Assembly: GCA_029582155.1 (NCBI GenBank)
Contig: CM055898.1
Coordinates: 27,926,745-27,990,744 of the forward strand
DNA length: 64,000 nucleotides
Direction: 5' to 3'
Source: Panopea generosa
Taxonomy: Eukaryota > Mollusca > Bivalvia > Adapedonta > Hiatellidae
The position numbers and the translations under genes were made by a program. Numbering within the stretch: position 1 is the stretch's first letter; each line of letters opens with the position of its first letter. The notes beneath the pieces are model-generated. The model did not search any database. It was not told where the DNA came from and worked only from the letters and a program-made list of their open reading frames with translations. This document shows, in pieces, positions 1 to 64,000 of this stretch.

Positions 1-62
1 GTAACCTTCTGCATGATTTAAGCCAACTTGGTTTCATTTTGATGACAATTATAAATATTATG

Positions 63-112
63 AATAATTGTTGGTTTTCGTTTACGACGACTTTTGTCGT
101 AAGCTTTTCTAT
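63..112 (+). repeat. dispersed repeat copy at the left edge
   Basis: This stretch contains ttggttttcgtttacgacga and closely resembles 63948-64000 at the other end of the window, in the same orientation. It is a member of an unnamed dispersed repeat. The outer limits cannot be set because the right-hand copy is cut by the window edge. Confidence 0.45.
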
Positions 113-899
113 GAAACGCATACCAGTTCTTTTCTTATATTGTATGTGATAAATCAAACCGTTGTCCATTACAAATGTCTTTGACCAAGTTGACAACGTA
201 GTTTATTTCTGTTATCTCATCATTTTTTGAGGTTTTGTAAAACAAGTGTTACAAAATTCATGAATCGTGTTACCCTGTGATGATGTCGTCTTTGTATATT
301 AATTTTATATGATTTCCGTGTTGAGGTCTAGAACATTCCTAATTTCAATCAATAAATGATTATACTGTTGCTGAAGATATGGGCTGTCACGAATAGAGCG
401 AAATTGAAAATTAATGATACTGGTATTAAATAATTAGTTAATTCAGTTATCGTTGATTTAAATTTCATAATAAAAACGTGTTCAACTTAGTCATTTTAGA
501 GTGGTGTCCTCATTTATAATGCTTTTCATGTGTCAGTTCCCGAAAATTCCAGAATTGCGTGTCAAGTGTAAAACACTATCGACATTTTTTCACATTGTTC
601 GTTATCGCAAGGCGGTTTTAATATATCTGCTTGATTTGCTTCATGTCAATAGGATAATTGAACGACATTTGTGTCAGTGGTTGGTGTTGGTAAGTCACGA
701 AAACATTGTGCTTCGTTAATAGATTTTTTTTAATGATACAAAATATTTACCTTTCATCGCAGAAGACATTGGTTCGAGCCGAGCTCAGAGCCCAAAACCC
801 TTTTATGAAAAAGTTTTATTTTATGCAACAAGTTTAAACAAAATACACTAAATCTTTTGCATGATTTGTTTCTGTTGCAATATATCTAAAATACATGAA

Positions 900-1035
900 G
901 ATAAAAAGAGATTCGAGGAATAAAAAGAAGACCCTGTCGCGTATGATCATTTTGGCGGTGATGAACACTTCGAGACTTGATCACGACGATATACGCAGAG
1001 ATATGCCTTTGGCATGACTTCGGGCTGATAAGGGA
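900..1035 (+). repeat. dispersed repeat H, copy 1
   Basis: About 135 bp that match 36718-36852 in the same orientation. Shared landmarks are ctgtcgcgtatgatcatttt and tatgcctttggcat. No terminal repeats or coding capacity are visible, so the class is unknown. Confidence 0.55.
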
Positions 1036-2667
1036 CACGAACGATCAGTAATAACAGACGACATTTGTGAGCTTTAGCTTCGTTATCGGTTCTCTCGTCC
1101 TTGCTCTTTCTCTGCCATCACATCATAAAGACAGGACAACGTAAATGGAACTTTCCCCGCTAGAATAGTATATTACTAAATAATGTGGAATATTCATGTT
1201 TATATTGTGAAACAACGGAATGTGCCAGATAAATTCAGTAAAGTTAGCATCTCAATGTGTAAGTAGCATTGCACTTGTCTTTCTTGAAAGCAATGTTCGT
1301 GTGCATTATTACTATATCAACGGTTAACAACATATCACAAAAGTATTTAGATTAGTCTGTTATGTATATCAGTGTCTATCATTTAACACAGAGAGTAATT
1401 AGATGTCTTATATATGCATTACCATTGCATGTTGTAAACTTGAGAAATACAGTTCACTTATTGTTAATTGGGCAATAAATCACAACTGCACATTATTGTC
1501 TGGATTAAATAGCTATACTGCAATAATAGCACACCTTAAAAGATACAACTCGTCGGTGTTGTAATAGTCATGATAGGTGATGTTACAGTAGGGACACAGT
1601 TATGCCTTCTTGGCAGGCAATGTCTGATTGTTCATTCCTTTTCATCTGTATTGGATTTGTCAATGATGAAACATTATACACAAAATTCATTTATTCACTG
1701 TTTATGATTTATCTCCTCAACGCACGTACGTCTAGCACATTAAATGCTCTTACTGCAATGTATTTGTAAATGTTTCTTAATGGTAAGGTACACGGAAGGC
1801 TTATGTTAATATTTTCTCTGGGCAATATGCACAAATTACGAACCATGCGTATTTAATAAACAGTTTACAGTCTTAAGATATTTAATATGTTTTGTGTATG
1901 GTATTTGTAACATTTGCGTTGTAAATTGTTAAAATAACTGTTTGTACAAATACATTAAGAATCCTCCTCGCTCTCTTAATCTTTGGTTTTGACTTTCTTC
2001 ATGGGACGATAAATAACATGCTTAAAGGCATGTTACCACCATTGAAAATAGAAACTACTTCCATGTGATCTAGGTATAATGGCAGTAATAAATTATCCAT
2101 GATTTATCTTCGTTAAAATGCATTTTTGTCTTATTTAAATGCTCATGTTTTGTTAGAATGATACTATTGATGTACTTTGAACACTTTTAAAAGCAATGTC
2201 ATGTTTGAATTGTGAAGAATCGATATAAAAAAACTTGATTCTTGGAAATTTTGGTATGCATACATGATTTTTGATGTCTATTTTCTACTATTGGCCTCAT
2301 CAACATTTGTTAGAGCAGAGCAGATTTTTACCTCTTTCAGTTGGGTCCTTCAATGAATGACAAGAATGCAAACTTTTTTATGTACTATAGAATAAAAATC
2401 AGGCTTATACCTAAAGTAAAGTGCAATTAATAAGAATCTTATATACGTTTCGATTTGTTCATTTAACAAGTTTATTTTAAAAACAAATATGAGTACAATA
2501 AAAGAGTGTATGGCAAGAAATAATATGTCGGTATTTCACTTGAAATACTTTGTCAAAACGAACATACACAATGTATTATTCACAGAAAAAAAATAAAGAA
2601 ATAATGGGGATAAACATTTTAACTTGTTTATGGAAGTACATATCTTAATACTAGTATGATAAATGTT

Positions 2668-2929
2668 TTGATGCCATCGAGGGCCAACAGACGATTAGTT
2701 GACCTAACCACTGTTTCCTGGGATCCTGATAGTTAACCAGTACCCTAGCACATCCATCTCCGCAAGTAGATGATAACTGTCTCACCTGAATCAGCGGTGA
2801 AATACGAATGATAATGAGATGCAATGTCGTATATCAAACATCACGGAGACTGTTGCCGAGCGGGGATTCAAACTCACGATTCCTGGACTGACAGTCAGAC
2901 GCTCTAACGACTGAGCTGATCGGGCCAGG
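2668..2929 (-). mobile_element. tRNA-derived SINE (family A), minus-strand copy
   Basis: Read on the minus strand this begins with a tRNA-like head carrying an A-box-like segment (gatcagctcagtcgttagag) and a B-box-like segment (gtttgaatccccg), followed by a ~190-bp body. The same head and body occur in plus orientation at 24591-24840, including the tail around gccctcgatggc. Two diverged copies in opposite orientation, with RNA polymerase III promoter boxes and no coding capacity, are what a tRNA-derived SINE looks like. The body of this copy carries extra sequence relative to the other, so one of the two has an insertion or deletion. Confidence 0.8.
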
Positions 2930-4239
2930 ATATTTAATGGAGATTAAATGGAATGATTAACAGAATAAACATGAATGTTATGTCCTTTACTTTTCATTAT
3001 TGCTAAAATGAAACAACTACAGTCCGGTTATTGTTTGTTTATTTGAGAATTGTTATAACCATATTATCGATTTTGATCACCGATACAGGTAAGGCAGGTA
3101 TACATGTAGGTACTCAATTATGAATTGTTTGCATTCGAAACGGTCATTACCAAATAACCTTACCCGTGCATGGATCAACTTTCCAAATTATTAAGAGACT
3201 TTGAATTGAGTATTCCGTTGAAACAGTTGTCATCTCCATCTGCTTTTCAGGGATTGTTTTGTTACTGTTCGTGAATGAAGATGTATTACTATATCTATAT
3301 CGTTCAAACTCTAATAGAATGATTGTGAATAGTAAATTTGTTTCAATTTGTACACAATATCTATAATGGTAATCAATATATCGAGTATTTCACGATTACC
3401 CAATACCCTTTTTATATAATACGTTTATATTTTGGTGTAAAAGGTGTTTTCACAGACAACACTTAAAACCAGTGCTTTTCTCAAAACGTCTCGATTTGCA
3501 AACTTTTTCACCATGTAAGGCAATATAACTGTTTTGATTTGGTTATACGTTTAAGAAAGAGTTACGCTGAAAATTTATAAAATGTTAATGAAACAAGACA
3601 ATGGTAGCTTGACTACTTACTACACTTATAACTAAAGTTTATCCTCAGAACGGGTAATAGTATCTAATTTATATTTGTAATGTAATTGAAAATAATTAGA
3701 CTTATTTAATGTCCCATGACAATTATGCATAACAAATAGCGTGTGACACCCGCTAAATTCATCTTGGAAGGAGTATCAGCGGTGAAATTAAACTGATAAA
3801 TGAGGAATGACAGTGAATATAAAGATGTTCAACTTTTCAAGTCAATTAACAATGAGTAACTGGTTGATTTCACAACATAGTCGCTTGATTAAGGCAATGT
3901 CATATGACCTACATATTTTCTAATGCGTCATATAGAAATAATAGAATTTTATTCCCTGATAAATGAGAATGGGGTTACTTGTAAAATATATTCAATAAAT
4001 TTTCCCAGATGAATAATGTCTGTTTTAATAAATCAAACTAAACTCATTATTCACATTTATTACATTCATAAAACATAACACATTTCAATAAAGAAAAAAA
4101 TATAGAATGAAATAATTATTGAAGCAACATAACCTAGAATATATACATTTGTAGAATGTAGTTAATTTCCATTACTGTCTTTTTGGATTAAACTTTGTTA
4201 CTCTTATCTCAGCAATGATTCAAGAGGTAGCACTTATCA

Positions 4240-4770
4240 TATACTGTGACATATAACAAAGGGTAGGTAAACGGAGGTTATTTTATACGCATTATGAATA
4301 TTTAGAGTGCACTTATAATATATACTAGGCAAAGGGCAAGAAAAAGACACTTGTTATTGCGTATTCATAAGCAATTCCAATGGCGTACTTATAATATATA
4401 CTATTACAAGATTAAGTGTTTCGTTATTGCTTATACATAAGCAATGCCAAGGGCGCCCTTTAGATTACGCTATTACATACATAATAATGTAAAGGGCACA
4501 TATAAACATTTTGTGACAAGTAACACAACGAAATATTAAACAACTAGTTGTTCCTCATAAATAAGCAAGGTCAATCGTGCTTTTTATACAGTGACATTTC
4601 TCAAAGGGCAATATTCAAAACTTCTCTAGTCTTTATACAAAAACAAGGTATTGTCTCCCAATGATATGTAACATGTAACAAAGTGAGAGATTATGAACCT
4701 CGTTATATTTTGTACAGAAGCAAATTCAAAGGTGCACGTATGCTGCTTACGGTGACATGTAACAAAGGGC
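4240..4770. repeat. degenerate tandem region with recurring aaagggc and gtaacaaag blocks
   Basis: Several blocks recur at about 76-80 bp spacing. Examples are acttataatatatacta at about 4312 and 4388, paired with cataagcaatnccaa, and gtgacatrtaacaaagggya near 4248 and 4752. The copies are highly diverged and the register drifts, so this reads as an old, decayed tandem array. Confidence 0.4.
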
Positions 4771-4916
4771 AATGTAATTAAGAAAATCAAACACAGGACG
4801 TGCAATACAGGGAATAATCCACCAGATGTTGAACTCTACTTATAACATACTTTTTATATCAATATTTCTAGACAAGATAGTTTATATACATCTTGTATCA
4901 ATGTCATGGCCGATAT

Positions 4917-5430
4917 TTGATTAACACTTGTATAATTTACCTCGGTTATGAAACAAGTTCTTACAACATACAGGTCTCCCTACACAGTCTGATTCCGCTA
5001 TATAATCTATATAAAAAAGTGCCTGCCTGTTTCACTATAACTTTTATTTACAGAGAATGAATTAATTTCTACCTTAAAATCCACATTAACTGGCATGTTG
5101 ATGTTAATTTTAAATGCAGTGGAATCTGTCACTTCAAGTTTTATAAAAAAGCAGTCAATGCTTGTCCCAAAATTCATCCGCCTTCTAAAATCAAATAAAA
5201 CCTAGTTGCTGTGGAATCTCTATATATTTTAGCCAAGACTTTGTTTTACACATCTGAACAAATTATAATTTCTTTGAATCATTTTCAAAATATACCAAAC
5301 CGAATAACGTAGTACTTTTTTTGGCGTAAGAATCATTCTTGAGGTATTCCTGAGCAGAGCCAGAACTAAGCATAGGCGGATAAAGTGTCTTGCTCAAGAA
5401 CACCACACATAGCCGTGGCAGAGAATCAAA
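4917..5430 (+). repeat. dispersed repeat D, interrupted copy
   Basis: The two halves of a repeat seen elsewhere are both here, separated by ~330 bp. The first half (about 4917-5010) has gaaacaagttcttacaac. The second (about 5340-5430) has aaagtgtcttgctcaag followed by a block like the one at 18990-19050. Intact relatives are at 18908-19052 and 24058-24210. It could be one copy split by an insertion or two separate fragments. Confidence 0.45.
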
Positions 5431-7112
5431 TCAAATAGAAATTGCAAATGACATGATTTGAAACAATCAATGTCACTTTTCAATCACTATGTTAAGGTGT
5501 AAATAAAATTCACGGCCAAAATAAAAAGAGGTCGACAATATGAAATGACATGTGATATGATACTGATAACGTATACGAACATATTCCACTTGTTTATTAA
5601 CCATTATCAGTACATCAGTTAACACTATACTAAAATGAAGAAAAAAGAAAAATGTCAAAATATTACTTATTTTAAATATCACTTTTTACCAATTTGTCCA
5701 TAGTTGTGTGAACAGTTGTCTAGGAAGAAGAAAACTGCGCTTCGTTTTTGCAATACCGACCTAAATGAATCAGATTGAGATGTGAATCTAGTACACGCTG
5801 AACATATTCATAACCATTTCCTTTCTTTTCTTTTATTTTATTTTTGTTATGGACAAGCATCTTTTAAGATAACACTTTCAAAATCTCAAGGAATATATAT
5901 TTTTTTTGCCAGTGAGCGAACATTCTTGGGATGAATGTTTAAATATTCATGTAGTACTTACACGAACCTTTTGTTCAAAATTTCCCAAAATAAAATGAAA
6001 TTTATCACAATTCCTTCATAGTCGGAGTTTAACAGCCTCCATTTTTTTCTTTACGTCAAATATAACTGCTAGACCTTCAGCCGATAAATCATGGACTAAT
6101 AAAAGCTCTCAGAGTCCCGTCTTCCCGATCGATGTAAGTGCTATACTTTAGGAGAATTTACAGTTGTCAGAATTGTTTACGGACGATATTGATGATAAAT
6201 CAGACCAATAATTATATCGCTTTATTTATAACTGAGCAATATGAATCTACAGTCTTTTATTGAACAGGCATAAAATCGGACAAACCGAGCATAATCAAAT
6301 AATCTAACTTAAACTAAAAATTCATAGAACGATCCAAGCATATTATTACATGTAAACTCCTCTGTGAGTTCTTCTTACACGGTGGCGATTGTATTAGTTA
6401 CTGACGTTTATGTGCCTCAAGTATATTTATATTTCAGTTCAAAGTTATTACAAAATATTTTATAGTTTTGGTTTTAGCATGCCGAAAATTGAAGTAGTTC
6501 TATATTAAGTTTGATATCCATATATTTTTTTTTTTATAAAATATTTTTAAATGAACAGATTAATAATGTGTATATCGTAAACATCAACAGTAGAATTGGC
6601 AAAGAACATTAGGCATTTTCTTTCGAATATTGTGCTACAAACTGTACTGGTAGCCAAGTCTGAATGTGGTTTAAAATTTGATAAATTATGCGATAACTAC
6701 TAAGCCTAGTATGAACCCACAAAAACTATCAAATGACATCTTAAAGATATGGATACCTTTTACATATAATTTTTTAAAAAACGTTTTTAAGTTATGAACA
6801 ATATATAAAATATTTAATGTACATTGTACTGCATCCTCCTTCAGACATGACGATAAGGGATACTTAGTCAACATGGGGTTAAACATACAGAGTGTCGTCC
6901 AAGTAGGTATTGTCCACTATTTGGTTGAAAATGCTACCGTTTTAAAAAGAGTTATAGTTTCTCAGCAGGGAGGTAGGTGGTGAGAATTCCTTGGCTTCAG
7001 ACTGCAGGATCCGTGAATGGGATAAAAACGAGGGCTGTTTGGGAAGTACACAGAAATTGGCTATTATCAAAAAAAAACACTACCTCCTAACACAACAAAT
7101 CTTTAAAAAGAG

Positions 7113-7366
7113 GGTCATTTGTGGCCGAGTGGTCTAAGGTGCTGTCTTCTAATTACTTATCGCTTAGGTCGCATGTTCGAGTTATGCTCGCTCCAAAAAC
7201 TTTATGTGAGACAAGTCACCAGCACTTGCGGAAGGACGGTGGTTCTACTCAGATTAATTCTAAGGATCTACCAATAAATTCTAAAGATACACCAATAAAT
7301 CTGGATATGCCATTTATAACCTGAAGTGAGTTAAAAATTACGTTAAACTTCATTCCAAAAAATAAA
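7113..7366 (+). mobile_element. tRNA-derived SINE (family B), copy 1
   Basis: The head has gtggccgagtggtctaaggt, a tRNA-Leu/Ser-type A box, and a B-box-like gttcgagttatgctc. The body has ccaaaaactttatgtgag and ggttctactcag. A second copy with the same head and body is at 34261-34490. A short open frame overlapping the head is incidental. Confidence 0.75.
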
Positions 7367-8214
7367 AGATCTCAAATAAATAAATATTATATGTGCGATG
7401 AATGTTGTTATCATACTTGAATTTACAAAAAAAAACTGTTGTTCGCCCCCTGGCGCATGGTGACGCTAATTTGATGGATGCTCAAGCACAGTGTATAAAC
7501 GAATTGTACAGACAATTGGAAACATTGAGTTTAGGACAGTCATTTGTGTGTTATGAAGCGACAGCGTCCGAAAGTTTCGGCAGATGTGCAGGTATGGTTT
7601 CAACGTTTTCAAAGACTTCCACTTATAATAATTGACTTAAATTGTAAAAGTAGCCTTCCAACTAGTTACCATTGCCTGTGTTTCCTATAAATGAATGTAT
7701 AGGATTTCTTGCCGATATCGATATTTATCCGTACCCTTCATATTGTTTACTCACCTTCAATAATTTCAAACAGCCATTTTTGTTTAAAAAAAACACTCTT
7801 TCAATGACAATTTTAAATTTACAGGTTAATAGTGCTGATATTACTAGACCAATATCTGTATATGATATTAAAACAAATGTTCTGTTTTGGATGTTATATC
7901 TTTTTATTTCCATGCAGGGTCAAAGAAACTCTGTACAGTCATTTGTCTTGTCTTTTTTACAAGAAAAATACTACAGTAATGTCACTTGTGAGTTCACTGT
8001 ACGATCGCTTATGAGCCCTTATAATTAAATTACTGTTTCATACGTTGTAGTTTAATGCAGTTCACCGCAAAATAGACGATTCATTTGAATTTAAAGGCAT
8101 AGATGAGTGTTTCATTGAAGTGGGCACTGAATATAGATGTTCAAAATATTAATACAGTACAAAACGAATGTTTAATCTCAAAGAGACACGAAAAGACTGC
8201 ACACGAAAAACTTG

Positions 8215-8493
8215 ATGGAAAAAAACAATAATGGATTGCAGGGATCTTCGTCATATTCAACGAAAAGTGTATTGTGTAATGATTGTGGGAAGATATTTGT
8301 ATCTGCAAAAGGGCTAAGACAACAAACCAGGACAGGTCATAAAAAGATCTTTCGATTCACCTGCAATTTGCGTAAGAAAGGATATAACACTCTATGGAAT
8401 GATAAAGGGCATATGGCATCGCATGATCCGGCACTTAAAGAAAGATTCAAGACATATAAAGCAACATTCGCCTTAAGGAAAAGTCTTCTTTAA
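8215..8493 (+). pseudogene. decayed C2H2 zinc-finger reading frame
   Basis: A 92-codon open frame that reads as two adjacent C2H2 fingers, each lacking one metal ligand. The first has CNDC, the right 12-residue spacing and a final H, but Gln replaces the first His (LRQQTRTGH). The second has the first Cys, then Arg in place of the second Cys, and correctly spaced His residues (HMASH). Both losses are explained by single-base changes (CAY to CAA, TGT to CGT). The upstream stretch 7440-7600 is also more GC-rich and open, and could be another piece of the same relic. It could be a fragment of a host zinc-finger gene or of a captured one. No splice sites join it to the receptor. Confidence 0.4.
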
Positions 8494-8508
8494 CATCAAA
8501 ATGTGTAG

Positions 8509-8706
8509 TATGATTCGTTGATGTCTGTTAAATGTCGGTATAATTACGACATGATTCGTTGATGATCGTTAAGTGTCTGTATAATTACGACATGATTCGT
8601 TGATGTTCGTTAAATGTCGGTATAATGATGACATTATTCGTTGATGTTCGTTAAGTGTCGGTATAATTACGACATGATTCGTTGATGTTCGTTAAGTGTC
8701 GGTATT
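8509..8706. repeat. 41-bp minisatellite, about 5 copies
   Basis: Five tandem units of 41 bp begin with atgattcgttgatg and end with taattacgac. They start 15 bp after the stop codon of the zinc-finger frame. Units differ at a few positions each, so the array is fairly young. Confidence 0.85.
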
Positions 8707-9404
8707 CTTGTAACAGTGGCGGCTTGAAGAGATTTTAATCAACATGTTTCGTCTTTCGGTAATTGAAGCCTCTCATTATTGTAGGAAGATATAATCTGGT
8801 TTAGTTACACGTTGAATATCGAAACTGCTAGTCCAATGTGTGAGGATTTAATTGTACAAGTTTTTTTTTTAAAGTCGAAAGCTGATCTGAGGCAGGTTCC
8901 AGAAAACTGTGTTTGTGTGTTTAATTCAATCGAGTTAATGTATCACGCATGTTTCTCTTGCAATGTGATTGCCAAAGATATGTCAACATGGACTGTAATG
9001 ACGTCAGTAATAATTAATGATATAAAACAAACGGACATTGAACAAACTAACAAATAAATCAAACTGACATAAAGCAAAATTGCAGAAATCAAACTGATAT
9101 AAAACAAATTAACATAAACCAAAACCAAACGTATAAGTAAGCATTTATAATGTTTGTCTATAATTTCATTTGCTAATACTTCTAATTACCATGTTAAAAA
9201 CGATACGACGTATGCATAGTGAAGCGTATTGAACTTTTGTTTCTGTAACGATGTAACCAAATACACATTTATTTTATTAAACTAACAAATTGATTAAATT
9301 ATATAAACCTAATTCATATCAATTTATGTATTGCAAGTTTATTTTATATATATATATATATATTTACCATATATATATTATTACACATATATAATAAAAT
9401 ATAT

Positions 9405-9548
9405 ACGGTAGAACTTCAAGTACTGTTCAACATCCTACCATAAATGTACGTGTATATACATTGAATTAGGAATTCGGCCAAGATCGAGTAAAGTGATTCG
9501 AGCTATATGTGGTGTTCCGGCCTTCCGGTCTTGAGCCAACGATGTTTT
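9405..9548 (+). mobile_element. MITE-like element E, copy 1
   Basis: It starts with acggtagaacttcaag and ends with ttgagccaacgatg. This corresponds to the inverted ends seen in the better copy at 31155-31355 (tacagtataacttcgaac and gccatcgaagttctactgta). It is non-coding, and this copy lacks the last bases of its right end. Confidence 0.5.
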
Positions 9549-10562
9549 TTTTGTATTCTGGTTTGCTTTATATACAAATCACGTTTCATGAATATATTTG
9601 TTATTATTATTGGCTTTACAGATGTCATACTTCCATTGACTATTTAATTATTCAGACATATACCAGGCATAATACATGTGCCTGCACTCTTGTTTCAAAT
9701 GGATGTGAATTTGGGTCTGATAAACTTGGAAGTTATGTGAGAGCTGAAACGTTCATACGATTTTCTTCTCTGCACACTTTATATTTTGTTCGAACAATTG
9801 CTTGCCATCAAAACACCCTACCAAAATTACTTACGACAGGAGCACGTTTGAAAACATTCTGAACTTGATCCCGCCATAAATTTAACCGGAGACTTTTGAT
9901 TCTTGAAGCAAAATCTGACTGGCACAAATCTTTTACCAATAATAAATAATGCATTCCTAGCATGCTGTTCTACTTCATAAAGCTTAAATATTTAATATGA
10001 GCACTGAATAATTCAAGCAATCTTTTCCGAAACATTTGAAACTGAATATTTATATGGATATCGTATATTTTATGATATGTTCTTTAGTTTTTACTACCTA
10101 GAATAGAGAGTGTATAGTAATTATATACTGTTTCCATTACTGGTGTATATGTATCGTGCTAGTAAAGCATCTAATATATGTCATTTCCACACATACACGT
10201 TACTTGTCTGTGGGCAGACATACAGACACTGCAAGAGTTGCAATATTTTAATACAATGACATATTTACACGTCTTAAAAAACTTAAATGAATACAGTAGA
10301 TTTCACAGCGTTTATATTCCGAAATATTGCAAAGCTGACTTTGAATATAAACGAATTGTTTCCGTTCTTTTTTTAATAACATTATTAATATAAGAACGTT
10401 ACGTTTCTCGATACCAGTAATTCTTGGGTCTATAGCATTTCGTTTATGTCTCTCGTTGTGTCAAGTAGTTTTCTTTAATAGTTGTATATTAAAACTTTTA
10501 TTTGCATGACCTCGTTATCTCATGAGAAGACACTAAAGTTGTCAAACTAACCTCCTAATAAT

Positions 10563-10860
10563 ACACTCACTCACTTATTCACTCACTCACTCACTCACTC
10601 ACTCACTCACTCACTCACTCACTCACTCACTCACTCACTCACTCACTCACTAACTTACTTACTTATTCACTCACTCACTAACGCACACACGCACAAAAGC
10701 TCGCACGCACTAAATCACTCACGCACCCACGCACGCATACACTCATTCACCACTCACTTAACTACTCACTCGCACGTAATCTCTCAGTCATTCACTCACC
10801 CTAAATCACTCAGTCATTCACTGACACAAAATTACTCACTTACACAATCACTTACTCAGT
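10563..10860. repeat. (ACTC)n tetranucleotide tract
   Basis: The core at about 10581-10650 is near-perfect ACTC repetition. It degrades rightward into cactcac, cgcacgca and tcaatcaa variants. It lies about 130 bp upstream of the exon 1 acceptor. Confidence 0.9.
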
Positions 10861-10993
10861 CAATCAATCAATCTCCAACATGTTTGTCTATGTGACTGCT
10901 GTTCCTTACTCATACCTTATATGCCCGATAACGGTATACATAACAAAACATTAAACAATCACTAAACTTCAGTTGATTTTCTTTTTTTTTCAG

Positions 10994-11152
10994 GAGGACT
11001 TTTTGGAAGTGACGAAACAGAAAATGTTGTAAATGCCTTTAAATACGCCGTATACAGAGTCAGTCACGAGAGAGGTCTTCTTACAAATATAAAGCTACGA
11101 TATGATATACAACGCCTTCCTGTTCAAAACAGATTTGATGCTTCAAAAAAAG
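10994..11152 (+). CDS. GRIK: GRIK exon 1 of the window (N-terminal domain start)
   Basis: The acceptor is a pyrimidine tract ending ttttttttcag. The donor is AAAG|gtaaca. The exon starts with the last two bases of a Gly codon and ends one base into an Ala codon. It encodes residues 1-53, beginning [15 protein letters not shown]. This aligns with the start of the mature kainate receptor domain just after the usual signal peptide and IGG segment, so at least one more upstream coding exon must exist. Confidence 0.92.
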
Positions 11153-14100
11153 GTAACAAAGTTAGTATTATTAGATAATTACTTATGTCATGCAGCGTCT
11201 AAACAGTCGACGTTATGTACTGCAGCGTCTAAACCGTCGACGTTATGTTATGCAGCGTCTAAGCAGTCGACGTTGTGTACTGCAGCGCCTAAACAGTCGA
11301 CGTTATGTACTGCAGCGTATAAACAGTAGATGCTTTGTACTGCAGCGTCTAAACAGTTATGTACTGCAGCGTCTAAACCGTCGATGTTATGTTATGCAGC
11401 GTCTAAACAGTCGACGTTATGTACTGCAGCGTCTAAACAGTCGATGTTATATACTGCAGCGTCTAAACAGTTGACGTTATGTACAGCAGCGTCTAAACAG
11501 TCTACGTTATGTACTGCAGCGTCTAAACGGTGATGTTATGTAATGCATTGTCTTAACAGTTATGTACTGCAGCGTCTAAACAGTCGATGATATGTACTGC
11601 AGCGTCTAAACAGTCGACGTTTTGTAATGCAGCATCTAAACAGTCGACGTTAATAGTCTCAGTCTGGAATGGTTGTAGCATTTTTAAAGTTCTCCCAATT
11701 GTTATATGTAGATATAAACATAATTTTCATTATCATAGTTTTGGCACTGGCAGTTTAGACAATACGTGCATTAAATTGTTTTACTCTGTACCAGTGATAT
11801 TGGCAATGTGGTATAATTAATCTAATAGTCTCTTGCAGTTCTTATAGTGTGACATGGTATATGCGATAGTGTTATGTTAAACTGTAAACGTTATATGTTT
11901 ATACTACAATTAGACTTTAATATATGTATATACATACTTTTATATATGTACATACAATGAAAAATATCTGACCATTATTACTGTAGGACGGTGACGATGT
12001 TAGAAATACACTTAGATGTCATGTAATCTTTCATTTATAAAAATGGAAGTTCTATTATTGAATTATAAGAATGCACAACACTAATTAAAACATCCGGTGT
12101 CCTAGGAAAAATACTTTTTAATAAAAATTGTACGTTTTTCGAATTAATTTCATATTATTTCTTTTTTGCTTACAAGAAACTTACATAAATGCATTTTTAT
12201 GTTGACTTAAAGCGACGTATAGAAGTTTTCATTTCACCTTTCATCTCGGTGGCCGGTAGGTCAACAGCGCGATCTCAAGCTTACCGCGGAAATGTGCTGA
12301 GAGTGGTGTTAAACTCATTACGCCATCTTTATTGTATTAGATATGTAAATATATAAACTCCCTCTCAATGATCATTGATTCACAATAAAAAAAAATATCC
12401 CAGAAAGTAATTTTGTAAAACTTATCGTCGTGTTGCATTGAAAGTGTTCCTCAGATTTACAAGAATCCAAATGTGCCTTCAATAATCGGTCAACCTTTTG
12501 GTCGTCTGCATACTTAATATTCTCTGAAACTATATACTTATATATACAAGACTCAGTGCGTTTTATTTATTTCTAAATTTGATGACTGTTGTTATTTTTA
12601 GGCCGTAAAATTTGTAACGTTATGGAGGTGTTTGAGTTACTGTGGATTTCATTTCATTTTATCTGCAAAGGCACAAACAGTCAAGAATTTACACTTAATA
12701 ATATTTTTGTTATAATGAAAATATGAAACTTTAAACTTTCAAATTGTCAAAGTGTATCCTGTTCAACAATTATTCGTTCAGCTATTGCAAAACAAATGAT
12801 TTTTTTTAAATGATTCAACTTTAAACTCATACGTTTTTATAATTTTAAAGTTTTTTAATGATATTGTCGAAACTAGCGTGACATCCAAAGATTGATGCAT
12901 TTTATGAATATTAAATTTCAGGTAATAATACTTGGATATTATTATGGAGTTTTATATCTCCAAATGGTTGAACATTTATAAAACATAAATGTAAATACGA
13001 TTATTACGGATACACCTGGAACTGGTCTTTTAAAATGTGCACAACATATAAAATATGCATATTGGTATAAATAATTGTACATGGCAATTAAACCTGAATA
13101 TAACATATAATAAAAATGTTACTATTATTACAAATATGCTCATTTAGTATAAAAACGTTAGTTTTGCAACTGCATTTAATTTAGTGATGGCATACTTTTA
13201 GAGCTTTTTATTCTTCATGTACGCGGTAGAGTGATTTATTCTTTTGATTGTAATTAGAATGGGTATAAAAGAGTATTCTGTAAGGTTTTAAGCAATATTT
13301 ATCCATACACTATAAATTATCAAAATATTAAAAACAACGCTATATTTTTATAAATCTGCCGAAATTATATTGTTTTGAAAAATCCTAAACAGTTAAATTG
13401 AAGCTTATAATTAGCTTTGCCACGACAATTAGTATTATATGCATGCATCAGTGTATTTTTTTTCTCATTGCTTGTAAAATCAACATTTTCCGGCTAAATT
13501 TTAAGGATTGGTATGATGTTGGGGAGGTAATAACAAAACGCTGTACGGTAACATGTTATTTTTTCTGATATTGCATAAATATACATAAAATTTCATTGGG
13601 AAAATAATGAATACAACTATAGAAATCGTCTTAACATAGAGATTTAATAGCCTTAAGTAAAAGTAAAGTATATTGATGTGAACACAAGACCCTTTATTGC
13701 CTTTAGCTTTGTGTTATGCGTTTTGACTTGACCTACGTAGTGGTAGGCTCAAACGATTAACGGAGACATTTGCGTTCGGAATAGACAAATTATACTACTT
13801 TACGAATTCCCCTGTGTTTTGTGAGTATCAAGACATGTGTGTCTCAATGACAATGCTAAAAGCTTTTTTCTGTCAAAATGGAAAAAGGTGATGACGTTTC
13901 GTATGCAGGATTGTCTTATACAGGCATGCAATGGAGATATTCTAGTAAACACCTTTTTAATACAATCAATGGACGTGCATTTGACTCGTTGTTTCTAATA
14001 CTGAATTTGTTAAAACTAGTTCATTATTCATGGACTGCAATTCAAGTTCTTACAAAATGTATAGGTCCCGCTCAAAGTCTTCCTGTGTAGAACCATTACT

Positions 14101-17100
14101 AAAATAGGTACACCCACGAGTTGTATTACAATAAATACAAACGATTTTGGCCATTAGTTGTACAACCTCAGTAACTGATATATGTGTAAACGATGCTGTT
14201 TGATGTCCATAGATATCACTCGTGCAACGTTCGTACATTGTAACACATAAAGTAATAATTATGTCATGCATATAAACAGCAGTGTACAGTTTTTCATTAT
14301 AACTGTGTTTTGCACATGTTTCTAACAAATTTCGAGTTAGTTTTGATAAAACGAGAAAACTTTAAATAAAGTGTTTCAAGTTTGTAATGTAGATAAAAAA
14401 ACGTGTCAACTCTCATACTGTTTAAATATTTAGTTAGGTAAGGTGTACCCAAAAACGGAGATTTTGATTTTTATTTTTCTGGCGAGGTAACCCTCTTTTA
14501 TTACTTCCGTATAGTTGTATTGAATTATTATATTATGTTAGAATGGTTGTGTTTGCATTTTTGTGATGTCTTTGTTATTTGAATGATACATCTTTGATAT
14601 AGTTTTATTACTGCCAAGTGCAATAAAAAAAGACTTAACAGAGGGATTGCCTCTCAAATAAAGCCATCCTCTCGTGTGTATTAAATAGCGGAGAACACAA
14701 CAATGTGAGTAAACACGCAAACACACTTTTGTCAGAATGCGTGCCACTACATTAACGAAACTTTTTTTATAAAATTAATCAAGAATCGGATTAATACATT
14801 GTAATAAAACGCAAGTTGGAAACTCACATTTCGTTTAAGAAAAAAAAACAATGTCAATAGAAGCAGATGCACATTGGAATGACACCATAGAGTTTTCGTA
14901 GCACGAAAAATGACATCAAGAATTTCGTTTTTAATACGCTATACGACCAGGATAATAATTTAAACGTACATAGGATAAACAACATATTTTTATCGCTCTG
15001 TTAGTCTTTTTAAATACACTCTTTTCGAAATAATATACTGAGATTTTAGACGGAGCACATCTACATTTTATTCATTTCTCATAGAAACAGCCCAGTTAAG
15101 AGTTGCCCACGAGTTGTCTATAATACCCCGACAGGCCACGAGCGGATTAGCTCACTCTGCTGTATTGTGATTGTCATTGCATGACTATAACCGTCTCTTA
15201 ATTACAATATCTGTGACATAGTGTCAAATTAGATTTGTTTTTGTGGTCAGATCTGTTATTTATATGTGTGGAACAACTGTTATTTCCTGCACGCCTGGTT
15301 CAATATCGCGCCATTGTCTAGTCCTTAGTGTTAATAATTATAACCATGGTAGGCTGTGTTGATAATTATGCCAATATATAACCAGCGTTGGACAATTTTC
15401 ATTGCTACATAAATAAATGATAACCATACATTGTGAACAATGGGAACAGACTGGGGCGTTTCTCAGTTCTTAAAACGTGTTTGCATAAGACGTTTTAGAC
15501 ATCTAATACGGAAGATAATTCAGAACTGTTTTATGGTCCAGTTTAGATGTACAAAAACTTGTATGAATTCGTCTAGTTTGAGATCATATGATGAATATTA
15601 CAAAGGTCTACAATAATCAAGAATAGGAAAACTCAAAAGGTGATATGTCTAAGTTGTAAAAAATGTTCACAGTAGATTAAAAATAAATAAGTTTGAAAGG
15701 AAACAATTCTGGTATATGTTTACTTATGTTAATTTTTATATTATGAAATCTACTTTAAGCTTGATGGGTCCTATTTACTAATTTCAATGTTAAATTAAAA
15801 ATATTGTGAACCAAGGTAAACTTAATTATGTAAAAGGAAATCCTCATTTATAGGTATACCTATCTATTTTGAAGATGACCCACGGTCCAAATAAAAATAC
15901 CTTACAGCAGATAAAGTGTTGACCACTCACGCTAGAGGTTGTGGGTTCCATTTCCCGCTCGACGCAACGGCCTCTCAAAATTTAACACTCAGCAATAGTT
16001 AGCGGACTCAAGAAATGTTCAAGCCATGAGCCTATTTCGTAATCGAGCTAAAATTCATTTCAAATTATATTAAAGGAAGTAAAAATTAGTGTGATATGTA
16101 AGGTAGATTTCATTAATCGTGATATCAGCAGCACAACTTGAAGCGTAATTCCAAATGTATATAAAACACAATTTTAAGGTCAATTAAGGATCAAAATATT
16201 GCATTCGAATAGCTTTAACCAAACGGTCATGTATTACTAATAAAAATGAATTCCTTTCTTCAATTAGGTTAAGCGAGAATATCTTTGTATATAGATTCAA
16301 TGACTTTACCATAAATGAAAGTACCCGGCTCATTTTGTTGAGTCTGTTCACAGGTTGCAATGGAGTATTGACGACCTCCTGTAACTGACCGAAGAAGTGT
16401 ACCGTTACGACGGCGCCGGCGTCGTCTTCTGTAGACAACCAGGTTAAACTTTTGCATATAAGTTTACGATATATATGCAACCACTCATTGGATGTGAATG
16501 AAACTTCGCATATGTGTTGACCATCATCAATGGTGCACACAGAGATAAAAACCATAACTTTGGAGTGTTTTTTGGCACAGTCATGGCCTTATTTGGACTT
16601 GGACACCCAGAGGCGAGCTTTGTTGTCTTCTGACAACTCTTGTTAATTATCCACTACATATCTATACACAAAACATCTTAGAAATGTTGACATATATTAT
16701 GTTGTTTTTTGTTATTGTACCTTCTTTAACGGGTTACCGCATACGCAGGACATTTAATCACAATAAAAAATGAACATGTTGATGCACTTAAAGCATGTCC
16801 GATGACACTTGGATTTCTTAAAAACTCATTAAATTTCCGAAACGACCGAGTTGTGTTCATAATTTAAGCTCATTTTACTGTATCAGTTCATAGAATACAT
16901 GTTTATTTCATCTCAAATAAAGTATGCAAACAAAGATAGAAATAAATGATGCATTACTTTCAATTATTGCGAACGGGCGATTGTTTACATGTATATCAAT
17001 GGTCTTTCCGATGAACACACACGGCATCAAACGGGTAACCACGAGTCCGTTCGGAACGGCTACGGTCGATAATTTATGCGCCGTTCGATTTGTGTACTTT

Positions 17101-20100
17101 CAAACATTGGCTAAGGAACAAGTCGGAAAACAACCGAGTCATAACGGAATATTAAAAATGTAAACACTAGTTAAAAGCTTAACCCCAACTTTTAAGAAAA
17201 AGATATTTCGATCGAAGTTATTATTTTTCTCTCTTTTTTAAAAACATTCACTATTGAGTCTATAGGAATGGCTTTAGCAACACTATAAACAACATGGCGT
17301 TGTATATAATGGCTTCAAACGCATTATGCGTGTAAGAAAAGTACAAATGAATTAAAGGTTGCTTTCAAAAGACATGCACGACATACACCGTCTAGGCGAA
17401 AGACGTTGACAGTTACAATTGTCGAAAATGTGAAACTTGTCACAAAATCAGAACAAAAATGATTACTTTTTAAAATTGAATTTAAAAGGTGGGGAAGGTC
17501 ATAGATTGTGACACATTAGATGCGTGAAAACACGTTTGCAACTACCATTGTTGGTCAATGATGTTAAATATGAATAGATTGTTAGTTTTTTTACTATGAT
17601 TCTTTTCAAATTTGCACCGGTTTCGTCATGTTATGTCGTCCGAACTTGAACATTTGGTCATCTATATTTTAACGATATCATATTTGATAATGGTTACGGT
17701 ATTGCCGTTCAATTTGGTATGTATTCATTTCATTTTTAGTCAAATGTGATTGTTTTTTTAGCATGTAGAAACTCTGTAATAAATATTGTGATAATTTCTT
17801 TTTCTGCGTAAACGCAAAGGAAATAATTCAACAGACTGATGTATTTGACTTTTCAATTTCCCTCTTTTTTATTCTATTGAGATTCGTAAACGACGCTATA
17901 CAAAGTAGTGGCACTTGACATTTCATTTTTGTTTGCGAAAATGCGAGCATGTTGTAGATAGCAGAATAAATTAAATTCATTGCTCATATATTTTAAAGAC
18001 ATTAATACTAGATTTGATAACATGCTTTTTTGCAATTTAAGAGAACAAAAAAAAATGGTTCTCTTTCAAAAACCACTCGAACAACTGTTATAGAAATGTG
18101 AAAGTGATTTAAATGATATAATAGAAATATGTTTACTGACACGGACTCCTCCGTTAACGATATAAATAAACCATAAAGGTGCATACAGCAATTAAAATAG
18201 AAACAGAATGTACACAAAATTAAAATTTGACCCATAAATAATATATATATACAATATAAATATAGAAAATTAACATTAATTAAAATTAACTTCTGCAATA
18301 TTTATATACAAATACTTTACTTGTTTAGAAGCTGTTTTATAGAAAAAATGTGCTTGTAAAGTTATGTAAATAAAACAAAACAATAAAAGAAATAGTAATT
18401 ATTTGGCAATACATGGACAACAAATACAATCTGCATGCCCTTAACTTTACCTTTCGTAGCATCCATGATCACTGATAAAGTGTTACGTGTAAATGACGTT
18501 GATTTCAGATGGCATTGATGGGCATTTACCTTAACCTCATTCAAATCAATATTCACATGTTTCTACTTTATGTATCAACATCAACTCGAGGGTTGAATGC
18601 GAAAAATATCTAAGGGCATATTAATAAAAAAGCACTTAGACCTTTTTCGCTTTCATCCCTCAAACTGCACTATTATTAACGAGTGAGATGATTTTTCTAT
18701 TCCATTAAGTTTAATATCAACTCTAAACTGCAGAAACCAAAGTTATGGGCGAGAGTGTTAGCGGTTTTATTCATCCGATTTGTCTCAAGTTTTCACAAAA
18801 TTGTTATAACATTAATAAGTGGTTATTAATCTTACATCTATGTCAATTGTAACAAGCTTTGTATAAAGGTCAGTTTCATAGTTTTAGCTCAGATACTAAA
18901 CATATTGTTTAAGCTTATGTATTTAACCTCGATTTGGAAACAAGTTATTACACAATAGACACATGTGGTCTTTCTGGGTCGAACCAGATAAAGTGTCTTG
19001 CCCAATGACACCGCACATGGCCAGGGTAAGAATTGAACCCACGACCTGTTCCACTATAAATAAATACTTATGTTTCCGATAAAATAAAAACAAGCATTAA
19101 CTATTATACACCAGAGGGAATTATAAATCTTCCTTTTTATTAACTTTCCAGCGTGTGAACAGCTTGCAATGAACACCATAGCATCATTTGGTCCTTTGAA
19201 TCAGGACTTAGCTGCCTTTGTAGGGTCTGCGTGTTCGAGTCTCCACGTTCCCCATCTAGAGACTAGGATAGACGCCAGCAGCATTCCACTTTCCAAATAT
19301 TCCATCAATATTCATCCTGATGCTGAACAGCTCTCCAAGGCTTGCCTTGATGTCATCAAACATTTCGGCTGGACCGAGATGCTCATTATATATGGTAATC
19401 AATTAGGTAAGCCAATTTAGTAGCTAACATTCATTGATTTGTTTGATTTATTGTATTTATTAACTTAGTTTACGTGTCTAAAACCAAATTGACACGATCT
19501 CAGATTTACCAGTTTAAGCACAAAAAATCCGTATTTGTGACGTGTAAGCGTTATTCCCTATCAATAACAATGGTCTCCTTTCGTTATTGTTTGTACTGTA
19601 TTTTGATATTTGACCAGTTTGTTCATAATGTAGCAAAATGACCAAGGGCCGACAACTCACAAGGGTAGAATACGAGCATACTCAAAATAAAATTTACAAT
19701 TTACAATTTTATTTTTACATGAATAAAATTACGATTATACAATTATACAATATATGCAAATTAAAGCTAATAACTTGTCAGCAAAAAAATACAGCTGGTT
19801 TAAAATGTCTTAAGATGGAATTAACACTTTCTTAATCACAAGTTTTTTTCTCCTACACGTTCCGTATATCTATATCGCGATCCAAACTGCTTACATCATA
19901 TGAATGTTATAAATGTTATTAATAAACACAAATATTGTATTTAAGATACTACTACCGCGTCCGGATTATCGTAGATTTAGCGTCAATTATTCCTCGTGGC
20001 GATGTCTATATTAACAGGGTTATCTTCCCCAGAACTCTGTACTGAGTTATCTGGCTTTATGTCGCCTCGTACCGACTATCTCCGACTGCACTCCGACGCC

Positions 20101-20236
20101 AGGATCGTCAAGTCGTCCATTTAACGATTATGTGGGTTGCTGTCTTTATGACGGTACTACCACCAGGTGACTTCCTGTCACGTCTATACTTCGGTAACGT
20201 AGCGGACACATATCTCGCGTACGTCTTAAAACGGCT

Positions 20237-20314
<78 letters not shown>

Positions 20315-23300
20315 AACTCAAATTTACAAGTTACTCAATACGTAATGACATGGCGTCTATAACTTACAATCTATCAATTTCATGGCATTTTTATCAATTT
20401 ATGATAACAGTGTATTCAATTCTTACCATCTAACAGTTTCATGGTAGATTTATCAATATTTTATAACAGTGCAATCAATTCTTACCATCTAACAGTTTCA
20501 TGGTAGATTTATCAGTATATGATAACAGTTCTTACTATTTGCAGTTTCATGGTAGTTTAAACACCATCTCATATATGAACTTCCGTCAATCTTAAAGTAG
20601 CAATTATATTTCTACATCATTTTTCATTTATACTATAAACAACCACGGACCAATTCTGTATCTATTCACTTTGTGAATATAAGAATAAGCATTCATAAAA
20701 GTTAATTACACATATCAATCAATTGTAACATGAAGAATTTCAATATTTCATCGTAAACACGATATCAACAGCTTAAAATACGTTCTCAGATTCCTCGGCC
20801 TATATTCTAACAAAACAACTCTCAATACCGCAGATGTGAAATTGAATTACAGACATTCTCGTCGGAATGGACATGAACAATTTATACAACTTTACTTAGA
20901 TCTGATCACGTCAAAATATATCTATCAGACATTTTAATAACTCAAACATATACAACATAATACAAAATTCATACTCATCTGCCGTTATGAAATGGAACAG
21001 TAACAAGCTTAACCCTCGTCACAACGTTTCTGAAATATGTTTTCTGCTAAACCGGACGGAGTTTCCATAATACAGTCAGATATTTATAGTAAAACACTCC
21101 ACATATCTTAGTGAATTTCATGCAAGTTATGAATTAACCAACTTTCAATATATCGTACGATATGGTACGATGCGGCGTTTACGCTATTAGACCCAATGTA
21201 AATTTAAATGAGTTTTATAAATAATAAACCCGTTTAATTATTCTAACTTTCTGAATACTTAATAGAATTTCATGAAATAAACGTCAAAATGAATAATTCT
21301 TTAATCAAAAACTGAATATGTTAAAATATCTTAAACACGTTACTCTTATCGATCTATCGATACACTTTTACAAATCCGCGCTACCTGCTCTAAATATAGC
21401 CTATATAATTCCAATAGATACGTACTAACTGACACTACTAAATTAGGCCACAACAACCTAACTTTTTCGTGACAGTATAGTCATTGTGTTTACAGGATGC
21501 TTTCATTTTCGTTTTTCATTGATTGAAATAAGCTGAACACTGCGTTAAACATCCATATTCTGATATGACTATTCATTGCACATGATTTAGTGTGTTGAAT
21601 TTGGTTGGGTTTAACGTTATTTTTAACATATTATTTACTGTTTATATATAGTTCAGTATATTGATAGAGAATATAGACTAAATGTTGCAGCATGGTAGAC
21701 ACAAGCGTTTCTTACAGTTTCCTGTTATTTATGTTTAATTAATGAAAAAGTCACTGTATGATATATTGTCTCCATCTCATGGGAACATTTTTCCTGCAGC
21801 TTTATATATAACCCCATTGCAACACAATTACAGTACCATTTTCGAATACGAATACCATGTGCAATACATTGGTAGATAAATACATTAATATAGGTTTAAA
21901 ACATTAAAGAATTTTAAGAAATAAAATAAAGTGGTATATTTGCATCAAGATGATAATTATATATTTATAAGAATAGAGAAGTTATCAATGTATTTCTTTA
22001 TTGTTCGTTCTCTCGAATGCAAACTATTTAAGCACACATAAATTGTCTAGCTAATATTAGTAATGTTCGACTTAGTGGATTATCTCAGATTATAATGTAA
22101 ATGACATCCATCAAAAAGCAATCCATCACCTGGGGAAGTACTCTTATCAGACAATTGTGGCGATTACACCTCCCTACTTGCACCCTTGTTGCAGTTTATC
22201 AATTCCAAAGTACACCACTTAAGACGTTGTTTATACATATAACGAAGATAAGACAGGCATATGCAATATGTATGCAATGAACAATCCATTCAATATAAAT
22301 ATTATATTTATTTTTGACATTTGTTTATCAATGCAGACAACATCAGGTGCAGACGATGAAATTTGCGAGGGCAACGTGTATTTGTTAATATATGAGCTAA
22401 TGTCATTGTCTTGTAATTTTATATACGTATTATAGGTTATATGCTATTTACCAAGTCCGTTACTTGGTGCGGTTTAGGAAAATGAAGCTTGCCTCAATCG
22501 AAGCCTTGGAGTATTATCTTCGCATATCGGCACACTTTATTCAATCAGAAAATGCCTTTTTGTAGTCATCATTCAGTATACTACTTATACAGTGAAATAT
22601 CGCTTATCCGACCTCCAGACGGGACTCGAACCGGCGGCCTCCCAGAAACTGATCTTAATGTCATATGTTGCACGGTCAGTACTACAGGGAAATACTGACA
22701 AAGTTAATATTCCATTCCTAGACAAATAAACACATACCATCGCAGACTTGTAGACCGGTGAGTTATCGTACAATAATTTTATTCCGTGCATTCTGGTACG
22801 CGAGCGGGCATTAGCGTAGTGACCACAAGAAGGGCGTTCTGTGTGTAAAACCTTCTAGTTATGATTGTGTGCATATGATCAGGTACCAGAATCCGTGTTA
22901 ATATTCTGACTGCATCGAAAAATAAGGCATACATTCCACGTTTCACAGTTTTAGTTCTACTTGCTTTTTGAGGCCTATCCCTATTTTCACCAATCCATTT
23001 TTTATTATTTTCCAGTTCAAAGCACGATATCTATTACACACCTCGTAAAGATGCCTGGGGTCACAACCATGTAAAAGTTACTGGGGTATTCTAACCCCAT
23101 CTTCTTTTGCTCCGAAGTCAAACGATGTGGTATCCCTCTAGCGCAAATCTTCCTAAGATTCAGTTTCTCCTTTATTTTAAAAACAACGCTGACGATTCCA
23201 GCATTACTGGAGGTTTTGTCTTAATGTGACTCCAGATATTTCTTAACATTTAGGAGAATCTATCTGTCGGACATAGCTTTAATCAGCCTAATATGAATGT

Positions 23301-26300
23301 TGCAATAAAAAAAACATACATTTTGATCAAGAGAAGCTAAATACATTACTGAATATAGGCTAATGTAAACATTTAGATTCACTGATAGCAGAACTAATTG
23401 GAGTATGGTGTGACAATTACGATTGGAAAATCTTTACTACAAAGGAGTGAGAAAAGTGGGAAAAACACATTCAATGATAATACAGTAGACAATATGGAAT
23501 CCATGACATTTACCAAGTCTCAGTAAAAATTAACAATGGCATTTAAAATCAGAGAATATTTATCCTGAAGTCGTGCATTATCAGAGATCCAAATGCTCAG
23601 GTACCTTCTTCAACAAAGTTTGGAGGTTTATTATTATTTGATGACGTTTAGTAATTGATTGATTTGAAAAAACAGCCTGTGTATTTGAACCATTGAATTG
23701 TGCATCCCTGCTATCCCAACAACGATGCTACAGTCTTAAAAGTCCTTTAAAGTGCATGGTTAATGAAGTTGTCATGAAAATAATCATCTGTCTGATTCTG
23801 AACGATGGACACTTCCTGTCCGTTGTGGTGGAATGAATAAAATATGCTTATGTCGTCCATTGGTTAAAATGTTCTGGTATTTAGGGGATACTGAATGTAT
23901 CCATAAGGTTAAAATCTAATATGGTTTATGAAAAAGACTGACAAAAAGCAATGAGAGGACAACGCATTGCCATAAATGTAATACCTAGGGCATTCCTGAT
24001 AGAAAAAGACAGCCAGTACAAGCTGATGGGCCTTAGACAAATCCCAAACCGGTATTTAGTTTAAACTTATTTATTTTACTGCGACTGTGAAACAAGTTCT
24101 TACAACTTAGACAAATCATGCTTGACGTCTTCCTGGATAAAGTCATTACTAAGCATATGTACAAAAGGTGTCTTTCTCAAGGACATCACACACAGCCGTC
24201 AAATCAACAATCCTCTGAATTAAAAATTGTTCGAGCACCATACGATACATGCGCATGTATTCAAATCGAAATTGAAATTAAGCCGGTACCAGATAGGTGG
24301 TTCGTGCTATATGATTCGTTCCAGACATCTGTTTTCGAGCCAACGAAGTTGTACTGTATATAAAACAGCATTATAATGTCCCTTGTAATGAAACCCTTTC
24401 TCTCGTAAATGAGTTTGCAAATTTATAATTTAGAAAAATAAAGAAATAAATGGTAACGAATCAGAACCATAAATATTGATAATCATTATATATTTACCAT
24501 TTACTTGTATACCAAGTAATTATTTATCGTAATCGTTTCTGCATTTACTTCATCATAATGCAAAGATCTTCATCCTTTTTATTTTAAAGAGCCTGGCACG
24601 ATAAGCTCAGTCAGTTACGCGTTTGACTATCACTCCAGCGGTTTGAATCCCCGTCCGGCAACAGTCTCCGTAATGATTTCTATACGTCTCTCACCGTTGA
24701 TTGAAGTGGGAAGTTATCAGTTACTTGCGGAGATGGGGTGTGCTCAATTACTGGTTAGTGGTTAACCATCAGGATCCCAGGAAACAGTGGTTAGATGAAT
24801 TGATCGTCTGTTAGCCCTCGATGGCAAATAAATAACGCTAAATACGCAATCAATTTATTTTAAAAAAAGCCATTCCATTTTCCATAAATGATGACTGATT
24901 TTATTTGAATGTGTTCAATAAATATAATAAAGTGCATATTGATACCCATGTGCATTCATGATATAAGTTATTATAATATACGTATAAACGTGTCCCCATT
25001 GACAGATGCAGTTCAGTTTATGTATTGTTTGATTACCTGCATTACGTATTAAACCTTTTAGTTTAATGCATGTTCGCAATATGCTGACCGTAACTCTCAT
25101 TTAATGGGGATATTACTGGTTTTAGTAGAATCTCTTCTAAAGAAACATAATCTTAACGATAATAAATGTTGCTTAAGATGGCGGTAGCATTGTCTGGGGA
25201 TGCGTCATTTGTTTGTGTTAGATATTTGCCAATATTTTTTGTACCATTATGTTGCAGCTTTATTACAGGTGCAATCTTTATTTCGGACATGTGATGAACG
25301 GGGGAGTAATGAAACGGTTTCCATGATGGTTATAGTACGATAGGCTGATCTTTACCGTTTTTGTTGTAGGGTTCTTAAAGGTGAAATCATTACTTCGGGC
25401 AAGTAATGAAATGGTACCAATGATGGTTATAGTACGGCAGGCTGATCTTTAACATATTGTTGTAGGGTTCTTACAGGTGATATCATTACTTCGGCAAGTT
25501 ATAAAACGGTACCCATGATGGTTATAGTACGACAGGCTGATCTTCAACATATTGTTGTAGGGTTCTAAAAGGTGCAATCATTACTTTGGGCAAGTAATAA
25601 AACAGTACCCATGACGGTTATAGGACGACAGGCTGATCTTTACCGTTTTGTGTAATGTTCTTAAAGGTGCAATTCTTACTTCCGGCAAATTGAAACGGTA
25701 CCCATGATGGTTATAGTACGACAGGCTGATCTTTACCATATTGTTGTAGGGTTCTAAAAGATGCAATCAATACTTCGGGTATGTAATGAAACGGCACCCA
25801 TGATGGTTTTGGTACGACAGGCTGATCTTTACCATATTGTTGTAGGGTTCTAAAAGATGCAATCAATACTTCGGGTATGTAATGAAACGGTACCCATGAT
25901 GGTTTTAGTACGACAGGCTGATCTTAACCGTTTTGTGAAGTGCTCCTAAAGGTGCAATTCTTATTTCGGGCAAATTGAAACGGTACCAATGATGGTTATA
26001 GTACGACAGGCTAAAATTTACCATATTGTTGTAAGGTTCTTCAAGGTGCAATCATAATTTTCGGCAAGTAATGGAACGGTACAATTGATGATTATAGTAC
26101 GACAGGCTGATCTTTACCTTTTTGTGAAGTGGTCTTAAAGGTGCAATCTTACTTCGGGCAAATTGAAACGGCACCCATTATGGTTATAGTACGACAGGCT
26201 GATCTTTACCATACTGTTGTAGGGTTCTAAAAGGTGCAATCATTACTTCGGGCAAGTAATGAAACTGTACCAGTGATGGTTATAGTACGACAGGCTGATC

Positions 26301-29300
26301 TTTAACATACTGTTGTAGGGTTCTAAAAGGTGCAATCATTACTTTGTGCAAGTAAAGAAACGGTATCCATGATGGTTACAGTACGACAGGCTGATCTTTA
26401 CCGTTTTGTGTAATGTTCTTAAAGGTGCAATTCTTACTTCGGGCAAATTGAAACTGTACCCATGATGGTTATAGTACGACAGGCTGATCTTTATTGTTTT
26501 GTGTAGTGTTCTTAAAGGTGCAATTCTTACTTCGGGCAAATTGAAACTGTACCCATGATGGTTATAGTACGACAAGCTGATCTTCACCATATTGTTGTAG
26601 GGTTATTAAAGGTGCAAACATTACTTAGGGCAAGTAATGAAACGGTTCCCATGATGGTTATAGTACGACAAGCTGATATTTACCATATTGTTGTAGGGTT
26701 CTTAAAGGTGCAATTCTTACTTCGGGCAAATAATAAAACTGTACCCATGATGGTTATAGTACGATAGGCTGATTTTTACCATATTGTTGTAGGTTTCTTA
26801 AAGGTGCAATCATTACTTTCGGCAAGTAATGAAACGGTACCCATGATTGTTATAGAACGACAGACTGATATTTACCATATTGTTGTAAGGTTCTTAAAGG
26901 TGCAATCATTACTTTGGGCAAGTAATTTAGCGGTACCCATGATGGTTATAGTACGATAGGCTTATCTTTACCATATTGTTGTAGGGTTCTTAAAGGTGCA
27001 ATCATTACTTCGGGTAAGTAATGAAACGGCATCCATGATGGTTATAGTACGACAGGCTGATCTTTACCATATTGTTGTAGGGTTCTTAAAGGTGCAATCA
27101 TTATTTCGGGCAAGTAATGAAACGGCATCCAAGATGGTTATAGTACGACAGGCTGATCTTTACCATATTGTTGTAGGGTTCTTAAAGGTGTAAGCATTAC
27201 TTCGGGCAAGTAATGGAATGGAATATCTGACGTTTGGCTGATTTTCACAACTTGTAGGCTGTTGGTTAGATATTTACAAACATTTTTCTATACATTTCAT
27301 GTTGCAGGTTTATTAAAGGTGCAATCATTACTTCGGGCAAGTAATGAAACGGCATCCATGACGGTTATAGTGCGACAGGCTGATCTTCACAACATGCGGG
27401 CCGTGTTGAAGGAAGCCAAGAAAAAACGTTGGCACCACATTGTGGCCGAATTGAACTTAACTGAGACTGCTCTCCTTCTCAAAATGGTAAATCGTTTTGA
27501 TTAACATACTTATTTACAAATCAAATAGCTAGACATGTAGATAAAAAACTATAATTGAAAGTGTATCTTCTTTTCTGATATACTTATTTGTAACATGACA
27601 AAATGATCAAACAGCTCCATAACCAGCCCTCATAGCAGGCACATCTAACTCTGTATTTAAATCATTTGTCATCAATCTATGCCACTTCTAAAGTTAAATG
27701 CATTCATTTGAGTTATATAATATTTTAGTATGATAGTTGCAAGTGTATTATATATAGTTTATTATATGTGTATTTACGAGTGTGATCAATGTAACATCAA
27801 AATTATATATAGTTTATTTTGTTTATTTACGTGTGTGATTAATGCAATATCAAATCATATATAGTTTATTATATTTGTATGTTTGTGTTTAATAACGCAA
27901 TATCAAAATTATATATCGATTTTTATATGTTAATATCTGTGTGTGATTATTGCAATATCAAAACTATATATGTTTTAATATATGTGTGTGATTAATGCAA
28001 TATTAAAATTATATATATTTTATTATATGTGTATATATGTGTGTGATTAATGCAATATTAAAATTATATTTAGTTAATTATATGTGTATATATGTGTGTG
28101 ATTAATGCAATACCAAAATTATATATGTTTTAATATATGTGTATATATGCGTTTGATTAATGCAATATCAAAATTATGTATTGTTTATTATATGTGTATA
28201 TATGTGTGTGATTAATGCAATATTAAAATTATATATATTTCATTATATGTGTATATGTGTGTGTAATAAATGCAATATCAAAATTATATTTAGTTTATTA
28301 TATGTGTTTATATGTGTGTGATTACTGCAATATCAAAATTAACAGCCCATTCCAAAAAGAATAAAGTTAACTCCACTCATAAAAAAGAGCAAGATATAGG
28401 CTTTACTTGATGTGAACATTAACATTTTGTCTAATGAGCTGGTTGGACTTGGTAACTATATCAAACCAGTTTAACCACACACTTACACATATGATATATC
28501 TGTTGCTATCGTTGTCACGGACTCATAAAAATTGAGTATAATGTAGCATTTTTTTACAAAACGTGAGTCAGTTTGAACAGTATGTCTTAGTCAATATTTG
28601 ATTTAACTCATAGAGCCTAAATTGATTTTATATTCAATGAACGCATACCCGTTAATGGATGTTATTATTATAGTTTTAGATAGTGTTACTGACCTATCAC
28701 GACAGATTAGAATTGATATGGTTCCTGTATATATCTCTTTCTACTGATACTGCAACACTCTCTCATGAGGATTATGTGCGCACATAAAGTGCAAAATGTC
28801 AATTATACGGGCATTTGAATAACTGATTAGCACAGAATTTCAGTGAGATTTATTATAACTTTCCCTGTACACTGGACCGATTGCTTTAAATCCCATCGGA
28901 AGGATTTGCATGTTTTCACAGCGCCTTGCACTGTGGTTATGCGTTTGAAAACCCTGAAACACCAACAGGAATCGTGCAACGTGCTGACCACTTTACCGCC
29001 GCAACTGCTGTTTCCACTGACGCACTTCATTTTAACTACAAGAGATGCAGGAACAAAGAATAGGCATGTCTATGACTGCTGCATTTATCTGCTCAAATAT
29101 ACAGAATACAGCAAATAAGTATTCTTTATAGGGTTCTGGATTTTTTATAAATACTATCTCGTGTTGGTATAGACTGGTGTATTAATAATATATATTATAA
29201 TATAAGTAATAAGATTCATCTGTTTAACGGTCATGATGTATTTACTTACACATGCAAAACGCATTTTACATGAACCCACTTCTGGGTTCACTTACTTTGC

Positions 29301-32300
29301 ACGTGATTCCTGCAAATTCATGTCAGATTAGCATAAAGGACTTGTAAATAAAGTATACTAAATTGTTATTTGGTCCATTAGTAATGCAAGGAAAATTCAA
29401 GGTTGATATGACTTATTTTTTATATTTTCAGGCACTCCAGGAAGGTATGATTGACTCATATCATCATTTCATCATCAATAACATGGTATGTATTTATATA
29501 TTTTCGGTGCAATAAATCACTGCTAAACTATGATATTTAGAGATGATCATAACAATTATGCAATAAAATTCAACATTCCCTGGATTCGCAAAGCGGATAT
29601 CAAATTAACTCCATGTACCAATGAATATTACTATAAGCCAATTACATCGACTCCATGCATTAATCACTTTTATCATATTATATTATACAATCAATTATGT
29701 AGAATATTTCGATAAAGTCATTCTACCACATTTACAAACGCACAAAGCTTTAGTAATTATATAAGACATAGCAAACAGTTTCTCCGGTCTATAAATTTCG
29801 TGTTTTGGTTACTTTTGCATTCAGATTTATAACTAGTCGTTTGCGATTAGCTTTATCTTATTTCAATTTCAAATTCAATACATTAAGGCTGGTACATGAG
29901 TGCATTTGACCTAAATTTGTGTAAAGAAAGAAATTCATCTCTTTCATTTTTCTCATATAAATCGTTATTTGATAATACGCTTATGCTGGTTTGGAAGTGC
30001 ACATCGATATATATTTCATGTGAAAAACAAATTCACATAAATATCAGCCAAGATGATGTCAGTTTAGCTTTGATACGGTTGTTATTTAATCTTACTCTAA
30101 CGATTTTTTGATTTTTTATTGATGTTCCCATTTCTTTTATCAATATTAATACATTTTTTCCGAGGAATCTTTCGAATAGCTAGTTGACCTGACAAAGGTT
30201 GTGAATCAGTAGTGTTTGCTTGTCTGTAGAACGAACCCTGCTCTCCCGATTTGGTCCGTTAACTAGCAATTATAATGGTTACGAACACGCTGATTTGTCA
30301 GTTGCTTCAGGGAAAATATGAATGACGTCATAGTTTAGTAAGCGTTCAATTGCTATGAATTGTGGGACAGGCATAGAATTCCCTGCTTTTTCATTTGGTG
30401 GTTGATAGACCTGATTCCGGAGATATCAGGTTCTGTGATATACTTAGTGTTTGTACATTGATATGCATGTTATGAGGCAACCCTTGGTGACACCGCAGCC
30501 CTTAGTGTATAAAAATCAATTTTGTTACACTTAGGGTTACGGATGCGACCCTTAGTGTTACATTAAGCGTATGTTTGGTACATGTATTTGCATTTGATTA
30601 TAAAACGGGTTCTCTTAGTGTAACAATTTGTTTTCTACTAGAAATGTGTTTATCCCTGCTATAAAACGTTACCCATGTTCGTCCGTCTACACACTTCGTC
30701 TACACAAAACGGTTTTGTTACATTTAGGGTTTTTGTTACACTAAGAATTGCCACAATGCTATTGTAAAACTCGTATTGCACAAGTTATGCATGTTCATTC
30801 ATACTTTTGCGTTGCTAAATCATAAGCTGCTTATGAAACTGGTTGTAAACTGTTAATAAAAGTCAATCTCAAGTACATCATTTCTGGCCAACAAACAAAT
30901 ACAAGGTTAGCAATGGTATTAAACACATGCATGCCTGTCACATGCAAAATAAATACATTATCAGAGGGGTTTATTCTTATGTTCGGCACACTTTATTACA
31001 TGTATATTGTTACTAAATCCATACTGTAATCAAATCAAAACTATTCAAAATAATTATTTTATTTCAATAATAGACATCACACTTGATCATAGTGTAAACT
31101 TAGTTGAAATCCAATATAAATTCACGCTTAAATATCGCACATATGCTCCCGATATACAGTATAACTTCGAACGCGAATGACTCGACCACCACATAGAGTT
31201 CGAACCACTTACCTGGCCTCTGGCCGAATTCCTGTTTCGATGTATATACTTGTTCATGTATGGTGTGATGTTGAACAATACTTGGCTCGAACAACCCTTA
31301 ATTCGAACTATTTTGTCCAGTCTCGTCGCGTTCGAGCCATCGAAGTTCTACTGTAAATGAAATACAATGAAAAATATTTCGTCTAAAAATTAGAATAACA
31401 AGGATTAAATTTATTTTTCATGAATTCATTTTTGTGTTAATATTGACGAATTACGGACACATTTGAATTCATTCGATGTGTGGATGATCGTTGGAACTTC
31501 ACAGTGTTAACTGCTGGAAAATATAATGTAATCTTAAAATAGAAAATATTTTTATAATTCACTTTCAATACAACTATCATTTTGTTCCATTTGTTTACAT
31601 ATACTGAACGGAACAGCTAACCTGATGAAACATTTTATGTACCTGCCATTTATGTAATTTCTAAATAAATATATCAAATCAATTTCCTTGACAGTTATAT
31701 TTGAATAAAAAAGATATTTAGGCTATGTAAAATTAATGCATATTGTCTGTTTGTGTCGTATAGACATTTTGATAGCGATGCTCGATAGTTTGACGAAGAT
31801 ATTGGAAAAACAAAAGGGGCGGGATGGCTGTTCCGTTCAATATTGTTATTATATACTGAAATGGATCCCTTAGAAGCACGGACACACAAAAGTATTGCAA
31901 TACTCGGTTTAAATGAATCTGTTTATGGCGAGTGATGAAACATGCAGTTATCCTTACAGAGTTGATATTCTGTTTTCCCAGGACATCGAACTATTAGATC
32001 TAGAAGATTATCGTCACAACTTTGTAAATCTAACTGGCTTTAGATTAGTTAACGTAGAAGACGAATACGTGAGGTCAATTCTTTATGACATCGACTTATA
32101 TAAGGAAAACACTCAACTACATATATTAAAGGGTACCACGTTACCGGTAAGTAAGAACTTTTCAGAGCCTATTCTCTTTAAAACTCCATATTGGATATAT
32201 AATATCTTCTTATTATAAAACGTTTTTTGTAATTAAATGCTTTTAAATGTTAACGTATATCCATTATTATAATGCTTGTTCTTAAAAAGAATAACAAAAT

Positions 32301-35300
32301 ATGATCTTAATGCAATAGCTATGAAAATGTATTTTAGTAGATATACAACAATATACGAGTGCATGAGGCAAATGAAATAAATTATTAAAGCAGGTATGTA
32401 ACAATATACAAGTACGAGTATATGAGGGAAATTTAATAATGTATTATAGCAGTTATATAACAATATACGAGTATATCATGAAATCCAATAATGTATTATA
32501 GCAGTTATGTAACAATATATGAGTATATGAAGAAATGCAGTAATGTATTGCAGCAGGAATGTAACAATATACGAGTATATGATGAAATGCAATAATGTAT
32601 TGCAGCAGGTATGTAACAATATACGAGTATATAATGAAATGCTATAATGTATTGCAACAGGTCTGTAACAATATACTAGAATATGATGAAATGAAATAAT
32701 GTATTATAGCAGTTATGTAATAATATACGAGTTTATGATGAAATGCAATAATGTATTGCAACAGATATGTTACAATATACGAGAATTTGATGAAATACAT
32801 TTATGTATTGCAGCAGGTATGTAACAATATACGAGTATATGAGGAAAAAGCAATAATGTTTTGTAGCAGGTATGTAACAATATTTGATTATATGATGAAA
32901 TGCAATAATGTATTACAGCAGGTTTGTAACAATATACGAGTGTATGATGAAATGCAATAATATATTGCAGCAGATATGTAACAATATACGAGTATATGAT
33001 GAAATGCAATAATAAGTTATAGCAGTTATGTAACAATATACGAGTATATGATGAAATGCAATAATATATTGCAGCAGGTATGTAACACAATACGAGCGTA
33101 TAAGGGCAAGTCAATAATCTATTAAAGCAGGTATTTAACAATATACGAGTATATGATGGAAATGCAATAATGTATTATAGCAGTTATGTAACAATATATG
33201 AGTATATGAAGAAATGCAAAAATGTATTGCAACAGAATGTAACAATATACGAGTATATGATGAAATGCAATAATGTATTGCAACAGATATGTAACAATAT
33301 ACGAGTAGTTGATGAAATGCAATTATGTATTGCAGCAGGTATGTAACAATATACAGGTATATGATGAAAATGCAATAATGCATTGTAGTAGGTATGTAAC
33401 AATATACGAGTATATGTGGGCAATTCAATAATGTATTAAAGCTGGTATGTAACAATATACGAGTATATGGTGGTAATGCAATTATGTATTGTAGCAAGTA
33501 TGTAACAATATACGAGTATATGAGGGAAAAGCAATAATGTATTATAGCAGATAAGTAACAATATTTGAGTATATGATGAAATACAATTATGTATTGCAGC
33601 AGGTTTGTAAAAATAAACGAGTGTATGATGAAATGCAATAATGTATTGCAGCAGGTATGTAACAATATACGAGTATATGATGAAATGCAATAATAAATTT
33701 AAGGAGTTATGTAACAATATACGAGTATAATTATGATGAAATACAATAATATATTGCAGCAGGTATGTAACAATATACGATTATATAAAGGAAAGTCAAT
33801 AATGTATTGCATCAGGTATGTAACAGTATACGAATATATGATGGAAATGCAATAATGTATTATAGCAGTTATATAACAATATATGAGTATATGATGAAAT
33901 GCAATAATGTATTGCAGCAGGTATGTAGCAATGCACGAATATATGAGAAAAATTCAATAATGTATTAAATCAAGTATGTAACAATATACTAGTAAATGAT
34001 GAAGATGCAAGAATGTATTGTAGCAGGTATAATCATCTCATTAATACTTTTCTTGCCAAATACATTTTATACCATTATAATGTTACCTGCCATTTACCCT
34101 TCAATCATAAAGGTCACCCCTTTGTCATGACAACTGCCAAATAAACTTTTTCATGACCTTCATCGCATTTTTAAATCTGAGTAATGAAATTTAGTATTGA
34201 AGGTAATCCCTTTATCAAATAAACTTTTATCATTTGCCAAATAAACTGTATTATAACGGAGGAGACTCCGTGGCCGAGAGGTCTAAGGCGCCATCTCAAG
34301 ATCACTTACCTCTCACAGCCAAGGTCGTAGTGTCGAGTCCTGCTCGCTCCAAAAACTTTATGTGAGGAAGTTTGCCAGTTACTTGCGGAAGGGCGTAGGT
34401 TCTACTCAGTCTGAGGTTTACCTTCACCAGTAAAACTGGATATGCCATATATAACCTGAACTGTGTTGAAAATCATAACGGTTATCCCATTATTATACCT
34501 GACTAATACACTTTGATTATAAAGGTAATTCCTTTATCATGCATGTTACCTGCTAAATAAACAATGACCACAAACGTCCTCACGTATATACTTTGTAATG
34601 AGTCATATTTTTGAAATGTTACTTGCCACATAAACTTTAGCTACAAACGTTATCACTTATAAAATTTGTCAGAAGAATAATATTTTTGTAATGTTACCTG
34701 CCCAATAAACGTTTGTCACAAAATTTATCTCTTTACTGTGTCTCCTGTCAAATTATTATCTTACTTGCCTAATGAACTTTAGTTATAAAGACACTACCTT
34801 TATGATGGTACTTGCATAAACTTAAATCACAAAAAGCATCCTTTTGTCACGTTTACATTAGTGTTGTTGTGGTGACCATTGAGGTAACATGTTCCTTTCT
34901 TAAGGTATAATATTAGTTATTTATTATTAATAATCGAAACACATACCAGTATATGTCTACGAGCATTGCACATATAAAATCACTTTTATCATAAAAATTG
35001 TGTTTGATGCATTAATGAAACCACGGCAATTATTTTCCAGTATCAGTGTGCCCTCATATTTGACGCCGTGTACCTTTTCACCAAGGCGCTGATGGATTTG
35101 AATCGCAGTAATGTGTTTATTACTCCAAATAACACGTGTGAAGACGCCGTCCCTTGGGCAGGAGGAAAGTTATTGTATGATTATATAAATGGGGTATGTA
35201 ACAATTTTAAAGAAAAAGTCTAATTTGAATTGCAATAAAAATGTGAAATATTAAAATAAAAAAAAAACTACTTTCATTGAGCGGTTTTCTATTAAAAAAT

Positions 35301-38300
35301 AACTCTTTTGAAACTGTTTTAGTGTTTAACCTCATTTGACAACCGATGTAATTACTTCAATTGTCACTCTTATTTGTTTAAACACCCTACAAAATAACTT
35401 TTAAGTTCGTTCTTAATCATTAAGAGGTTTGTCATCACAGCGCATGCGTGATGAGCACTGCACAGACTCTGCTCTTGATATTCAAGTCTGAACGAGTCAT
35501 GTACAATCTACGCGCGAGCTATGCTTAGAAACGGCCTCAGCAAACATCAACTTTAAAAAGTCACTCACCTCAGCTTTCATCGTAGCTCCCGCCCGGAGTC
35601 TATCAAACGACGTCAAACTGTCAGTCAAATGACGTTTAACACTAAGCCAGTTAGTGCTCATTTATAAACAATTTAACAGTTAAGAAACCCTGGTCGCTCC
35701 CTGTTCCTTTTGAGTTTCTAAATTGCTATTTTTTTTATTTAAATGAACACCAACTATTACTTAAAGTGTTGTATTTGCTTAAAGCAGCTATAATATCAAA
35801 TATTAACCGGCTTCCAACGATAACCAGCAGTCTGAAAAATCCACATCGAACAAGTGGTCTCGTGTTAGAGCATTGGATAAAATATCGGAGTACCGCGGGT
35901 TCCATCACCTATTACAGTCATGTGTTTAAAAGCAACACACCTTGTCTGTCCGCACTTGCTTAGTACTGGTTCTATAACACGACAAAACTTAAAACGCAAT
36001 TTGTCTGAGTTGCGATAACTCGTTTTGCAATCGATGTAAAATAAATAAGTTTAAACTTCAAGAACCATTGATTTTAAGACTCACGAGAAGCATTCCACTA
36101 TTATCTTGACAAAGTACTACCAGAAATAGCTGAATCCTATAGTTTCACTTTATTCTTTATTACAAATTTGTGAAATTCGTTTATCTCAATTTCTAAAAGT
36201 GAAGCCTGAAGATGTATCGATCTTTATCATAAATATAGGCGCAAATAGTGCAAATATCTGTATTTGAGGCAATGGCGAATGTATATGTCATTTCAATTCG
36301 GATCTTTGCCCCCAGTGTGTCGATTAATGATTAGTTCTGCTACCATACAATCGATCGAACATGTTCTGTAGCAATCCAATAACTTGTAATAATAACAAAA
36401 ACATACATTCCTTTTCAGAAAAGAGTATATCATATGAAGGTACTCTTATATGCGTACATTGCTTCAAGCATTTGTATGTGTGAATAATCCGAGAAAAAAA
36501 TAATGTGCCTCATTAAAATATTTTCAAAACATCAAAGCAGTTGAAAGTTCTGATAGCCCGGATTTAATTAATATTCATACGCCGTCCTGATTTGATTGAG
36601 ATTGTTGTAGTTTTTGGTTTATTTTATGCAACATATTTTTTGAAAATGGCATAATATAATGTTCGCAATATACTTTTATTGTTTAATTTGTTTCTGATTG
36701 CTTATATTAATAACATGAAAAAAAAGAAATACGAGGAGAGGGGGTGGGGGGAGTATTTCCTGTCGCGTATGATCATTTTTGCGGTGATCAATACTGCAAA
36801 ACTTGATAACGACCGCATAGGCAGGGCTATGCCTTTGGCATAAAACACGGCTAAAATAATAGTTTACTTTGAAAGAAGCTACGTCTAGTATCAATGTTTA
36901 CATATATATGGTTTATTGTATTTCTCACTTTTTACTTTCACTAGTTCATTAGTTTGTGTTCACCAAGGATCACATATTGTGTTCAGCCAGGTCTAGGACG
37001 TTCAATAGTCAATTTCTTTCAAACAAAAACTTGTCTTTGAAATAACTGACCTTTTAAATTCATATTTATATTTTTATTTTTTTTATTTTTCAATCCAAAG
37101 TTTAGAGTAATCGCCCGTATGTTTGTGATCGTGTAAATATATGATCTCACATCTGTGCTCATCTATTATACGAGTTTGATTAATTGATAATAGATAAGCG
37201 CGAATGTAAGATTCTATGTATTAAATAAACTCTGAAAAAATGTATATTTTTAAATCGATCTAAAAAGTGGATATTACACAGCGCTGCTCTCGTGTATGAT
37301 AGCAGCATCTTTAACGCAATTAAGGTGTTTGGTCAAGGCGGAAAGTAGCTTTATGACTGTTTCCGTAATAGAGCCGAATTATGTGGAAATCACTGAGATG
37401 AGTGATAACGTCATTTAATGATGTCCGCTTTTTAAATATAAAATAAATAGTAAAAGAATATAATTAGGTTCCATGCACATTAAATGCGATAACTACGTAT
37501 AAATATCGCATATTAGTGATAAATATGTATAAATATACATATATTTTATGTTACAAGCTACATTTGTTGTGATAAATATGTATAAATATACATATATTTT
37601 ACATTACATGCTACATTTGTTGTGATAAACATGTATAAATATACATATATTTTACATTACATGCTACATTTGTCGTGATAAATATGTATAAACATACCTA
37701 TATTTTACATTACATGCTACATTTGATGTGATAAATATGTATAAATATACATATATTTTACATTACATGCTACATTTGATGTGATAAATATGTATAAATA
37801 TATACATATATTTTACGTAACATGCTACATTTGATATAAATATACATTTGTTAATTTATTTTATGTAACATTTGATGTAATAAATACGTATAAATATGTA
37901 TAAATATACATATATTTTAGGTTCAAATAGATGGTTTAACTGGACGATTAAAGTTAAATTATGGACGACGGTTGGATTTCAAACTTGACATTATGGAACT
38001 TAGAGAGGAAGGACTCCAGCGGGTAAGGTATAAGGCTTCACTCTAGATGTGGTTGGACTTTGTTTGGTCTTTAGAAGGAATACACACATCTTGCAAATTT
38101 CTGGTCTTTCTAGGTTTGGATGTAGGATTTGATTTTAAGTAACATTTGTATTAGTTTAGAGCTGAAAGAATTGCCACATCCTGCAGTAAGATGTAAACTT
38201 TCACCCTAGGTATGGTAGGTCGTTGTAATTGCATTGCAAGAACAGCTACATTTTGCAAATATATATTGGATTGGTCCTCCTGTATGCTTTGACATCTTGC

Positions 38301-41300
38301 GAATGTTTTGTCGTCTCAGGTCTCGTAGTGTTCTTTGAATGTCAAGTCTCTTATGAAATCTAGAATACATATTATATCCACAGAAAAAAAAACGTTGTCC
38401 TGCCATCTAAATGAGGTTAATGGAAACTTATAAAATATATTTTATCTATAAACAACGTAAATGTAAAGCTGATGTTTGCATACATATCTCTATGTTTAGG
38501 AGATTGTTAGATATTAGAATACTTGAGACATCTTTTCTCCCGAGGGTTAAACGTAATACTTGAATATATCATATCTTTGGTTTAAGCCAGGGATTTTAGA
38601 TATCTCATAAATCAAAATTAGACATAAATGTCCACAAATACGAAACTGTGGAAGTATGCAAACCGTTCGTAAAGACTCGAGACATATGTTTTCAAACTAG
38701 GATATATTTATAGTCTGCTTTATCGTACAATACAAATATCTCTATTTGATTTCAAATTAATTCTATTGAGCCGTCATAGCACACGCAGTGCCCAGTAGCA
38801 TTCTAGTTCAACGAAACTACAGTAATTATATTATTGACATAACGTTTGAAAGATAATGATATATACTACAGTTTATCACTTTAATTTATATATATCAATG
38901 CATAGCCATGTGTCAATTTCATTGTGTTTGAAGTAATTTTATTCTTCACCTTTCGAAAGCGACATATAACAGCGATTGCGTGGGAATGTTTGTGTGTTCG
39001 TCCCGTCGATCGTTCGTCCGTTGATTTTATACGCAATTCCTCCCACAAGTTTTCTTCCGAACGTTTTAAGAGTCAACGCAAAGTTTCCTTGCGTCCTACC
39101 TTTTTCGTCCCAAAGTTATACTTCTCTTTCCTGTGCTGAGCGTAACGCAGTTTTATAAGCTCAAGTTCTTTTTAATTTTATCCGAATTCCATAGGAAATA
39201 ATGCAGTTTGTTTCTTGCGTGTTCGTCTCAAAGACATACCGTTCGTTCATTTTCCATTCGTAACATAATTTTAAAATATGAAATTCTTCAACATTTTCAA
39301 ACGGATACGTCATGATGGATATATGCACCACACATTGTTTTTGCATACTGGTCGAAGTTCAAGGGTAGTCATGCTCAAAAGCTGTTCCGATCCCAACTCC
39401 TTCTTGCAAAGCTTTGTGGACAGTTTCTGCATCAGATAGACATTACATGTTCAGACCGTTTACGGCACAAGTTGACATCCTTGTGTATGTTAAATCGTTG
39501 TTGTAAATGCTTGGCATATCTTTTTATTGTTTTGTATAAAACAAAATTAAGTGTGTTCAAGCGGTATATATAAACATGCATTAGCAAACACAGCAGCAGT
39601 TATGACAAATTGCATATATAGGGAGATTTATACGTATAACAGAACACCTTTCAATAGCAACGGATCCGCGAAGAATACATAAATGATAAAAATACGGTCA
39701 AACCTGTCTTAAGCAGCCATTCAAAGGAAGGAGCAAAAGTGACCTTTTAAGACAGGTTATTGCTTAATACAGTTAATTTGTCCTGAAAGCATAGAAATGT
39801 GAAATAGGAAATGTGGCTGCTTAAGACAAGTGGCTGCTTAAAAGAGGTGACCGCTTACACAGGTTTGACTGTAGTAAATACAGTAGAGATAAATACAATA
39901 ATCTTATAACGAAATATCTTTATCTAGCTTCGAATTTACGCATTCATCAGAGGACGGAAAAAACAACAACACAGCGTGCACTGTAAAATGGTATTTCTCT
40001 CTACTGTATATGTTCAAATAAAGAGACTGCGGGCACAACAAATAACATTTAAAAATGGTGCTAATTTACACTTCCCATTAACAACACACATTTAACTCTG
40101 CAACAATATGTACTATGCAGAACCGATGAATGGATTGTCGAATTAATGTGTTAAATATTTACAGGTTTGCCTTTTATGCATTCGTAGTCAACTAAATCAA
40201 ATGGACAAGGAGCATTGGTTTGAAACGTACACCAAGTCTTACGACAGAGCAAGCGCTTGGCACATGTTATCATATTCCATAGACACATCAAACATTTAAC
40301 GGTGGAAGATACTGATCTAAGATAGCGTTAACGCGTATATAACACATGGACATTAATGCACATGATATACATTTGACATCACTGAATCTGTCACTCAGAC
40401 TAATGATAGAAAGAACTATTTTAGTCACGATTTCAATAGAGTCTGGAATTTTCTCCTATAACACTTTCTCTTATTTTGAATAGGATTACTTTCTTTAAAT
40501 AAAGTTATATTAACTAGATTTTATTATATTCTATTATTTTCCATTAAATTATACTATTTTTTATTCTATTGTCTTTTAGTTTAGTTTAGTCTAGTCTAGT
40601 GTTATCCAGTCTAGTCTTTTTTATTGAAGTCTAGTCTATCTATTGTATTTAATGACACCAAGTTATCAAACTCTGATCTGAGAAAGCTTTACTCGTGTAA
40701 AGAATTTTAGATGACAATGATTTAATTAAGAGTAATAACGATTTTTACAAATGTAGAGCATAAATAACATGAGTTATTGAATATGTTTGATGTGTTATTT
40801 GGGGGTGAAGTTACGTTCTGTTGCATCAATCCCGTTTATAATGATTTAATCAGAGTAATATGCATTATTGTACACAACGTATATTTATACTGTTTCAATC
40901 ATTCAAGCTACCGGTCTGTAATTACGTTGAAATATAATTGAAATGACATATGCTACAAGTAAACTATAATAAGTATGTAATGTGTATAATATGCTATGTA
41001 TATATAAAGCATATAAAATGTAATTGTTTAAAATCAGTATATTAATTCCAATTATAATTATACAGTTTACGATCGAAGATGGTAAAATAAAAGAAAATTG
41101 CACATTTAAATAAGTGTCCATACCTACTGTTGCGCCAGTCTCTTATGAAGATAGCACAGTGAATTAAGTACCAGTATTGTGTAATCTAACGACTGTGGTT
41201 CAAAATAATTTGATCACAAACAAGTTGTATATTGTGTAAAAGAAATAAAATTTTCTTTACATAATTGATAAGGTTTGTGTTGCAAAGTATGACATACACT

Positions 41301-44300
41301 TAGCATTCGATCAAATGTATTATGTCAGCCATTTAATAATGAAAACGTGCGCAAACCTTAAGTAAAAAATAGACCAGAACAGAACACAATTTCAATCACT
41401 TATATAAAACAATAGCTCATCCAACATATATTTATTACATACAAATGATATTGTACATGATATGTTTAAATAGTTTAAAAGTTTAATAAATATAAAATAG
41501 ATAAACAAAAGTTCAGCTTTCAATTTGATATATAGAAAATTCAATCAACGGTCATTTTAAGTTAACCCAGACAAAATTTCTAAACTGATTTTTTATTTAT
41601 ATATATATTGCTGCAAAACAAATTTCATCAAAAGTTCATCGTAACTGAACAATAGGAAATTTATTTTTATACCACATAATTAAAAAAAGTTTTGACACTA
41701 AGTGTATATAATACCTCTATACTAAACCAGCAACACATTTTGAAAACCAAATGTATTAGAGAATGAATGTCGTGAACAATCTTTGATAACCATACCACTT
41801 GTCTGGTAAGACACTTTATTTAAACCACATATCAGACCTTTGTGAATTTGATATATTTGTTGTTGTTTTTTTCAGACTGGAATCTGGAAGGTAGGGTCGG
41901 GTGCAAACATAACTGTTCAACGATTCATGGGTTCGGGTGTGTTTGGAAACAAAACACTGATAGTGTCCACAAATTTGGTACGTATCTGACCTACAAAACA
42001 TTTTTATTCACAATATGCATTAAACAGGTACGTAAGAGTAACGTTCATATAAGTAAACTGTTTTATAGATTTGTTAAGATAGGTCACGTGAGTGTTTGTG
42101 TTTATTTTGTCATATATTTGTAACGGTGAAAAACTGTAACAGTTTAGGTCAAACCAATATATCTACCCATCTATAAAATGTGTCAATATTATTTATAGGA
42201 GCTACATAATCAAATGAAATGCTTGTCATACTTTAATATAACAAGTATCATTTTAAAGGGATGAAAAAGCAAATGCAGCAAAGATTCGGATTTTATAAAC
42301 GATGTTGAGATTGATACAGATTGTATAAACATATAGGAGATAGAAAATAATTTATAAACGATACGGAGATAGGTACTTATTTTATAAACAAATGGGAGAT
42401 AGATACAGATTTTATAAACGATTGACAGATAGACACATATTTTTTAAACGATTGGGAGATAGATACATATTTTATAAACGAATGAAAGATAAATACAGAT
42501 TTTATAAACGATTGGGAGATAAATTCAGATTTAATAAACGATTGACAGAAAGACACAGATTTTAAAAACGATTGGGAGATAAATACATATTTTATAAACG
42601 AATGAGAGAAATATGATACAGATTTTATAAACGATCGGGAGGTAGATACAGATTTTATAACAATTGACAGACACTGATTTTAAAAGCGATAGGAAATAGA
42701 TATATATTTTATAAACGAATGAGAGATAGATACAGATTTTATAAACAATTTGGAGATAGATACAAATTTTATAAACGATTGGGAGATAGATACATATTTT
42801 GTTAACGATGTGGAGATACAGAAAGATTTTATAAACGTTTAAGAGAAATATGATACAGATTTTCATAAATGATATAGATACAGCTTTATCAACGGAATAA
42901 AAGAGATACAGACAATAACACTCCAACGTCTTATGTAATTCCTCGCAATAAGGTTTCTCCATATTTGATTTGACATCCTTTGGGTAGTAAAATCACCATC
43001 TGAAGATGGAATATTGTCAAAGAAAGAAACATTGTCATGCTTTATATTAATTACTGCATCGACCATTTTCGTAAGCATATCTCTATATCATCAGTACATG
43101 TCATATTTCATTTTGTTAATATACAAATCGAGTCTTGTGGTCGTGACTCCAAAAGTCTATTTAAGATCACCAAACGTCTACTCGGTTGCAATAAAGACAG
43201 TTCATTCTCTCCATCCAGTTCTTCTCCAAAGGATCTCGCCAAAACTTTTAGTAACTTTTTCACAGATAACATCGGAACAATGAGACACGATATCAGCCAA
43301 AGTACGCAATCAAAACCCGTTGTGTGTATGACGAATGAATCTGAATGAACCATTGAGCATCAACATTTTGATATGCTACTGTTACTGAACATGAAGTGAA
43401 ATCTATCATATTTAAGGCGCCAAATGAATCAAGTGATCTTGACCCAATCCCTACATGGTTATTAAAGTTATGCCTAGATGAACCTTTGCCACCTATCACA
43501 AATATCACAAACACATCTCTAGATTCAGCGTACGTTCCGAAAGAATTTAAATCTGCAAAAATAAGACCTGTCCTGAAAAAACCTGGTCTTGACCCAAATA
43601 TACTTAAAAACTATCGACCAGTGTCAAACTCCATTTATATCTAAAGGTCTTAAGAAAGTTGTTGATTCACGTCTTGAACGACACACGACTGAGAAAAAAC
43701 TCCATGAGATTCATCAGTTAGCATACAGGAAATTTCATTCCACTGAATCAGCACTTCTGAAAGTACAAATGACATTCTTCAATCGCTTGACCGGAACTGT
43801 GTGACTGCACTTGTACTGTAAGACCTGTCAGCTGCGTTCGATACAATTGACCACTGTACACTTTTACATCGTTTGGAACACGTATTTGGAATCTCAGACA
43901 AGTCACTTGCATCGATCTCATCATATGTAAGTGATCGGTTTCAGACTGTAAGTGTTGAAGATGAATCATCGAAGCCTGTGCTAATGAAATATAGTGTACC
44001 TCAGGGATCGGTATTGGGACCTTAATATTTCTTCATGTACCCTAAACCAATTGGTGATATTTGCAGAAGTCACGGACTACTTCATCACTTCTATGCAAAC
44101 GATTCTCAAATCTATATCTCTTTCAAATCAATTTATGCTATCAATGGTAGTGAAGCATTACATCGAATCGAGTGCTGCCCGGCAGATATTGTTTCATGTA
44201 TGAGCGATAGCATGTTTAAATTTAACAAAGGTAAAACTGAAGTTATGTTGTTCACATCTAAACACAACGCCAAATTCGTTGATAGTGTCTCGGTGAGGGA

Positions 44301-47300
44301 TGTTGAATCACTGATACAATCATCTGACTGTGTGAGAAATCTAGGTGCATTGTTTACCCCAAGCATGGATACGGAGCAGCATGCAATTTTGGTGTATAGG
44401 TCTGCATATGCCCAACTTCGAAACATTGTTCGTATTAAACAATTTCTCACAATCTATATTTAAACATGAACAGTATTATTTTATCTGTGTTAATAGGTAA
44501 CAAAATGTCGAGCCGATTTTACAGTATGCATTACTCTTACTTGCCACTTTTTAATACTAATGCCTGTATTTTTTTATTCAGCTTGTCTTTTTAGATTGTT
44601 ATGTTTTTTATTGAATATTTTGTATGTATGCTATTTGTTAATGTAAAGCATTTTAAACGCATTTATTAATGATAAGAATGCTATATAAATGTGGTATATA
44701 ATAATAATAATATCCGTCATGTAAGTGTCATGTTCAAACACCATAGAACAAATGCAAATGTAGACTTATGTAAACAGCCAAATACAATATTGTGCATGTG
44801 TAAAAACGTGATGCTTTCTGTCGTTTCCTTCCCATACAAAACTTAGGACTGTTCGACATGTGTAAGAAAGTTCTTTATGAATGCTTCATTTTTGCATAAT
44901 TGTTTAATATACTAATACATTTTATTTCCACTTTTTATTAGGAACCACCATACGCTATGCTAAAGGATGAAATCAAAGGACATCCGTTGAAAGGAAACGA
45001 CCGTTATCAAGGATTTTGTATAGACTTGTTAAGTGAACTTGCACGAATAGTTGGTTTCGAATACACGATAGCTCCAGTACCGGATAAAAGGTATGGGGAG
45101 CTTAACAAGGACGGTCATTGGGACGGAGTTGTCAGACAGTTGATCGATAGAGTACGTATAACATTGTTTGATATGATTTATTTTTGTGTCATGTAATATA
45201 GTTTATTCCGTAAAACCTGTGCATATATAAATATAGTTATGTATATATTTGAAACTGTTATACTTAGCCATGTGACAACATTTTATAATGTTTTTTTCAT
45301 ATGGAAATATACTTTATATGTATGTATTGTATGATGATGTATTCATGTGAAAATCAATGAAAAATATGTTCTGTGTTACCATTTACGTTTGAATCGCATT
45401 CAAACTATTTTCATCATCGACATATGCTTTGTTCACGATTTGAGTGCAAAAATAAACATAACACTAGAAAACTGCAACGTTTTAGTATCATATGCCGGCT
45501 GTAATGACTCATTAAGACGGTATAAAAGCCAAATACGCAAAGATAATAGATATGTGCTTGTTTATTTACACTTATAGTGTTTACAATCTAAAAAAATCAG
45601 ACTAAATATTATTAAATTAATTCACATAAATTCTGTTAGCAAATATAAATCTCATCGTTTAAAGAAATATCTTTTTTTTAAATTTTAAGCACACCATACT
45701 ACATCAAATAATATACAAAATGTAGGTCTATTATTTAGCAATATTTTCTTCTATTCTACTGAACATTTTGTGTTGACGTCAGCGAGGGTCTTTAAATTTT
45801 TTACTCGGTATATTTATTCGATAAAGTTTTTTTTATATAATTTGCCACAAATGATTTCAAGACATATTTCATGTTAACGAGTTTCGTGCATTTATTTCGT
45901 AAATCTATGCTTCAAAGATTTCCCATAAACTGGAATTTGTCTGAACGTTGGTTTTATGTTCTTTCGTTTTACCAGTCATTTCTTAAATGATGTTTTGTGG
46001 GCTTGCAATATATTACGAACTTTTATAGGTTTATTAATAACGATTCCCTGAAATCATTTGTCAACGTTTCAAGGCGACATTACATTTCATAAAGAGTAAT
46101 CATTTGAAAGTTAGAACAATTCCGAAATCAAACACCAGCAGCAAGCCTCGAAACAGAACATGATTCGAAAATCGCCAACCCCAACTTTGGAATAAGTATT
46201 GGTCGTTTTTTGCAGAAGATTATTTGTCGTTTTTGTGCACAATTTCAGAAGCATCCACGAATACCACAGGTTCTTATACACAACCAAAAGTTTAAATCTG
46301 TCCAATTTTGTGTGACAAACAACGGCTAAAATATTTTAAAAAAAGGAAAATGTATTAACAAAATATGCTATTCGATCTGCAAAGAGAATTTTAAAACCTG
46401 TTGGTGACTTCAATGATGTTTTCAAACTAATTCTTATTCTGTATATAAAGCCAAGTTCGTTGGATTTTTTGGATTTATCATGTCAACTTTTTTGAGTAGT
46501 TTAAGTAGTTTAAGATGTATCCCCGCCTGCTGATAAACAATTAAACCGGTTTTTACTTATACGTATCATGGGTGGTATAATATTTGTTTTACATTACTGA
46601 AGTTTGGCAGCAGCATAAAAAGAGCATAAAGCTTTCATACTGAAGGAGACACAAGTGTTATTTGACAAAACTGATGTTGATGAACAATATAAGTTACATG
46701 CAATTAAAGATGATATGCTTCAGGTGTGAAAATAATCATAACACATAAAAATTGAAACATCTGATTAGGCTAGTAAATATAATTGTTTTGCGTGTTACGA
46801 GAAGAGGAGTGTTCAGTAAATAGCGCAATTGGTTTGTTCCTAGAATGCTATAATCTGTTTTGATCCTTTTTTGTGTGATTTTCTTCAATTTACTCCGTTT
46901 AACTGAAACACACATATGTGTTCGTATTCTTAAACAGATATAGCCTTAAAACATGGGTAAATATAGATCTTAGAGCATTTCGCGATTTATATATTTGTCC
47001 AGGCGAGTGTTTTGTAGTCTTCGGAAGAGAAAATAATCACAGGGCACCAGTCTGGAAAATATGGGATGTGTGGGAGAACGGTGACATTCTCTAACTGCAA
47101 AACGTCAGTCACAACACGGGTTTTGTAGGCTGACGCGTTGTCATGTAAAAGATTAATAAAATTTAAACCTATTATAGGGCAACGCTGTTCGTAGTAGTTA
47201 TTCTATTGTTTCAACATGACGTTTTTTATAAAACAAAAAAAAAACACGTCCTGTAGCAATTCCTCCATTTTATTTTTTATTCTTTTTTTCAATAAGGCGA

Positions 47301-49576
47301 CAAGTCTCTCATCCAAGCTAAGCCTCTTACTGTGTATCGAGCATGAATCTATAGTCAGCTGTTATGATTTTAGTTTGTCGTTTGTCGTAACAACCGTATG
47401 TGGTTACGGATATTTCGATGTTTCTTTTGTTGTTGACATAACATGACGACCGGGGCTAGCAGCATCTTTCAACTGCTGTTGCCCGGAGTACAATATGATA
47501 TTTGACCTTCACAGTAAATGCTATACACCTCTTAGTAAATGTCTTTCGATGTAAACCCAAGTCATAACCTACTTTCAATGAAGGCCCTAATTTCAAGCAT
47601 ACGTTCAGCTCGTTTGCCAGTAATTGTGCATACAGTGTAATGAATACGTTAAAAAGCCATGTGCATGGCACCAAGATCAGTTAATGCTTAACGCAGATTT
47701 TTACATGCTACACGCACCACTTATCAAAAAAGTGATATCACATTGTTTCATTACTATATTACAGCAGATTTTGTAAGAAATATACAGTAATCTCATTTTT
47801 AACGGAACACCACCCGTAATTTTATTTTTCACAAACCTGAAACTTTAAACTATAAATATATTAAACGGACACAATTTGAAATCAAATTGACTAATGATTA
47901 GCATTAATTCAACATTTACGTTCACTACAAATGTATAGTTGTATACATACATTATACTTACACTACAAACGTATATCTGTTTATAATCATTGTACGTATA
48001 CTACAAACGGATAACTATATACACACATTGTACATACACTGAAAATGTATAGCTGTTTATAAACATTGTACGTACAATACAAACGTATAGCTATATACAA
48101 ACATTGTACGTACACTACAAATGTATAGCTGTATACAAACACTGTACGTGCACTACAAACGTATAGCTGTATATAAACAGTGTACGTACACTGCAAACGT
48201 ATATATGTATACTCACATTGTACATACACTACAAACATATAGCTGTATACAAACATTGTACGAACACTACAAACGTATTACTGTACATAAACATTGTACA
48301 TACACTATAAAACATATAGCTGTATATATAGTTTAGTTAAGTTTAGTTTGAACATATTTTATTACTGTATATAAACATTTTACGTACACTACAAACGTAT
48401 AGATGTGTACAAACAGTGTACGTACACTACAAACGTATAGCTGTATACACATATTGTACGTACGCTACAAACGTGTAAACCTCGTTTGCTTACCGAATAA
48501 CGGTATCTGTATTTTTCAGGGGTTAATTTTTTCCTTTCTCAACCTAGCGCCGAGATTATATTCCTGTGACGGTAGAAACATCTATGAAGTGACGTAAATT
48601 ATATAACTTGGCGTCTTAAACACGATCGAGATAAACAATACAACGATCGATTAAATCAATATAATAATACAACGTCTTTGGGATGCAATACATATATCTT
48701 TAACAATCGCTTATTAGGTTTGGATAGAAACGTTGTCCCTTAAGATAACTGGTAGCCAGTTCACGCCAAAAAGTTTTCCCTCGGGATGGATTGTTTTTAT
48801 CCTAGCCTGAAACACATGGAAATTTTCTTATACAATATGTAGAAGTGTATATTTACAATCTACAAAGAGTTGTTTTGGTTTGTTGCGTTAGCAACTCATC
48901 AGTGTTGTAAATGTTATAAATTTCAGAACTAATGTCGACTTAAAATGAATGCTTAAATCATAGTTTTACTGTCAATTTCAGAAAGCTGATCTGGCGGTTG
49001 CCGCTCTCACAATAAGCTATGAAAGGGAACAATATATAGACTTCACAAAACCATTCCTAAATCTGGGCATAAGCATTCTCTTCAAAGTGCCAAGACGAGA
49101 AAAACCTGGATTATTTTCTTTTATGAATCCTCTGGCAATTGAAATATGGATATACGTTGTGGCTGCCTATTTCATTGTGAGTTTAACAATATTCATATTA
49201 GCGCGTTTTAGTCCTTACGAGTGGTATAACCCCCATCCGTGTAACCCGGAAACAGACACTGTGGAGAACTCGTTCACATTGTCCAATAGTTTTTGGTTTT
49301 GTGTTGGAACGTTAATGCAACAAGGTTCAGATATAAACCCAAGGGCTGTGTCAACAAGAATTGTGGGAAGTACGTGGTGGTTGTTCACACTCATTATCAT
49401 ATCATCATACACAGCCAACTTGGCAGCTTTTTTGACTGTAGAGCGAATGGTGTCGCCAATTGAAAGTGCAGAGGATCTCGCAAAGCAAACAGACATATCA
49501 TACGGAACCCTTGAGGGTGGTTCTACAATGTCATTTTTTCGCGTAAGTATAGCATTACAACACATTTATAACTCAT

Positions 49577-49615
<39 letters not shown>

Positions 49616-52600
49616 ATATATATATATATATATATATATACCAACACTCAAAAATTATAGAACTTCCGACATGTTTGAATGATACTATTTTAAAGATTTG
49701 ATTATATTTTAGAAATTGATAATATGGTCGCTGATTCTGATGCTATGTTTTCCGGTAATGACAAATGCGATAAAAGTCACTGTCAGAAATCGATCCTGCA
49801 AATGGGAAGTGGTGGTGCAACGGTACTGAGTAAGTGACCGCCCACTACGTGACAGCACTGATGTCTCGGCATTAATCAGAAATTCAGTAAAACAATTGAC
49901 TTTCGTACAATGACATGAACACCTTTGAAATAGGACAAAATATTGATTTATTGTCAAGCATCCGTGAAATGGACACCCTACCCAGAAATGAGCTGTTTTA
50001 TTATGTACTTAATCATTGAACTTGAATACGTATTATGATAGGTGTTCATACAACAATAAACGTCTCTCAAACTTCCATAATATATATAACTGTAAAATAG
50101 TTTTCAGACAGTTTGATGACGAATGTATTAAAATGAAGAGCTAAATATAATTTCCATTATAAAAGTGTGATTGTTTGTTATTTTCGTTTTCATACCAGGA
50201 TTCAAGTATAGAAACGTATCAAAGAATGTGGAATTTTATGGAAAGCAAAGACCCCAGTCCGTTCACAAAGGACGCGCAAGAAGGGGTTGCTCGCGTCGTG
50301 GCGGGAGATTATGCATACTTGATGGAATCCACTTCCTTGGAATACATTACACAAAGAAATTGTAAACTAATGCAGATTGGTGGCCTTCTAGATTCTAAAG
50401 GATATGGTATAGCCACGCCGATGGGTACGTTTCTTAAAAATGTTCTGTCCAATTGTTATGCTATTTGTAGGATTTGTCTAGACTGATATAATGAATATAT
50501 GAAATTTAAATAGATAGCAGACTGCTTGACATAGATTTTATAGTGCAAACCCCATCGTGGCAAAGGGAAGGTACCATTTCAATAGGAATTCAACTTGTTT
50601 ATAAAAATTAGTCACTTCGATTCACTTCGAGCATACGTATAAACAAGACAAATATATGATTTATAAAAATGCATAATACAATCTAAGAGTTTAAATCAAA
50701 ATATACGTAAATACATATTTTCGAACGAGCAAACGAAGAACAGACGGACAAGCATGAACGAGCAAATAAAATTTTAATAAATGAAATGATAAAATGAAAT
50801 GTTGAATACAAGAATGATTGACTGAATGAATGAATGAATGAATGAATGAATGAATGAATGAATGAATATGAATTTTGAATCTTTCTGATAATAGTGTACG
50901 TATGTAACTAACTGCTTTTTTTTCAAAATAAACACATATGGGTCATAATCAAGGCTCATAATAAAAAATAAATTAATCTCATTAAAATCAGATCAACTTT
51001 AACTTCAATACTCAACGCACAGTAGATCTGACGGCCAAGCAAGGTCACCTCAGATAGACCTTTCCGCCAACCAATCAGAGACTTGTTTTAAAGATTTTGA
51101 AAGTGATTATTTATACAACATATGACGATCACTATCGCCGAATTCAGTTGTTCCGGTTTAATACTGGTTTTAAAATTACCCAAAGCATCTATCAACGCAA
51201 TACACATCTCAAAAAATCAAAATCTCATACACATACATGTATTATTGATGTTGTTGTTGTCAGAGTTTATCAAATAGTACTTATTAATAATTAAGAGTAT
51301 TAATTTTTTTCAAAATATTCTGGAATATGGGATATTTTGTAAATATGAGAGCGCCAACCAAATAGTATCGAATTGGGCGAAATGGGTTGTGCTTTCTTCT
51401 TATTTCTGGTTATTTCTTGTTATTTATTTTGACGGCTTTATTATAAAACTGTTTTTTTTTTCATTTATTAAACAGATTCGCCGTTAAAAGACAAATTATC
51501 CATGGCTGTCTTAAATTTGCAAGAAGATGGTAAAATCCAAATGTTATATAACAAATGGTGGAAAAGTTCATCACAATGTGTGAAAGACGAAAAATCTGAT
51601 TCCAAAGCAAACGCCTTGGGTGTGGAAAATGTTGGGGGTATTTTTGTAGTGCTTCTTGGAGGACTTACTGTGGCGATTCTAGTTGCACTGCTCGAGTTTG
51701 TCTGGAATTCCAAGACAAATGCAACGACGGACAAGGTGTGTTTCCATATATCGATTTTTTATAAAATCTGTTAGTAATTTTTATTTAAGGATTAAAAGCT
51801 GAGTTTTGAATATTCATCATCAGGTAATGTAAAACATAAGACCAGTTTATTGTTCGTGAAGCCTGAAGGGCTTCTCGGCAACACCAAACTTGCCTTTTGT
51901 TTTTAACTACCCGATGAAAATTTTAAATTTGGCTTTTAATTCTTATATTAACAGTACATTTTCCAACTATTTTAGATAAAACTATTACGGTATTTTTGCC
52001 GTTTTGATATTTAAAAAGCAAATTAAATGCATTAAACCGCAATGCCAATGTCATGAATGTAACGGCAACGTTGTCAACATATTTAATACGTACGCGTATT
52101 CTTCATGTGAACATAACGGCACCAAGACGTCTAACCAGCAAAACAAAATCGTGCATCCAATGAAAATGCAAACTGGTTCTTTTTAGTTTTACCTAGCTGC
52201 AAAAGTCTTTCATTGGGAAATGGACTGCAGTTGGTCTATATAATTCATTTAGGCCAACATGCAGTACAAATGTAAATATTGATCATAATGATATAATGAA
52301 ACTATTGCGAAATGTATTATTCTTAAGGTGTGTTGTCGTACACGATAAGTTAAAATGTTAACTAAATTAAATTGCCTAGTTTGTATATCAAACCAATAAA
52401 TAGAAAATATATGTCAAAAAAACGCTGTTAAATTTGAATAACACAGCCAACCGCAACAGCATCAATGTTATCAATATATATAATTCAAAGCAATACCTAT
52501 GTACTTAAGCAAGACACTTTATCCATATATACTTAGTACTGGTTTACTCAAGAAGACTTCGAGCGTGATTTGTATAAGTTATAACAATCGAAGTAAAATG

Positions 52601-55600
52601 AATACTAAGCAATTGCGCATGTTAACCCATACGTATGGTGACATTTGTTCTTACCTGAGTTAGCTTAACACGGGAGCGTTCAAATATGAATGCAACTGGA
52701 TATACTTCAGATAATACATAGCGAATTTCATTGAGATTTTATTCCCTCAAAATATTCACCCCAACTGAATCTCCTAAACGTTAAATACCTTTTCACATTC
52801 TGTCCTAGGTATAATGTGCAGACACTGGAATATTGAAGATCCAAGATGTTTCTGTTGCACAAATTTTGGTCCAGATAGTTACTTTTTAAGTCCAAATAAC
52901 AAAATGAATGCACAAGGAGCAAGGTCAGGAATACGATGTATACGTTTTTATGAAAGGTGGGGGAGTTCAACAGTATTTCCTGTTTTAAATAGTTCATGAA
53001 AACTTTGGCTCTGTGAAATGTTTTTCATAAAGCAAACGCACATTGCGAAGATCTGTGACAGGATGACGTTTAATGATTTTTTTTTCATTTTGTTAGTTAC
53101 CGTCGTTTGTAGAACAACTACGCATTAACATCTTTGTACATAGGTTCTACAACTCGGTTTATAAAGAATGTGACATACGTGACCATTCCGCACAGATGTT
53201 TCGTTTTGCAATACAATGTCATCTGTCATTACGTTTCATCCATATATCGCTGTCTCGAAATGTCAACCTGTGTTACTTCCCCAGTTACAATATTTGCAAA
53301 AAGTCGTGTGTCATATTTGGGGAACTGTTGCAAAGTAATACATGTAGGTACATATGCGTGGATTCCCACCTGAACCCAATGCATATTAAGACAGAGGAGC
53401 GCCCAATTACATTTATACCTGAACGCCCCTAGTAGTAAGACATCTTAATTCAAAGTTTAAGTATGTATACTAAATCGGCAACCTTTAACCATTTTGAGGG
53501 TCATTGTATTCAAAATTATCCAAAATGTGTTAAAGATCGTCATTCGAATAGAGTTTGTTTTTATTAGTAACTTATTAGAAAAATTATTTACATGAAAACA
53601 AAAATATATTACTTAATAGTAATTTTAATAACTATGAGTTATTGTTCATGTTCAATGTTTTAAAAATAGACATGTCAACTTGTTGCTATTAGTTACGACA
53701 CCACAGCGTGGTTTAGTTGTAGAGCGTCCGCCTCGCATGCGGAAGGTCGTGGGCGGGTTTTACCAAAAACACTTAAAATGGTGCTAGAAGCTTCCTTGCT
53801 TGATGATCAGCATAAAGAGTATAGTACTAGGTCTGGTTTACACGAGATCAGTATAATGTGACTTGGTTGGGCATCACATTATAGGTGTCTACGGCATGAT
53901 TCTCCAGTGTGACAGCGTTCAGGATACTGTCACAAGTAGATAACGTTGAGTTAGGACTCAAACATTGATGAATGCGACGCTAAACCCCCTACAGCAAATA
54001 CATCAATATATTATTTTTATATTAGTCTTTAAAGTTTGCAGAAACGTTAACTGACCAATCAAGCAACTTCGTTTAGCCAGAATAATCAGCATAATTTAGA
54101 TAAAATGGTTTCGAAAATATGGAATGGAGCAGTGGTGTACTAATTTCGAGCGGCAAGAAAAACTTGAGCAGAGCCTAACTTTCAGTGTCGTATCTTCTAT
54201 GTGGCAATGGCGAAAAAGAATTCGAACGTGCAATACTATGTGTAAAACTATGGCAGTAAAAACTATTCTAATTCCAAAATCGTTTTCAAACCAAACGAAC
54301 ATTTTACTAGGCATAAAACAGCACTTGCGTGTTTACAGCAAATAAAACATTCACAATGAAATGGTACTACGGTGATAGAAATACATTTAAAGTTATAGCT
54401 TTACACACTGTCTCACTGTATTCGAGTACTGTTGTTTTTAAAGCATTGCTTTGGCAATCGCCATTGAGTATAAATAATCATTTTGAGTCTATAACGTTAC
54501 CATTTGAAACACTCTAAACTATGGGGAATAGAGAATATATAATTTAAAAAGTGTTAAAATAAAAAAGACTTAGCATGAAATTAAGCTATATCAGTATTTT
54601 CTTTGACGTAACAACTTATATTGACTGCTAAATTATGTTTGGCATTTTTCGTAAGAATTCTTATTCAAAACACGTTTATCAAGAAATAAAATATATCTAT
54701 TAATCTACCAGTGTTCAAAAATTAAAGTATTTTTATGTCCTACTTACGTGTGTACTTATTAACGTGTTTAGTATTTAAGCATTACGAAATGAAAAAAATA
54801 TAACTTCTATTATTCTTCCTTCCTTAATTCCATTGTTGTTGTTGCTAAACATAGTGCCTTTCTGTCGAGTTTTTCTCTAAAATATTTCTTGTAATTGCTG
54901 CATTTTTGGTCTCATTGTTTAATCGAAAGTTGTGTTTTTTACGATAGCTGCTGACGAAATATGTTCGTAATTTTTACGATACACTGCTATTTACAGATGC
55001 ATGATTGCAATTTGATTTGAAATGAAAATGCATCGTAGAACGTTCGTAATATATACTGTTCTGTATGCTGTATAACTACATTTAATCATTAAATCTCGTA
55101 CAGCAATAAACTGAATTGTTTCCTCTAAATGTAGTAATTTCTATTTCGTTTATCATCACTTATAGTGTGTCTGAATACATTTAAATGATTTTTAGCAGAT
55201 AGAAAGACACATTTTTAATTGCACTGGTGCAATGTCTAATACACTGTTCCGATGTTATTCCTTTTAATGGCAATACTTAATTTTAAATGTTCCGAATGAT
55301 TCCACCACTCCCACTTAATTAACAACAATGCCAACTGCCATGACATTTATTATCATATCCTCGTTCTGCATTAGTTGTAAGTCAACCGCTTTAAAATCAT
55401 TCGTTTTATATCATCCTATCACATTTCGTCCATTATTATTCCCATATGCGACGTTGTATCTATCGCCAGGTCAGCTGTTTCCAATCATATCATGATTATA
55501 TGCTCTTGTTGCAAAAATATTTTTTTTGTCATTAGCTTGCATAACAATAATAGTTTTGATAGCTGTTGTCGTTGCCATATTAGTTTTGTCACCTACTGTA

Positions 55601-56516
55601 ATTAAAATTGTAATTTTGTCATCTCCTCTCAATATAAGCATAGTTTTGCCGTCTGCTGTCATGGCAAGTATAGTTTTGTCATATGTTGTCATTGCAATTA
55701 TAATTTTTGAATCTGCTCTCTTTGCAACTGTTATTTCTTAACTGCTGCCATTGCAATCATAGTTTTGCCATCTGTTCTTGTTGCAACCAAAATTTGGCAT
55801 CTGCTCTCATGGCAAGCATAGTTTTGTCATCTACTGACATTGCAATTATAATTTAGGCATCTGTTCTCATAGCAAACATAGTGTTGTCATCCGCTCTCAT
55901 TGCAAGCATATTTTTGTCATCTGATCTTGATGCAACCATAATTTTACCGGCTGCTTTCATTGCAATCACGTGCTCACTTTTCATATTGCATTATGATATC
56001 AACTACTACCCCAATGCTGTGTAAATGTATACACATATGCGACTTATGCATATCCAAGTATATAAACTCTTTTCATTTAAATAGCTCATGTGATAATTGC
56101 ATTAATTTATATAATTTATTCAACTCTTGCACGTGTCAAAGTCACATTCCATAAATTAAATGCGTTCTGTATTATAGAAATGTATTTTTCATTGATTGTG
56201 TTTGTAATTTCAGCAATCACTATGTTCCGAGATGGCAGAAGAGCTACGTTTCGCAGTTCGTTGCCATGGCTCCTCACAGAGACCAAAATTTAAAAGACGG
56301 GTGTGCCTCAAATGTAAATCAGTGCAATCGCATTCTAACGATTGTCCTTTGAACTGTAACAGACGAGAATCTGTAAATGGTGTTGTACAAATGAAGGAAT
56401 CTCGTAATAACTTGAACTGCAGACGAGATTTTGAAATGGATTATTTGCATGATAAATGCAATGAATTTGGTGCCGGCGGTTATCTTCATGTAGAATACAG
56501 TGATACGGAAACTTGA
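10994..56516 (+). CDS. GRIK: kainate-type ionotropic glutamate receptor, 13 exons, 5' end missing
   Basis: This is a ligand-gated cation channel subunit of the plasma membrane, expected to form tetramers opened by glutamate. Thirteen exons with consensus splice sites join without frame conflict into 909 residues. Residues 1 to ~385 are the LIVBP-like N-terminal domain. S1 is at ~390-500, followed by M1 ([17 protein letters not shown]) and the pore loop [11 protein letters not shown]3 has [10 protein letters not shown]2 covers ~605-775, M4 is in exon 12, and the tail has about 100 residues. The kainate class is indicated by [42 protein letters not shown] and KGYGIATPM. Expected agonist contacts are present: the S1 Tyr (EPPY), Thr and Arg (ALTISYERE), Thr in STMSFF and Glu in LMEST. 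The signal peptide and first residues are not found. Length and layout match vertebrate GluK1-3; the exact subtype is not assigned. Many N-glycosylation sequons lie in the extracellular part. Confidence 0.95.
11182..11652. repeat. 30-bp minisatellite, about 15 copies
   Basis: The unit contains tgcagcgtctaaacagtcga followed by cgttatgtac. Because 30 is a multiple of three, long frames stay open on the plus strand, but they show no link to the receptor frame and I do not treat them as coding. Some units are shortened, for example near 11345 and 11560. The array starts 30 bp after the exon 1 donor. Confidence 0.92.
16384..16646 (+). mobile_element. dispersed repeat F, copy 1 (fold-back or MITE-like)
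   Basis: This matches 57331-57619 in the same orientation over ~260 bp. It includes a CG-rich start (ggcgccggcgtcgtcttctg), aggttaaacttttgc, ggacttggacacccagaggc and ttctgacaactcttgtt. The fuller copy has aagctcgcc near its left end and the right end carries ggcgagctt, an inverted pair. It is non-coding, and the left end of this copy is less well preserved. Confidence 0.6.
18908..19052 (+). repeat. dispersed repeat D, copy 2
   Basis: It shares ggaaacaagttattacac and agataaagtgtcttgccc with copies at 4917-5430 and 24058-24210. The right part has gaattgaacccacgacc, a B-box-like string, so a SINE-type origin is possible. It lies 100 bp upstream of exon 2. Confidence 0.55.
19152..19406 (+). CDS. 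GRIK: GRIK exon 2 (N-terminal domain)
   Basis: The acceptor is tttccag|CGTGTG and the donor TTAG|gtaagc, giving residues 54-138 plus one base of a Gly codon. The peptide includes [20 protein letters not shown] and [17 protein letters not shown]. These align with the GluK segments around the conserved Cys after the first lobe and the W..VTVIY strand. An earlier GT at TATG|gtaatc would lose the NQL residues and the frame to exon 3, so the later donor is preferred. Confidence 0.92.
20240..20309. repeat. (TA)n microsatellite
   Basis: About 35 uninterrupted TA dinucleotides. The tract follows an unusually GC-rich, non-repetitive stretch at 19950-20235 that I could not identify. Confidence 0.95.
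20365..20560. repeat. short tandem array, ~63 bp unit, about 3 copies
   Basis: Each unit has the block atctaacagtttcatggtag, then a atttatcaat-type spacer and ataacagt. The third copy is truncated. The array lies directly beyond the (TA)n tract. Confidence 0.75.
24058..24210 (+). repeat. dispersed repeat D, copy 3
   Basis: It contains gtgaaacaagttcttacaac and ggtgtctttctcaaggacat, as in the copies at 4917-5430 and 18908-19052. A MITE E fragment follows it directly. Confidence 0.55.
24218..24359 (+). mobile_element. MITE-like element E, copy 2 (right part clear)
   Basis: It ends with gagccaacgaagttgtactg, matching the right end at 31330-31355. The left limit is uncertain; gttcgagcaccatacg near 24228 may be part of it. 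Confidence 0.45.
24591..24840 (+). mobile_element. tRNA-derived SINE (family A), plus-strand copy
   Basis: The head runs from gcctggcacgataagctcag (A box) to cggtttgaatccccg (B box). The body contains agtctccgtaatga, ggttaaccatcaggatccc and the tail gccctcgatggc. The minus-strand copy is at 2668-2929. Point differences across the body indicate old copies. Confidence 0.8.
25216..27248 (+). repeat. tandem array of exon-3-derived units (~96 bp, about 20 copies)
   Basis: Each unit is the last ~16 nt of intron 2 ending in an AG (usually ttgttgtag), joined to the first ~80 nt of GRIK exon 3. Landmarks shared with the true exon are ttaaaggtgcaatcattact, cgggcaagtaatgaaacgg and cgacaggctgatctt. The markers recur at ~93-97 bp from 25334 to 27144. 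Two junction types alternate, accatattgttgtag and accgttttgtgtaat. The first unit (from 25216) retains ~45 nt of intron. The last partial unit (27180-27260) retains more of the exon, up to a ggctgttg corresponding to GGCCGTGTTG. The units nearest exon 3 share its variant acggcatcc. Where intact, the reading frame continues across units as a 32-residue repeat ([16 protein letters not shown], then [14 protein letters not shown]). Several units carry stops, and the unit before exon 3 has a TAA. There is no evidence here for or against use in mRNA. Confidence 0.95.
27308..27486 (+). CDS. GRIK: GRIK exon 3 (N-terminal domain)
   Basis: The acceptor is catgttgcag|GTTTAT and the donor AAAATG|gtaaat. 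Residues 139-198 begin [18 protein letters not shown] and end with ETALLLKM. They align with the GluK stretch that follows STGLIRLQEL and runs through KEMKRGKEFHVIFDC. The 179-nt length and phases (1 in, 0 out) suit the neighbouring exons. Its first ~80 nt are the source of the upstream tandem array; this is the only copy with the full exon and a donor. Confidence 0.93.
27487..29431. other. intron 3 (phase 0)
   Basis: Contains a 53-59-bp AT-rich array at 27720-28345. The rest (28350-29430) shows no identifiable element. Confidence 0.85.
27720..28345. repeat. AT-rich minisatellite, 53-59 bp unit, about 11 copies
   Basis: The unit contains gtgtgtgattaatgcaatat followed by caaaattatatatagtttat. 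The marker gcaatat recurs at ~54-59 bp. Units vary mainly in the TATATGTG stretch. Confidence 0.9.
29432..29485 (+). CDS. GRIK: GRIK exon 4 (54 nt)
   Basis: Bounded by tattttcag|GCACTC and AACATG|gtatgt, encoding [18 protein letters not shown] (residues 199-216). This matches the GluK2 stretch ALAMGMMTEYYHYIFTTL. A 54-nt exon at this point is, to my knowledge, also a feature of vertebrate kainate receptor genes. Phase 0 on both sides means skipping it would keep the frame. Confidence 0.93.
30240..30446 (+). repeat. dispersed repeat G, copy 1
   Basis: Matches 60937-61148 in the same orientation. Shared strings are gtcagttgcttca, agtaagcgttcaattgctat and atagacctgattc. It is non-coding and of unknown class. 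Confidence 0.65.
30476..30752. mobile_element. MITE-like element J with internal cttagtgt motifs
   Basis: The ends form an inverted pair: ggcaacccttggtga on the left and, on the minus strand from the right, ggcaattcttagtgt. The motif cttagtgtaac or its complement recurs inside at several places. It is non-coding; no second copy was seen in the window. Confidence 0.5.
31155..31355 (+). mobile_element. MITE-like element E, best copy (201 bp)
   Basis: The left end is tacagtataacttcgaac. The right end, read on the minus strand, is tacagtagaacttcgatggc. These are terminal inverted repeats of ~20 bp with few mismatches. Related fragments are at 9405-9548 and 24218-24359. There is no coding capacity, so this is a non-autonomous DNA-transposon-type element. 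Confidence 0.65.
31982..32146 (+). CDS. GRIK: GRIK exon 5 (N-terminal domain)
   Basis: Bounded by gttttcccag|GACATC and TTACCG|gtaagt, giving residues 217-271. The peptide [20 protein letters not shown] then [10 protein letters not shown] aligns with the GluK segment [20 protein letters not shown] followed by FRILNTEN. It carries an NLT sequon at the position of the GluK NMT sequon. Confidence 0.93.
32335..34030. repeat. 52-bp minisatellite carrying donor-like sites, about 30 copies
   Basis: The unit contains atgaaatgcaataatgtatt, then gcagcaggtatgtaacaata and tacgagtatatg. Most units hold CAGGTATGT, a good fit to the 5' splice-site consensus. The complementary strand stays open over long stretches and gives tyrosine- and isoleucine-rich frames. 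These are a by-product of the repeat, not genes. Confidence 0.93.
34261..34490 (+). mobile_element. tRNA-derived SINE (family B), copy 2
   Basis: The head is gtggccgagaggtctaaggc (A box) with tgtcgagtcctgctc (B-box region). The body ccaaaaactttatgtgag and ggttctactcag is as at 7113-7366. It follows the 52-bp array. Confidence 0.75.
35041..35193 (+). CDS. GRIK: GRIK exon 6 (N-terminal domain)
   Basis: Bounded by tattttccag|TATCAG and AATGGG|gtatgt, residues 272-322. The peptide [20 protein letters not shown] aligns with the GluK DAALMYDAVHVVSVAV region, followed by a loop with [13 protein letters not shown] in the place of LQCNRHKPWRFG. The donor continues gtatgtaacaat, which is also the core of the array in the preceding intron. 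Confidence 0.93.
36718..36852 (+). repeat. dispersed repeat H, copy 2
   Basis: Matches 900-1035, including ctgtcgcgtatgatcatttt and ctatgcctttggcat. Confidence 0.55.
37515..37920. repeat. 53-55-bp minisatellite abutting the exon 7 acceptor, about 7 copies
   Basis: The unit contains gataaatatgtataaatata, then catatattttacattacatg and ctacatttg. The final unit ends taaatatacatatattttag, so its last two bases are the AG of exon 7. In the other units the same place reads ttttac. Confidence 0.92.
37921..38022 (+). CDS. GRIK: GRIK exon 7 (N-terminal domain)
   Basis: Bounded by catatattttag|GTTCAA and CAGCGG|gtaagg, residues 323-356. The peptide [20 protein letters not shown] followed by [12 protein letters not shown] aligns with GluK [20 protein letters not shown]. 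The acceptor lacks a normal pyrimidine tract; its upstream sequence is the AT-rich minisatellite. Confidence 0.93.
38023..41875. other. intron 7 (phase 0)
   Basis: Contains MITE I (39694-39873) and a 45-codon open stretch behind an acceptor-like site at 40165-40299 (see findings). The stretch 38990-39330 is GC-richer and looks like an unnamed repeat. A short TCTAGTC-rich tract is at 40575-40640. Confidence 0.8.
39694..39873. mobile_element. MITE-like element I (180 bp)
   Basis: The left end is acggtcaaacctgtcttaag. The right end, read on the minus strand, is tacagtcaaacctgtgtaag. These are inverted repeats of more than 20 bp. Internal copies of cttaagcagcc and taagacagg repeat the terminal motif. 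It is non-coding. Confidence 0.65.
41876..41977 (+). CDS. GRIK: GRIK exon 8 (end of N-terminal domain, linker to S1)
   Basis: Bounded by tttttttcag|ACTGGA and AATTTG|gtacgt, residues 357-390. The peptide [14 protein letters not shown] then [11 protein letters not shown] aligns with GluK IGTWDPASGLNMTE and NRSLIVTTILEEP. The start of S1 is therefore split between this exon and the next. Confidence 0.93.
42284..42890. repeat. 30-bp minisatellite, about 20 copies
   Basis: The unit is agattttataaacgattggg followed by agatagatac. Units vary by point changes and a few short insertions. The minus strand stays open because the period is a multiple of three; this is not a gene. Confidence 0.92.
43080..44712 (+). 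mobile_element. CR1/L2-type LINE fragment, reverse transcriptase, inactive
   Basis: The reading frames line up in order with a Jockey-superfamily (CR1/L2-like) LINE: the linker before RT ([16 protein letters not shown]), [39 protein letters not shown] with the first catalytic Asp, [10 protein letters not shown], then [12 protein letters not shown] and VRNLGALF. The YADD box reads YAND, so a catalytic Asp is lost. The coding sequence changes frame at least three times (near 43350-43390, 43640 and 44030) with in-frame stops. The endonuclease part is missing. The 3' end has gctatataaatgtgg and a short (ATA)n tail, a usual terminus for such LINEs. Confidence 0.88.
44942..45151 (+). CDS. GRIK: GRIK exon 9 (S1 ligand-binding lobe)
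   Basis: Bounded by tttttattag|GAACCA and GATAGA|gtacgt, residues 391-460. The peptide EPPYAMLK carries the S1 Tyr that packs over the agonist in GluK receptors. [20 protein letters not shown] and the stretch ending [11 protein letters not shown] are close to vertebrate GluK S1. Confidence 0.95.
46955..47690 (-). mobile_element. mariner transposase relic
   Basis: Read on the minus strand, pieces of an MLE transposase appear in the expected order. They are [10 protein letters not shown] (N-terminal helix-turn-helix region), then [20 protein letters not shown] (linker), and far downstream [20 protein letters not shown] followed by [15 protein letters not shown]. The last part holds the second and third Asp of the D,D34D triad (HDN and FPD). 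The frame is broken by several stops and shifts, so it is inactive. No terminal inverted repeats were identified. It is an ordinary Tc1/mariner DNA transposon fossil inserted antisense in the intron. Confidence 0.8.
47935..48470. repeat. 38-bp minisatellite, about 14 copies
   Basis: The unit is tgtacgtacactacaaacgt followed by atagctgtatacaaacat. It is interrupted near 48325-48365 by a tagtttagttaagtttag stretch. Open frames on both strands within it are repeat artefacts. Confidence 0.92.
48982..49542 (+). CDS. GRIK: GRIK exon 10 (end of S1, M1, pore, M3, start of S2)
   Basis: Bounded by caatttcag|AAAGCT and TTTCGC|gtaagt, 187 codons, residues 461-647. It has [20 protein letters not shown] with the agonist-binding Arg, then M1 ([20 protein letters not shown]), [16 protein letters not shown] and the pore helix and filter [17 protein letters not shown]3 has [20 protein letters not shown]2 starts with [18 protein letters not shown] and GGSTMSFFR. 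The Q/R site is genomic Gln (CAA). Vertebrate GluK2 has APLAIT where this has AALTIS, so the Pro that usually contacts the agonist amino group is Ala here. The very large exon contrasts with vertebrate genes, where this region is split. Confidence 0.97.
49543..50198. other. intron 10 (phase 0)
   Basis: A short intron starting with a (TA)n tract. The remainder shows no recognised element. Confidence 0.85.
49578..49640. repeat. (TA)n microsatellite with a central ccat
   Basis: Two TA runs are joined by ataccat. The tract begins 36 bp after the exon 10 donor, and the reading frame runs open through it without coding meaning. Confidence 0.95.
50199..50424 (+). CDS. GRIK: GRIK exon 11 (S2 ligand-binding lobe)
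   Basis: Bounded by cataccag|GATTCA and CCGATGG|gtacgt, residues 648-722 plus one base. The peptide [20 protein letters not shown], then [20 protein letters not shown] and [20 protein letters not shown], closely follows GluK2. The Glu of LMEST is the S2 residue that binds the agonist amino group. Confidence 0.96.
50425..51475. other. intron 11 (phase 1)
   Basis: Contains a (GAAT)n tract; otherwise nothing recognised. Confidence 0.85.
50823..50868. repeat. (GAAT)n microsatellite
   Basis: About eleven tandem tgaa units. Confidence 0.95.
51476..51735 (+). CDS. GRIK: GRIK exon 12 (end of S2, M4)
   Basis: Bounded by ttattaaacag|ATTCGC and GACAAG|gtgtgt, residues 723-809. The first codon is split G|AT = Asp, followed by [52 protein letters not shown] and [14 protein letters not shown] form the end of S2 and M4. 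Vertebrate GluK2 reads TPMGSPYRDK here, so Asp replaces a well-conserved Gly at the exon junction. Confidence 0.95.
53700..53990 (+). mobile_element. tRNA-derived SINE (family C)
   Basis: The head is gcgtggtttagttgtagagc (A-box region), then gtccgcctcgcatgcggaag, which folds like a tRNA anticodon arm with a GCATGC loop, and gtcgtgggcgggttt. The body includes tacacgagatcagtataatg, and the 3' end cgacgctaaacccc is of a type common in invertebrate SINEs. Only one copy is in the window. Confidence 0.7.
55496..55975. repeat. 30-bp minisatellite, about 16 copies
   Basis: The unit is tgcaatcatagttttgtcat followed by ctgctctcat. Units are rather diverged. A hydrophobic plus-strand frame inside it follows from the 30-bp period and is not a gene. 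The array ends about 240 bp before exon 13. Confidence 0.9.
56214..56516 (+). CDS. GRIK: GRIK exon 13 (cytoplasmic tail, stop)
   Basis: The acceptor is gtaatttcag|CAATCA. The frame runs 100 codons to TGA at 56514-56516. [16 protein letters not shown] matches GluK2 SFCSAMVEELRMSLKC, the post-M4 segment. Beyond that the tail is lineage-specific and rich in Cys (eight more Cys, including CLKCK and CPLNC) and ends YSDTET. The C-terminus does not fit the class I PDZ consensus because the last residue is not hydrophobic. An ATTAAA at 56557-56562 is a possible but weak polyadenylation signal. Confidence 0.93.
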   Translation, partial: QSLCSEMAEELRFAVRCHGSSQRPKFKRRVCLKCKSVQSHSNDCPLNCNRRESVNGVVQMKESRNNLNCRRDFEMDYLHDKCNEFGAGGYLHVEYSDTET

Positions 56517-57026
56517 TATTCATTTCGATATGAGAACAGTTAATTTTGATTGGAATATTAAACATGTATATAAATTTAGTGAAAAACAAATATTATCATA
56601 TTAACTCATTGCAGAAACGAATTTGTAATGTGTGATTCAAAAACATATTTGTGAAATTCCAAAATCGTATATTTATCTCAATGTTTTCTGAAATTATATT
56701 AAAAGCAAGTACACTTTTGATATAATACCAAAAACTACATTATTTTGTTTCAAATGTCATGTGAAAATTTTAATTGAAATGCCATGTACTACTGACGTTA
56801 TTGTACATTTATATTCGTTAACATTTATACTGAAAGGAACAGCTACTCCAACACTTTTTTTATTTCCAATACCTCAGTCAAAATATGGAATAGCGCTACA
56901 AACATTTATATATGACATTATTAGACAGGTATCTATTTTTTTTAGCCTAAATCATCTAACTTTTTCAGGGAAATTGCTTTGATACTTTTTGAGAAAATAC
57001 ATAAAATGTCAGGTATATAAGAGGTC

Positions 57027-57102
57027 AGATGTTTGGTTAGCTGTTCCGTACAGTATATTCCGGTAGATGCCTGGTTAGCTGTTCCGTACATTATATTCCG
57101 GT
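57027..57102. repeat. two-copy 38-bp tandem duplication
   Basis: The block ggttagctgttccgtaca with tatattccggtag occurs twice in a row with four differences. A related fragment, gttccgttcaatattg, is at about 31830 in intron 4. Confidence 0.85.
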
Positions 57103-57330
57103 AGGTGCATGTGGCACTTTCTTTAAAATCAAATTTTCTATTGATACAATAACTGTACTTCTGACCAAGTCAATCAATGTTGGTAACCTCACGTGTTCAT
57201 TTGAATTCATAATTGATGCTAACAATAGTTTACAAAAATACAAAAAGGAAAAACAAGTATAGTTGGAATCATTATAATAAGTTCTGTTTAACAAAATAGC
57301 AAAGGAATAAATACAAATATTTATGTGATT

Positions 57331-57619
57331 TTAAGCTCGCCGGAACGAAGTCCAAGGAGAGCTATTGTCATGAGCCCGGCGTCGTCGGCGTCGTCGTCGT
57401 CTGTAGACACCCAGGTTAAACTTTTGCGTACAAGTTTCAGATATCTATGCAACCACTCTTTGGATATGAATGAAACGTTGCATGTGTGTTTACCATTATC
57501 ATAGAACACACAGAGATCAGAACCATAACTCTGGATTGCATTTTACCACAGTTATTGGCCCTGTTTGGACTTAGACACCCAGAGGCAAGCTTTGTTGGTC
57601 TTCTGACAACTCTTGTTAT
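57331..57619 (+). mobile_element. dispersed repeat F, copy 2
   Basis: The fuller copy: left end aagctcgccggaacg, then a run of gtcgtcggcgtcgtcgtcgt, aggttaaacttttgcgta, ggacttagacacccagaggc and right end ttctgacaactcttgtt. The left aagctcgcc is the complement of the ggcgagctt near the right end of copy 1, suggesting inverted ends. Confidence 0.6.
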
Positions 57620-59688
57620 CTTACAGCTATTATACAGTTCAGCGGCAAGACAATAACACTAACATACTCGTACATAAAATATTGCTGTAAATATCCAGTC
57701 AAATGCCATACAATCAGTACTGGTAGAAATATACATTAAATATTAATAAAGACGTACCACTCTAGATATATTAGGTTTTCAATGTAGGATATGTTACACC
57801 GGTACATTTTGTGTTGAGCGCACGGTTACGTGAACGTCATTTTTAGAATGAATTGGTCATGGTTCCGTAATTCAGTAATATCATTCACCAGAATGTGCTT
57901 GGTAGTGCTTCTACACAGAAATATGCCGAATCAACTGTACACATTTCAAATTCCTGCGGCCCGTTTCACCTACGTTCGTAAAACTTAAATATCCAAATGT
58001 AAGAATGAATAATATTTGCTTATGTTTACGTCTTATGATGATGAAAGCGGAACTGTATGAATCTGTGACATGTGTGTGTAACTTCAGTCTGCAACTGCAG
58101 ATGTTGGTTTGTAAATGGGCAAAAACTGCGTTAAATGAATAAACTGATTTCCTTTATTACATAGATATTTTTATCGTGTATTTATATTTGTGAAAAATGG
58201 TTTAAAAACGATGAACGTGTATTCATAACTATAGCCTAATATAAAACACATTTATGCTGCATAACGGTTTATGAAAGCATTCATCAATTTAACTCATTAA
58301 AACATAATTAATAACAATTATCTCGATTTTGCAGATGCAACAGGATTGGTTCAAAATTTTGTGAAGATAGGAATTTACGGAAGTGAATTTTGGGGGTATT
58401 AAATGATATTTTTCAATTATCTCACCTCTTGTACCAAACCACACAGCTTTTAAGGCGAATAACAACGTCTGGGGGTCATGCATTATTAAATTTTAATTAT
58501 AGCAAATAACTAATTGACACATCCGCAGACCACAAGAATTTGATCTATGTTAATTTCTTTCGTGACTATACATTATATATAAAAGTAGTGCATTGTGAAC
58601 TAATTTGTTGAGTTCTCTATTTCAAAATACACATTAGACACATTTTTTTGCATTGTGTTCACTATTTGGATTAATGATTCTGCTTGCTATTATTGTAACG
58701 CAAATAAAAAATATCATGTTCATATACAAGAGACACAACTTAGGAAAACAAATTTATTTTAATTAAGACAAGTTTGGGTCGTATATTATCCGCTAGCCTG
58801 ACCCTCATTGATGTTTGATATGTTAGGTATTTCTTGATAAGACACTTTTTATCATTGTTTTCGTCGACTGCCATCTTATGTTATCACATATGTATACTTA
58901 TGTTCTTGTATTTTTTCTATGATATTCATAATTGACATTTATTGAAAATGATATTATGGATAAAATGAGTTACTACTATAAAAGAACATGGCATATCCAG
59001 TTTTCATTGACGGTGGAAGACAACATTGTAACAAGGAACAGATAATAACACAGATGATGAAATACATTTACCTTAAGGTATTATAAATTTTGATAGGCAA
59101 TATACATGTATATTAGCATATGTTTAACTGTGGAGCTTCGTTATTTTAGGTACACATTAGTTATAAAATATATATTATTCGATGTTATTAAATACATGTT
59201 TTGCCTCATTATTTATTATAATACATGTATGTTATTATTTTTATTTTTTTGGAGGGTCAAATCTTAATTTTGCGTGGTTCATTTTTAGTTTTTTGTAAAA
59301 GGAACCAATAAGATACGTTTAATTGTTCTATACCTTTAAGTGTATAGCCAATCAGCTTTCCAAGGTGTTGCTATATGACTGTACACTATGTAGAAGTTTA
59401 TTTGATCCAATAACTTTTATTTTTTGCAGTTCAAAATTCAAGATGGCGTCTTAAAAAAAAGGAAATAAATTTAGTAGAAATGTCAACGATAAAAACAAAC
59501 AACCGTCAAAATGTTCCGCATGACGATGACGTTGAGAAAATTCTAATATCTGTCACTGCAACTTCCTTCGTCTGCCACTTTGAACTCACGGTCTATTAAC
59601 TTGATTTTTCTTTACTCTTTTAATAAGTTTTCTATCAGATTGAAGTATAGAATAAAAAGATCATTTTACATTGTTTTGTACAATACTT

Positions 59689-59767
59689 GTACGTAGTGTG
59701 GTGAAAACCATATTGGACTCAGCGTCTACTGCGTCTCGTCCAATATGGTTTCTACAACAATACGTAC
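59689..59767. repeat. inverted repeat, 30-bp arms, 19-bp loop
   Basis: The left arm 59689-59718 (ending accatattggac) pairs with 59738-59767 (starting gtccaatatggt) with about four mismatches. It could be a short fold-back element or a hairpin in RNA. It is in no known gene. Confidence 0.8.
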
Positions 59768-60936
59768 TCATACAATTTTCCCATTTGTACATAACACTGT
59801 AAAATAACCTTAAAACTTATTCCAATCCACCAGTGGCTTCAAAGCGCAACTTTCAGTCGTTTAAACACTTCATGCCTCATTTCTTACGCTTACGGATGAC
59901 GTATGTGACAGAACTGTTCCACAATATGTCAATTTATTAACCATTTATGGATAGAAGTGAGTGCTATATTAACAAATAAATGCATTTGTGCAGAATATAC
60001 AGAACCGAAAGTTGAAAGCATTAAATATATTTTAATAATTTACCATGGACTTGTAGAAAATAATTTCTTTATTTCCCAAGTGAAGTGATGGTAATAGTCC
60101 AGTCAGTCTAAAGTATTTAGAACGTATCTTGAAATCGATGCTTACTGTGTAAATTTCACTCGGTGACTACTCCATTATTGAAGGCATATCTACAGGTCTA
60201 GGCCGACTTGTTTTGTAGGGGATTTATTTTGTATGTTTTGTTTCCATCCTTAGTGTTTCCTTCAAAAATATATCGCACGATCTTAAACGCCGGTCAATAT
60301 AATCTGAAAAAGTTCTTGCATTTGACTAATCGTTTTCAAAATAGTTGTCAAATGAGTCAAATGACGTTTTAAAGCTCATTGAGCTATGCATATGTCATTC
60401 TTTGGAACCACATTAAATAAGTCGAAATTGAGCATGATTTAAAATGGTTAGATAAAATGTATTTGGAATGAAATTCATTTGTTCAACGTTCATGAAATAT
60501 GAGCTGACATGCTCACTGTGCAAAGTATAAGCATTATTTGTGTTATAACAAAAAAGCATAGATAATTGATTATTATAATTGAGTAATGCAATGACCCTCA
60601 GTCATTGTAAGCAGTCCTGAAATAAAAATGTACAGTTTAAGTTCATTTCTATATTCATATTGCCGTTGCCATGTTTCGTTTTTTTTTTCATTTATTTGGC
60701 ACCGATACAGGATTTTTTAGGACTGCATTCATAAGTTAAAGTTCATTAATAGACAGAAAGAGTGACGCCTCATGTACACTTCCTGTTGCTTCATGACGTC
60801 ATAAACGTTTAGTATTATTACATATCAATCATATTATTTTATCCTAGAGTGTGCCCAAAGCTTAAATTGACCGTTCGTAGATGAAATGCGTTCATGGAAA
60901 ATGAATGTCAAACTGATTTATTCAATGAAGCCGTTA

Positions 60937-61148
60937 TAGCCTCCCGTCTGGGTCCGTTAGATAGCAATGATAGGAAAGCCACATTTGAACATGTTGATTG
61001 GTCAGTTGCTTCAACTGAAATTTTAAATGACGTCAGAGTTTAGTAAGCGTTCAATTGCTATGAATTATGGGACAGGCACAAAATCCCCTTATTTTTATTG
61101 AGGGTTAATAGACCTGATTCGGGAGATTTCAGGTTCTGTGATAGACTA
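60937..61148 (+). repeat. dispersed repeat G, copy 2
   Basis: Matches 30240-30446, including ggtcagttgcttcaac, agtaagcgttcaattgctat and aggttctgtgata. Confidence 0.65.
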
Positions 61149-63947
61149 AAGCCATTAGGTCGTGAATGTTAATATAGCGGAATATATGATTTTCTTTACA
61201 GGTATATCAAGGCTAATAATAGCACTTACAAAAAACTAATCTACGTTTAAAAGATAAAATGACGCCTCATATATACAGTTGTTCTTGCTATGATGCTTAA
61301 GTTTATTCTCATTTCATTTTGCTCGAGCTCACAGCTTGTATGAACCACTCTCGAGTAGAACCAGTTTTGTAATATGAAAAAGCGAACGTATTAATAAAAA
61401 TAGAAAATTATAAAGGTGTGATATTTGGTCTCTTCTGGTAAACTAACAAACTGATAGTGCAAATATATTCTAGAATACATCTAGATGAAAGTGACAAACT
61501 TAATTGAATTTACAAATAGTGCAAATAGCTTCTGGAAGATAATGTGGCAATGATAAACATTATAAAGACCTACAGGCGACGTAATACATAAATGACGCAG
61601 TATTCACAATAGAAGATTCACAACTAATACGAGTAAATAGACTGCTCACAATACATACTCCTTGGAACGATTACAGCAAGACTTCTACCGGAAGATAAAA
61701 TCTGACCTCGCTCATTCCTCCTCGTCGCCACCAAACCTGCAGTTTTAGGTTATGTCTCAAGAACATAGTGACACGACTTAACCGGTTTTTAACTAAATAG
61801 TGAAGATACCTTCAGGTATATCTTTGTTAATGAAATACATTTGTTACAGTTTTTGTGTTTTCAAAAATAGCATATGATGTGAAATTCAAATAAAAGTTGT
61901 ATTAGCACGCAGAAAAACTGAATGACGTGGTTTTGATTGGCCTAATATAGTAAAAAAAATATATTTGTTTACTGATTTGTTCACATTTAATGCGACGGAT
62001 TAGCTAAAAATTCTGGTCATATATTGTTTAGACAATATTGACAGGGGATATTTAAAACTAATGGATCTAATCCATTTCATTTCCAACATGACAAAATGAC
62101 TATCGAAAATCACCATTGATTACACGTTTTTATCGTATTTTTCTATTAAGTTCCTTATTTAAATATATTTTTACTCTTTACTCTTAGCACTTATTTTCTC
62201 ACCACGTTGAAATAGAACATATCATGTTATGTGCTGCAACCAATATGTAAGAATCCGGTGCTAAATATTCCGTCGCATTACTATGAACAAATCACTTCTT
62301 GTGACATACTATACACCCCGTATTTATTTTAGAAAAACAACAATATGTATTTTATACATTGACGTATTGATAAGGCCTTTATATGTTCTTCATTGTTTAA
62401 ATTAAGTGCCGTCAGCTGACAAAACCTATGATGGTATAGGTTGCATACAATACAACAGGTTGTGTTAAGTGGTCGTGTTCATACAGCTTGTGAACTATGT
62501 TCAATGCCGATTTTCATCATTAAAACCCAATAACAACATTACCATGCCTTTATATAAAAGGAATCAAATCATCATATTAAGATATGTAATATTGAGAATA
62601 TCAATAATGATCAATCATCAATCAATTTCGTACAATATTATATTATTGTGTTATTTCTAATAAGCTCAGTTTATGGTCCAATTGGTATAATGATATGATA
62701 ATGGTCAAGCTTCGTAGTCCAATAAACTGAATTGATAACAACTGTTATAAAATAAAAGCATGCTAATCATGATATTTATTTATTGTTTTCACAACAAATG
62801 GATAATGAAAGATTTGTTTAATATACGATGCATTAATTATATATATTATTTCGCTTAAGCGTGGCTTATAAAAGTAGTTTGATAATAATTGTACTAATGT
62901 TAAAGTGTTTAATTGTGCAGTTTATATGCTAAAGTTGTATGTATTCAAAACATGTTTAAAGTTCTTAAAAGTGCTTTAATAAAATTTTCTTCTCAGTTTT
63001 TCAGTGGGCATCGAATGTGTTTATATAGTTTATATACAGTTTACAAATTGCCTATATGTTTATCTTAATTTACTTAAGAAAGTAAATGGTACATATTAGA
63101 TAAAACTTGTAAAAGACTCCATTGCATTGTGAATATATGCATTCGACAATGGAATTGATGATATCAGAACTTCAAAACTTTATAAATACTTAGACAAATA
63201 TTCTAAATTTCGCAGAAAATAAACAGTATAATCTTGTTATAATTTCATTGACTATTACCAATTCCCCGTCACATTCTTAAATCGTATACAGTCGTTTTCC
63301 TGGCTCCAGGGATATTTTAGTTCTAATATGTCAAATCATTTTAACATGTTATTAAATATGTGACATATACATATCATATAACACTACAGTGAATCTTTTG
63401 ATTTCAGACAAACATGTCTGCTGAACAAGACGTCGTTTATATTTTCCTAGTTCCGATAAACATTTACAGTTCCCATAACTTTTTCTTTTAACTTTTATTA
63501 AATTTCGTTTCATTAGAGCAATAAGATACCAAATATTTTTAAAATAAGAAGGCACTTGGTGCCTTTTCGCACTAATAGGACGTAAAATTTCTTATTGATT
63601 ATTTAAAGTCAACCATGTTTGTACACATAAAGAGCATAACATGACAATTATGTTTTATGTAAATTTAGTAATTACTAATAAACATTAACGAATGGTTTCA
63701 ACTGAAATACAAAATGTCTCACTCTATTACAATGAAAGGGACAATACTCTGTTTTGAGGGGAGTAAAATATCTATTCCTGGGCCGCGTTCCACAAAATGT
63801 ATTAAAATAAAAGTCATTGTGACTATTTCTTCTTTTTTTTTTTTGGTTAAAATTTTGATCGGCGTTTAAAACGATTGCATTTCCAGAATATATTTTATTT
63901 TCTATATGATTTGATTCAAATTTCGGTTATTTTGGTTGAATAATAAA

Positions 63948-64000
63948 ACAATTATTAATAATCGTTGGTTTACGTTTACGACGATTTTTATTGTGAGAAA
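63948..64000 (+). repeat. dispersed repeat copy at the right edge, truncated by the window
   Basis: Contains cgttggtttacgtttacgac, matching the left-edge copy at 63-112. Confidence 0.45.

Follow-up and report, generated by a model that had tools for sequence, protein, structure and literature searches.

In the clam Panopea generosa, a kainate-type glutamate receptor gene carries, on the 5' side of its exon 3, a tandem array that is best read as a "mirage" minisatellite derived from a single intron-exon border. The array most likely represents neutral debris that is spliced out together with intron 2, a reading to which we assign a probability of roughly 0.8. An earlier, sequence-only reading had offered three options, namely neutral debris, a decoy array that tunes the use of exon 3, and a source of variant N-terminal domains. 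Neutral debris is the best supported of the three and the anatomy described at that time holds, while variant N-terminal domains produced by read-through do not. All positions given below refer to the window, i.e., the whole stretch of 64,000 nucleotides that was analyzed, and all features lie on its plus strand.

The host gene was examined by alignment with kainate receptors, which upheld both its proposed identity as a GRIK gene and the proposed end of exon 2 at position 19406. Exon 2 (19152-19406, donor GT at 19407) was supported by a Pfam ANF_receptor match as well as by the receptor alignment. The intact copy of exon 3 (27308-27486), which adjoins the array on its 3' side, consists of the GT of a split Gly codon followed by 59 codons, and its donor GT is located at 27487. 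The junction of the two exons, ...TTA G|GT TTA..., yields GNQLGLLKVQ, in agreement with the kainate receptor alignment. The true 3' splice site of intron 2 (27262-27307) has a pyrimidine-rich tail and an AG at 27306-27307. Further downstream, a candidate 54-nt exon (29432-29485, encoding 18 residues) fits a gap in the alignment and is in frame between exon 3 and the following receptor exon (31982-32146), which was placed by receptor alignment and whose donor reads ACCG|GTAAG.

The minisatellite itself occupies positions 25305-27215, for which Tandem Repeats Finder reported a period of 96, 20.1 copies and 85% matches; its score of 2665 was the highest among the 39 rows obtained for the 64-kb window. 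Unit-by-unit parsing resolved a founder copy, 20 internal units and the true exon. Repeat detection and parsing together bear out the original description of about 20 tandem units of about 96 bp, with the intact exon as the final copy. Each unit comprises the first ~80 nt of exon 3 and a CTGAT...TTGTTGTAG-like tail, which mostly terminates in TTGTTGTAG. The exon portions of the 20 internal units share 76.6-93.8% identity with the beginning of exon 3 (60-64 positions compared), contrary to the possibility, raised beforehand as grounds for refutation, that the units are unrelated to that exon. Regarding unit content, the exon part and the terminal AG stand as first described, while the certain intronic contribution is limited to ~8 nt (TGTTGYAG) and the AG is missing in 4 of the 20 units. 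Exon 3 is itself the origin of the branch-point-like CTGAT, as well as of part of the pyrimidines that precede the AG.

The two ends of the array retain traces of its path of growth. The founder copy (25213-25304) begins with 45 nt that resemble the end of intron 2 (25213-25257, with an AG at 25256-25257). The start of exon 3 comes next, carrying ~15 extra nucleotides; positions 25213-25301 align with the true intron end and exon start at 27262-27352. At the other end, the last unit (27177-27264) extends to about nucleotide 100 of exon 3 and then meets the true intron end at GTTAGATATTT. To judge from this sequence arrangement, in the window copy as well as in a second genomic copy, the last unit displays a breakpoint of the founder duplication. 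The initial event would have been a duplication that began at GTTAGATATTT in intron 2 and reached roughly nucleotide 100 of exon 3, perhaps through a short GTGTTR match between intron and exon; its ends are visible, and the order of events is presumed. Subsequently, TGTTGCAGG at the intron end (27300) and TGTTGAAGG, which lies 104 bp further on in the exon (27404), may have paired, and this would have produced a shorter unit, with the loss of 8 nt, and its amplification as 96-bp units. The third step, gain or loss of internal units, is seen directly in the 20 versus 27 units of the two genomic copies.

The second copy is located ~1.08 Mb away, and its 27 internal units follow the same order as those of the window. 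It is probably the other haplotype, the alternative being that the ~1-Mb repeat is a tandem duplication; the difference in unit number would in the former case be allelic. The scaffold contains apparent unmerged haplotypes. Sample pieces from 26.40 and 27.20 Mb have partners at 27.536 and 26.204 Mb, and no large match was present in pairs placed by guess (26.40 versus 27.475-27.495 Mb, and 27.20 versus 28.275-28.295 Mb). Exon 3 is identical in the two copies at all 179 positions. The sequence-only reading had listed an assembly artefact as a second ground for refutation, and a collapsed or invented repeat is indeed conceivable, given that tandem arrays are prone to error and that haplotypes appear unmerged on this scaffold. 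Nevertheless, the founder, the end unit and the unit order are common to the two separately placed copies, and pairing of the 20 internal units reveals 54 differences over 1882 sites (units 11-14 paired by eye). The subread N50 reported for the P. generosa assembly, 26.5 kb, is also ~10 times the length of the array, and no runs of N occur within the loci examined. Since two copies share a common unit order, an artefact is very improbable and the length of the array appears to be variable.

The comparison of the two copies also served to characterize the evolution of the units. Over 22 pairs (founder, 20 units and true exon) 58 of 2089 sites differ; the corresponding counts are 351 of 17360 for five stretches of intron and 8 of 2010 for eight exons. 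On these sequence counts, the array units appear to evolve like intron, at about the intron rate: divergence between the copies is slightly higher in the array than in the pooled introns (p 0.03), but does not exceed that of the remainder of intron 2. When paired units were compared, exon codon positions 1, 2 and 3 showed 9/434, 10/454 and 13/457 differences, respectively (Fisher p 0.45, third versus rest). Coding constraint on the units was rejected, as a third-position excess was absent between paired units and the third position was the least variable among units. Special constraint on the splice AG was likewise rejected. Its G is retained in 39 of the 47 internal units (0.83), below the column mean of 0.915 over 92 columns; its A is retained in all 47, a property shared by 21 other columns of the 92. 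The splice-site columns as a group (0.919) did not stand out above the exon part (0.910).

Many, but not all, of the units retain the splice dinucleotide (16 of 20 in the window, 23 of 27 in the second copy), and a CTRAY motif lies 19-21 nt upstream of the AG at 16 of the 21 unit-type AGs of the window. Acceptors were scored with a crude matrix, which was not trained on this species. By this matrix the true acceptor scores 8.9, and 8 of the 102 upstream AGs equal or exceed it (best, 11.6). Scores of at least 8 were obtained for 12 of 103 AGs in the 2.1 kb of the array, the true site among them; the neighboring introns gave 2 such AGs among 250 over 5.8 kb and 3 among 157 over 4.4 kb, the latter stretch including the real exon at 29432. 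By the same crude measure, the array has a higher density of high-scoring acceptors than these introns. With a true acceptor that is not the strongest and so many high-scoring AGs before it, some decoy use would be unsurprising. The last AG is presumably the site used, because it is nearest to the exon 3 donor (exon definition) and has the longer pyrimidine-rich tract, and splicing of intron 2 would most likely remove the entire array.

These signals could nonetheless have a consequence. The 20-27 near-complete 3' splice sites, built mostly from the gene's own coding sequence, may rival the true acceptor; transcripts spliced from exon 2 to a unit AG would keep stops and be lost to decay, such that the number of units would tune the dose of receptor. 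Were this so, kainate receptor dose would differ among heterozygous clams. The acceptor-like scores and CTRAY motifs are consistent with such competition, and read-through encounters a stop from every AG tested (all 102 of the window and all 140 of the second copy). In published accounts of human genes, the length of the ABCA7 repeat tracks lower expression and more skipping of exon 19 (PMC5954066), and more CBS repeats are reported in a review to mean less activity (PMC5188458); a length-dependent effect as in ABCA7 is possible by analogy. We consider the poison array unlikely all the same, in that the AG is missing in 8 of 47 internal units with no evident constraint, the units diverge at about the intron rate, and amphioxus mirages reportedly leave splicing undisturbed (PMC3087553, PMC3902484).

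The stops also bear upon the proposal of variant N-terminal domains, in which each unit would add a block of 32 residues. The consensus unit of 96 bp corresponds to 32 codons, the exon 3 frame is open across a few units, in ORFs 77 and 83 aa long, and a splice from exon 2 to a unit AG preserves the frame at the junction. Yet none of the 102 window AGs or the 140 second-copy AGs leads by read-through to a frame open to the end of exon 3, which renders protein variants unlikely; many units depart from 96 bp (93-97 in the second copy), and a one-unit mini-exon, from AG to GCAAGT or GTAAGT, would be 29 nt long and out of frame. The claim is contradicted for read-through, and we regard it as the least probable of the readings. 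Hardly more credible is a nursery of new introns or mini-exons, a model stated in the amphioxus globin work (PMC3087553, PMC3902484). The recurrence of an AG followed after 29 nt by a GC or GT donor would suit such a role: over the interval from 25200 through exon 3, GCAAGT occurs 12 times and GTAAGT once (27014-27019, in unit W19, at the place of GCAAGT in several other units), and the second copy has 16 and 2. The GCAAGT motif is, however, derived from exon 3 codons (Arg-Ala-Ser-Asn), hence its recurrence is passive; the last GCAAGT of each copy sits inside exon 3, and use of a single mini-exon breaks the frame.

Wider searches gave no indication of related arrays. A dispersed satellite was rejected: among the best candidates scored, a DNA query of 27000-27500 (21 matches) and an exon 3 protein query (32 matches) each met only the two C5 loci. 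Among other receptor genes, inspection by eye of the matches to PF00060 (40 matches) and PF01094 (112 matches, 115 scored candidates) revealed no cluster of short matches in one segment of a profile. This result carries little weight, since exon 3 itself lacks a Pfam match and the present array likewise gave no hit. The preferred reading, a mirage of neutral debris, extends this type of array to a mollusc and in larger form. The locus offers a natural experiment on acceptor choice, with 20 to 27 look-alike sites, several of which score like the real one by the crude matrix, in two copies of unequal length that may represent both alleles of a single animal. For one P. generosa, RNA-seq and Iso-Seq data from eight tissues are reported, and the question of acceptor choice is therefore directly answerable.

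The array has partial counterparts in human genes. The ABCA7 minisatellite also repeats a splice site, and its length varies among people and is described as tracking splicing and expression; it carries the 5' splice site in an intronic unit of ~12 to 427 copies (PMC5954066), in contrast to the 3' splice site repeated in the clam. The 31-bp CBS VNTR also spans a border, that of exon 13 and intron 13, and its unit number reportedly lowers the activity of the enzyme; it lies at the opposite border of the exon, where the exon ends and the intron starts, has a shorter unit and is termed non-coding in the review (PMC5188458). Closer parallels are provided by amphioxus, from which this kind of structure was first reported; minisatellites described as mirages occur there in Adh3, the globins BflGb6 and BflGb9, TnC and PGBD5 (PMC3087553, PMC3902484). 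A border-spanning satellite is therefore not without parallel. As described for amphioxus, splice signals are found in many but not all of the repeats and unit number varies by haplotype (PMC3087553, PMC3902484), and somatic instability is reported for Adh3 (PMC3087553). Name searches of open-licence literature turned up the term for lancelets and for no other animals. The clam array, in which the tandem unit likewise straddles the border of an intron and an exon in a protein-coding gene, differs in its occurrence in a receptor gene of a bivalve mollusc and in its very small intronic content, the sequence upstream of the AG having come mostly from the exon. On sequence anatomy, the closest precedent appears to be BflGb6, in which the 3' end of an intron and the 5' part of the next exon are repeated, and for which RT-PCR suggests regular splicing (PMC3087553, PMC3902484). 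The two haplotypes of BflGb6 carry 6 and 3 units of 150-160 bp, whereas the two clam copies carry 20 and 27 units of 96 bp.

The 96-bp minisatellite array upstream of exon 3 (25305-27215; period 96, 20.1 copies, 85% matches) scored 2665, the highest of the 39 Tandem Repeats Finder rows for the window, and is best read as a minisatellite derived from the intron-exon border, spliced out with intron 2 and drifting like intron sequence. The gene product is a kainate-type ionotropic glutamate receptor, as the joined exons match PDB kainate receptor chains (best row 7ysv, "Glutamate receptor", E 7e-177, followed by kainate 1, 2 and 3 chains); Pfam ANF_receptor, Lig_chan-Glu_bd and Lig_chan were also matched by its exons. 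Exon 3 alone gave no Pfam match at E 0.01, and was identified by alignment to the PDB kainate receptor chains, together with splice sites and frame. It starts at 27308, while exon 2 ends at 19406 (alignment and joined frame); the join, G|GT, encodes glycine, as in ...YGNQLGLLKVQ..., and the next exon, of 54 nt (29432-29485), follows in frame. The nine exons identified in the window overlap none of its many further minisatellites with 30-55 bp units (8510-8705, 11183-11652, 27747-28341, 37516-37919, 42282-42873, 47911-48474 and 55614-55965).

Parsed unit by unit, the sequence comprises a founder copy (25213-25301) that retains 45 nt resembling intron, followed by 20 internal units and then the intact exon. 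Each unit consists of ~80 nt from the start of exon 3 and a tail. Alignment confirmed that the units are related to exon 3, the exon part of the 20 internal units in the window being 76.6-93.8% identical to it (60-64 compared positions). The commonest form of the tail, CTGATCTTTACCATATTGTTGTAG, is clearly intronic only in its last 8 or so bases (TGTTGCAG, equal to the intron end at 27300-27307); the preceding CTGATCTT is exon 3 coding sequence, and ~8 nt between the two match neither source clearly. The sequence-only reading had described ~20 units, each with the end of intron 2, its AG and ~80 nt of exon 3. The exon portion, the 20 units and the final position of the intact exon all stood, but the intron part is only ~8 nt and the AG occurs at the homologous place in only 16 of the 20 units (23 of 27 in a second genomic copy).

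Since the founder retains its intron-like sequence and the last unit extends to roughly position 100 of exon 3 and then adjoins the true intron end, an older, longer duplication (~146 bp) seems to have come first, followed by growth of the shorter unit. The exon 3 motif TGTTGAAGG at 27404 resembles TGTTGCAGG at 27300, at a spacing of 104 bp; pairing of the two, with loss of 8 nt, would yield the 96-bp unit.

The whole region is present twice on the same scaffold, with the window at C5:27926745-27990744 and the second copy ~1.08 Mb upstream. Matching sample pairs (26.204/27.204, 26.404/27.536, 26.70/27.785 and 27.00/28.085 Mb) outlined head-to-tail duplicate blocks no shorter than 0.8 Mb between about 26.2 and 28.1 Mb, with long colinear pieces ~93-99% identical; the 27.204 Mb sample consists of repeated sequence that has other copies as well, none more than 94% identical. 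A recent tandem duplication is less likely than two unmerged haplotypes, given the heterozygosity of 1.37%, the Falcon assembly and the contig N50 of 1.57 Mb reported for P. generosa, in a paper whose main text contains neither "purge" nor "haplotig" (PMC10729735). Between the copies, eight exons differ at 8 of 2010 positions; the protein is identical in seven, and two residues differ in the exon at 35041. Beyond the downstream end of the window, at a distance of about 18-38 kb, the opposite strand carries another ionotropic glutamate receptor-like gene (C5:28008747-28029011, minus), with a counterpart at C5:26927279-26948070. The window also carries ~1.7 kb extra at 42487-44451 (42486/44452 versus 57922/58202 of the joined second copy), part of the length difference falling in the minisatellite at 42282-42873. 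ORFs at 43372-44460 resemble non-LTR retrotransposon reverse transcriptase, the piece 43372-43641 having no Pfam match, and the stretch is perhaps an insertion differing between haplotypes. A 52-bp minisatellite of 32 copies (32326-34030) follows the exon at 31982-32146; between the corresponding flanks of this stretch, the second copy is ~1.8 kb longer.

The second copy contains 27 internal units versus 20 in the window, in the same order, such that units pair off once the surplus (12-17 and 20, picked by eye) is set aside. In the 22 pairs (founder, 20 units and true exon), 58 of 2089 sites differ (2.8%), and in the 20 internal pairs alone 54 of 1882. This divergence is slightly above that of five pooled intron stretches (351/17360, 2.0%, range 1.0-5.4%; p 0.03) and equals that of the rest of intron 2 (161/5715, 2.8%), while exon 3 differs at none of 179 positions (p 0.006 at the array's rate of divergence). 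Leaving out the truncated last unit, identity to the exon is highest in the units closest to it (W19 93.8% and W20 92.2% in the window; D26 95.3% and D27 93.8% in the second copy, versus 76.6-89.1% in other internal units), a pattern suggestive of local exchange or late growth at the exon-side end.

The rival of interest is a decoy array whose effect would depend on its length; in human ABCA7, splicing and expression can vary with the length of a splice-site minisatellite (PMC5954066). Scored with a crude matrix, the true acceptor reached 8.9, a value equalled or exceeded by 8 of 102 upstream AGs from 25200 in the window and, in the second copy, by 9 of 140. By this crude measure, 12 of 103 AGs scored at least 8 in the 2.1-kb array (true site included), compared with 2 of 250 across 5.8 kb of intron 2 and 3 of 157 across the 4.4 kb that follow exon 3, a stretch that includes the genuine exon at 29432. 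Of the 21 window AGs fitting a loose unit-type pattern, three of which (25222, 27195 and 27258) do not mark unit borders, 16 have a branch-point-like CTRAY 19-21 nt ahead of them; in the remaining five it is absent within 45 nt (three) or lies at 16 or 38 nt (two). The true AG would be expected to prevail, being closest to the donor of exon 3 and having a longer pyrimidine-rich tract. Selection for the array splice signals left no sign in either comparison made: the G of the AG survives in 39 of the 47 internal units, a lower share than the 0.915 averaged over columns, and no third-codon-position excess was found in the exon-derived part. It is very unlikely that the array supplies variant N-terminal domains, as read-through from every AG, those at unit borders and in founders among them (102/102 in the window, 140/140 in the second copy), runs into a stop codon before exon 3 ends, and a mini-exon from AG to the recurrent GCAAGT (or GTAAGT at 27014) would be 29 nt and frame-shifting. 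Use of decoy acceptors would therefore mean less receptor, rather than more variants.

Tandem repeats across exon-intron borders, termed "mirages", are known from amphioxus genes (PMC3087553). That of BflGb6 spans the 3' end of an intron and the 5' part of the exon that follows; two haplotypes have 6 and 3 units, and RT-PCR suggests that splicing is regular. Many mirage repeats, not all, carry AG/GT signals (PMC3087553). The Adh and TnC mirages are reported, in the PGBD5 paper, to yield no aberrant mRNAs (PMC3902484). In the open-licence papers searched, the name was not found outside lancelets and no mollusc was listed with an array of this type, and the text of the geoduck genome paper (PMC10729735) contains neither "glutamate receptor" nor "minisatellite". 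The geoduck array fits the structural description of the amphioxus mirages, but comes from another phylum, has a different number of units and includes little intron sequence per unit; the type of structure is therefore already known from amphioxus, and the geoduck array adds a mollusc case.
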